Source of the DNA: Bacteroidales bacterium
GTDB lineage: Bacteria; Bacteroidota; Bacteroidia; Bacteroidales; P3
Direction: 5' to 3'
Length of the DNA stretch: 37,630 bases
Assembly (NCBI GenBank): GCA_017454015.1
Contig: JAFTDW010000013.1
Coordinates: 1 to 37,630 of the forward strand
The position numbers and the translations under genes are program-made. Below the pieces are notes generated by a model. The model was not told the origin of the DNA. It ran no database searches and saw only the letters and a list, made by a program, of their open reading frames with translations. Shown piece after piece: positions 1-37,630 of this stretch; position 1 is the stretch's first letter; the number at the start of each line of letters is the position of its first letter.

Positions 1-365
1 GCAGGAGGGCGACAGGCAATACCAGCCCGCACAAAGGGTCTCGAAGCATTTCACTGTCAGGGACGGAACGCAAGGGACACGCAATGTGGAGGGTGGAGAC
101 AAAAGGGACGGCATGACACTGTACCCCAACCCGACGGCGGGCACGCTGCACATAGAATGCCCCGACGGCGGCCTGGAGGGCGCCAAGGTGAGCCTGTTAT
201 CGACGCTGGGGCACTACGAGAGGGTGCCGCTACGCCGGCGCAGCGACTCTCACATGGAAGCCGACCTCTCGCACCTCGCCGCAGGCATATACTACCTGCA
301 ATTGGCCTCGGCCACAAAGGTGTACACAGAGAAAGTGATCGTGCTAAAGGGCCCGAAATAACTTT
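1..365 (+). repeat. Shared T9SS-tail repeat, copy 1
   Basis: Bases 1-365 match 2420-2784 at 363 of 365 positions. The two differences, 139 (g) vs 2558 (a) and 250 (t) vs 2669 (a), are both synonymous (Ala and Ser codons). The match runs to the window edge, so the true left boundary is unknown. It ends 4 bases after the stop codon. Such near identity between neighbouring genes suggests recent duplication or gene conversion of the sorting tail. Confidence 0.95.
2..361 (+). CDS. 3' end of a T9SS-sorted surface/secreted protein (partial)
   Basis: This is the last ~119 codons of a gene that begins left of the window; the reading frame is open from base 2. The visible protein has the end of an Ig-like/beta-sandwich segment (QEGDRQYQPAQRVSKHFTV). 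A classic type A T9SS C-terminal sorting domain follows: LYPNPTAGTLHI near its start, then LAAGIYYLQL and KVIVLKGPK at the end. In this family the domain directs export across the outer membrane and is removed or used for surface anchoring. The ATG at 86 inside the frame is not the start, because coding similarity to the next gene's tail extends left of it to base 1. The ectodomain, and so the function, is not visible. The tail is almost identical to that of the gene at 459-2780. Confidence 0.85.
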   Translation, partial: QEGDRQYQPAQRVSKHFTVRDGTQGTRNVEGGDKRDGMTLYPNPTAGTLHIECPDGGLEGAKVSLLSTLGHYERVPLRRRSDSHMEADLSHLAAGIYYLQLASATKVYTEKVIVLKGPK

Positions 366-458
366 CCCTCCACGTGTCATTGGAGGTGCCCATTGATTAC
401 AGCACATGCATCTATCGGCAGCAACATTAACACAAAAAAGTGCGAACTTCAAATGTTT

Positions 459-2780
459 ATGAATACAAGGACAAAATTTTTAATATCAGTCTTGTTGTCG
501 TTCATGGCCAGCGGTGCCCTGGGGCAGGACTTCGAGTGGGTCAGGACGTATACTGGTTCAGATCTCCAGAATATGGATTGGCCTGTCAATGATATCAAGG
601 GCTCTTTTGTGGATGCGCAGGGCAACATCTATATAGTTGGCAACATCTCGTCCGACGGCAGCATACTCGGTGTGGATCTGCTTCCGCAGGGGGTCTTCTC
701 AAACCGCCCAAGCTGCAGCGTTGTCGTGGCCAAGATATCGCCCCAAGGGCAGCTGGTGTGGCACAAGGCTATTTATCATTCACTGAAAGATCAGTATGCA
801 CTCTCGCTATGCCGTATGGGCGACACCGCCTTTATGGTAATGCTCATTTTCTGCCCCATGGATTATCGTAGCGGCGAGTATATATATTATCTTGACACAC
901 TGATAACCACGGCCGACACTGGTTTCTTTTTGCCGCAGTTTGCCACCCGTCGAATTGGGGCGGCGAACATGTTTTTGACCTTCGACCTCGACGGGAATGT
1001 CCTTGAACGGCATATTCTCGAAGTTGGGTATAAAGACAGCAGCGGGCAAGATGTTACCTTCCGTATTTCAGATCCGTGTTGTCCGTATATTTTCCCCAAT
1101 CTCGATGCACTGAGTACTACTGGCCTTACCGGCGAGACTTTTGCCGTAGACCACGACGGAAACATCTATGTTGCGCGGCACTCCTTTGATAGAAAAAATA
1201 TCAATGTCACTACCGACAGTTTTTATACAATAAGCTGCAGCGACGGCTCTATCAGCGCTCTGAAGATAATGGTGGACGGGAGGGATTCTCTGGTCTACCC
1301 CCTGACACAGCGGACGCCCCTGTGGAACCAGCAGATACTGAAGTTCGCCCCGCATTTCGACAGCCTGCTGGGCGGGGTGTATTTATATGACACCCCATAT
1401 ATTGATACGACAGTATCGCTTTCGGATATTATCTCAATGGAAGTGGACAGGGATAACAACCTGTATGTTACATTGCAATACTGTGGATTCCCGTCCAAAT
1501 ATACACATGTGGCAAATTCCGACTCGCTGTTTGTTAGATGTGACACTATTGCGGGCTCGGGGTGTGTGGTAGTATACAGCCCTGACCTGCGGCCGACAGA
1601 TGTGATTCAGCCCGCTGTGATAGAGGGTGGTTATGCCCATGCTTTTTTGTGTGGTGGTATAATGGGGCATTCCTGTTATTTTGACTACGAGACGAAATCG
1701 CTATTTGTTTCAGGTGGCGTTGATGGTTTTTGGTCGGGCCTACCTACAATGACGTATAAAGGCGATACGATATATGCCCCAAATGTAGTGTCGGCCTTCT
1801 GGCTCAGGCTGGATATGGATAGTCATAAACTGCTCTCGTATGGTATGACGCGTCAGACACAAGTGGCAAGAGACAACAGGCATGGAATATCGTTTGTGGC
1901 GGCGAAAAACAACAGGGTCTTTTCGGAAATCCGATTCTGGCATTTGCTGTTTGCCGACACCATGCTGACCTCTCCCCACGATGGCATAGCGTTTGCCGTA
2001 TGGGACTACGACGGCCATGAACTGCAGATTGAGAACTACAATATAAGCAGTAGCAGGAACCTTACGAGACAGATACACTTGCTCGACAGCGCTGTGTATC
2101 TCACAGGCACTTTTGTCGAAGACGCCACCTTCGGCTCCATTGTCCAGCGCGTACAACACGGCAGCAGCAAGGCGCACGTGGCGCGGTATGTGGACACGTC
2201 GTTTATGCGCCCTTACGTATGGCACGAGACGCGTGAGCCGCAGACCATAGTGTGGCAACAGGAGCCTGACGTCAGGCTCGCCGACCGCGCCGTGCCGCTC
2301 ACCGCCACAACGACCAGCGGCCTGCCGGTGCGCTATGTAAGCCTAGACCGCGCGGTGGCCTACGTAAGAGGCGACTCGCTGCATTTCGTGGCAGCGGGCA
2401 CGGCAACTGTCACGGCGCTGCAGGAGGGCGACAGGCAATACCAGCCCGCACAAAGGGTCTCGAAGCATTTCACTGTCAGGGACGGAACGCAAGGGACACG
2501 CAATGTGGAGGGTGGAGACAAAAGGGACGGCATGACACTGTACCCCAACCCGACGGCAGGCACGCTGCACATAGAATGCCCCGACGGCGGCCTGGAGGGC
2601 GCCAAGGTGAGCCTGTTATCGACGCTGGGGCACTACGAGAGGGTGCCGCTACGCCGGCGCAGCGACTCACACATGGAAGCCGACCTCTCGCACCTCGCCG
2701 CAGGCATATACTACCTGCAATTGGCCTCGGCCACAAAGGTGTACACAGAGAAAGTGATCGTGCTAAAGGGCCCGAAATAA
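459..2780 (+). CDS. T9SS-sorted surface/secreted protein with beta-propeller-like ectodomain
   Basis: I place the start at ATG 459 (MNTRTKFLISVLL...), which gives a clean signal peptide ending near ASGALGQ and a 773-residue product. The open frame extends upstream only to a TTG at 393, which would bury the signal peptide. Residues ~25-600 contain repeated 'D..GNIYIVGNIS' and 'DRDNNLYVTLQ' blade-like segments resembling SBBP/beta-propeller repeats. Residues ~610-680 look Ig-like (VPLTATTTSGLPVRYVSLD). Residues ~690-773 are a type A T9SS sorting domain. The first ~1.6 kb is visibly AT-richer than the last ~0.6 kb, so the gene looks like a mosaic of a distinct ectodomain and a GC-rich shared tail. 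The ligand or role is unknown; export to the cell surface is inferred from signal peptide plus sorting domain. Confidence 0.88.
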   Translation: MNTRTKFLISVLLSFMASGALGQDFEWVRTYTGSDLQNMDWPVNDIKGSFVDAQGNIYIVGNISSDGSILGVDLLPQGVFSNRPSCSVVVAKISPQGQLVWHKAIYHSLKDQYALSLCRMGDTAFMVMLIFCPMDYRSGEYIYYLDTLITTADTGFFLPQFATRRIGAANMFLTFDLDGNVLERHILEVGYKDSSGQDVTFRISDPCCPYIFPNLDALSTTGLTGETFAVDHDGNIYVARHSFDRKNINVTTDSFYTISCSDGSISALKIMVDGRDSLVYPLTQRTPLWNQQILKFAPHFDSLLGGVYLYDTPYIDTTVSLSDIISMEVDRDNNLYVTLQYCGFPSKYTHVANSDSLFVRCDTIAGSGCVVVYSPDLRPTDVIQPAVIEGGYAHAFLCGGIMGHSCYFDYETKSLFVSGGVDGFWSGLPTMTYKGDTIYAPNVVSAFWLRLDMDSHKLLSYGMTRQTQVARDNRHGISFVAAKNNRVFSEIRFWHLLFADTMLTSPHDGIAFAVWDYDGHELQIENYNISSSRNLTRQIHLLDSAVYLTGTFVEDATFGSIVQRVQHGSSKAHVARYVDTSFMRPYVWHETREPQTIVWQQEPDVRLADRAVPLTATTTSGLPVRYVSLDRAVAYVRGDSLHFVAAGTATVTALQEGDRQYQPAQRVSKHFTVRDGTQGTRNVEGGDKRDGMTLYPNPTAGTLHIECPDGGLEGAKVSLLSTLGHYERVPLRRRSDSHMEADLSHLAAGIYYLQLASATKVYTEKVIVLKGPK

Positions 2781-2784
2781 CTTT
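2420..2784 (+). repeat. Shared T9SS-tail repeat, copy 2
   Basis: Second copy of the 365-bp tail repeat (see 1-365). Immediately after the stop the sequence diverges from copy 1 (cttttctgtc here against ctttccctcc at 362-371), so this copy does not share the downstream flank that copy 1 and the orphan fragment have. Confidence 0.95.
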
Positions 2785-2862
2785 TCTGTCAGCACCTTAT
2801 GATAATCATTAAAAATAATGAATACTAAATTCTTTACCTAATTGTTTTGAACCGATGGTCAT

Positions 2863-2902
2863 GAACTGAGGTCATGTGGCGAGCCTGCGAACTGAGGTCA
2901 TG
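2863..2902 (+). repeat. 14-bp direct repeat pair
   Basis: GAACTGAGGTCATG occurs at 2863-2876 and again at 2889-2902, 26 bp apart start to start. The second copy overlaps the left arm of the inverted repeat that brackets the NYN gene. The function is unknown; it could be a protein-binding pair or a duplicated end of a mobile element. Confidence 0.8.
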
Positions 2903-2916
2903 AGCACCTATGAAAT
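2892..2916 (+). repeat. Left arm of inverted repeat bracketing the NYN gene
   Basis: Bases 2892-2916 are the reverse complement of 4207-4231 at 23 of 25 positions; the shared core is ATGAGCACCTATGAAAT. The two mismatches are a TC/CT swap. Similarity weakens inward into A-runs. The arms enclose 1,340 bp with a single complete gene. No flanking target-site duplication is obvious. Confidence 0.8.
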
Positions 2917-3092
2917 TAAAAACATGACAGCGAATAAAGGGCAAAATCAATTTTAGGTATAGCATTTAGCAATCATGTTAAAAATATATGAATGCATCTT
3001 CTCAAGCAACCATCTTGCAAGTTTGAAAAACAAAGTGATAAAAAATAATTATGCTATATATCAGTATTTTGTAAAAAAAAATCCCCAAATAT

Positions 3093-3123
3093 TTTGCCAA
3101 TCCGGAAAAAAGTTGTACTTTTG
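3093..3123 (+). promoter_or_regulatory. Bacteroidota-type promoter for the NYN gene
   Basis: TTTG at 3093-3096 is followed after 19 bp by TACTTTTG at 3116-3123, matching the established Bacteroidota consensus TTTG-N19-21-TAnnTTTG. Transcription would start around 3130, leaving a ~110-nt leader before the ATG at 3240. The gene therefore has its own promoter inside the bracketed segment. Confidence 0.8.
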
Positions 3124-3239
3124 CATCACGATTATGCTCACGGCCACGTTTGTTCCAGTAGCAGTACCATCAAAATCTGCCCCCTTGATAATGAGCAAGC
3201 CCTCCCGCGAGCTTTTTTTTATACCTATTTTTATACCTA

Positions 3240-3950
3240 ATGGATAAAAAAAGAAAGCATCAGCACCAGCTCCCGCCAACAAAAATCGCTGTCCTTGTTG
3301 ATGGTGGTTTCTTCCTCAAGCGTTTCAATGCCCTCTACAACAAAGACAAAAGCATGTTACCCGGGGATATTGCAGACTCCCTCCACAACTTGGCTCTGCG
3401 CCTAACTGGAAGCAACACCCTCTACCGCATCTTCTACTACGACTGCGAACCACTCAACAAAAAATTCCACAACCCTATAACACACCGCGCAGTTGATTTC
3501 GGCAAGTCTGATGAATACAATTTTCGCCGAGATTTCTTCGATGCACTGCGCCGCAAACGTAAGGTTGCCCTCCGTCTTGGAACACTAAAGGACAATGGTC
3601 ACTGGCTTATTCATCCCGATGCGACAAAACAACTCCTTGCAGGACATAAAACCTTGGAGGACTTGACCGAAAACGACCTATATATGGAAATACGCCAGAA
3701 AGGAATCGACATGAAAATTGGTGTTGATATTGCCTCTCTCGCCCTAAAACGCCTCGTCGACACCATTATCCTTGTTGCCGGTGACGCTGACTTCGTTCCT
3801 GCTGCCAAACTTGCCCGTCGTGAAGGTGTCGACTTCATTCTCCACCCCATGTGCGCCCACATAGACCAGTCTCTCTTCGAACATATCGACGGGCTCAGTT
3901 CAGTCAGACCCCACCTAAAAAACGAAACCGACGAAACCGAAAAACCTTAA
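3240..3950 (+). CDS. NYN (LabA/DUF88-like PIN-fold) domain protein, putative nuclease
   Basis: The 236-residue cytoplasmic protein has no signal peptide. Its acidic motifs are those of NYN domains: VDGGFF at ~20-25 (Asp21), QKGIDMKIGVD at ~153-163 (Asp157, Asp163) and GDADF at ~181-185 (Asp182, Asp184). NYN proteins are PIN-like, metal-dependent RNases. The substrate here cannot be told; roles in RNA turnover or defence are possible. A lysine/histidine-rich N-terminus (KKRKHQHQ) and an acidic C-terminus flank the domain. Codon use is AT-richer (AAA, ATT, TTT) than in the surrounding GC-rich genes. The gene has its own promoter and sits within inverted repeats, next to a stranded T9SS-tail fragment. 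Together these suggest a horizontally acquired or mobile accessory gene. Confidence 0.85.
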   Translation: MDKKRKHQHQLPPTKIAVLVDGGFFLKRFNALYNKDKSMLPGDIADSLHNLALRLTGSNTLYRIFYYDCEPLNKKFHNPITHRAVDFGKSDEYNFRRDFFDALRRKRKVALRLGTLKDNGHWLIHPDATKQLLAGHKTLEDLTENDLYMEIRQKGIDMKIGVDIASLALKRLVDTIILVAGDADFVPAAKLARREGVDFILHPMCAHIDQSLFEHIDGLSSVRPHLKNETDETEKP

Positions 3951-3965
3951 CGCGTACCTTTAATG

Positions 3966-4079
3966 CTCTCGCACCTCGCCGCAGGCATATACTACCTGCA
4001 ATTGGCCTCGGCCACAAAGGTGTACACAGAGAAAGTGATCGTGCTAAAGGGCCCGAAATAACTTTCCCTCCACGTGTCA
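3966..4079 (+). pseudogene. Orphan fragment of the shared T9SS tail
   Basis: These 114 bases are identical to 266-379. They comprise the last ~31 codons of the sorting domain (from LSHLAAGIYY to KGPK), the TAA stop, and 18 bases of downstream flank. No gene body precedes the fragment: its natural frame is not joined to a start, and the NYN gene's stop lies 16 bp upstream. It is a remnant left by recombination or deletion. Because it carries the flank of copy 1 and not of copy 2, it derives from a copy-1-like locus. Confidence 0.92.
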
Positions 4080-4159
4080 CAGGCATTTGTTTGAACACAA
4101 ATTGCATTAAGGTGGGTCCTATTTTTTCATTGAGAGCGCACATTCTCCGCTACGCTATC

Positions 4160-4178
4160 GAAATGCCACTGGCATTTC
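4160..4178 (+). repeat. Short perfect hairpin
   Basis: GAAATGCC at 4160-4167 pairs with GGCATTTC at 4171-4178 around a 3-base loop. Only two T follow, so it is a weak terminator candidate for the NYN transcript. Confidence 0.5.
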
Positions 4179-4206
4179 TTCACTCCGAGACGCATATCGT
4201 TTTTTT

Positions 4207-4231
4207 ATTTCATAGGTGCTCATAGCCTCAG
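4207..4231 (-). repeat. Right arm of inverted repeat bracketing the NYN gene
   Basis: Reverse complement of 2892-2916 at 23 of 25 positions. Its outer edge runs directly into an AGCAATTGAGAG plus hairpin element (4230-4264) that recurs at 26134-26163. Confidence 0.8.
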
Positions 4232-4264
4232 CAATTGAGAGTTAGCCTCTCCGAGGCTATTTTT
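4230..4264 (+). terminator. Hairpin with T-run, part of a repeated element
   Basis: TAGCCTC (4243-4249), loop TCC, GAGGCTA (4253-4259) and five T (4260-4264) form a good intrinsic terminator, probably closing the NYN transcript. It is preceded by AGCAATTGAGAG (4230-4241). The same arrangement, with different but complementary stem bases, recurs at 26134-26163. Confidence 0.7.
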
Positions 4265-4276
4265 AGAGGTCACCCT

Positions 4277-4310
4277 AATTGAACCGTTAATTTTTGTTAA
4301 CGGTTCAATT
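4277..4310 (+). repeat. Perfect 14-bp inverted repeat
   Basis: AATTGAACCGTTAA at 4277-4290 and its exact complement TTAACGGTTCAATT at 4297-4310 are separated by TTTTTG. No T-run follows on the plus strand, so it is not a standard terminator. It may be a cruciform, an operator or a small element end. Confidence 0.75.
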
Positions 4311-4423
4311 ACATGATAATTAACGTTTTGTACCTCGATGCGCTAAAATATAATTTTGAGCACAAATTGCACGTTTTTTACCACGTATCACACGTGTCGC
4401 AGGTAAGTAGGTAGCCTGATTAG

Positions 4424-4457
4424 AATCGCTACGCAGACCCGTGCGGAGCGATTTTTT
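4424..4457 (+). terminator. Intrinsic terminator upstream of the giant gene
   Basis: AATCGCT (4424-4430) pairs with AGCGATT (4447-4453), with a further inner CGCA/TGCG pairing, followed by a run of T to 4457. It insulates the giant gene from transcription entering from the left. Confidence 0.75.
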
Positions 4458-4487
4458 CTGCCGTCTCGTTTTTTTTGTGTATATTTG
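4457..4487 (+). promoter_or_regulatory. Probable promoter of the giant surface-protein gene
   Basis: TATATTTG at 4480-4487 fits the -7 element TAnnTTTG exactly. TCTG at 4457-4460 lies 19 bp upstream and matches 3 of 4 bases of the -33 element. The leader to ATG 4578 would be ~85 nt. Confidence 0.6.
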
Positions 4488-4577
4488 CAAATCCGTATAT
4501 TATGCTTTTTATACATATAAAAGGCGTGATATGTGGTGGTATGTAATTGATATAGAATAAAAAAGAGAATTTATTAT

Positions 4578-7500
4578 ATGAAGAAGTTATTTGCATTGAC
4601 AGGCTTTGTTTTGGCGTTATTGTCGGTGGCTCACGGACAGATTACGACAAAGTATCAACAAAGTTTTGAGAGCAGTGGCGAAACGTATGGTTACAGTGTG
4701 GGCAGCGGCGATGTGCAGCCGATAGACCTCAGCAGCGCGCCCAGCGGCAACCGTGTGCTCTTTATGCATCACACGAGTACCGATGCCGTTACTATACTCG
4801 ACACCATCGACTTTACCGAGAACAGCAGCTACAGCTACTTCGTGCTCTCTTTCATGCATGTGAGCACAGCCAACCCTCTCGACTGCCGTTTGGCGAGTGA
4901 GGTGGGTTTGGTGGAGGTGAAGCGCCCGAGCCAGTCCGACAACGACTGGGTGCTGCTGACGAGCAGCTACTACGACCGCACATGGGGCGGCGGTTCGAGC
5001 GACTACGCCGGTACAGGCTCTTTCTCGAACAGAAGCTACCCCGTGTGGTCCACCGAAGGCGCCACCACCACAGGCTGGAAAGGCGAACGCTTCAACCTCA
5101 ACAACCTGTTTCAGGGCGTTCAACTCACCGACAAGAAACTCCTTGTGCGCTTCACGCTGAAAGCAAAATCTTCTTCAGGCACTACCGACAACGGCTGGAT
5201 GATTGACGGTATCACTGTCAAGGCGAGCCCCATGAGCATGGTGTCGCCTATTCTCAGCATGGTGAGCTACCCCGACCTCATTGACTACCCCACGAGCCGC
5301 AGCACCCGCATAGAAGGCCGCGCCACCACTACGGTGCAGCAGGGCCTCGACCCCGACAGCATGTACATAGAATACCACTATGGCGCCAACGGTGACGTGC
5401 GCCGCGTGGCTTTCGCCGCAGTGCAGGGCAGCAACAACCTCTTCAGAGGCTACATACCTTTCTGCGGTTACGACACCATGGTCTACTACCGCGTGGTGGT
5501 GAAGGATGCCACCACCAACGCCAACTCGGTGTCGTACCCCTTTGCCGAAGGCGCGTGGGAACGCTACCGCAGTGTGCGCTTCGGACCCGCCGACGCCCCG
5601 TGGTACAAGGGTGGGCAAGGTATAAGGGGAGGCACAGTGCTCGAAGTGCCTCTCGCAACAGCCAACACGGCAAACCGTAACAAAGTGCCGTTCCCCACTA
5701 CTCCGGAGTGCGGCGGCGACAACCGTACGCAGATGATTTACGACTCGGCAATGATGGCAAGCGCAGGCTACGGCCCCGGGGCTATCACGGCTATCTCGTT
5801 CCTCTCCGCCTCTACAGTAAGCAATCAGCGCCTTGACAGGTTCCAGATTAAGATGCGCAATCTGAATGGCAACGAGCGCGGCAGCTCGACATTCTACGGC
5901 GACAGCATGAAAGTGGTCTACGACGGACAATACACTCTCAGCGCAAGCAACGGCTCGTGGACTACCATAACGTTGCAGGACACGTTCTTCTATGCAGGCC
6001 ACAACCTGCTGATAGTGACAACTACCGACATGGTGTCCAGCAATCCGCCGGCAGTGTCGTTGCAGAGCGTGGCAACGGAGATTGATATGCAGAGCCTCTA
6101 TGTGGGTTTCGACGCCAGCTACTTATTCAGCCCGTTCGACCCCGGCTATGCCCAGTATTTCGGCCCTTCGGCTATGCCCAGTACGGAGCCCTACCAGCCC
6201 AATTTCCGCTTCAAGGCTCATGCCAACCTGCCACTGATGCATGACTGCGGAGTGAGCGGCTTTGTGACACCCAACGACTCCACCTCCGCCAACGCCCTTT
6301 CGTCGAACAACGTGATAGTAACCCTCAAGAACTACGGCGCCTCGCCGATAAGCAGTGTGAGGCTGTGGTATAGTGTTGACACGGGAGCGGCACGCTACTA
6401 TGACTGGAGCGGCACCCTCGCGGCAGGTGCCACAACCAATGTGACACTGTACACCAACCAGACCTATAGCCCAGGCTACCATGAGATTATGGCGTGGGTC
6501 GACGACTCGGTGACAAGCAACGGCATGCTCTACCGCGACCACGAACCCCTCAACGACACACTGAAGACCCATTTCATAGCCTGCGCCGGCGCTTTCAACG
6601 GTCAGCGGCAGGTGGGTGGCGCAGGTGCCGACTATGCCACGCTGGAGAACATGCTCTACGCACTGCGCGAGTGCGGCGTGAACGGCTCGCTCACCGTCAA
6701 ACTCTCCCCGGGCACCTACCAAGTGTGTGAGTTCCCGACGATAGCAGGCCTCTCCAATGCCAACTACATACAGTTTGAGCCGCTCAACGGTCAGCCCGGC
6801 TCGGTGCGGTTTGTGCTTAACAGCAACGCCCAGTCGCTCCTCGACGTGCAGAGAGTGTCGCATATCCGCTTCAAGAACATAACGTTTGTCAAACCCAACG
6901 ACACATACACCGCCACCTACATGGTGTGTATGAGCCGCAACAGCCAGGATATGCGGTTCGACGGTTGCCGCTTTATCGACAGCTCGGCATCCAGGGCGAC
7001 GGCTCTGACAGCTCTTATCCATTCGGGCGGCGCCGACAATATGCGTGTCACCAACTGCTACTTCTACCAAGGCAGCACGGGCATCAGCCTTGTGGGACCG
7101 TCGAGCCAGAACCCCGCAGCGAGCAACTACGTTTACGGCTCCACCTTCGAGAACCAGGTGTCGTGTGCCATGCAGGTGCGCAACCAGTACAATGCCATTG
7201 TCGACAGCAACATGCTGAACGATGTGCAGGACAACTCGAGCTACCTGATATTGTTGCAGGACTGCTCCGGCGCACAGCTGCGCATAACCCGCAACCGCAT
7301 GTACTCCACCAACGGCGCAGGCTGTCTCGGTGTCTCTGGCGTGCAGGGCATGATGTCGGGCTCCGCAGTGGTGGCCAACAACATGATAGTGTGCGATGAC
7401 AACGGCCGCGGCAATGTGCTTACCACTCCGTTCAACATCATCTCGGCACAGTATGTCAAGATTGTATATAACTCGGTGAAACTCATGGCACCGTCGCGTT

Positions 7501-10500
7501 CGGGCATAGCTGCCACGTCGTTTGGCGGCGCGCAGGTGAACCACTGCGACTTCTACAACAACATCATATCATGCTACGACACGCGCAACTACGCTTTCAA
7601 CTATACTCCCAACACCGCAAGCGGAGCCACCAACAACGTGGGCTACAACATCTACTACAGCAAGAGCAGCACCATGAACCGCTACAGCGGCACGAGCTGC
7701 CCCACCCTTGCCGACTGGCGCATATATCTGCGCAGCGACGCCTACTCGCTGAGCGGCGACCCGCACTTCCTTTGCGGCACTCCCACCGACCTGCGCTCCT
7801 ACAACACCATAGTGAAGAACAACGGCACCCCGGTCAGCGGGGTGACCACCGACCTCTTTGGCACGCCACGCAGTGCCACCACGCCGTGTATCGGCGCCTT
7901 TGAGTTTGTGGCGTTGAGCTATGACTTTGAGGTGACTCGGCTGCTGAGCCCCGACACCGACTACTGCGACGTGCCGTCGTCGGCGCCTCTGCGCTTTGTG
8001 CTGCGCAACAGCGGCAGCCAGCGTTTCGACCCCGCCACGGACTCGCTCAAGGTCTACTATTCCCGCAACCAGTGCGGCACCCTCTCGACCACCAACTCCG
8101 GCACAATAAGAATACAGCGCCCCATACCTGCCAACGACACCATCATAGTCACGGCTCCCAACTCGGTGCAGTTCCCAACCAACGGCACCTACGACAGCAC
8201 CTATATATTTTATATATGGACATCGACGACCATAGACCCCAACGAGGCCAACGACACAAGTGCCTATAGAGTGGCGGCTCACTACCGCGAGCCTACTCCC
8301 ACTGCCATAACGCAGTCCGTGAACTATGGCACCAGTGCAACCATCAACGTCACGGGCGGCATTACCACGTGGTACCCCAATATCTATACCAGCGGGCGCA
8401 GCACGCCCTCCACGGTGTACTGGTACACCACGCCCACCTCGACCACACCGTTCTACAGAGGCAATACCTATACCACCCCGGTGTTGTATGACGACACCAC
8501 ATTCTATATAAGGCAGAAGCGCGACCTCGCACTGATAAGGATTGCCGAGGTGCAGATGAGTCGCTCTGGCATCGGCGTCACGTCGCCAATGCCTTCGTGG
8601 ATGGGTAACAATGTCAATGTGGCTGTTGAGCTTATCAATGCCGGCGACTATCCCGCCGACTTGGCAGGCGACACGTTGCAGATGCGTATAGGCGCTTCGA
8701 ACGACTACAAGGTGCTGCCCCATGTTGTGATACAGCCCGGGCGCAGCGTGGTGCTGCAATATGTTGCCAACCTAAACACTCCGGACTCCCTTCTCACCTT
8801 TGGCGTGGGGGCACCGAGCAGCGGACTGGGTACTATCAACGCCAACGCAGCCCTTGGCGTGATGTATCGCGACGGCAGCGGCATAGCCGATGCCGTGGTG
8901 TTCAACAGCGTCAACGCCCAGTCGTGGGGTATCCCCGTCACTGTGTGGAGCGGCACTGGCGTGCCTACGCTTAACACCGGCTGCGCCGGCGCATACCGCA
9001 AAGGCTACCCCTCCAACTCTTCGGCCACCCCCTCCAACTCCGCACAGTATTGGCAGGTGGCCGATGGCTCGCACCCAATGACCCTCGGCACCTCCAACAC
9101 CAACCTTGTACGCTTTACCGACAACGGCTGCGAGGGCGGCATGTCCACGGTGCGCATCAACATCACCAACCGTCCTACTGTCGACCTCGCCGTCGACTCC
9201 CTTGTGCTCCCCTCGGGCTGCGGTCTCGGCAGCGAGGTGATAAGCGTCAATGTCACCAACTACGGTATACTGACCAGCGCCCCCTATGTGATGCGTTTCT
9301 CGGTCAACGGCACCCAGGTGGCTAACGAGAATGTGTCGACAGGCGTGCCCAGAGGTGCCACGGTGCGCCACACCTTTGCCACACCTGCCAACCTGTCGGC
9401 CCCTTCGAGCGACATGAACTATGTGGTGCGCGTGTGGGTTGACCACCTCAGCGACGACTACGATATTTCCAACGACACCGTCTCCGCCACCACCAACTCC
9501 GACTATACGCCCGTGCTGCCCAACGTGACATCGCCACAGAGTGTCACCTACGGACAGTCGTTAGTGCTGACTCCTTCGGGCACGGTGCGCGACACTATGG
9601 TGTGGTACGACCACAACCATAACATGATAGATACAACAGTGAGCTACAACACCGGCTACCTCTATGCCACCGACACCTTCTACGTGGGCGGCATAGCGGC
9701 GTCGCAACGATACATACAGGTGGGTACTCTCGCCACCGTGGCCAGCTATACCGACAACTCGTCGCCGTTATATGTGAAACAGAAATACGGCCGCGGCCAG
9801 TACCTGTACACTGCCGCCGAGTTGCAGGCCGCAGGCCACTCGGCAGGCCCTATCAAGTCCATCGCGTTCTATGTGGAGGCAGTGACACTGGGTGGCGGCA
9901 GCATAACCTTCGACGACTACAGCATCTCGCTGGGCGCCGCGCCGGCGGCTATCACCACCTTCCCGTCGGCCAATGCATGGACCACCTACAGCCTGAGGGA
10001 GTACTACCACAGCAGTAACTTCACTGTGTCGCCTTCCGATGCCGGCAATTGGAAACGCATAGAGTTTGCCGAGCCATACATGTGGGACGGCGTGTCGAAC
10101 ATTATCGTGCAGGTATGCCGCACCCTCAACACTCCCAATACCACTGCCAACCAGGGTATCACGACGCGTTACACATCGGCCACCAATACAGTGCTTGTGG
10201 CAGTGAACACGCAAAACGACCTCTGCGGCGGCTCGAGCAATGTCAACCCAGGCCGTCAGGTCAAGCGCCCCGACATGCAGTTTGGATTTATCGACTACGG
10301 ATGCGTGGGACCGCTCAAGGAGGTGGTGGTCAATGTCAGTGCCGCCCCCAGCGACGACGGTAACCTCGAATGGCCCGACGGCAGCGACACCGCTGTGTAC
10401 ACATCGTGCGGCAATACCAATATCGATGTGAAGCTCACCAACAGCGGCACCAGCCCCATAACATCCTATAATATCAACTACTGGATTGACGGTGTGCAGC

Positions 10501-13500
10501 AGAACACCTACCAGGGCACCGGCGTCAATTTGGCCAGCAGGCAGAGCCAGACCGTGCGCCTTGCTTCGCAGCAGTTCTCCCCGGGCCGCCACACCATCAA
10601 GGCTATCCTCTCGGTGCCCGGCGACCGCATGGCGCGCAACGACACCGTGGAGCGTACCATAAGGGTGCGCTTCTGCGCAGGCTCCTACACCATAGGCGCC
10701 ACGGGTCGCTACGCCAACTTCACCACGGCTATCGACACCCTCAACAATGCCGGCGTGGCAGGCCTTGTGGCTTTCAATGTGCAGCCCGGCACATACGAGG
10801 AGCAGATACAGCTCGGTCCGGTGGTGGGCATGAGCTCCACCAACCAGGTGGTGTTCCGCTCCTCCTCGCGCGACAGCACCGCGGTGGTGCTGAGCTATGC
10901 ACCCTCCGCCGTCACGTCCAACTACGTGATGCTGCTCGACGGCGCCTCCTACTACACTTTTGAGGGCATCACCTTCTACAGCCATTGCGCCGCCACGGCC
11001 CCCGGCAACCTCTACAGCAATGTCATAAGCTTGGAGAACTCCAACAACATAACGTTCCGCCGCAACCTTGTCAAGGTGCGCAGCAACCTCTATTTCCAAG
11101 GTGCCAACGCACTGCAGCAGGTCAACGCCTGCGGCATGGTGATTGGCGACGGCGTCAACAACGTCACCATAGAGAACAACACCTTCGACAGCGCCTACTA
11201 CGGCATACGCGGTGTGCAGCTCATGGCCGGCGGCACAAGCAATATATCCATAACCGACAATGCCATAATCAACTTCTGGGTCATGGGTGTGCAGCTGCGC
11301 AAGGTCTCCGGAGTCACGGTGACAGGCAACACCGTAACCTCGGGTTGCTCCGTCAACGGCAAGCCGCTCCACGGCCTTTACATCGCCGAGCACAACGGCA
11401 GGCTCGACATCACGAACAACCGCATCTCCCTCGTCGACAACTTCAGTGGCGGCAAACGCGCCGTGTACCTCTCCAACTGTCAGGGCAATGCCAACCTGCG
11501 CAGCCGTATCTACAACAACATGTTGTCGGTCTCAAGCACCGGTGTGGCCTCTCTTGTGAGCAGCTGCCTCTGGGTTGACAGCAGCACCAATATCAACGTG
11601 CTGTTCAACTCCACCTACCTCTACGCAGGCCCCGTGGCCAACACCACACGTACCATCAGCGTGGCCAACACCTGCAGCGATTTTCAGGTGATCAACAACA
11701 TCTTCTCCAACTTCAGCTGCGGCTACAGCTACTATGTGCAGAGCGCCGCCAGCGTGACCACCTCCAACTACAACAACTACTATTCGAGCAGCCCCACCTC
11801 CGGCACCGGCAAGTATGCCTATTGGGGAGCCGAATGCACCTCCATCGCCGCACTGCGCACTGCCAACAGCCAGGACGCCAACTCGCACGACATACGCCCC
11901 TATTATGTCAACGACTACGACCTGCACCTTGCCGTGGGTAGTTTCGTGGAGCTGGGACAGTACAACGGCGAAGTGCAGTACGACATTGACGGCAACGTGC
12001 GTCCGCAGATTCCAGGGCCTACCATCGGCGCCCATGAGGTCGCCCTCACCTTGCACGACCTCATCTTCCTTGAGGTCAACGAGCCATACCTCCCGACCAA
12101 CATACGCCTGCCTATACATATTGAGAGCGACTCGGTGCGCGTCATAGCCAAGATTTACAACAACGGTACCTCCGTCGAGAACAACGTGCAGTGGTACGGC
12201 GAAGTGGTGGGCTGTTCCTCGTGCCGCTCGGCAACCCGCACCATTAGCCAGATACCGGCCTCGAACTACCGCTGGGACACTCTCATGATACCCACCATCC
12301 TCGGTGTCATGGATACGCAGATGGTGCGCCTGCACCTCGCCATGGACACGCATGATATAACCTTCGACACCCTTATCTATCTTGCCCCGGCATACAACCT
12401 GCACGCACTGACAACCACGGTGACCGGTGGTTGCTACCTCACCGCGGCGCCAGTACAGATGACGGTTAAGAACGAGGGTAAGAAAACACTTGCAGCAGGC
12501 ACCACGGTGACGCTGGGCTATGAGGCAATACTTGTAAACCCGCCGTCAGTCACCGTCACCAACCTCCCACTGACACATACCGAGCAGTACACTCTCCAGC
12601 AGCCTATATTGGTCGACGGCACCGACGTCTTGACTTTCGCCACACCGGCGGATATATACCCCCACGGCGTGGATCAAGACATAGTGGTCAGAATGCGTAC
12701 ATGGATCTCCTACCAGTACGACATCCACCCCGAGAACGACACTACCAACATGAGCGGCAACATCAACTCCTTCTACACCCCGCAAGCCCCGCAGGTCAGC
12801 GACATGACCATACCCTACGGTACTTGGGATACCATCCACGCTACACAGGCCAACAACTTGTCCATCATGTGGTTCCGCGATACTACGCAGCCTCCATTCT
12901 TCACCCACAACAACTACCTCCGTTCCTGGTGGTGGGTTACTCCGATGTTGTTGGCAGACTCCACCTACTACCTTGCCTCGCGTAGCGTCCGCAACTGCAC
13001 CAGCGCCTTCTCGCCCGTCACGGTACGTATTGCTGCCTCCGTGGCCTACGACGCCGCAGTCGACTCGGTGGTCTCGCCAACCGACAGGGTCTATATGTAC
13101 GACGACACGGTGAAGGTCAGCATCATCAACTTCGGTACGCAGGCCTTCTCCAACATACCGGTAACCTACCAGTTGAGCCGTGCCGGCAGCGGCATCCCGT
13201 TGCAGACCGTCACCGAGGTATGCAATGCCACCGTCCAGCCGGGCTCCTCAGTTGTATACACCTTCGACTCGCTCATACAGATACCAATGATAGGGCAGGC
13301 CTACTCCATAAAGGCCTGGACCGACTTGCCGGCCGAGATGACACCCATGAACGACACCATGATGTTCGACTACACCTTCACTGCGCTCGCGCAAACCGCC
13401 TACTGCGCCCCGACAATAGCGCACAACGAAGGCCTCGACATAACACACTTCAGCTACGGCAGCGTCGACAACAGTATCCGCGCCGCCGGATACAAGTATG

Positions 13501-16367
13501 TCAACTTCGGCGACATTGACTACCTCGACCCGGGAGTGCCAGTGATACGCGTCTCCCGAGGCTTCACCGACACTCTCACCGTGGAGTGCGAGGACAGCGA
13601 GAGCTCGTCCAACGACACCACGCGCGGCTACCTTACCGTCTTTGTCGACTACAACCGCGACGGCCAGTTTGACAACTCCGAAATTGTCACGCAAACGCGC
13701 ATGACGGCACACCACAAATACCAATACATCTACACAATACCCAACAACGCCTTCTTCGGCTACATGCGTATGCGCCTTGTGCTGCAGGAGCGCGGCTCCT
13801 CGGCCGACAACGGCTGCGCCACCTTCGGCTACGGCCACGTGCAGGACTACCTCCTCTACGTTGAGGGCAATCCCAAACCCTACGACCTCGCCATTGGCCG
13901 TATCGTGGCTCCGCGCACCGACATCCTCACCACCGACACCCACGCCGTCTCCTTCATGCTTATCAACAACGGCAGCCAGCCTGTCACCTCCGCTACCATC
14001 AACTTCAAGTACGTCGACAACGACCCGAGCCTCAGCGACTTCGGCCAGAAACAGTGGCAAGGCAACCTCGCACCTGGCACGAGCACTATGGTCACCCTCG
14101 ACCCGCATGTCTTTGACCAAGGCACCACGGACCTCTGCATCTACCTCGCCGACAGCACCGACGCCAACCACGACAACGACTCCACATGGTGGCAGTTCCA
14201 CCTCTTCGAGACAATAACCCTTGCACTCAACGACAAGTTTGAGGGTCGCGACCTCTGGTATGCCCCGCGCGGCTACAACCGCTACACCGAGAACTACTGG
14301 CAGCGCGGCCGCCCAACAAAAACAGGCATCAACGCGCCCTACAGCGGCGACAATGTCTGGGCAACACTACTCGACAGCCCCATAACTCCGGGAAGCTTGG
14401 GCAACATCAGCGTGCTCTATTCCCCTGTTATCGACATCTCACAGATACGCCCCGACACCATCTCCTTCTACCTCAAACGCGTCATGGGCGACGGCTCCGC
14501 GCTCACTGTGGAGTACCTCAACTACACAGGCCTGTGGGAGACCCTCGGCTCAAGTCAGGATACCATGTGGTACACCAGCAACGAAGGCTTCCACGGCAAC
14601 GCCAACAGCTCGCGCTACGTGCGCTACTGCCTCTCCACGACGACCTACTCCTTCCCCGCACGTATGCAGATACGCCTTGTCTTCCGCTCCGAAATCGACG
14701 CCGTGGCGTGCGCCGGCGTCGCTATCGACGACTTCAAGATAGGACGTGCCCGCCGCGCCGTCGACGCAGGCATCACCGCCATCACACAGCCTCTCCGCAC
14801 TCAGCTCGGACAGTCGGTCAACCCACGCGTGGCAATACACAACTACGGCTATGACACCCTCCACTCCGTGACCGTCAGGTACACCCATTACGGAGCCAAC
14901 ATCCCCAAGGAGGGCACCTGGACCGGCAACCTCGCGCCCGACGCCACAGTGCTCTACACTGTCCCCGCGGCGTTCACCATCACCAGCGACTTCCCCGACA
15001 CCTTCTCCATCTGCGCCTTCACATGGTTGAGCGCCGACATATACTATGACAACGACTCCACTTGCAAGAACTTTGTCCTTAGCCCGCTGGAAGACGATAT
15101 GAACATGATGACTTTTGTCTCGCCCAACGACAGAGTTGTCGGCGGCGACTCCATCACCGTCACCGTGCGTCTGCGTAACTTCGGCCAGAACGACATAGCG
15201 AGTACCTCTGTCACCTACGTCTTCAACGGCGGCCGCCCCGTCACCGAGAATATCGACTTCAACTCCGTGCTCGGACGTCCTCTCTCATCTATGGAGACGT
15301 TCAACTACACCTTCCGCAAACGCGCCAAGAGCTCCATGGGCTCCATGAGCATCACGGCCTACTGCGTGGCACCCAACGACGTCTACGCGGCCAACGACAC
15401 CATAACAAAGCGCATCAACGGTATAGGCTCCATCACCGACCTCAAGGCTCAGGAAATAGTGACCGAGCTCACGGGCGGACGCACACGCGTGGAGCTTGTC
15501 ATTGCCAACACCGGCGCACGCGCGGCCAACGACTTCATTGTGGGCTACTACTACAACGACGACCCGACCAACGCGGTAATAGAGACCTACCACCACGACG
15601 ACCCGCTGGCAGCTCTCACCAACGGCTACCATGTCTTCGCAACAGAGATACCGTCTGCCGCAAGCACCCCGATAACAGCTTTTGTGCATATCGACAACGA
15701 CAACGACAACACCAACGACACAACCAGCAACATCGTTGCCCCCTATGTCGACATCCGTGCCATCAAGCTGCAGATAGAGGAAAACAGGGGCGACAACTGC
15801 CGCACCCGCTTCGTCATAGAGAACGTTGGCAACTACGTGTGCAAGAGAACTATCAACATGAGCACCACCATCAACGGCACCTCCCTCTCGGCCACCACCA
15901 CCGTGGGAAGCCGCACACGCAGCATTGAGCCCGGACGCGTCTACCACATCGACATCTCCGGCTACGTGTCCAAGAACCCGTCGCGCTCCTACGTCGGCGT
16001 GGGCTCCATCAGGGCTGTCTCCGGCGACCCCAACAACGACAACGACCAGACCAACATCATCGAGATAGTCAACTATTTTGAGGACATACCGGTTGTGCCA
16101 GATGCCGACGACCTCGTCCTTGAACAGAACTATCCCAACCCCTTCGACAACACCACACGCATCGACTTCAGCATCCCCGAGGCCTCGCAGGTGCGCTTCT
16201 TCGTCATCGACGCCACAGGACGCATGGTGTACCAGAAAGAGCAGCACTACGACGCAGGCCAGCACAGCATAGACTTCTCCAATACAACACTCCCGGCAGG
16301 TATCTACTACTACGGCATAGAGTGCGACGGAAAACGTCTCATGCGCAAGATGGTCTATGCTCGATGA
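4578..16367 (+). CDS. Giant (3,929 aa) multidomain T9SS surface protein
   Basis: A signal peptide (MKKLFALTGFVLALLSVAHGQ) is followed by a jelly-roll/lectin-like domain (~20-215). Parallel beta-helix regions span ~685-1110 (GVNGSLTVKLSPGTYQ, many N-rich coils) and ~2044-2480 (second copy, GLVAFNVQPGTYEEQ). A lamin-tail-like domain lies at ~1317-1475. A GEVED-type domain lies at ~2975-3097 (FVDYNRDGQFDNSE, DYLLYVEG). A second jelly-roll-like domain is at ~3220-3390. At least eight CARDB-like beta-sandwich modules of the form 'YDLAV..I..P.....V...V.N.G' link these. Residues ~3838-3929 are a type A T9SS sorting domain (LEQNYPNPFDNTTRI ... AGIYYYGIECDGKRLMRKMVYAR). It is probably an extended cell-surface adhesin or glycan-binding protein; no catalytic motif is recognised. 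Its stop overlaps the tilS start. Large opposite-strand open frames here are composition shadows. Confidence 0.93.
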   Translation: MKKLFALTGFVLALLSVAHGQITTKYQQSFESSGETYGYSVGSGDVQPIDLSSAPSGNRVLFMHHTSTDAVTILDTIDFTENSSYSYFVLSFMHVSTANPLDCRLASEVGLVEVKRPSQSDNDWVLLTSSYYDRTWGGGSSDYAGTGSFSNRSYPVWSTEGATTTGWKGERFNLNNLFQGVQLTDKKLLVRFTLKAKSSSGTTDNGWMIDGITVKASPMSMVSPILSMVSYPDLIDYPTSRSTRIEGRATTTVQQGLDPDSMYIEYHYGANGDVRRVAFAAVQGSNNLFRGYIPFCGYDTMVYYRVVVKDATTNANSVSYPFAEGAWERYRSVRFGPADAPWYKGGQGIRGGTVLEVPLATANTANRNKVPFPTTPECGGDNRTQMIYDSAMMASAGYGPGAITAISFLSASTVSNQRLDRFQIKMRNLNGNERGSSTFYGDSMKVVYDGQYTLSASNGSWTTITLQDTFFYAGHNLLIVTTTDMVSSNPPAVSLQSVATEIDMQSLYVGFDASYLFSPFDPGYAQYFGPSAMPSTEPYQPNFRFKAHANLPLMHDCGVSGFVTPNDSTSANALSSNNVIVTLKNYGASPISSVRLWYSVDTGAARYYDWSGTLAAGATTNVTLYTNQTYSPGYHEIMAWVDDSVTSNGMLYRDHEPLNDTLKTHFIACAGAFNGQRQVGGAGADYATLENMLYALRECGVNGSLTVKLSPGTYQVCEFPTIAGLSNANYIQFEPLNGQPGSVRFVLNSNAQSLLDVQRVSHIRFKNITFVKPNDTYTATYMVCMSRNSQDMRFDGCRFIDSSASRATALTALIHSGGADNMRVTNCYFYQGSTGISLVGPSSQNPAASNYVYGSTFENQVSCAMQVRNQYNAIVDSNMLNDVQDNSSYLILLQDCSGAQLRITRNRMYSTNGAGCLGVSGVQGMMSGSAVVANNMIVCDDNGRGNVLTTPFNIISAQYVKIVYNSVKLMAPSRSGIAATSFGGAQVNHCDFYNNIISCYDTRNYAFNYTPNTASGATNNVGYNIYYSKSSTMNRYSGTSCPTLADWRIYLRSDAYSLSGDPHFLCGTPTDLRSYNTIVKNNGTPVSGVTTDLFGTPRSATTPCIGAFEFVALSYDFEVTRLLSPDTDYCDVPSSAPLRFVLRNSGSQRFDPATDSLKVYYSRNQCGTLSTTNSGTIRIQRPIPANDTIIVTAPNSVQFPTNGTYDSTYIFYIWTSTTIDPNEANDTSAYRVAAHYREPTPTAITQSVNYGTSATINVTGGITTWYPNIYTSGRSTPSTVYWYTTPTSTTPFYRGNTYTTPVLYDDTTFYIRQKRDLALIRIAEVQMSRSGIGVTSPMPSWMGNNVNVAVELINAGDYPADLAGDTLQMRIGASNDYKVLPHVVIQPGRSVVLQYVANLNTPDSLLTFGVGAPSSGLGTINANAALGVMYRDGSGIADAVVFNSVNAQSWGIPVTVWSGTGVPTLNTGCAGAYRKGYPSNSSATPSNSAQYWQVADGSHPMTLGTSNTNLVRFTDNGCEGGMSTVRINITNRPTVDLAVDSLVLPSGCGLGSEVISVNVTNYGILTSAPYVMRFSVNGTQVANENVSTGVPRGATVRHTFATPANLSAPSSDMNYVVRVWVDHLSDDYDISNDTVSATTNSDYTPVLPNVTSPQSVTYGQSLVLTPSGTVRDTMVWYDHNHNMIDTTVSYNTGYLYATDTFYVGGIAASQRYIQVGTLATVASYTDNSSPLYVKQKYGRGQYLYTAAELQAAGHSAGPIKSIAFYVEAVTLGGGSITFDDYSISLGAAPAAITTFPSANAWTTYSLREYYHSSNFTVSPSDAGNWKRIEFAEPYMWDGVSNIIVQVCRTLNTPNTTANQGITTRYTSATNTVLVAVNTQNDLCGGSSNVNPGRQVKRPDMQFGFIDYGCVGPLKEVVVNVSAAPSDDGNLEWPDGSDTAVYTSCGNTNIDVKLTNSGTSPITSYNINYWIDGVQQNTYQGTGVNLASRQSQTVRLASQQFSPGRHTIKAILSVPGDRMARNDTVERTIRVRFCAGSYTIGATGRYANFTTAIDTLNNAGVAGLVAFNVQPGTYEEQIQLGPVVGMSSTNQVVFRSSSRDSTAVVLSYAPSAVTSNYVMLLDGASYYTFEGITFYSHCAATAPGNLYSNVISLENSNNITFRRNLVKVRSNLYFQGANALQQVNACGMVIGDGVNNVTIENNTFDSAYYGIRGVQLMAGGTSNISITDNAIINFWVMGVQLRKVSGVTVTGNTVTSGCSVNGKPLHGLYIAEHNGRLDITNNRISLVDNFSGGKRAVYLSNCQGNANLRSRIYNNMLSVSSTGVASLVSSCLWVDSSTNINVLFNSTYLYAGPVANTTRTISVANTCSDFQVINNIFSNFSCGYSYYVQSAASVTTSNYNNYYSSSPTSGTGKYAYWGAECTSIAALRTANSQDANSHDIRPYYVNDYDLHLAVGSFVELGQYNGEVQYDIDGNVRPQIPGPTIGAHEVALTLHDLIFLEVNEPYLPTNIRLPIHIESDSVRVIAKIYNNGTSVENNVQWYGEVVGCSSCRSATRTISQIPASNYRWDTLMIPTILGVMDTQMVRLHLAMDTHDITFDTLIYLAPAYNLHALTTTVTGGCYLTAAPVQMTVKNEGKKTLAAGTTVTLGYEAILVNPPSVTVTNLPLTHTEQYTLQQPILVDGTDVLTFATPADIYPHGVDQDIVVRMRTWISYQYDIHPENDTTNMSGNINSFYTPQAPQVSDMTIPYGTWDTIHATQANNLSIMWFRDTTQPPFFTHNNYLRSWWWVTPMLLADSTYYLASRSVRNCTSAFSPVTVRIAASVAYDAAVDSVVSPTDRVYMYDDTVKVSIINFGTQAFSNIPVTYQLSRAGSGIPLQTVTEVCNATVQPGSSVVYTFDSLIQIPMIGQAYSIKAWTDLPAEMTPMNDTMMFDYTFTALAQTAYCAPTIAHNEGLDITHFSYGSVDNSIRAAGYKYVNFGDIDYLDPGVPVIRVSRGFTDTLTVECEDSESSSNDTTRGYLTVFVDYNRDGQFDNSEIVTQTRMTAHHKYQYIYTIPNNAFFGYMRMRLVLQERGSSADNGCATFGYGHVQDYLLYVEGNPKPYDLAIGRIVAPRTDILTTDTHAVSFMLINNGSQPVTSATINFKYVDNDPSLSDFGQKQWQGNLAPGTSTMVTLDPHVFDQGTTDLCIYLADSTDANHDNDSTWWQFHLFETITLALNDKFEGRDLWYAPRGYNRYTENYWQRGRPTKTGINAPYSGDNVWATLLDSPITPGSLGNISVLYSPVIDISQIRPDTISFYLKRVMGDGSALTVEYLNYTGLWETLGSSQDTMWYTSNEGFHGNANSSRYVRYCLSTTTYSFPARMQIRLVFRSEIDAVACAGVAIDDFKIGRARRAVDAGITAITQPLRTQLGQSVNPRVAIHNYGYDTLHSVTVRYTHYGANIPKEGTWTGNLAPDATVLYTVPAAFTITSDFPDTFSICAFTWLSADIYYDNDSTCKNFVLSPLEDDMNMMTFVSPNDRVVGGDSITVTVRLRNFGQNDIASTSVTYVFNGGRPVTENIDFNSVLGRPLSSMETFNYTFRKRAKSSMGSMSITAYCVAPNDVYAANDTITKRINGIGSITDLKAQEIVTELTGGRTRVELVIANTGARAANDFIVGYYYNDDPTNAVIETYHHDDPLAALTNGYHVFATEIPSAASTPITAFVHIDNDNDNTNDTTSNIVAPYVDIRAIKLQIEENRGDNCRTRFVIENVGNYVCKRTINMSTTINGTSLSATTTVGSRTRSIEPGRVYHIDISGYVSKNPSRSYVGVGSIRAVSGDPNNDNDQTNIIEIVNYFEDIPVVPDADDLVLEQNYPNPFDNTTRIDFSIPEASQVRFFVIDATGRMVYQKEQHYDAGQHSIDFSNTTLPAGIYYYGIECDGKRLMRKMVYAR

Positions 16368-17733
16368 ATTTCTGGCTTTCGTAGCCAAGCACAACCTTTT
16401 CGATAAGGACAGCAGACTCCTTGTAGCCCTCAGCGGCGGCATGGACTCTTCTGTCCTTTGTCGTTTGCTGCACGAGGGCGGCTTCCGCTTCGCCGTGGCC
16501 CACTGCAATTTCCACCTCCGCCCCGGCGACTGCGACAGAGACGAGGCTTTTGTCCGCTCCCTCGCCGCACGCTACGGCGTGGAGTGCCATGTGGCACAGT
16601 TCGACACCACAGCCTACGCGGCGGCCCACCACCTCTCCATTGAGGAGGCCGCGCGGCAGCTGCGCTACGACTTCTTCCGCCAGCTTGCCGCTCAGATGGG
16701 CTACTGCGCCATAGCCACGGCACACCACGCCGACGACTCCGTGGAGACCTTTTTCCTCAACCTCTTGCGCGGCACCGGCATCAGCGGACTCCACGGCATT
16801 CTCCCCTCGCACGACGGCATAGTGCGCCCCTTGCTGCCCTTCTCGCGCAGCCAGATAGAGGCTTACGCCACCGCCAACAACGTGTCGCACGTGGAAGACT
16901 GCACCAATGCCGACACACGCTACCGACGCAACGCCATACGCCACCAGCTCATGCCTCTCCTGCGCTCACTGTCGCCCTCTGTAGACAGCGTAATGCTCGC
17001 CAACATCGACCGCATGCGCGACGTGGAACTTGTCTACCGCTCCGCCGTCGAGGCGGTGCGTCGCCAGCTGCTACGCAGCGACGGCGACACAGCCATCGTG
17101 GACTTGCAGGGCCTGCTCGCTCTCCAAGAGCCTCGCCGTACCTACCTCTACGAACTCATGGCTCCCTACGGCTTCTCCTTTCACGACGCCGCCACGCTCC
17201 TCGCCATGCCGCCGGCATCGTCGGGCCAACAACTCCTCTCGCCCACACACAAACTCCTAAAGAACCGCACCCAGCTGCTCATCACCCCCCGCCACGCTCC
17301 GCAGGCCGGAGCCCCGCGGGAACTCTCTTACCAGTCTTGCCTCTCGGGTGTCGCCGTACCCTTGGACGGCGCCCTCCTGCAGCTCTCCCTCGGACCCTAC
17401 GACGGCACACCTCTACGCCAACCCTCCAACACGGCGCTGATCAACGCCGACGGCCTTGCATGGCCGCTCCGCCTGCGCCACTGGCGCAAAGGCGACCGCT
17501 TCAAGCCTTTCGGCATGAAAGGCAGCCAGCTGCTGAGCAACTACTTCTCCAACCATAAATTCTCGCTCCTGCAAAAGGAGCAGGCATGGCTCCTTACCGA
17601 CAGCAACGACGCCATCCTGTGGCTCGTGGGCCACCGCGCCGCCGACCATACACGCATAACACCGGCAACAAAACAACTGCTCTTTGCCCAACTCTTGCCA
17701 CAAACGGACACAAATAGTGTTGTTTCGACATAA
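16357..17733 (+). CDS. tilS: tRNA(Ile)-lysidine synthase
   Basis: The 458-residue cytoplasmic enzyme uses ATP and lysine to convert C34 of the CAU-anticodon tRNA-Ile to lysidine, so that it reads AUA. The N-type PP-loop SGGMDSS is at residues 26-32, and family motifs HCNFHLRPGDCDRDEAFV and ATAHHADDSVETFFLNLLRGTG follow. A C-terminal TilS domain (LRHWRKGDRFKPFGMKGSQLLSNYFS) is present, so it is the long, E. coli-like form. The start ATG 16357 overlaps the giant gene's stop by 11 bp in another frame, suggesting translational coupling. The nearby ATG 16364 is out of frame. No clear terminator follows the gene. Confidence 0.95.
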   Translation: MLDEFLAFVAKHNLFDKDSRLLVALSGGMDSSVLCRLLHEGGFRFAVAHCNFHLRPGDCDRDEAFVRSLAARYGVECHVAQFDTTAYAAAHHLSIEEAARQLRYDFFRQLAAQMGYCAIATAHHADDSVETFFLNLLRGTGISGLHGILPSHDGIVRPLLPFSRSQIEAYATANNVSHVEDCTNADTRYRRNAIRHQLMPLLRSLSPSVDSVMLANIDRMRDVELVYRSAVEAVRRQLLRSDGDTAIVDLQGLLALQEPRRTYLYELMAPYGFSFHDAATLLAMPPASSGQQLLSPTHKLLKNRTQLLITPRHAPQAGAPRELSYQSCLSGVAVPLDGALLQLSLGPYDGTPLRQPSNTALINADGLAWPLRLRHWRKGDRFKPFGMKGSQLLSNYFSNHKFSLLQKEQAWLLTDSNDAILWLVGHRAADHTRITPATKQLLFAQLLPQTDTNSVVST

Positions 17734-17950
17734 GTTGCTATAGATAAATGTGTTGTGTTTTATTTGCCGCCAGCGCACTGTTGCTTATCCACATTTTCTG
17801 GTTTTGAGGGTTTCAGTTGGCTTTTTTGAGAGGCAGTTCATCAGTTGCAGTGTATTTATGACAGGTTATTAACTAATTGATAATTAGAGTAGAATGGCTT
17901 ATTATGATTTTTTTTCAATGTCAACTGCCGTTGGTTCCAAAAAAAAATTG

Positions 17951-17958
17951 TATCTTTG
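17951..17958 (+). promoter_or_regulatory. -7 element of the rpsO promoter
   Basis: TATCTTTG matches TAnnTTTG exactly and is followed by CACCCG. A TTGG at 17931-17934 is a poorly spaced -33 candidate (16 bp). The leader to ATG 18006 would be ~40 nt. The ~215 bp between tilS and this site show only a weak CTAATT/AATTAG inverted repeat at 17873-17887. Confidence 0.7.
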
Positions 17959-18005
17959 CACCCGTTTTCAATAATAATTAAAGAGTAAGTTAGAAAAATT
18001 TAGCC

Positions 18006-18275
18006 ATGTACCTTTCGAAAGAAAAAAGAGAAGAGATTTTCGCCCAGTATGGCGCCAACGCCAAGGATAGCGGCTCCGCAGAATCGCAGATTGCACTCTT
18101 CACCTACAGAATACAGCATCTTACCGAGCTCATGAAGGAGCATAGGAAAGACCAGGTCACCGAGCGTGCCCTCGTCGCTCTCGTCGGCAAACGCCGCCGT
18201 ATGCTCGACTATTTGAAGGATAATGACATCGAGCGCTATCGTGCCATTATCAAGAAGTTGAACCTGAGAAAATAG
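18006..18275 (+). CDS. rpsO: 30S ribosomal protein S15
   Basis: The 89-residue protein has the normal family length. It carries the S15 signatures GSAESQIALFTYRIQHLTEL and GKRRRMLDYL in an all-helical fold. It binds the central domain of 16S rRNA early in 30S assembly. The rpsO-pnp order is the arrangement seen in many bacteria. A strong hairpin terminator follows 29 bp after the stop, so much of the transcript is probably monocistronic. Confidence 0.97.
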   Translation: MYLSKEKREEIFAQYGANAKDSGSAESQIALFTYRIQHLTELMKEHRKDQVTERALVALVGKRRRMLDYLKDNDIERYRAIIKKLNLRK

Positions 18276-18304
18276 TTTTTTTCATATTTATTTGGTTATG
18301 GTTG

Positions 18305-18336
18305 AGGCAAATAGTTTCTCCTATTTGCCTTTTTTT
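18305..18336 (+). terminator. Intrinsic terminator of rpsO
   Basis: AGGCAAATAG (18305-18314) pairs perfectly with CTATTTGCCT (18321-18330) around a 6-base loop, followed by six further T. Confidence 0.9.
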
Positions 18337-18402
18337 GTATAAACATGGCCGGAGAGCGTGAGAGAAATACCGCACCAGCCTACCTAAAACAATAATTCAT
18401 TA

Positions 18403-18428
18403 GGTGTCCGGCAACGGTGCCTGACACC
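18403..18428 (+). promoter_or_regulatory. Hairpin in the pnp 5' leader
   Basis: GGTGTC (18403-18408) pairs with GACACC (18423-18428). Inside it, GGCA (18410-18413) pairs with TGCC (18418-18421) around ACGG, with one C/T mismatch between the two stems. No T-run follows, so it is not a terminator. It ends 29 bp before the pnp start. In E. coli, pnp is autoregulated through a leader stem processed by RNase III; a comparable role here is only an inference. Confidence 0.6.
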
Positions 18429-18457
18429 AGTCGGTTAAATAATAAAGATACACGAAA

Positions 18458-20716
18458 ATGAACATTATCAAGAAAACTTTCGACCTCGGCGATGGCCGCA
18501 TGATCGAAATCGAGACCGGGAAACTTGCCAAGCAGGCCGACGGCTCAGCAGTGGTACGCATGAACGACACTATGCTCCTTGCCACAGTATGTTCCAAACG
18601 CGAGGTTGGCGAGCATGTCGACTTTATGCCTCTCACCGTCGACTACCAAGAGAAGTATGCCGCTCTCGGACGCTTCCCCGGTGGCTTCTTCAAACGCGAA
18701 GCACGCCCCTCGGAGCACGAAATCCTTATTGCACGTCTTGTCGACAGGGCTCTGCGTCCTCTCTTCCCCGACAACTTCCACGCTGAAGTCCAGGTGCAGA
18801 TTACCCTTATCTCCGGCGACCACAACACCATGCCCGACCAGCTCGCGGCTCTCGCCGCCGCTTCGGCTCTCGCCGTGTCAGACATACCTTTCAACGGCCC
18901 CGTCTCCGAGGTGCGCGTCAGCTACCTCGACGGCCAGTACGTCATCAACACCCCGATGCAGGACATAGAGCGCGCCGACCTCGACCTTATCGTCGCCGCC
19001 ACCGAGGACAACATCATGATGGTCGAAGGCGAGATGAAAGAGGTCAGCGAGGAATGTATGCTCGGCGCCCTCAAAGCCGCCCACGAGGCTATCAAGATAC
19101 AGTGCCGCGCCATTGCCGAACTCACCGTTGAGGCCGGCAAGACCGAGAAGCGCGAATACTGCCACGAAGTGAACGACGAAGAGCTGCGCCAGCGCGTCCA
19201 CGACGCCGTATACAGCCAGTGCTACGAGTTCTCCAAACGCGGCATAGCCAACAAACACCAGCGCGAAGAGGGCTTCGAGGCTATCAAGCAGGCCTTCATC
19301 GACGCCAACTACACCGAAGAGACTCTCACCGACGAGGTGAAGTTCATGATAGACCGCTATTACCACGACACCGAGCGCGAAGCCATGCGCGACATGGTGC
19401 TTGCCGAGCGTACACGTCTCGACGGCCGTCAGCTCGACGAGATACGCCCGCTCTGGAGCGAGGTGAACTACCTGCCCTCGGCTCACGGCAGCGCCATCTT
19501 CACACGCGGCGAGACCCAGTCCCTCAGCACCGTGACCCTCGGCACCAAGCTCGACGAGCAGATTATCGACGGCGCCGTCATCGAGGGCACGCGCCGCTTC
19601 CTCCTCCACTACAACTTCCCCGGCTTCGCCACCGGCGAGGTCAAAGGCAACCGCGGCCTTAGCCGCCGCGAGGTAGGCCACGGCCACCTCGCCTGGCGCG
19701 CACTCAAAGAGGTGCTGCCCCAGCAGGTGGACTGCCCCTACACTATCCGCGTGGTGAGCGACATTCTGGAGTCCAACGGCTCGTCAAGTATGGCCACCGT
19801 CTGCGCCGGATGCCTCGCCCTTATGGATGCCGGCGTCCAGATACGCAAACCTGTGGCTGGCATCGCCATGGGCCTTATCAGCAAAGGCGACAAGTGGGCT
19901 GTGCTTAGCGACATACTCGGCGACGAGGACCACCTCGGCGACATGGACTTCAAGGTCTGCGGAACACGCGACGGCATCACAGCCTGCCAGATGGATATAA
20001 AGGTCGACGGCCTCAGCTACGACGTCCTCGCCAAAGCCCTGGAGCAGGCACGCCAAGGCCGTCTCCATATCCTCGACCACATACAGAGCACCATAGCCGA
20101 GCCGCGCGCCGACTACAAGCCCTTTGTGCCCCGCATCGTCCAGATACAGATACCCAAAGAGTTCATCGGCGCCGTCATTGGCAAGGGTGGCGAGGTTATC
20201 CAGAAAATACAGGCCGAGACCAACACCATCATCAATATCGAGGAGGTTGGCGAACTCGGCATTGTTGATGTCGCTTCGCAGAACAAGGACGACATTGAGG
20301 CCGCTATCAAGTGGATCAAGGAGATCTGCACCGTCCCCGAGGTTGGGCAGATATACAACGCCAAGGTCACGAGTGTCGTGGAGTTCGGAGCTTTCCTTGA
20401 GTTCCTCCCGGGCAAGGAAGGTCTGATGCACATCAGCGAGTACGACTGGGGCCGCACCGAGACCCTCGAAGGAGTGCTCCATGAGGGCGATATGGTCGAG
20501 GTGAAAATCATCGCCGTCGACGATAAGAACGGCAAGCTCAAGCTCAGCCGCCGTGCCCTCCTGCCCAAACCCGAAGGCTATCAGGAAGAGCGCCCCGCAC
20601 GCCGTTCAGAGCGTGGCGGACGTCCCTCCGGCGGACATTCCGAGCGTGGCGAACGCGGCAGCCGTGGCGGTCGCGACTCCGAGCGCGGCGGCCGACGCCC
20701 CTCCGGCAGAAGGTAA
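18458..20716 (+). CDS. pnp: Polyribonucleotide nucleotidyltransferase (PNPase)
   Basis: The 752-residue enzyme degrades RNA 3'-5' phosphorolytically and is a core RNA-turnover exonuclease. Two RNase PH domains occupy ~1-550, with [18 protein letters not shown] in the first, and [20 protein letters not shown] and [15 protein letters not shown] in the second. A KH domain has the GKGG loop ([15 protein letters not shown], ~568-595), and an S1 domain lies at ~628-695 ([21 protein letters not shown]). The tail (~715-752) is unusually rich in Arg-Gly-Ser ([11 protein letters not shown]), which may add RNA affinity. It follows rpsO after that gene's terminator. No separate consensus promoter is clear in the 120-bp gap. 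Confidence 0.97.
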
Positions 20717-20745
20717 CCCCCCCATGTAACCAGAGTTTCCAAACG

Positions 20746-20790
20746 AAGGCATTGCACACACACACACGATGCGTTGCAATGCCTTTTTTT
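20746..20790 (+). terminator. Terminator/attenuator between pnp and the lipid-kinase gene
   Basis: AAGGCATTGCA (20746-20756) pairs perfectly with TGCAATGCCTT (20775-20785) and a T-run continues to 20790. The 18-base loop includes a CACACACACACAC run (20755-20767, overlapping the end of the first arm). The T-run ends 10 bp before the next gene's ATG at 20801, leaving no room for a promoter downstream. Confidence 0.85.
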
Positions 20791-20800
20791 AGATAAAAAC

Positions 20801-21787
20801 ATGAAGCATGTCTTTGTAGTCAATCCCGGAGCCGGCTCCGCCGACGCCACCCGTCGCGTGGAAGCCATGATAGCAGGCCTTGCGTCGCCGATAGACTATC
20901 AGCTCTATCGGACCCAGCGCAGCGAGGATGCCACCCTCTTTGTGGGCGACTGGCTTGCCGGCAACCCCGGCCCCGTGCGTTTCTACGCCTGCGGCGGCGA
21001 CGGCACCATCAACGAGGTGGCCTCGGCTATCGCCTCGGCCACACTTGCCGGACAGCAGCAGCAACAAGCCGTGGAACTGGCCTGTCTGCCCACAGGCAGC
21101 GGCAACGACTACATCAAGACTTTCGGCTCGCGCGACGATTTCCTCGACCTGCAGCGTCTCGTCGATGGCACCACGCGCAGGGTGGACATTATGCAGGTCG
21201 ATGTCAACGCCTTCTCGCGCGAGCAGGCAGCCACCGAGGGTGTTGCCAAGCCATCGGCCACGCGCTACTGCATAAATATATGCAATTTTGGCTTCGACGC
21301 CGAGGTGTGCCGTGTCATGAACGCCGTGCGCCGTTTCCCGCTAATAGGCGGCAAAAACGCCTATACCACGGGTATAGTGAAGAGCATCTTCACCTCGCTG
21401 CGCTCGCGCTGCAGCATCACTGTCGACGGCAACCTATTCCACGACGGCGCCATGTTGCTATGCACCCTTGCCAACGGCCGCTATGTGGGGGGCAAATACC
21501 AGTGCGCCCCAATGTCGGTGTGCGACGACGGGCTGCTCGAGCTCAACCTGTTCCGGCCTATATCGCTGCTGCGCTTCGCCTCGCTGCTGTCCGACTACGA
21601 GAGCGGCGCCTACTGCAGTCGTGGCGACATTGCCGATATATGGCGACATTGCCGCGGCACCGTTGTCGAGGTGTCGGCCGACAAGCCGTTCTATATCTGT
21701 CTTGATGGCGAGATGCTGCTGGGCAACCACTACCGCATTACGAACCACCGCCAGGCTCTGGCCATGGTGCTGCCGCAAGGTCTCTGA
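20801..21787 (+). CDS. Diacylglycerol/lipid kinase family protein (YegS/BmrU-like)
   Basis: I use ATG 20801 (MKHVFVVNPGAGSADATRRV), giving 328 residues. The earlier in-frame ATG at 20774 lies inside the terminator stem. The family's nucleotide-binding motifs are present: NPGAGS at ~8-13, GGDGT at ~65-69 and PTGSGND at ~96-102. A C-terminal beta domain carries DGEMLLGNHYRI. Such enzymes phosphorylate lipids such as diacylglycerol, usually at the inner membrane; the exact substrate cannot be told. Expression probably depends on read-through of the hairpin just upstream or on a promoter inside pnp. The stop lies 2 bp from the stop of the convergent gene. Confidence 0.9.
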   Translation: MKHVFVVNPGAGSADATRRVEAMIAGLASPIDYQLYRTQRSEDATLFVGDWLAGNPGPVRFYACGGDGTINEVASAIASATLAGQQQQQAVELACLPTGSGNDYIKTFGSRDDFLDLQRLVDGTTRRVDIMQVDVNAFSREQAATEGVAKPSATRYCINICNFGFDAEVCRVMNAVRRFPLIGGKNAYTTGIVKSIFTSLRSRCSITVDGNLFHDGAMLLCTLANGRYVGGKYQCAPMSVCDDGLLELNLFRPISLLRFASLLSDYESGAYCSRGDIADIWRHCRGTVVEVSADKPFYICLDGEMLLGNHYRITNHRQALAMVLPQGL

Positions 21788-21789
21788 GG

Positions 21790-24700
21790 CTATCTGGCGA
21801 CCACTGCCACCTTCTGCGGCGCGGCGTTGTCAATCTGTACGAGGTACACGCCGGCGCTTGACACTCTGATGCGCTGCTCTGCCTCGTTGACAACGGGGAC
21901 CGCTGCTATCAGGCGTCCGGTGACGTCGTACACGCGCAGCGAGTGCTGTGCGGCTCCCTGTATCCTTATCTCATTGCCGCTGGCATATACCGTGGGCTTG
22001 GCATCCACGCATTCTCCTATGCCTTCGCTGTTGGTGTCGCTGTCGCTGGCAAACACCGCGATAAGTGTAATGTTGTTGGAGGCGGCAAAGGTGTAGGGGT
22101 TCTCTTCCACGTCGTTGTTCCAGCGCACGAAATGGTAGCCTGCAAACGGGGTGGCGGTAGCTGTCACTGCGCTGCCGTACACGTAGCGGCCCGTGCCGCT
22201 GACGCTGCCCATCTGTATGTCGTTGGGCACTATGTATATCTGCATGGTGTCGGGCACTATGGTGGCGGTGTACACTGCGTCGCGCTCCACCATGATCACG
22301 CGTGGGTTGTCGGTGTTGCCGTCGTTCCAGCTCACGAAGGAGTAGTGGCGGGCCGTCACAGCCTGTATGGTGACCATGGCACCGTAGGCGTAGGTGCCGC
22401 TGCCCATAGTGGTGCCGCCGCTGCTGTTGGAGAGGCGCACCGTAATGGTATAGTCGGTGGTGGCAAAGGAGGCGGTGAAGAGGGTGTCGCCGGTCACGGT
22501 GATGGTGCGTGGGTTGTCGGTGATGCCGTCGTTCCAGCGCATGAAAGCGTAGCCCGGGGAGGGGAGGGCGGTGAGTGTGGCGGTGGTGCCGTAACTGTAG
22601 AAGCCGCTGCCCGACACATTGCCCATCGTGCTGTCGGCGCTGAGCACTATGACGGTGCTGTGGTCGGCCTCAAACTGCGCTGTCAGTGTGGTGTCGCTCA
22701 GCACGGTTAAGGTGCGCGGGTTGTCAAGCCTGCCGTCGGTCCAGCGCAGGAAGTGGTAGTGCCGTGCGGGCACGGCGGTGATGGTGGCCTGTGTGTTGTA
22801 GCTATAGTTGCCGCCGCCTGTCACAGAGCCCTGCTGCGGGTCGCTGCTTGTGGCGGTAAGCCGGTAGGAGCGTGGCGCAAAGGTGGCGGTAAACGTGGTG
22901 TCGCAGCTCACCGTGATGGTGCGCGGGTTTCTGGTGTCGCCGTCGTTCCAGCTCACAAAGCTATAGCCCTGCAGGGGTATTGCCGTGAGGGTGGCGGTGT
23001 CCATGTGGTCGTATTGTCCGCTGCCCGACGTGGTGCCGCGGCTGATGTCCGAGGAAAGTACCGAGACAGCATAGCTGTTGATGGCAAACGAGGCGTAGAA
23101 GGTGCTGTCGGAGAGTACCGTGATGGTGCGTGGGTTGTTGGGGTCGCCATCCTGCCAGCTGGTGAAATGGTATCCGTAGTTGGCGGTGGCCAGCAGCGTG
23201 GCTGTCGCCCCGTAGGTGTAGCGTCCGCGTGCGTTGAGGCTGCCCATGGCGGGGTCGGTGCTCGATATCACAATGATGTGGGTGTCGACGGCAAACGATG
23301 CCGTGAAGGTGCTGTCGCCCTTCACGGTGATGGTGCGTGGGTTGTCGGCGACGCCGTCGTTCCAATGCCTGAAGTGGTAGTGCGACACAGGCATGGCAGA
23401 GAGTGTGGCGTTCCTGTCGTAGTAGTGGTAGCCCATGCCGAACACTGCGCCAAGGCTGTCGGCGTTGCTGTTGACAGTGATGAAGTAGCGGTTGGGCGCG
23501 AAGCGTGCTGTGAAGGTGGTGTTTCCCTTGAGCACCACGGTGCGCGGGTTATTGGTGTCGCCATCGTTCCACGAGGCGAAGGAGTAGCCGAAGTTGCTTG
23601 TCACGCTCAGCGTTATAGTGTCGAGGTAGAGGCCGCTGTCGGCACCCGAGATGGAGCCGCCGACCACGGTGTCGCACACTTTGGTGAGATAATATGTGTT
23701 GGGCTCGAAGAACGCCTGCAGGGTGGTGTCGCCCAGCACTGTCACGGTGCGCGGGTTGGTGGTTACGGAGTCGTTCCACATGGCGAAGTGGTAGCCTGTG
23801 TTGGGCAGGGCGGTCAGCAGGGTGCTGTCGCCCAAGTTGTAGAAGCCTTGCCCTATCACGCTGCCGCGCGAGCTGTTGTTGACGGTTACGCTGAGTTCGT
23901 ACAGACCTGTCTCGAAGATGGCATAGATGTTGGTGTCGCTCGTGACCACCAGGGTGCGCGGGTTGGTGGTTACGGAGTCGTTCCACATGGCGAAATGGTA
24001 GCCGTTGGCCGACAGGGCCGTTATGGTCACCGCGTTGCCGTAGGTGTAGCGCCCCGAGCCGCTTGCCGACCCTTGCGACGGGTCGTTGCTTGCTATGATC
24101 ACGGTGTAGGTGTCAATGGCGAAATAGGCTGTATAGGTTATCTCGCTGCGCACCTCCACATTGCGCGGGTTGTTGGTGTTGCCGTCGTTCCAATGGGTGA
24201 AATGGTGTCCGGGGTTGGGTATGGCCTCTATGACGGCGTAGGAGAGGTAGTCGTATGTGCCGGTGCCGCTGGTGTGCCCCATGGTGTTGTCGGCGCTGTT
24301 GACGTTGACAGGGTAGGGGTTGGGCTGCATGATGGCAGTAAATGTGCTGTCGGCGGTGACGGTGACGGTGCGCAGGAACTGTCTCACGCTGTCGTCCCAC
24401 GAGTAGAAGTGGTAGCCGTATTCGGGTATGGCGCTCAGTGTGATGCGTTCGCCGTAGGCATAGCTGCCGCCCCCTGCCACGGTGGCGGTGCCCTCGGGTT
24501 CGCAGAGGGCCACCACGGTGTATGTGTCGAGGGCAAAGATAGCGCTGATACGCAGTGTGTCGGTGACCAGGAAGGTGCGCGGGTTGGTGGCTATGCTGTC
24601 GCTCCAGAAGAGGAAGTGGTGGTGCGCGTTGGCCACGGCGGAGAGCGTGATGGTTGCGTCAGATGCCACGGTGCCCTGACCGGTGACGTAGCCGTAGGTG

Positions 24701-25914
24701 TTGTTGTTGCTGGTGGCTATCACGGGGAACGAGTCCACTCCGGGGTAGGTGTGGAACATCAGGGTGTCGTTCCAGTCCCCCGTCTCGCAGGCTCCTTTTA
24801 CCAGCACGGTGTATGAGGTGTCGCCTATCAGGCCGCCGATGCGTGCCGGGCGGCTTTCTGTGGTGTCGTGGCGCCATTCCGTGGCTCCTGCAGGTCGCCA
24901 CGCCAAGGCGTAGGCACCCGGGCGGCCCTGCCATGTGAGGTAGGCGTAGGAGCTGTGTATCTCGGTGAAGTTAAGGTCGCTGGCAGTCTGGCAGCGGGTG
25001 TTGACGGTAAGCGCGCGGCTTGTCAGGCTGCGGTCTGCGCCGCTGTCGCACAGCGTGGTGACGCTGACGCTGTAGCTGTGGTTGGCCTTTAGGCCGTGCA
25101 TGGTGTATGGGTGGGCGGAGATTATCACTGTGTCGGTGTCGGCAGTGGCGTTGTCGACAATGGCAAGCTCCCACTGCGGGTCGCCCCCTACGGTGTCCCA
25201 GTCTATCGTTATGCTGCTGTCGGTGGCATCGGTCTGCGCCACGCGCATGGGCCGCGGACAGGTGTAGTATTCCTCGTTCATAGAGAGCCGCAGTGCAGGC
25301 AGATATGTGCCTCGCGTGCCGTTTGCATTGACCGGATGGTTGCCATAGGTTGCAGAATTGTTGTTGCCGCGATATATTGCGGCTCCGTTTTCCGCCGCGG
25401 TGTAGTAGTATTTTTGATTGTTAGATTTTGCACTACCTTTGCGTCCCACGCATATCACAAGGTTGTCCTCGCCGTTGTAGTAAAAGGTGGTGTCGAGGGG
25501 TATGGCAAACCAGCCTGTCGCGGTGGGTTGCATTCTTGTTGTCTTGGTGTATACAAGAGTGATGTTTGCCAGCGGTATCCAGCCGTTGTTTGCAGTGGCT
25601 GCAGTGAGTTGTGTGTGCCCAATGTAAATCTTTATCGAGGTGTCCAGTCCAGCAGCTCCGTTGATACCGGCGCATTTGTACCAGATGGTGTCGATATAGC
25701 CTGTGTGTCCTATCATGGAGGCAGGGTATATGCACTGTGACCAGCCGTGATTGTAGTTGTTCAGGAAGGGGGTGAGGTAGCTGTTGGTGTTGTTGGCATC
25801 GTTGGCGGTTACAACGATACGACGGTAACTCTGCGAGAGTGCCATTTGGGGCATGGCAAGAGCCGCAATTATGATAATGAGGAGCAAACTTGCGCTGCCA
25901 CGACGTTTCTTCAT
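21790..25914 (-). CDS. Secreted 1,374-aa protein with 13 InlB-like repeats and a T9SS-like C-terminus
   Basis: The signal peptide is MKKRRGSASLLLIIIIAALAMPQMALSQ. Residues ~30-225 form a beta-sandwich module (TPFLNNYNHGWSQCIY ... GEDNLVICVGRKG) resembling modules in the giant protein. Two fibronectin type III-like domains follow (~227-395; DSSITIDWDTVGGDPQWELAI, SSYAYLTWQGRPGAYALAW). Residues 396-1293 are 13 tandem repeats of 69-70 residues of the divergent InlB B-repeat type, with pattern 'GsvsGsGtY.yG..atltAip..GYhF..WnDG.t.NPRtitV..dttftA.Fa.'. The last ~80 residues (SLRVYDVTGRLIAAVP ... AGVYLVQIDN) look like a T9SS type A sorting domain. It is probably a surface stalk or adhesin. A -7-like element lies ~75 bp upstream. 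The long plus-strand open frames over the repeats are shadows. Confidence 0.92.
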   Translation of the reverse strand: MKKRRGSASLLLIIIIAALAMPQMALSQSYRRIVVTANDANNTNSYLTPFLNNYNHGWSQCIYPASMIGHTGYIDTIWYKCAGINGAAGLDTSIKIYIGHTQLTAATANNGWIPLANITLVYTKTTRMQPTATGWFAIPLDTTFYYNGEDNLVICVGRKGSAKSNNQKYYYTAAENGAAIYRGNNNSATYGNHPVNANGTRGTYLPALRLSMNEEYYTCPRPMRVAQTDATDSSITIDWDTVGGDPQWELAIVDNATADTDTVIISAHPYTMHGLKANHSYSVSVTTLCDSGADRSLTSRALTVNTRCQTASDLNFTEIHSSYAYLTWQGRPGAYALAWRPAGATEWRHDTTESRPARIGGLIGDTSYTVLVKGACETGDWNDTLMFHTYPGVDSFPVIATSNNNTYGYVTGQGTVASDATITLSAVANAHHHFLFWSDSIATNPRTFLVTDTLRISAIFALDTYTVVALCEPEGTATVAGGGSYAYGERITLSAIPEYGYHFYSWDDSVRQFLRTVTVTADSTFTAIMQPNPYPVNVNSADNTMGHTSGTGTYDYLSYAVIEAIPNPGHHFTHWNDGNTNNPRNVEVRSEITYTAYFAIDTYTVIIASNDPSQGSASGSGRYTYGNAVTITALSANGYHFAMWNDSVTTNPRTLVVTSDTNIYAIFETGLYELSVTVNNSSRGSVIGQGFYNLGDSTLLTALPNTGYHFAMWNDSVTTNPRTVTVLGDTTLQAFFEPNTYYLTKVCDTVVGGSISGADSGLYLDTITLSVTSNFGYSFASWNDGDTNNPRTVVLKGNTTFTARFAPNRYFITVNSNADSLGAVFGMGYHYYDRNATLSAMPVSHYHFRHWNDGVADNPRTITVKGDSTFTASFAVDTHIIVISSTDPAMGSLNARGRYTYGATATLLATANYGYHFTSWQDGDPNNPRTITVLSDSTFYASFAINSYAVSVLSSDISRGTTSGSGQYDHMDTATLTAIPLQGYSFVSWNDGDTRNPRTITVSCDTTFTATFAPRSYRLTATSSDPQQGSVTGGGNYSYNTQATITAVPARHYHFLRWTDGRLDNPRTLTVLSDTTLTAQFEADHSTVIVLSADSTMGNVSGSGFYSYGTTATLTALPSPGYAFMRWNDGITDNPRTITVTGDTLFTASFATTDYTITVRLSNSSGGTTMGSGTYAYGAMVTIQAVTARHYSFVSWNDGNTDNPRVIMVERDAVYTATIVPDTMQIYIVPNDIQMGSVSGTGRYVYGSAVTATATPFAGYHFVRWNNDVEENPYTFAASNNITLIAVFASDSDTNSEGIGECVDAKPTVYASGNEIRIQGAAQHSLRVYDVTGRLIAAVPVVNEAEQRIRVSSAGVYLVQIDNAAPQKVAVVAR
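22036..24729 (-). repeat. Thirteen tandem 207-bp coding repeats
   Basis: These encode residues 396-1293 of the protein above. Twelve units are exactly 69 residues and the first is 70. Most units differ in sequence, but the 4th and 5th share the residues GYHFAMWNDSVTTNPRT. Those two units also share a ~42-bp identical DNA stretch (23746-23787 and 23953-23994, exactly 207 bp apart), a sign of recent local duplication or conversion. Confidence 0.92.
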
Positions 25915-25987
25915 ATCTTATTAATATTTGATATACAAACGTTTGTGTGCAATGTGCCACCCTATGGTACACTACACTGCAATTAGG

Positions 25988-25995
25988 CAAAGTTA
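25988..25995 (-). promoter_or_regulatory. -7 element for the InlB-repeat gene
   Basis: On the minus strand TAACTTTG fits TAnnTTTG, 74 bp upstream of the ATG at 25914. No convincing TTTG is visible 19-21 bp further upstream. Confidence 0.6.
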
Positions 25996-26114
25996 CGAAA
26001 AAAAATCCATTATAATAGAAAATTATTCTAAAAAGGCAATTAATGACAAATTGTGTAATATGATTACTAAATGTTATAAAGACGCTGTTTGGGAAATTGC
26101 CCAGGAGGGGCAAA

Positions 26115-26163
26115 CTCTCAATTGCTGAGTCTAAGCAATTGAGAGCATGTGTCTCCGACACAT
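26115..26163 (+). repeat. Double hairpin repeated element
   Basis: A perfect 12-bp stem, CTCTCAATTGCT (26115-26126) with AGCAATTGAGAG (26134-26145), is followed by ATGTGTC-TCC-GACACAT (26147-26163). The second half repeats the architecture at 4230-4264 (AGCAATTGAGAG, one base, 7-bp stem, loop TCC) with different stem bases. There is no long T-run here. It sits in the divergent region between the InlB-repeat gene and the sigma-factor gene. Confidence 0.75.
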
Positions 26164-26443
26164 TTGGGTAAAGAATTTAGTGTTCATTTATTTGTTTAGA
26201 GGCTGTTTTGGTTTTGCCGGTGGCAATAATCGGGTATTGAGCCGGTTGTTTTTTAGCGTTGTCGCGAGGGTGGTTTTCAGGTGGCAATTTTGTGCCTTGG
26301 GGTTAAAGAATGATGACATTTTGTCGCTTTTTTTGTCTCATCCAACGCCATTGTGAATAAAAAATATTGTCATGATATCTGTTTGTCATTAAATTCGATA
26401 CGGGGGCTTTTGCACACCTGAACAAAAAAAAATGGACTTAAAA
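26164..26443 (+). other. Gene-free stretch upstream of the sigma-factor promoter
   Basis: This AT-rich, T-run-rich sequence has no coding-like frame: the short frames carry no recognisable motif. I see no further promoter, tRNA or clear hairpin. It is probably regulatory or spacer DNA for the divergent genes. Confidence 0.5.
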
Positions 26444-26475
26444 TTTGCCCATGTTAAGAAAATAATGTACTTTTG
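26444..26475 (+). promoter_or_regulatory. Promoter of the sigma factor-peptide unit
   Basis: TTTG at 26444-26447, a 20-bp spacer, then TACTTTTG at 26468-26475 match the Bacteroidota housekeeping consensus fully. The leader to ATG 26557 would be ~75 nt. Confidence 0.85.
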
Positions 26476-26556
26476 CAGTCCGAAAGTAACCCTTAATATT
26501 GCAGTAATATCGAAGCACAACTACCATTTTTAGACAACATTAAAAAAGGCGTTTGT

Positions 26557-27147
26557 ATGGAAACTGCAACTTGCAAGCTCACCGATAACCAGCTTATCGA
26601 GGGTTACATGGATGGCGATTATTCTTGCTTCGAGATACTTCTCTCGCGCTATCAAAGCAAAGTCTACGGCTATATACTCTCCATTGTGAAAGACAAGGAG
26701 ATGGCCGACGACATCTTCCAGGACACTTTCTATAAGGTGGTGTACACCCTCAACTCGGGATTCTATCACGAGGAGAACAAGTTTATACATTGGGTTATGC
26801 GCATAGCCCACAACCTTATTGTCGACTACTTCCGTCGCTCGGGCAAGATGCCCATAGTGCCCAACCGCCCCGACTGCGACATTGTGGAGACGCTGCGTAT
26901 CCCCGACGAGAACGTAGAGCGCGACATCATGCGCCGCCAGACCCGCCAGAACGTGCGCAAACTTATCAAGCTGCTGCCGCCCGAGCAGCGCCGCGTGGTG
27001 ATACTGCGCCACTACGGCCGTTGCGACTTCAAGGAGATAGCGGCTCGCACGGGCGTGAGCATCAATACCGCCCTCGGCCGTATGCGCTACGCCATCATCA
27101 ACTTGCGCCGCTTGGCTCGCGAGTATAACATGTATATAGATTTCTAA
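26557..27147 (+). CDS. ECF-type RNA polymerase sigma-70 family factor
   Basis: The 196-residue protein has sigma region 2 at ~28-95 (RYQSKVYGYILSIVKDKEMADDIFQDTFYKV, then HWVMRIAHNLIVDYFRR). Sigma region 4 is at ~130-185 (LLPPEQRRVVILRHYGRCDFKEIAARTGVSINTALGRMRYAI), with a helix-turn-helix. There is no region 1.1 or 3. It directs RNA polymerase to a subset of promoters. No anti-sigma or membrane sensor gene lies next to it. Instead, a 55-codon gene begins 25 bp after its stop, and the pair is closed by a terminator. In Porphyromonas, an ECF factor (SigP) controls T9SS genes; whether this is its counterpart cannot be decided from sequence alone. Confidence 0.93.
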   Translation: METATCKLTDNQLIEGYMDGDYSCFEILLSRYQSKVYGYILSIVKDKEMADDIFQDTFYKVVYTLNSGFYHEENKFIHWVMRIAHNLIVDYFRRSGKMPIVPNRPDCDIVETLRIPDENVERDIMRRQTRQNVRKLIKLLPPEQRRVVILRHYGRCDFKEIAARTGVSINTALGRMRYAIINLRRLAREYNMYIDF

Positions 27148-27172
27148 AACTAATCATAAAATAATCAAAACA

Positions 27173-27340
27173 ATGCAAGGGCTTTTAATGAATGTCCAGA
27201 CAATGGCAGAGAAAAAAGAGTATGTGCGTCCCGAGGTTTCTGTGGAGAGTTACATGGTAGAACGCGGCTTTGCCGCAAGCGGTGCCTTCGAGAGTCTCAG
27301 CGAGAGCGGCAACAGCTACAACGACAGTAACTTCACCTGA
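27173..27340 (+). CDS. 55-residue peptide of the 'RPEV...FAASG' type
   Basis: The frame encodes MQGLLMNVQTMAEKKEYVRP and continues through EVSVESYMVERGFAASGAFE to a Ser/Asn-rich end (SLSESGNSYNDSNFT). ATG 27173 follows an A-rich leader typical of the phylum; in-frame ATGs at 27188 and 27203 are alternatives, the last giving MAEKKEYVRP. The frame lies 25 bp after the sigma-factor stop and ends just before a terminator, so co-transcription is likely. There is no signal peptide or membrane segment. From memory, small Bacteroidales proteins of the form 'Y..P.v.v......fA.SG' recur without known function. The shape, a charged leader followed by a small-residue SG junction and a polar tail, would suit a precursor peptide, but this is inference. 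Confidence 0.75.
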   Translation: MQGLLMNVQTMAEKKEYVRPEVSVESYMVERGFAASGAFESLSESGNSYNDSNFT

Positions 27341-27377
27341 TCGGGGCTTGTAAAAGCGCACAAGAGTTCTCTTTACC

Positions 27378-27420
27378 AAAAAAGTTGCAGCCTCCTCTAC
27401 GGGTGGCTGCAACTCTTTTT
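27378..27420. terminator. Bidirectional terminator between the peptide gene and uvrB
   Basis: GTTGCAGCC (27384-27392) pairs perfectly with GGCTGCAAC (27405-27413). TCTTTTT follows on the plus strand. Six A precede it (27378-27383), which gives a T-run on the minus strand. It serves both the sigma-peptide unit and the long minus-strand gene run that ends with uvrB. Confidence 0.9.
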
Positions 27421-27448
27421 ATTCTCTTTTTTGGAGCTGCGTAGACGG

Positions 27449-29641
27449 CTATCTGGCGGTCTCCAGCTGTTGTTGCAGGGCTTGTATCTCGTCGCGGTAC
27501 TGTGCGGCGGTGGGGAAGTCGAGTTCCTGCGCCGCCTGCTTCATCTTGCGTTGTTTGTCCCTTATCAGTTTGCGCAGCTGCTCCTTGGTCATCATTGAGG
27601 TGTCGGGTCGGCTCGCCGTGCGGCGTAGCGGCGCCTCGGCCTCTCCCGCCAGGTCGGGGGTGCTGTCGCCGTCGTGGTACGTCGTGGCATGGCTTTTCTG
27701 GGCGCTTATCTTGTCGGGGTGTGCCGGTGTCACTATGGCGTAGGGGCTGGCTCCTATGTTGCCGCTGTGGGTTATCTGTTCGGCCTCGGCGGAGAGGCTG
27801 AACTCCTCGGCGGCTTCGGCGGCAAGCTCCAGCACCGAGGTCTGCCCCATGATGGCTTTGTTGCTCTTCACTATCTGGTGGGGCACTATGGAGTGCTCTA
27901 TGTTGTAGCGTATCTGTTTCTCGCGGTGGCGGTTGGTCTCGTCGATGGCGCGTTGCATGGAGCCGGTGACGGTGTCGGCATAGAGTATGGCTTTGCTGTG
28001 TATGTTGCGTGCGGCGCGTCCTATGGTCTGTATGAGGGCGCGGTCGCTGCGCAGGAAGCCCTCTTTGTCGGCGTCGAGTATGGCGACAAGCGACACTTCG
28101 GGCAGGTCGAGCCCCTCGCGCAGCAGGTTGACGCCTACCAGCACGTCGAAGACTCCCATACGCAAGTCGCGCATGATCTCCACGCGCTCAAGGGTGTCGA
28201 CATCGGAGTGTATGTATTTGGTCTTTATGCCGAGGTTGATGAAGTAGGAGGTGAGCTCCTCGGCCATGCGTTTTGTGAGGGTGGTGACAAGCACGCGCTC
28301 GCCCACGCCCACAGTCTGCTCTATGGCATCCAGCAGGTCGTCGACCTGGTTGACTGCCGGGCGCACCTCCACCACGGGGTCGAGGAGTCCGGTGGGGCGT
28401 ATCACCTGCTCCACGATGACACCCTCAGACTCTTGCAGTTCGTACTCGGCGGGGGTGGCGCTGATATAGATGGTCTGGCCGGTGAGGGCGTAGAACTCGT
28501 CGTAGGTCAGAGGGCGGTTGTCGAGGGCCGAAGGCAGGCGGAAGCCATACTCCACCAGTGCTGTCTTGCGGCTGCGGTCGCCGCCGTACATGGCGCGTAT
28601 CTGCGGCACGGTGACGTGGCTCTCGTCCACCACGAGCAGGAAATCCTCGGGGAAGTAGTCTATGAGGCAGAAGGGGCGCTGCCCCTCGCGCCGCCCGTCG
28701 AAGTAGCGCGAATAGTTCTCTATGCCGCTGCAGTAGCCTAACTCCTGTATCATCTCGAGGTCGTAGTTGACGCGCTCCTCAAGCCGCTTGGCCTCAAGGT
28801 GGCGTCCGTCGGCCTCAAACTCGTCGCGCCGCACAAACATGTCGTGCTGTATCTGCTGTATGACGGTGCCTATGTTGTCTTTGTTGGTGATGAAGTTGCT
28901 GGCGGGGTAGATGGTGACGTCGTCGAAGGTGTCTATGCGCTGTCCGCTTACGGGGTCGAAGGACTCTATGCGGTCCACCTCGTCGTCCCAGAACGTGATG
29001 CGGTAGCAGAAGTCGGCAAACGAGGGGTAGATGTCCACCGTCTCGCCCTTGACGCGGAAACGGCCGTTGACGAACTCTATCTCGTTGCGCACATATTGCG
29101 CGTCGAGCAGGCGCAGCAGGAGGGTCTGCCGCTGCAGGCGTTCGCCGCGTTTGACGTGGATGGTGCCCCGCTTGAACTCCTCGGGGTTGCCTATGCCGTA
29201 GATGCAGCTCACGGAGCATACCACTATGACGTCGCGGCGCCCGCTGAGAAGCGCCGACGAGGCACGCAGACGCAGCCGGTCGAGCTCGTCGTTGATGTCG
29301 AGGTCTTTCTCTATGTAGGTGTTGGTGGAGGGTATGTAGGCTTCGGGTTGGTAGTAGTCGTAGTACGAGACAAAGTACTCCACGGCATTGTTGGGGAAGA
29401 ACTGCTTGAACTCGCCGTAGAGCTGCGCCGCAAGGGTCTTGTTGTGGCTCATGACGAGGGTGGGGCGGTTGAGGGCGGCAATGACGTTGGCAACGGTGAA
29501 GGTCTTGCCGCTGCCTGTGACGCCCTGCAGCACCTGGGCTCGCTGTCCGGCACGGATGCCTTGCACCAGCTGCTCTATGGCTTCGGGCTGGTCGCCTGTG
29601 GGCTTGTAGTCCGACACTATCTCAAAACCGTGGTTGGACAT
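27449..29641 (-). CDS. uvrB: Excinuclease ABC subunit B
   Basis: The 730-residue protein is the damage-verification helicase subunit of UvrABC nucleotide excision repair. Walker A GVTGSGKT is at ~40-47, the beta-hairpin region [21 protein letters not shown] at ~92-112, and the DEAD-like motif VVDESH at ~335. Helicase motifs include ATPAEYE and [10 protein letters not shown]-terminal UVR motif ([21 protein letters not shown]) binds UvrC. It is longer than the usual ~670-680 residues. The extra length is mainly a polar linker of ~60 residues between the helicase core and the UVR motif ([20 protein letters not shown] and onward). It is the last gene of the minus-strand run, 50 bp after the oxidoreductase gene. 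Confidence 0.97.
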
Positions 29642-29691
29642 TGTATTGGTGGTTGTTTCTTTTTCTTTTTTTTCGTTATATCGTTATTGTG

Positions 29692-31260
29692 TTATAACGT
29701 TATTTCGTAGTTGCGGTATTGGCAGATGGCGTTGATGGCGTTTACGCCGTCGAGTGCGCTGGAGGTTATGCCGCCGGCGTAGCCGGCGCCTTCGCCGCAG
29801 GGATAGAGGTGGCGAAGTTGGGGGTGCTGGTAGTCGTCGCCGCGGGGTATGCGCACCGGCGACGAGGTGCGGCTCTCCACAGCCAGCACGGAGGCCTCGG
29901 CGGTGAGGAAGCCGTGCATCTTGCTGTCGAACTGGCGGAAGGCCTGGCGCAGGTTGTCGGCAATGACTTGCGGCAGCAGCTCGTGGAGCGGAGCGTTGAC
30001 GCAACGCCCCAGGTAGTTGCTTTTGTTGAGCGACGCGCTGGCGCGCCGGTCGCAGAAGTCGGTGAGCCGTTGGCAGGGGGCGTCGATGCGGCATCCCGCG
30101 GCTTGGAACATGGCCTGCTCCACCTGCTGCTGGAAGCGCATGAGGGCCAGCGGGTCGTCGTGGCATGGCACATCGGCGGGGCCTATGGTCACGGCAATGC
30201 CGCTGTTGGCCCACGGAGAGCTGCGGCGCGAGTTGCTCATGCCGTTGACCACCTGCTCGCCCTCCGCCGTAGCGGCAGGCACTATGCAGCCCCCCGGACA
30301 CATACAGAACGAGAAGACGCCGTGGCTGCCCACCTGCGTGGCTATGGAGTAGCTGGCGGGCGGCAGAAAGGCCATCTCGCCTTCGTTGCGGGGCAGCCGG
30401 TATTGTATGGCGTTGATAAGCCTCTGGGGGTGCTCAACCCTCACACCCATGGCAAAGGGCTTGGCCTCGATAAGCCATCCGTTGCGGGCGAAGAGCTCGT
30501 AGATGCCGCGCGACGAGTGGCCTGTGGCGAGCACTACGGCAATGCCTTCGTGGATGTTGCCGTTGACATCTTTCACTCCTGCCACAACATTGGGGGTGGG
30601 GCAGTAGAGGTCTGTGACACGGGTGCCAAAGCGGTACTCGCCGCCGTGTTGTGTTATAGTGTCGCGTATGCGGCTGATGATGGCGCCAAGCCGGTCGGTG
30701 CCTATATGGGCGTGGACGTCGACGAGTATGTCGCTGTCGGCGCCGTGCTCCACCAGTTTGCGTAGCACATAGCCTATGTCGCCGCGCTTGGTGGAACGGG
30801 TGTATAGTTTGCCGTCGCTGAAGGTGCCTGCGCCGCCTTCGCCGAAGCACCAGTTGCTGGTGGGGTCCACGGTGGCGGTGCGTGCGGCTGCCGCAATGTC
30901 GGTGCGGCGCTGCTCCACGGGCTTGCCCTGCTCTACAATGACGGGGCGCAGCCCCACTTCGAGGGCGCGGAGCGCGGCGAAGAGCCCTGCCGGACCGGCC
31001 CCCACTATGACTATCGGGGGCGCGTCGTGGCAGCGGCGGTAGCGGCTTGCCGTGACAGGGGGGGCGTAGGGCTCCCCTTCGAGCCACACCTCAAGAGTGG
31101 TGTGGTAGACTATGGCGCGCCGCGCGTCGAGGCTGCGCCGCAGGGGATTTATGTGGGCTATCTTGTCGACACTTACACCCATCTTGCGCGCCACGGCGTC
31201 GCTTAGCAGCTCGGCGGTGTGGTATTGGCGTGGGGTGAGGTCTATCTGCAGTGTCGTCAT
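29692..31260 (-). CDS. NAD(P)/FAD-dependent oxidoreductase (COG2509-like)
   Basis: The 522-residue protein has an ADP-binding Rossmann motif IVIVGAGPAGLFAALRALE (GAGPAG at 87-92) after an ~80-residue N-terminal domain. The family-typical NWCFGEGGAGTFSDGKLYTRS comes next, then VVLATGHSSRGIYELF and a C-terminal GEGAGYAGGITSSALDG FAD-binding segment. This is the uncharacterised dehydrogenase family related to FAD-dependent oxidoreductases; its substrate is unknown. It lies 45 bp after porT and 50 bp before uvrB. The latter gap contains several ATAACG units on the minus strand, overlapping a CGTTATA/TATAACG inverted repeat (29674-29699). Confidence 0.9.
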   Translation of the reverse strand: MTTLQIDLTPRQYHTAELLSDAVARKMGVSVDKIAHINPLRRSLDARRAIVYHTTLEVWLEGEPYAPPVTASRYRRCHDAPPIVIVGAGPAGLFAALRALEVGLRPVIVEQGKPVEQRRTDIAAAARTATVDPTSNWCFGEGGAGTFSDGKLYTRSTKRGDIGYVLRKLVEHGADSDILVDVHAHIGTDRLGAIISRIRDTITQHGGEYRFGTRVTDLYCPTPNVVAGVKDVNGNIHEGIAVVLATGHSSRGIYELFARNGWLIEAKPFAMGVRVEHPQRLINAIQYRLPRNEGEMAFLPPASYSIATQVGSHGVFSFCMCPGGCIVPAATAEGEQVVNGMSNSRRSSPWANSGIAVTIGPADVPCHDDPLALMRFQQQVEQAMFQAAGCRIDAPCQRLTDFCDRRASASLNKSNYLGRCVNAPLHELLPQVIADNLRQAFRQFDSKMHGFLTAEASVLAVESRTSSPVRIPRGDDYQHPQLRHLYPCGEGAGYAGGITSSALDGVNAINAICQYRNYEITL

Positions 31261-31305
31261 GGTGGCGGGAGTGATTATTGCTGCCAGTGGTTGGCGTGGG
31301 GGGCT

Positions 31306-32019
31306 CTATCCCTCGAAGGTGAAGCCGAGCATGAAGGTGCGCGAGGTCATCTTCTCTATGGCTCGCGAGTAATAGTCGTCGTCGGGTATCTTGAGGTTGG
31401 GCAGGCCAAAGCTCATCTTGAGCTCTATGGCAAACTTCACGTAGCGCAGGTAGAAGTCGAAGCCGACACCCGCGGTGTAGCGGAAGTCACTGGTGTTGAG
31501 TCGCACAATGGACTGGTCGTCTCTGTTTTTGTTGTTGCGCAGCGAGGCGAAGTCAAAGCCGTAGCTTATGCCGCAGGTGAGGTAGGGGCGCATGTCGTTG
31601 TAGCGCACGGAGCGGAACTTGAGGTCGACAGGTATCTCGCCGTACACCGACTCCACGCCGCGCCAGTCGTCGAGGTTTCTGTGCGTGGAGGCGTATTGAG
31701 AGGACCACGCATAGTTGATGCTGCGGTTGATGAGTGTGAGGCCAGGGGCCATGCGCAGGTTGATGAACTCCAAGAGCTTGAGGTCGCCAATGACGGCAAG
31801 GTGGAACCCCGGGTTGTAGTAGGAGGTCACACCCTGCATGGCTTGACGCACCGCGTCGTCCTCGGTGTAGTCAATGGTGAACTTGCTCTGCGAGTAGCCT
31901 ATCTGTATGCCATAGTGCAGCAACCCTCTGTCGAAATTGCTGAGGTTGTTGACCTGTGCGCTGGCGGCAATGCTCGCGAAGGCACAGAGTAGGGGCAGTA
32001 TGCGCAAGAAGGGCTTTAT
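31306..32019 (-). CDS. porT: PorT-family T9SS outer-membrane beta-barrel protein
   Basis: The mature sequence matches PorT/SprT features: NNLSNFDRGLLHYGIQIGYS at the start, GDLKLLEFINLRMAPGLTL, then VYGEIPVDLKFRSVRYNDMRPY. VGFDFYLRYVKFAIELKMSFGL and a terminal SRTFMLGFTFEG complete the pattern. PorT is an 8-stranded barrel needed for type IX secretion. The frame is open up to 32136, but that would lie deep inside the kinase gene. A proper signal peptide (KPFLRILPLLCAFASIAASAQ) begins right at the kinase stop, and the codon there is ATA (32019-32017), not ATG. I annotate that position; TTG at 32007 is the alternative and gives a shorter signal peptide. The product is ~237 residues. It couples tightly to rfaE1. 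Confidence 0.88.
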   Translation of the reverse strand: MKPFLRILPLLCAFASIAASAQVNNLSNFDRGLLHYGIQIGYSQSKFTIDYTEDDAVRQAMQGVTSYYNPGFHLAVIGDLKLLEFINLRMAPGLTLINRSINYAWSSQYASTHRNLDDWRGVESVYGEIPVDLKFRSVRYNDMRPYLTCGISYGFDFASLRNNKNRDDQSIVRLNTSDFRYTAGVGFDFYLRYVKFAIELKMSFGLPNLKIPDDDYYSRAIEKMTSRTFMLGFTFEG

Positions 32020-32993
32020 AGAGCTTCGAGTTTTTCTTTGTCTACAGGCACCACGCCAACCTGCTCGCATACCAGTCCGCCGGCTTTGTTGGCGTAGGCC
32101 ATTATGTCGGCCATGGGCATCTTCTGCGTCAGGCATAGGGTGGCTACGCTTATCACGGTGTCGCCGGCTCCCGAGACGTCGGCCACGGCGCGGCGCTCTG
32201 CGGGAATGATGAGCGACTGCGGTGTGTCGCCACGGAAGTCGCAGGCATAAATGCCGCGGCTGGAGAGGGTTACCAGCACCACCTGTATGTTCTGCTGGTT
32301 GTGGATGATGGCGGCAGCCTTGTCGAGCTCGCTCTGGAGTTGCAGGTCGTCGCTGTTGTCGTCAATGTCAAGGCCCAGCCCCTCGCGCAGCTCTTTGAGG
32401 TTGGGCTTGAAGAGGGTGACATCGTGGAAAGTCCTGAAGTGGCGGTGCTTGGGGTCTACGGCGGTGATGATGCCGCGGCGGTTGGCAAGGGCTGTCACCT
32501 CGTCAATGATCCTGTTGGTGATGTTGCCTTTGTCGTAGTCCTGAAAGATGAGGGCGTCGACATCGGTGTGTTTGAGCACCGACGTGATGCGGTTTATGAG
32601 CAGCTCTTCGTCGGCATTGGAGAGGGGGGTGGTGTCCTCTTCGTCGACACGCACTATGTGGTTGTTGTTGCCAATGACGCGCGACTTCACGGTGGTGCGG
32701 CGTGCGTCGGAGGTGAGAATGCCGCGCCGGTCGAGGTTGTGGTCGTACATCAGCTGCATGAAGGCGCGGGCGTTGTCGTCGTTGCCCAGGGTGCTGCAGA
32801 TGATGGGGCAGCCGCCGAGGGCACTGATGTTGAGGGCTACGTTGGCGGCGCCGCCCAGACGCTGCTCACGCCGGTTGACGGCCACGATGGGCACAGGGGC
32901 TTCGGGCGAGATGCGCGACACGCTGCCCCACATATAGGTGTCGACCATCACGTCGCCTACCACCATTATTGTTTTGTCTTTACAGTCAAGCAT
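32016..32993 (-). CDS. rfaE1: D-glycero-beta-D-manno-heptose-7-phosphate kinase (PfkB family)
   Basis: The 325-residue PfkB/ribokinase-fold enzyme carries the heptose-kinase signature DVMVDTYMWGSVSRISPEAPVP at ~14-35. GGAANVALNISALG (~47-60) contributes to sugar binding. The catalytic anion-hole motif GAGDT is at ~275-279 (Asp278 as base). It makes heptose-1,7-bisphosphate for ADP-heptose and the LPS core. There is no C-terminal nucleotidyltransferase domain, so it is the single-function form (RfaE1/HldA), not the HldE fusion. Its stop codon overlaps the porT start region. A tandem 9-bp repeat (AGTAATCAG twice, 33037-33054) lies in the 66-bp gap to ansA. Confidence 0.92.
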   Translation of the reverse strand: MLDCKDKTIMVVGDVMVDTYMWGSVSRISPEAPVPIVAVNRREQRLGGAANVALNISALGGCPIICSTLGNDDNARAFMQLMYDHNLDRRGILTSDARRTTVKSRVIGNNNHIVRVDEEDTTPLSNADEELLINRITSVLKHTDVDALIFQDYDKGNITNRIIDEVTALANRRGIITAVDPKHRHFRTFHDVTLFKPNLKELREGLGLDIDDNSDDLQLQSELDKAAAIIHNQQNIQVVLVTLSSRGIYACDFRGDTPQSLIIPAERRAVADVSGAGDTVISVATLCLTQKMPMADIMAYANKAGGLVCEQVGVVPVDKEKLEAL

Positions 32994-33059
32994 TGTTGAA
33001 ATTGAGATTAATTTGGTTGTAAATAAGAGTGTTTTGAGTAATCAGAGTAATCAGATAAA

Positions 33060-34076
33060 CTATATGGTCATTTCGCCGCGGAGCGACTGAGTGAACAGTT
33101 TCTTCACCTTTTCGCGGTCGTCGGGGTATTGTCCGAGAAGGAACATGAGCTTTGTTATTGCAGCCTCCACGGTTATGTCGCGTCCGCCAATGACGCCGGC
33201 CTGCGAGATGTCGCAGCTGGCCTCGTAGCGGCACAACTCCACGGAGCCCGACTTGCACTGGGTCACGTCGATGACTATCACGCCGCGGTCCACGGCGTTG
33301 CGCACGGCGTTGATGAACCACGGCTCCGTGGGGGCGTTGCCCGACCCGTAGGTCTCAAGCACTATGCCCCGCAGGCTGGGCAGGTCGAGAATGGCGCGGG
33401 CCACCGCCTCGGTGATGCCCGGATAGAGCTTGAGGATGGCCACGTCGGTGCAGAAATGCTTGTGTACCTGCAGCGGCAGCGTGTGGCGCGGCAGCACCAG
33501 CTCGTTGCGGCAGTTGATGCTTATGCCGGCCTGCGCCAGGGAGGGGTAGTTGAAGGAGTCGAAGGCGCTGAACTCCTCGGCGCTGACCTTGGTGCTGCGG
33601 TTGCCGCGGTAGAGTCGGCTTTGAAAGAAGATGCACACCTCGGGTATTGTGAAGAGGTGGGTGGAGGCTATCTCAAGGGCGCAGATGATGTTCTCGCGCC
33701 CGTCACTGCGCAGCATGCCCAGCGGCAGTTGCGAGCCGGTGAGCACTATGGGCTTGGCAAGGTGCTCAAACATGAAGCTCAGGGCCGACGCGGTGTAGGC
33801 CATGGTGTCGGTGCCGTGGAGCACCACAAAGCCGTCGTAGTTGTCGTATTCGCGCTCTATGGCATCGGCTATCTCCACCCACACTGTGGGGTTCATGTTC
33901 GACGAGTCGATGAGGCGGCTCAGCTGGTGGGAGTCGATGTCGTAGCTGGCGTGGCGCAGCTGCGGCACAGCGTCGATGATGCGCTCAAGGGCAAAGGGGT
34001 GGAGCGCCCCGTTGTCGTCCTGCACCATGCCTATGGTGCCGCCGGTGTATATTATCAGTACTTTGTTGTGCTTCAT
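33060..34076 (-). CDS. ansA: Type I (cytoplasmic) L-asparaginase
   Basis: The protein begins MKHNKVLIIYTGGTIGMVQDD at ATG 34076 and is 338 residues long. An upstream in-frame start at 34118 adds 14 residues that do not resemble the family. The two catalytic threonine motifs are TGGTIG (~11-16) and VVLHGTDTMAYTAS (~84-97). LTGSQLPLGMLRSDGRENI and a C-terminal small domain with LRGIVLETYGSGNAP are also typical. It hydrolyses asparagine to aspartate and ammonia. No signal peptide is present. It lies 52 bp after rlmH in the same run. Confidence 0.94.
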   Translation of the reverse strand: MKHNKVLIIYTGGTIGMVQDDNGALHPFALERIIDAVPQLRHASYDIDSHQLSRLIDSSNMNPTVWVEIADAIEREYDNYDGFVVLHGTDTMAYTASALSFMFEHLAKPIVLTGSQLPLGMLRSDGRENIICALEIASTHLFTIPEVCIFFQSRLYRGNRSTKVSAEEFSAFDSFNYPSLAQAGISINCRNELVLPRHTLPLQVHKHFCTDVAILKLYPGITEAVARAILDLPSLRGIVLETYGSGNAPTEPWFINAVRNAVDRGVIVIDVTQCKSGSVELCRYEASCDISQAGVIGGRDITVEAAITKLMFLLGQYPDDREKVKKLFTQSLRGEMTI

Positions 34077-34128
34077 GGTTAAAAGAGGTTGCTTGGTGTC
34101 TTGTGACTTTAAGACCAATGGCTATTTG

Positions 34129-34602
34129 CTATTCGTTATGGTATGGCTCGTGGTTGATGATGGTGAATGCGCGGTATAGCTGTTCGGCAAAGAAGAGGCG
34201 CACCATCTGGTGGTTGAAGGTCATTTGCGACAGCGAGAGCTTGTCGGTTGCCGCGGCGTACACCTCCGGTGCGAAGCCGTAGGCTCCGCCAACGACAAAG
34301 GCAAGGTTGCGAATGCCTGCGTTCATCTGTTTTTGCAGGTACTCGGAGAAGCCCACCGAGGAGTATTCTCTCCCATGCTCGTCGAGCAGCACGGTGCGGT
34401 CGGCGCCCTCTATGCGCTTGAGGATGTACTCCGCCTCGCGCTCGCGCGTGGCGGCGGGGGTGCCTCCCTTGCGGTCGTGCGGCACTGCTATCTCGTCGTA
34501 GGTCATGGGCACGTAATGCTTTAGTCGGGAGAGGTATTGCGAGAGCCCCTCCTGCACAAAAGCCATGTTTGTCTTGCCTACAACGATGAGTCTTATGTTC
34601 AT
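34129..34602 (-). CDS. rlmH: 23S rRNA (pseudouridine1915-N3)-methyltransferase
   Basis: The 157-residue SPOUT methyltransferase methylates pseudouridine 1915 in helix 69 of 23S rRNA. Signatures include MNIRLIVVGKT at the N-terminus, LLDEHGREYSS, the SAM-binding knot VVGGAYGFAPEVYAA, and LSLSQMTFNHQMVRLFFAEQLYRAF. The C-terminus PYHNE carries the conserved tyrosine-histidine end. Its ATG overlaps the TGA of the preceding gene by 4 bp (ATGA), indicating translational coupling. Confidence 0.97.
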   Translation of the reverse strand: MNIRLIVVGKTNMAFVQEGLSQYLSRLKHYVPMTYDEIAVPHDRKGGTPAATREREAEYILKRIEGADRTVLLDEHGREYSSVGFSEYLQKQMNAGIRNLAFVVGGAYGFAPEVYAAATDKLSLSQMTFNHQMVRLFFAEQLYRAFTIINHEPYHNE

Positions 34603-35474
34603 AGCAGCTTGGAGATGCGGAAATAGGGGATTTGTGTCGCCCCGTAGAGGCGGTAGGAGAGTTCAATGCCCTGGTCCATGCTGCCCTCGAAGTCGAAAGC
34701 CTGTGTGGTGCCCGACAGCCTGTTGATGATTTGCCAGAAGAGCATGGCCGACGTGCCGTTAGGGTGTCCCGGGCGGAGCGCGGAGAGGAGCGAGTAGGCG
34801 CAGCGGTCGTCGTAGACCACAAAGCGTGCACCCTGCAGTGTGCCCTCGTCGTCGGCAAGCCCCATGAGCAGACCCTGCCGCCGCTCTGTAGCGGTCTGGA
34901 TGATGCGTAGCATGAAACGGTCGGAGAGCAGGTCTTTCCTCCCTCTCGATTGCCAGTAGTCTATATGGAAGTCCACAAACTGGCGCGGTGTTACATCAAT
35001 GGGGTGCAGCTTGCCCTCAAGCCGGTGTATCTGGCGTTGACGCCGCGAGGCGTCGAAACGGGCAAAGACTTGCTGCGGGTCCGAGATGTCGGGTATGCGG
35101 TAGGTGTAGCGTGTGGTCTGGCGGTAGCCGGCCCAGTAGAAGGGCAGCCAGTTGGTAACCAGTGGCGAGAAGTTCTGCTGGTAGTATGCGAGGTGCAGCC
35201 GCTTGAGCTGGTCTATGAGTTGACGGGCGGCCTGCATCTCGTTGTCCATGGTGTCGGGGCGGAACCACGGCCCGCCGGACTGGGTGAGCTGCGGTTGCAC
35301 CACATAGCGGAGCCCCAGCTTGCTGCCTATAAGGTAGGGCAGGGCGGCAACGATGGCGCCGCCCTTGTCGGTGGCCAGCAGGACATCCCACTGCTTGTCG
35401 GCGCATACGGCCTCCATCCACCAGTGTTGCAGGAACAGGGGTATGCTGCTGCCTTCGGTTAGGCACAACGACAA
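34599..35474 (-). CDS. FemAB/BioF2-like GNAT-fold acyltransferase
   Basis: The 291-residue cytoplasmic protein has tandem GNAT-like halves. The N-terminal part (IPLFLQHWWMEAVC, LPYLIGSKLGLRYVV) and the C-terminal part (GARFVVYDDRCAYSLLSALR, FDFEGSMDQGIELSYRLYGA) follow the pattern of peptidoglycan-type FemAB or BioF2-like acetyltransferases. It could transfer an amino acid or acyl group to a cell-wall or other acceptor; the substrate is not visible. It is coupled to rlmH through a 4-bp overlap and follows the OmpA-like gene by 34 bp. Confidence 0.8.
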   Translation of the reverse strand: MSLCLTEGSSIPLFLQHWWMEAVCADKQWDVLLATDKGGAIVAALPYLIGSKLGLRYVVQPQLTQSGGPWFRPDTMDNEMQAARQLIDQLKRLHLAYYQQNFSPLVTNWLPFYWAGYRQTTRYTYRIPDISDPQQVFARFDASRRQRQIHRLEGKLHPIDVTPRQFVDFHIDYWQSRGRKDLLSDRFMLRIIQTATERRQGLLMGLADDEGTLQGARFVVYDDRCAYSLLSALRPGHPNGTSAMLFWQIINRLSGTTQAFDFEGSMDQGIELSYRLYGATQIPYFRISKLL

Positions 35475-35508
35475 GTATAGGGCTTTGTTTTCCAGAGGAG
35501 TGGGGGGC

Positions 35509-36435
35509 TTACTGTATCTTTACGTTGACGCGGTTGTTGGCAATGCGGCCCTCGTAGGTCTTGTTGTCGCCTATGGGCTCGCTGTCGCCGTGCGCCTCTA
35601 TCTCTATGCGGTATTCGGGAATGCCGCGGGCTATGAGGGCTTTCTTCACCTCGGTGGCGCGCTGCCGCGAGAGGCCTTTGTTGTAGGCGTCGGTGCCCAC
35701 GTTGTCGGAGTGCCCTATGAGCAGCACTTCGAGGCGCTCGTCCTCTTTGAGGTAGTTGGCAAGGTCGTCGAGCATCTCGTTATAGGAGGGTTGCACGGTG
35801 GCGTCGTTGGGGAAGAACTTCACGTCCTGGAATGTGCGGGCTCCCTCGGCGGCGCTGGGGAAGAGGTTGATTTTCTTGCTGCCGAAATAGAGGATGAGGC
35901 CCACATGGATGATGTCGTCCTTGGGCTGCTCGGTGGTGAAGTAGCTGTCGCCTTTCCAGTAGCGGTAGTCTATCTGGGCTACCTTTATCTGCACCTTGTT
36001 TTTCATGTCCTTGCCGGCCATCCACTGTACAAGAGCTTTCACTTGTCGCAGGGCCTGCGCCGCCGCGGTGTCCACAAGCTCTTGGCGGCTGGCTTCGTCG
36101 GCGTATGCCGGGTTGATGGCGAAGATGGGGCAGATGAGCATGGGGGCGCGGCTCGACACCTGCAGGTAGTTCATCACCGGTCGGAACGAGCCCCAGCCCG
36201 GTTTGCGGTATTCAAGTATTGAGTCGAAGGTGCTGTAGTCAAAGTTGCAGTAGTAGGTAAGCTTGGGGTTGAAGCTGGTGAACTTGCAGATAGTGTCGTA
36301 GTTGACTTCGCGTACCTTGTTTTTGCCTACAATAATCGGCGACACCTCTTTCTTGGTTTTCTTGCCTTGGGCATAGGTGTTGGCTGTAGGCAGCAGGAGC
36401 AATGCGGCGATGGCGGTTATTATGATTTTTCTCAT
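35509..36435 (-). CDS. Exported OmpA-like peptidoglycan-binding protein
   Basis: A signal peptide (MRKIIITAIAALLLLPTANTYAQG) begins this 308-residue protein. Residues ~25-205 form an unrecognised domain with no clear beta-barrel. Residues ~209-308 are an OmpA C-terminal-type domain, with LLIGHSDNVGTDAYNKGLSR at ~238-257, then RATEVKKALIARGIP and GRIANNRVNVKIQ. Such domains bind diaminopimelate in peptidoglycan and tether the outer membrane to the wall. No lipobox cysteine is seen. The gene lies 74 bp after ftsE. Confidence 0.88.
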   Translation of the reverse strand: MRKIIITAIAALLLLPTANTYAQGKKTKKEVSPIIVGKNKVREVNYDTICKFTSFNPKLTYYCNFDYSTFDSILEYRKPGWGSFRPVMNYLQVSSRAPMLICPIFAINPAYADEASRQELVDTAAAQALRQVKALVQWMAGKDMKNKVQIKVAQIDYRYWKGDSYFTTEQPKDDIIHVGLILYFGSKKINLFPSAAEGARTFQDVKFFPNDATVQPSYNEMLDDLANYLKEDERLEVLLIGHSDNVGTDAYNKGLSRQRATEVKKALIARGIPEYRIEIEAHGDSEPIGDNKTYEGRIANNRVNVKIQ

Positions 36436-36509
36436 GGTGGGTTATAGGGTTGTGTTTTTGGTTTTCTTGTTGGAAACGGGGCGTTGTTTGGTTTGAAAGT
36501 GGGGGAGGG

Positions 36510-37223
36510 CTATTCGGTGTCTACCAGTGTGCCGTTCTCGCAACATAGCACGCGGGCGGGGAACTTGTCTATCATCATGAAGTCGTGGGTGGAGATAAGC
36601 ATGGTGACCTTCTGGTTTTTGTTGATGTCGGTGAGCAGCGTCATGATCTCTCCCGAGGTTATGGGGTCGAGGTTGCCGGTGGGCTCGTCGGCAAGTATCA
36701 GGCTGGGGCTGTTGATTATGGCGCGCGCTATGCCCACTCGTTGCTGCTCGCCTTCGGAGAGCTGGTAGGTGGCACAGTGTGCTTTGTCGGCAATACCTAC
36801 CGATTCGAGGGTGCTCATGATTTGTCGGTCTATGTCGCCTTTGTTCTTCCAGCCTGTGGCGCGCAGCACAAAGTAGAGGTTGTCGTACACGTTGCGGTCG
36901 TCAAGGAGGCGGAAGTTCTGAAACACTATGCCTATCTTGCGTCTCAGTGCCGGGATGTGGCGGCGCTTGATGGTGTGGAGGTCGAAGCCGCACACGTGGG
37001 CCTCGCCGCCTTCTATGGGTTGGTTGGCGTAGAGGGAGCGCATCAGCGAGGTCTTTCCGGCGCCGCTCTTGCCTATGAGGTAGGCAAACTCGCCGTCAGC
37101 CATGCTGAAGCTCACGTTGGTGAGTATGGTGCCCTCATCGTGGCAGATGTTCACACCGCGCAGGTTTATGATTTTTGATGGCTCTGCCGAAACAGTTGCG
37201 CCACTAATGTTTTCGCTCTCCAT
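36510..37223 (-). CDS. ftsE: Cell-division ABC transporter ATP-binding protein FtsE
   Basis: The 237-residue ATPase has Walker A GKSGAGKT at ~51-58, Q-loop FQNFRLLDDRNVYDNL, ABC signature LSEGEQQRVGIARAI at ~155-169, Walker B LILADEPTGNLD at ~175-186, and switch STHD. The short N-terminal extension and FRLLDDRNVYDN are typical of FtsE. FtsEX controls peptidoglycan hydrolases at the septum. No ftsX is next to it in the window, so its membrane partner must lie elsewhere. It is the first gene of the minus-strand run; two minus-sense terminators lie just upstream. Confidence 0.92.
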   Translation of the reverse strand: MESENISGATVSAEPSKIINLRGVNICHDEGTILTNVSFSMADGEFAYLIGKSGAGKTSLMRSLYANQPIEGGEAHVCGFDLHTIKRRHIPALRRKIGIVFQNFRLLDDRNVYDNLYFVLRATGWKNKGDIDRQIMSTLESVGIADKAHCATYQLSEGEQQRVGIARAIINSPSLILADEPTGNLDPITSGEIMTLLTDINKNQKVTMLISTHDFMMIDKFPARVLCCENGTLVDTE

Positions 37224-37267
37224 AGCCTGATTATTCTTGTGGGATTTTTATACTATTATTATCCCAA

Positions 37268-37289
37268 AAAACGCCGATTACGGCGTTTT
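37268..37289 (-). terminator. Minus-sense terminator upstream of ftsE
   Basis: AAAACGCCG (37268-37276) and CGGCGTTTT (37281-37289) form a perfect 9-bp stem with a 4-base loop. On the minus strand the stem ends in a six-T run. It would stop transcripts arriving from the right before ftsE. Confidence 0.75.
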
Positions 37290-37317
37290 ATTATATCCAA
37301 GCAATAAATAATGAAAA

Positions 37318-37348
37318 ATCATTGCCGTAATAGTCCAACGGCAATGAT
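37318..37348 (-). terminator. Second minus-sense terminator
   Basis: ATCATTGCCGT (37318-37328) pairs perfectly with ACGGCAATGAT (37338-37348) around a 9-base loop. On the minus strand TTTTT follows the stem directly (37313-37317). It is the first of two terminators met by transcription from the right. Confidence 0.75.
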
Positions 37349-37500
37349 ATGGGTAGTGAGAGCCTAATTTTCCGATGCCCTGTTGGGACACCATCTCCAT
37401 AACCAAAAAGAAGAAAGCAACCCTGCAAAACAACTATTCAGCCAGATTGCAAATCTGAAACGGCATGTATCTAGGATACTAAAATGTTCCATTTTATGAG

Positions 37501-37630
37501 TCGTTTTCTGGCTGCGGCAGTGTAAGCAAGCTTCCACTGCTCTTGCCGAACGAAAACGTTGGTTTCTTCGCAACCCTCGTTTTCTGGCTGCGGCAGTGTA
37601 AGCAAGCTTCCACTGCTCTTGCCGAACGAA
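37501..37630. repeat. Two copies of a 54-bp palindromic repeat (array running off the window)
   Basis: Bases 37501-37554 and 37577-37630 are identical over 54 bp with a 76-bp period. The second copy is cut by the window edge, so the repeat may be longer. Each copy is an imperfect palindrome: TCGTT...AACGA at the ends and GCAGTG...CACTGC inside. The 22-bp spacer holds a small GGTT/AACC hairpin. No cas genes are in view. Confidence 0.85.

Follow-up and report, generated by a model that had tools for sequence, protein, structure and literature searches.

Why should two neighbouring surface-protein genes, and a lone fragment downstream of them, share nearly the same 3' end? The locus lies at the start of a 37,630-nt stretch from a Bacteroidales bacterium (GCA_017454015.1, JAFTDW010000013.1, positions 1 to 37,630, forward strand), hereafter the window, which is the entire contig C47. 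The window begins within gene 1, whose body is on contig C2; the two contigs join through a 95-bp exact overlap (window 1-95). The features concerned are listed in the table. As originally described, the two 365-bp copies differ at 2/365 positions (GCG-GCA at 139/2558, TCT-TCA at 250/2669), both of them synonymous third codon positions, and the two 114-bp copies are identical and co-oriented, with flanking bases that differ on either side and a spacing of 3,700 bp. Judging by their length, these repeats would not be due to chance. Searched at E<=0.001, the 2.3-Mb assembly contained the tail DNA at the three places in the window, in the overlapping 95 bp at the end of C2, and otherwise in just one weak 32-bp match.

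Table. Coordinates of the features discussed (window positions).
Feature	Position	Strand	Remarks
Gene 1 3' end, T9SS sorting tail	1..361	+	stop 359-361; body on C2
365-bp direct repeat, copy 1	1..365	+	
114-bp direct repeat, copy 1	266..379	+	final 96 nt of gene 1 (with its stop) and the next 18 nt
Gene 2, predicted T9SS cargo, 775 aa	453..2780	+	ATG at 453 (mechanical ORF begins at TTG 393); all-beta, beta-propeller-like body
Segment A	468..704	+	70/79 residues identical to gene 1
Variable block V1	705..1301	+	114/195 residues identical to gene 1; 27/53 fourfold sites different
Segment B	1302..1850	+	171/182 residues identical; codon differences: 2 synonymous, 11 nonsynonymous
Small variable block V2	1851..1970	+	32/40 identical; one indel within, a second at the 3' edge
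Segment C, 5' of the tail	1971..2419	+	176/181 residues identical, counted over 1971-2522
365-bp direct repeat, copy 2	2420..2784	+	gene 2 T9SS tail, its stop codon and 4 nt beyond
NYN-domain gene, 236 aa	3240..3950	+	cargo, flanked by gene 2 and the orphan tail
Orphan tail end	3966..4079	+	identical to 266-379; open frame upstream just 15 nt; 15 bp past the NYN stop

The shared tail is an export signal by its domain matches. The tails of genes 1 and 2 scored 38.4 and 36.4 bits with TIGR04183 (cut-off 23), and 39.8 and 36.6 bits with the Pfam T9SS type A sorting model (cut-off 27), above the curated cut-offs in each case. The genome also encodes a PorU sortase (NF033707, 920.9 bits, cut-off 420; C63:5386-8667). 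With both the sorting domain and PorU present, genes 1 and 2 are predicted T9SS type A cargo, as had been claimed. Among the window proteins scanned no protease domain was matched; of the M36 model only the shared tail part was hit, far under its cut-off, and a sequence search against solved structures returned a lipase as its sole match (E 0.49), over the tail region. The NYN assignment was confirmed as well (37.4 bits, cut-off 24.2). This gene had no relative at E<=1e-10 in the other 97 genomes searched within the genus; with its presence limited to 1/98 genomes, its own, we rejected it as a conserved partner of the array.

Gene 1 aligned with residues 7-687 of gene 2, over nearly all of its known length and at 83% amino acid identity, so the claim that unrelated ectodomains had been joined to one tail does not hold for this pair, which are paralogues. 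Nucleotide homology (BLAST) begins at 476, within the signal peptide, and is limited to the coding region; promoters and 3' flanks are unrelated. Within the genes, V1 is at 58% amino acid identity between blocks of 89-97%, and the framework (segments A, B and C) differs at only 6/211 fourfold sites. A simple tandem duplication, together with one unvarying gene order in all relatives, had been named as the outcome that would count against exchange. The genes are indeed alignable nearly throughout, but this is not a plain tandem duplication because the similarity stops at the limits of the coding sequence and the genes are internally mosaic. The gene 2 body had also been described as AT-richer than its tail, which is true overall (GC 0.515 against 0.607) but not of segment C (0.601). 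The clustered nonsynonymous changes in segment B prompted us to consider retroelement-type diversification, which we rejected: besides gene 1, the 2.3-Mb assembly held just 18-37 bp matches (E 0.09-0.6) to 470-2420, and no template repeat.

Gene 2 was matched in 65/99 genomes of the genus, compared as one genome per species; the named relative records are MAGs or uncultured assemblies. Near-identical ectodomain bodies were found in different species behind differing signal-peptide heads and T9SS tails. We assembled 55 cross-species gene pairs in 14 groups, with bodies at least 80% identical. Tail divergence at fourfold sites exceeded body divergence in 43 of them, significantly (P<0.01) in 24; it was no greater in 12 and significantly lower in none of the 55. 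In the pair G003/G064, for instance, the body is 98% identical in amino acids, the head 25% and the tail 60%. Bodies were also less diverged than gyrB at fourfold sites in 24/24 pairs with bodies at least 85% identical, as in G045/G070 (gyrB 80%, body 93%, tail 75% amino acid identity). Identity profiles switched abruptly at two points, the signal peptide and the tail, and there a gene instead matched its neighbour in its own genome; G003 and other genomes hold family genes with alike heads and tails. Two further tests did not discriminate. A tree test of concerted evolution gave 43 label changes by genome for bodies and 40 for tails, and thus did not part tails from bodies. A Fisher test of tail against body, for low tail divergence at fourfold sites, passed in 28/49 within-genome pairs (P<1e-4), but this alone is not specific because 364/1,068 between-genome pairs also passed.

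We then mapped where cross-species identity tracts end, using 150 binned endpoints and leaving out the window itself. Endpoints were concentrated at the heads (37 observed, 8.6 expected, 4.3x) and tails (36 observed, 12.0 expected, 3.0x) of family or tail-bearing genes, compared with 15 against 10.6 (1.4x) and 10 against 17.8 (0.6x) at the head and tail positions of other ORFs. The window genes had no match in other species close enough for an identity tract, the best relative being 52% identical. As an example, G003 and G059, whose gyrB proteins are 80% identical, have in common a block of 1,988 bp at 97.8%. It begins with the final 67 nt of a tail, spans AbiEi/AbiEii and stops about 95 bp into the next surface gene. 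Orphan tail ends like that at 3966-4079 recur in the relatives. A strict recount gave 16 in 10/51 genomes; a looser first count had given 21 in 13 genomes, of which five were dropped because their frame was open into a gene or was cut by the edge of the analysed stretch. In one species pair two orphan tail ends mark the edges of transferred blocks, and one of these blocks carries a toxin-antitoxin pair. The original idea that the displayed part varies while the export signal is kept is therefore supported in the relatives, by tail divergence, breakpoints and orphan tails alike, although it was wrong for genes 1 and 2 as unrelated ectodomains.

From these observations, we consider it probable that window 1-4079 is the downstream end of a recombining cassette array of T9SS surface-protein genes whose ectodomains are exchanged by homologous recombination. 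The array genes are predicted to encode exported, beta-propeller-like surface proteins of ruminant gut bacteria. A short 5' head (signal peptide and following motif, in some species also the promoter) and the 3' T9SS tail, which resemble each other from copy to copy, would serve as homology arms. Recombination at these arms would swap the ectodomain that they enclose or, alternatively, place an unrelated cargo gene after one tail and before the following head. The donor DNA may be that of an adjacent copy or of a different species, and one-sided events would leave a displaced tail end. Genes 1 and 2 would then be two copies with a common tail and framework that differ in V1, the NYN gene a cargo insertion and 3966-4079 a displaced tail end. 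RecA-type homologous and homology-facilitated illegitimate recombination are the agents we infer, as we do the arrival route of the donor DNA and the insertion history of the NYN gene; selection for a varied exposed surface may be the driver.

One alternative is that an ordinary tandem duplication simply diverged, without any exchange, while purifying selection for export kept the tails alike. This would fit the alignment of gene 1 to gene 2 over almost the whole known length of gene 1. Selection acting on the protein would not be expected, however, to keep fourfold sites so alike in segments A, B and C beside a V1 in which half of them differ; the flanks of the two genes are unrelated, and some relatives have bodies 91-99% identical with tails at 31-77%. 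We therefore regard this reading as unlikely. A second alternative is misassembly or misbinning, in which metagenome pieces joined at common repeats would have brought together tail copies, or C2 and the window, that are not true neighbours. It would fit a C2 join of a mere 95 bp, several family genes that reach contig ends and the common ends of 114-141 bp in contigs of G011; overlaps at other contig ends told neither for nor against the C2 join. Yet the three tail copies stand in one contig with differing flanks, and several of the switches in relatives lie on contigs of 74-213 kb. Identity outside the tract at the switches in relatives is 0.14-0.63, and therefore there is no long common repeat to misjoin, which makes an artefact very unlikely.

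The perfect, co-oriented 114-bp repeats flank gene 2 and the NYN gene and leave the 3' end of gene 1 intact, as would attachment sites of an integrated element that a dedicated recombinase excises in the form of a 3.7-kb circle, and orphan tail ends are present in other genomes too. Pfam matches of the four window proteins scanned, however, included no integrase or invertase, and both the length and the left border of the orphan tails vary, which would not be expected of a fixed attachment core; the same two observations would bear on a comparison with integrons, which have an integrase and attC sites of fixed structure. An excisable element of this kind is most improbable, and the releasable circle of the original prediction found no support; the repeats require ordinary recombination at most.

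The babA/babB/babC products of Helicobacter pylori are outer-membrane adhesins that are not known to carry T9SS tails, unlike genes 1 and 2. The N ends of these paralogues are homologous, their middles variable and their C ends more than 90% identical, with gene conversion located in the 5' and 3' regions (PMC4552749). Conserved ends around a variable part are likewise found in the gene 1/gene 2 mosaic, but the bab chimeras occur among clinical isolates, and those described here just between paralogues and species. The KLIKK proteases of Tannerella forsythia are also encoded by T9SS cargo genes; these lie in clusters, and the different catalytic domains they encode carry almost identical C-terminal domains. 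Their authors call the identical tails unusual and in need of explanation, and suggest that protease genes were fused to common signal-peptide, N- and C-terminal sequences (PMC4404884). The present array resembles them in its clustering and near-identical tails, but no protease domain was matched in the proteins scanned, and the tail ends in KGPK rather than KLIKK. Where that study offers a static comparison of six proteases, we see one beta-propeller-like family, and it is the cross-species exchange with mapped breakpoints, the orphan tails and the non-secreted cargo that set it apart.

In the T6SS effector arrays of V. cholerae, a newly arriving module displaces part of a gene, the remains of which persist downstream (PMC5361080), and homology-facilitated illegitimate recombination has been proposed for such displacement arrays (PMC5361080; for Rhs/CDI orphan modules, PMC3967940, PMC4927057). 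The 16 orphan tails are displaced 3' remnants of the same kind. In those systems it is the 5' end that stays constant, with immunity genes or toxin tails being kept, whereas the remnant here is the end of an export tail that is itself constant, and this remnant has no evident coding role. Kgp, RgpA and HagA of Porphyromonas gingivalis are likewise surface proteins of the T9SS with a C-terminal domain that is conserved; domain rearrangement and allelic exchange have diversified them (PMC5266723). The combination is similar, but what varies there is the adhesin domains, from strain to strain of a single species; in the present family entire ectodomains pass from one species to another, and the heads and tails remain in place.

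More tentatively, the T9SS tail and signal-peptide head may together work as recombination anchors of general use, giving ruminant-gut Bacteroidales a platform that resembles an integron but needs no integrase. Surface ectodomains would be shuffled by it from species to species, along with defence-like cargo (AbiE, Fic, ParE, AAA_14-DUF4143 ATPases, NYN), and orphan tail ends would be the traces of past exchanges. If true, this would account for the near-identical export tails among some T9SS cargo of one genome, left open for the KLIKK proteases, and gut Bacteroidales could alter their surface proteins across species with no enzyme devoted to the task. Orphan tails would offer a sequence signature for counting such events in other T9SS bacteria. 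Heads gave no clear pattern: 46 head-like places before cargo genes were mostly other family genes, cut genes or the tails of preceding genes. As markers directly behind cargo genes, orphan tails are at most weak (P=0.04-0.11 over three distances). In the looser set 7/21 lay near a preceding same-strand ORF (P=0.27; range 0.27-0.28), and in the strict set 7/16 lay within 60 bp of one, against 3.7 expected for random intergenic spots (P=0.055).

Gene 2, a T9SS cargo gene of the window, was matched in 65 of the 99 genomes of the genus (its own included; E<=1e-6), and many of these carry several consecutive copies; a few weak matches may be to the tail only. Sources of the named records include yak and water buffalo rumen, goat omasum and reticulum, sheep colon and rectum, and red deer, and 103 regions of relatives were collected for comparison. 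An AlphaFold2 model of the gene 2 protein from 21 sequences is all-beta (mean pLDDT 80.1, pTM 0.72). The closest solved structure is CylK (E 2.7e-10, TM-score 0.40 by query length), and further matches include BT4663 and PL24 lyases, all of which contain beta-propellers. A putative role of the family is binding at the cell surface.

To compare the histories of body (the ectodomain) and tail (the 3' T9SS sorting domain), we used 111 complete genes from 51 genomes. Bodies at least 80% identical were found in 57 pairs, of which 55, in 14 groups, were cross-species. At fourfold sites the tail had diverged more than the body in 43 of the 55, significantly in 24; it was not more diverged in 12, and significantly less in none. 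Extreme cases were G003/G064 (body 98%, tail 60%, head 25%) and G045/G093 (body 92%, tail 31%). For 10 of 51 testable genes, drawn from an earlier set of 57, the closest tail belonged to the same genome and the closest body to a different one; the reverse occurred in 0/51. One gene of genome G053 resembles its own neighbour from -180 to +60 (83-90%, against 38-43% to a second species), that second species from 60 to 2,460 (75-100%, own neighbour 0-63%) and its neighbour again from 2,460 to 2,640 (85-97%, second species 45-78%). GyrB protein identity in the species pairs concerned is 79-97%. Fourfold-site divergence of the body was below that of gyrB in 24/24 pairs with bodies at least 85% identical, a result favoured by choosing pairs on body identity; pairs with gyrB at 80% but bodies at 93-97% point to transfer. 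The core of the original prediction, exchange of the displayed part with the export signals kept, holds for the gene family.

We then mapped the breakpoints of cross-species tracts (at least 300 bp at 92% identity or more; endpoints in 30-bp bins), leaving out the window's own locus. There were 108 tracts in 70 species pairs. Heads (signal peptide and following motif) or tails of family genes, 11.8% of the sequence, held 66 of 150 distinct endpoints (P=5e-23, to be read as an effect size only because endpoints are not independent). Enrichment was 4.28 in heads and 2.99 in tails of family or tail-bearing genes, compared with 1.41 and 0.56 in other ORFs, with peaks 0-120 nt past the start codon and no more than 60 nt from the stop. 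Among 27 individually mapped pairs, 11 tracts begin 37-69 nt past the start codon, at or adjoining an ...AQ|HFDWVK-type motif; tract ends lie between a point just ahead of the tail domain and the stop codon. We found no apparent description of this exchange in these organisms in the mainly open literature covered, on T9SS recombination, gene conversion or shuffling, surface antigenic variation and rumen Bacteroidales, including excerpts of PMC5266723 and PMC5808330.

In the window, the repeats lie exactly where first described: the 365-bp copies have two differences, both synonymous, and the 114-bp copies do not differ at all, although their flanks do. Both gene 1 and gene 2 have tails that match the profile of T9SS type A sorting domains, and the same genome (2.3 Mb, 63 contigs, the window being the whole of contig C47) encodes a PorU sortase. 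Besides the three window copies, tail DNA was found in the assembly at the end of contig C2 and at one weak 32-bp place; that of the 3,929-aa gene was not among the sequences that the gene 1 tail matched. The C2 end overlaps the window by 95 bp, exactly, and the join is supported by this overlap; the sole other full match to the overlap sequence (2420) is already continuous within C47. C2 carries 684 aa of gene 1, which align to gene 2 residues 7-687 at 83% identity, so the upstream neighbour is a paralogue of gene 2 and lacks the unrelated ectodomain expected for it.

This pair is itself a mosaic. BLAST homology starts at 476, within the signal peptide, and tail identity stops 4 nt past the stop codon; beyond these limits, on either side, the two genes have unrelated sequences. 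Fourfold-site differences number 6/211 in segments A, B and C versus 27/53 in V1, where 114 of 195 residues are identical. The two V1 segments are mutual best matches in the compared set (57%), with G011 slightly lower (51-52%), whereas B and C are 91-94% identical within the pair and 38-61% to the G011 genes. The history of V1 is therefore older than that of its flanks; either this block was replaced or the sequence around it was homogenised. Codon changes in B (11 nonsynonymous versus 2 synonymous) are compatible with selection for change, but no proof of it.

Tail fragments outside called genes were sought in 100 loci of 51 genomes. The first scan gave 21 in 13 genomes, of which a recount kept 16 in 10. 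The 3' end is kept to within 10 nt in 12/16, and the first 90 of the last 200 nt are missing in 15/16. Genes upstream of them include NYN (in the window), Fic, ParE and AAA_14-DUF4143 or other ATPases; some match PADLOC candidate models and others have no Pfam match. Closeness of orphan tails to upstream genes is at most weakly above chance. Genomes G003 and G059 (gyrB 80% identical) have in common a 1,988-bp block at 97.8% identity and a second of 647 bp at 96%. The second begins within the final 68 nt of a different G003 tail from that at the start of the first; in G059 this tail is the orphan behind Fic. Orphan tails in these two genomes are edges of DNA common to both, which was probably transferred.

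The orphan tail of the window fits this pattern as a displaced tail end. It shares 18 nt of 3' flank with gene 1 and follows the NYN gene, for which no relative was found in the 97 other genomes searched. The base preceding it is already unlike that of gene 1, with no longer match reported there; such a border mismatch is expected for one-sided, homology-facilitated joining, by which this tail may have arisen. Joining of this kind has been proposed for V. cholerae (PMC5361080). Gene 2 and NYN could be lost if the two 114-bp repeats recombined, but this potential comes with any such repeat and hence is no evidence for the programmed excision circle that had been proposed.

Features of the window and of loci from relatives
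Feature	Position	Description
114-bp tail copies	266-379; 3966-4079	gene 1; orphan
Gene 2	453-2780 (+)	775 aa; V1 at 705-1301
NYN gene	3240-3950 (+)	between gene 2 and orphan tail
Dispersed repeat	2847-2976; 4094-4298	intergenic, either side of NYN; genome-wide
Large gene	4578-16367	3,929 aa; T9SS-type tail at its end too
Tandem repeat	22261-24646	207-bp unit (69 codons), 10-11 copies, mostly 60-85% alike
Second dispersed repeat	37501-37630	contig end; hairpin-like by eye
1.3-kb block	L072:10689-11989	~98% identical across four species (also L079, L163, L104); edge of surface-gene arrays
AbiEi/AbiEii-like pair	L075:5118-6756; L253:3619-5257	beside surface-protein genes, two species; within 97.8% block
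1,988-bp G003/G059 block, start		last 67 nt of G003 tail; orphan in G059
1,988-bp G003/G059 block, content and end		AbiEi/AbiEii; stops ~95 bp inside next surface gene

Searching the assembly with 2781-4500 gave 149 matches, nearly all to the two intergenic stretches beside the NYN gene; some places of this repeat (C41, C42) have 46-47-bp tandem units. The last 200 bp of the window have 48 matches in the genome, itself included, and two exact copies of a 54-bp unit lie at 37501 and 37577.
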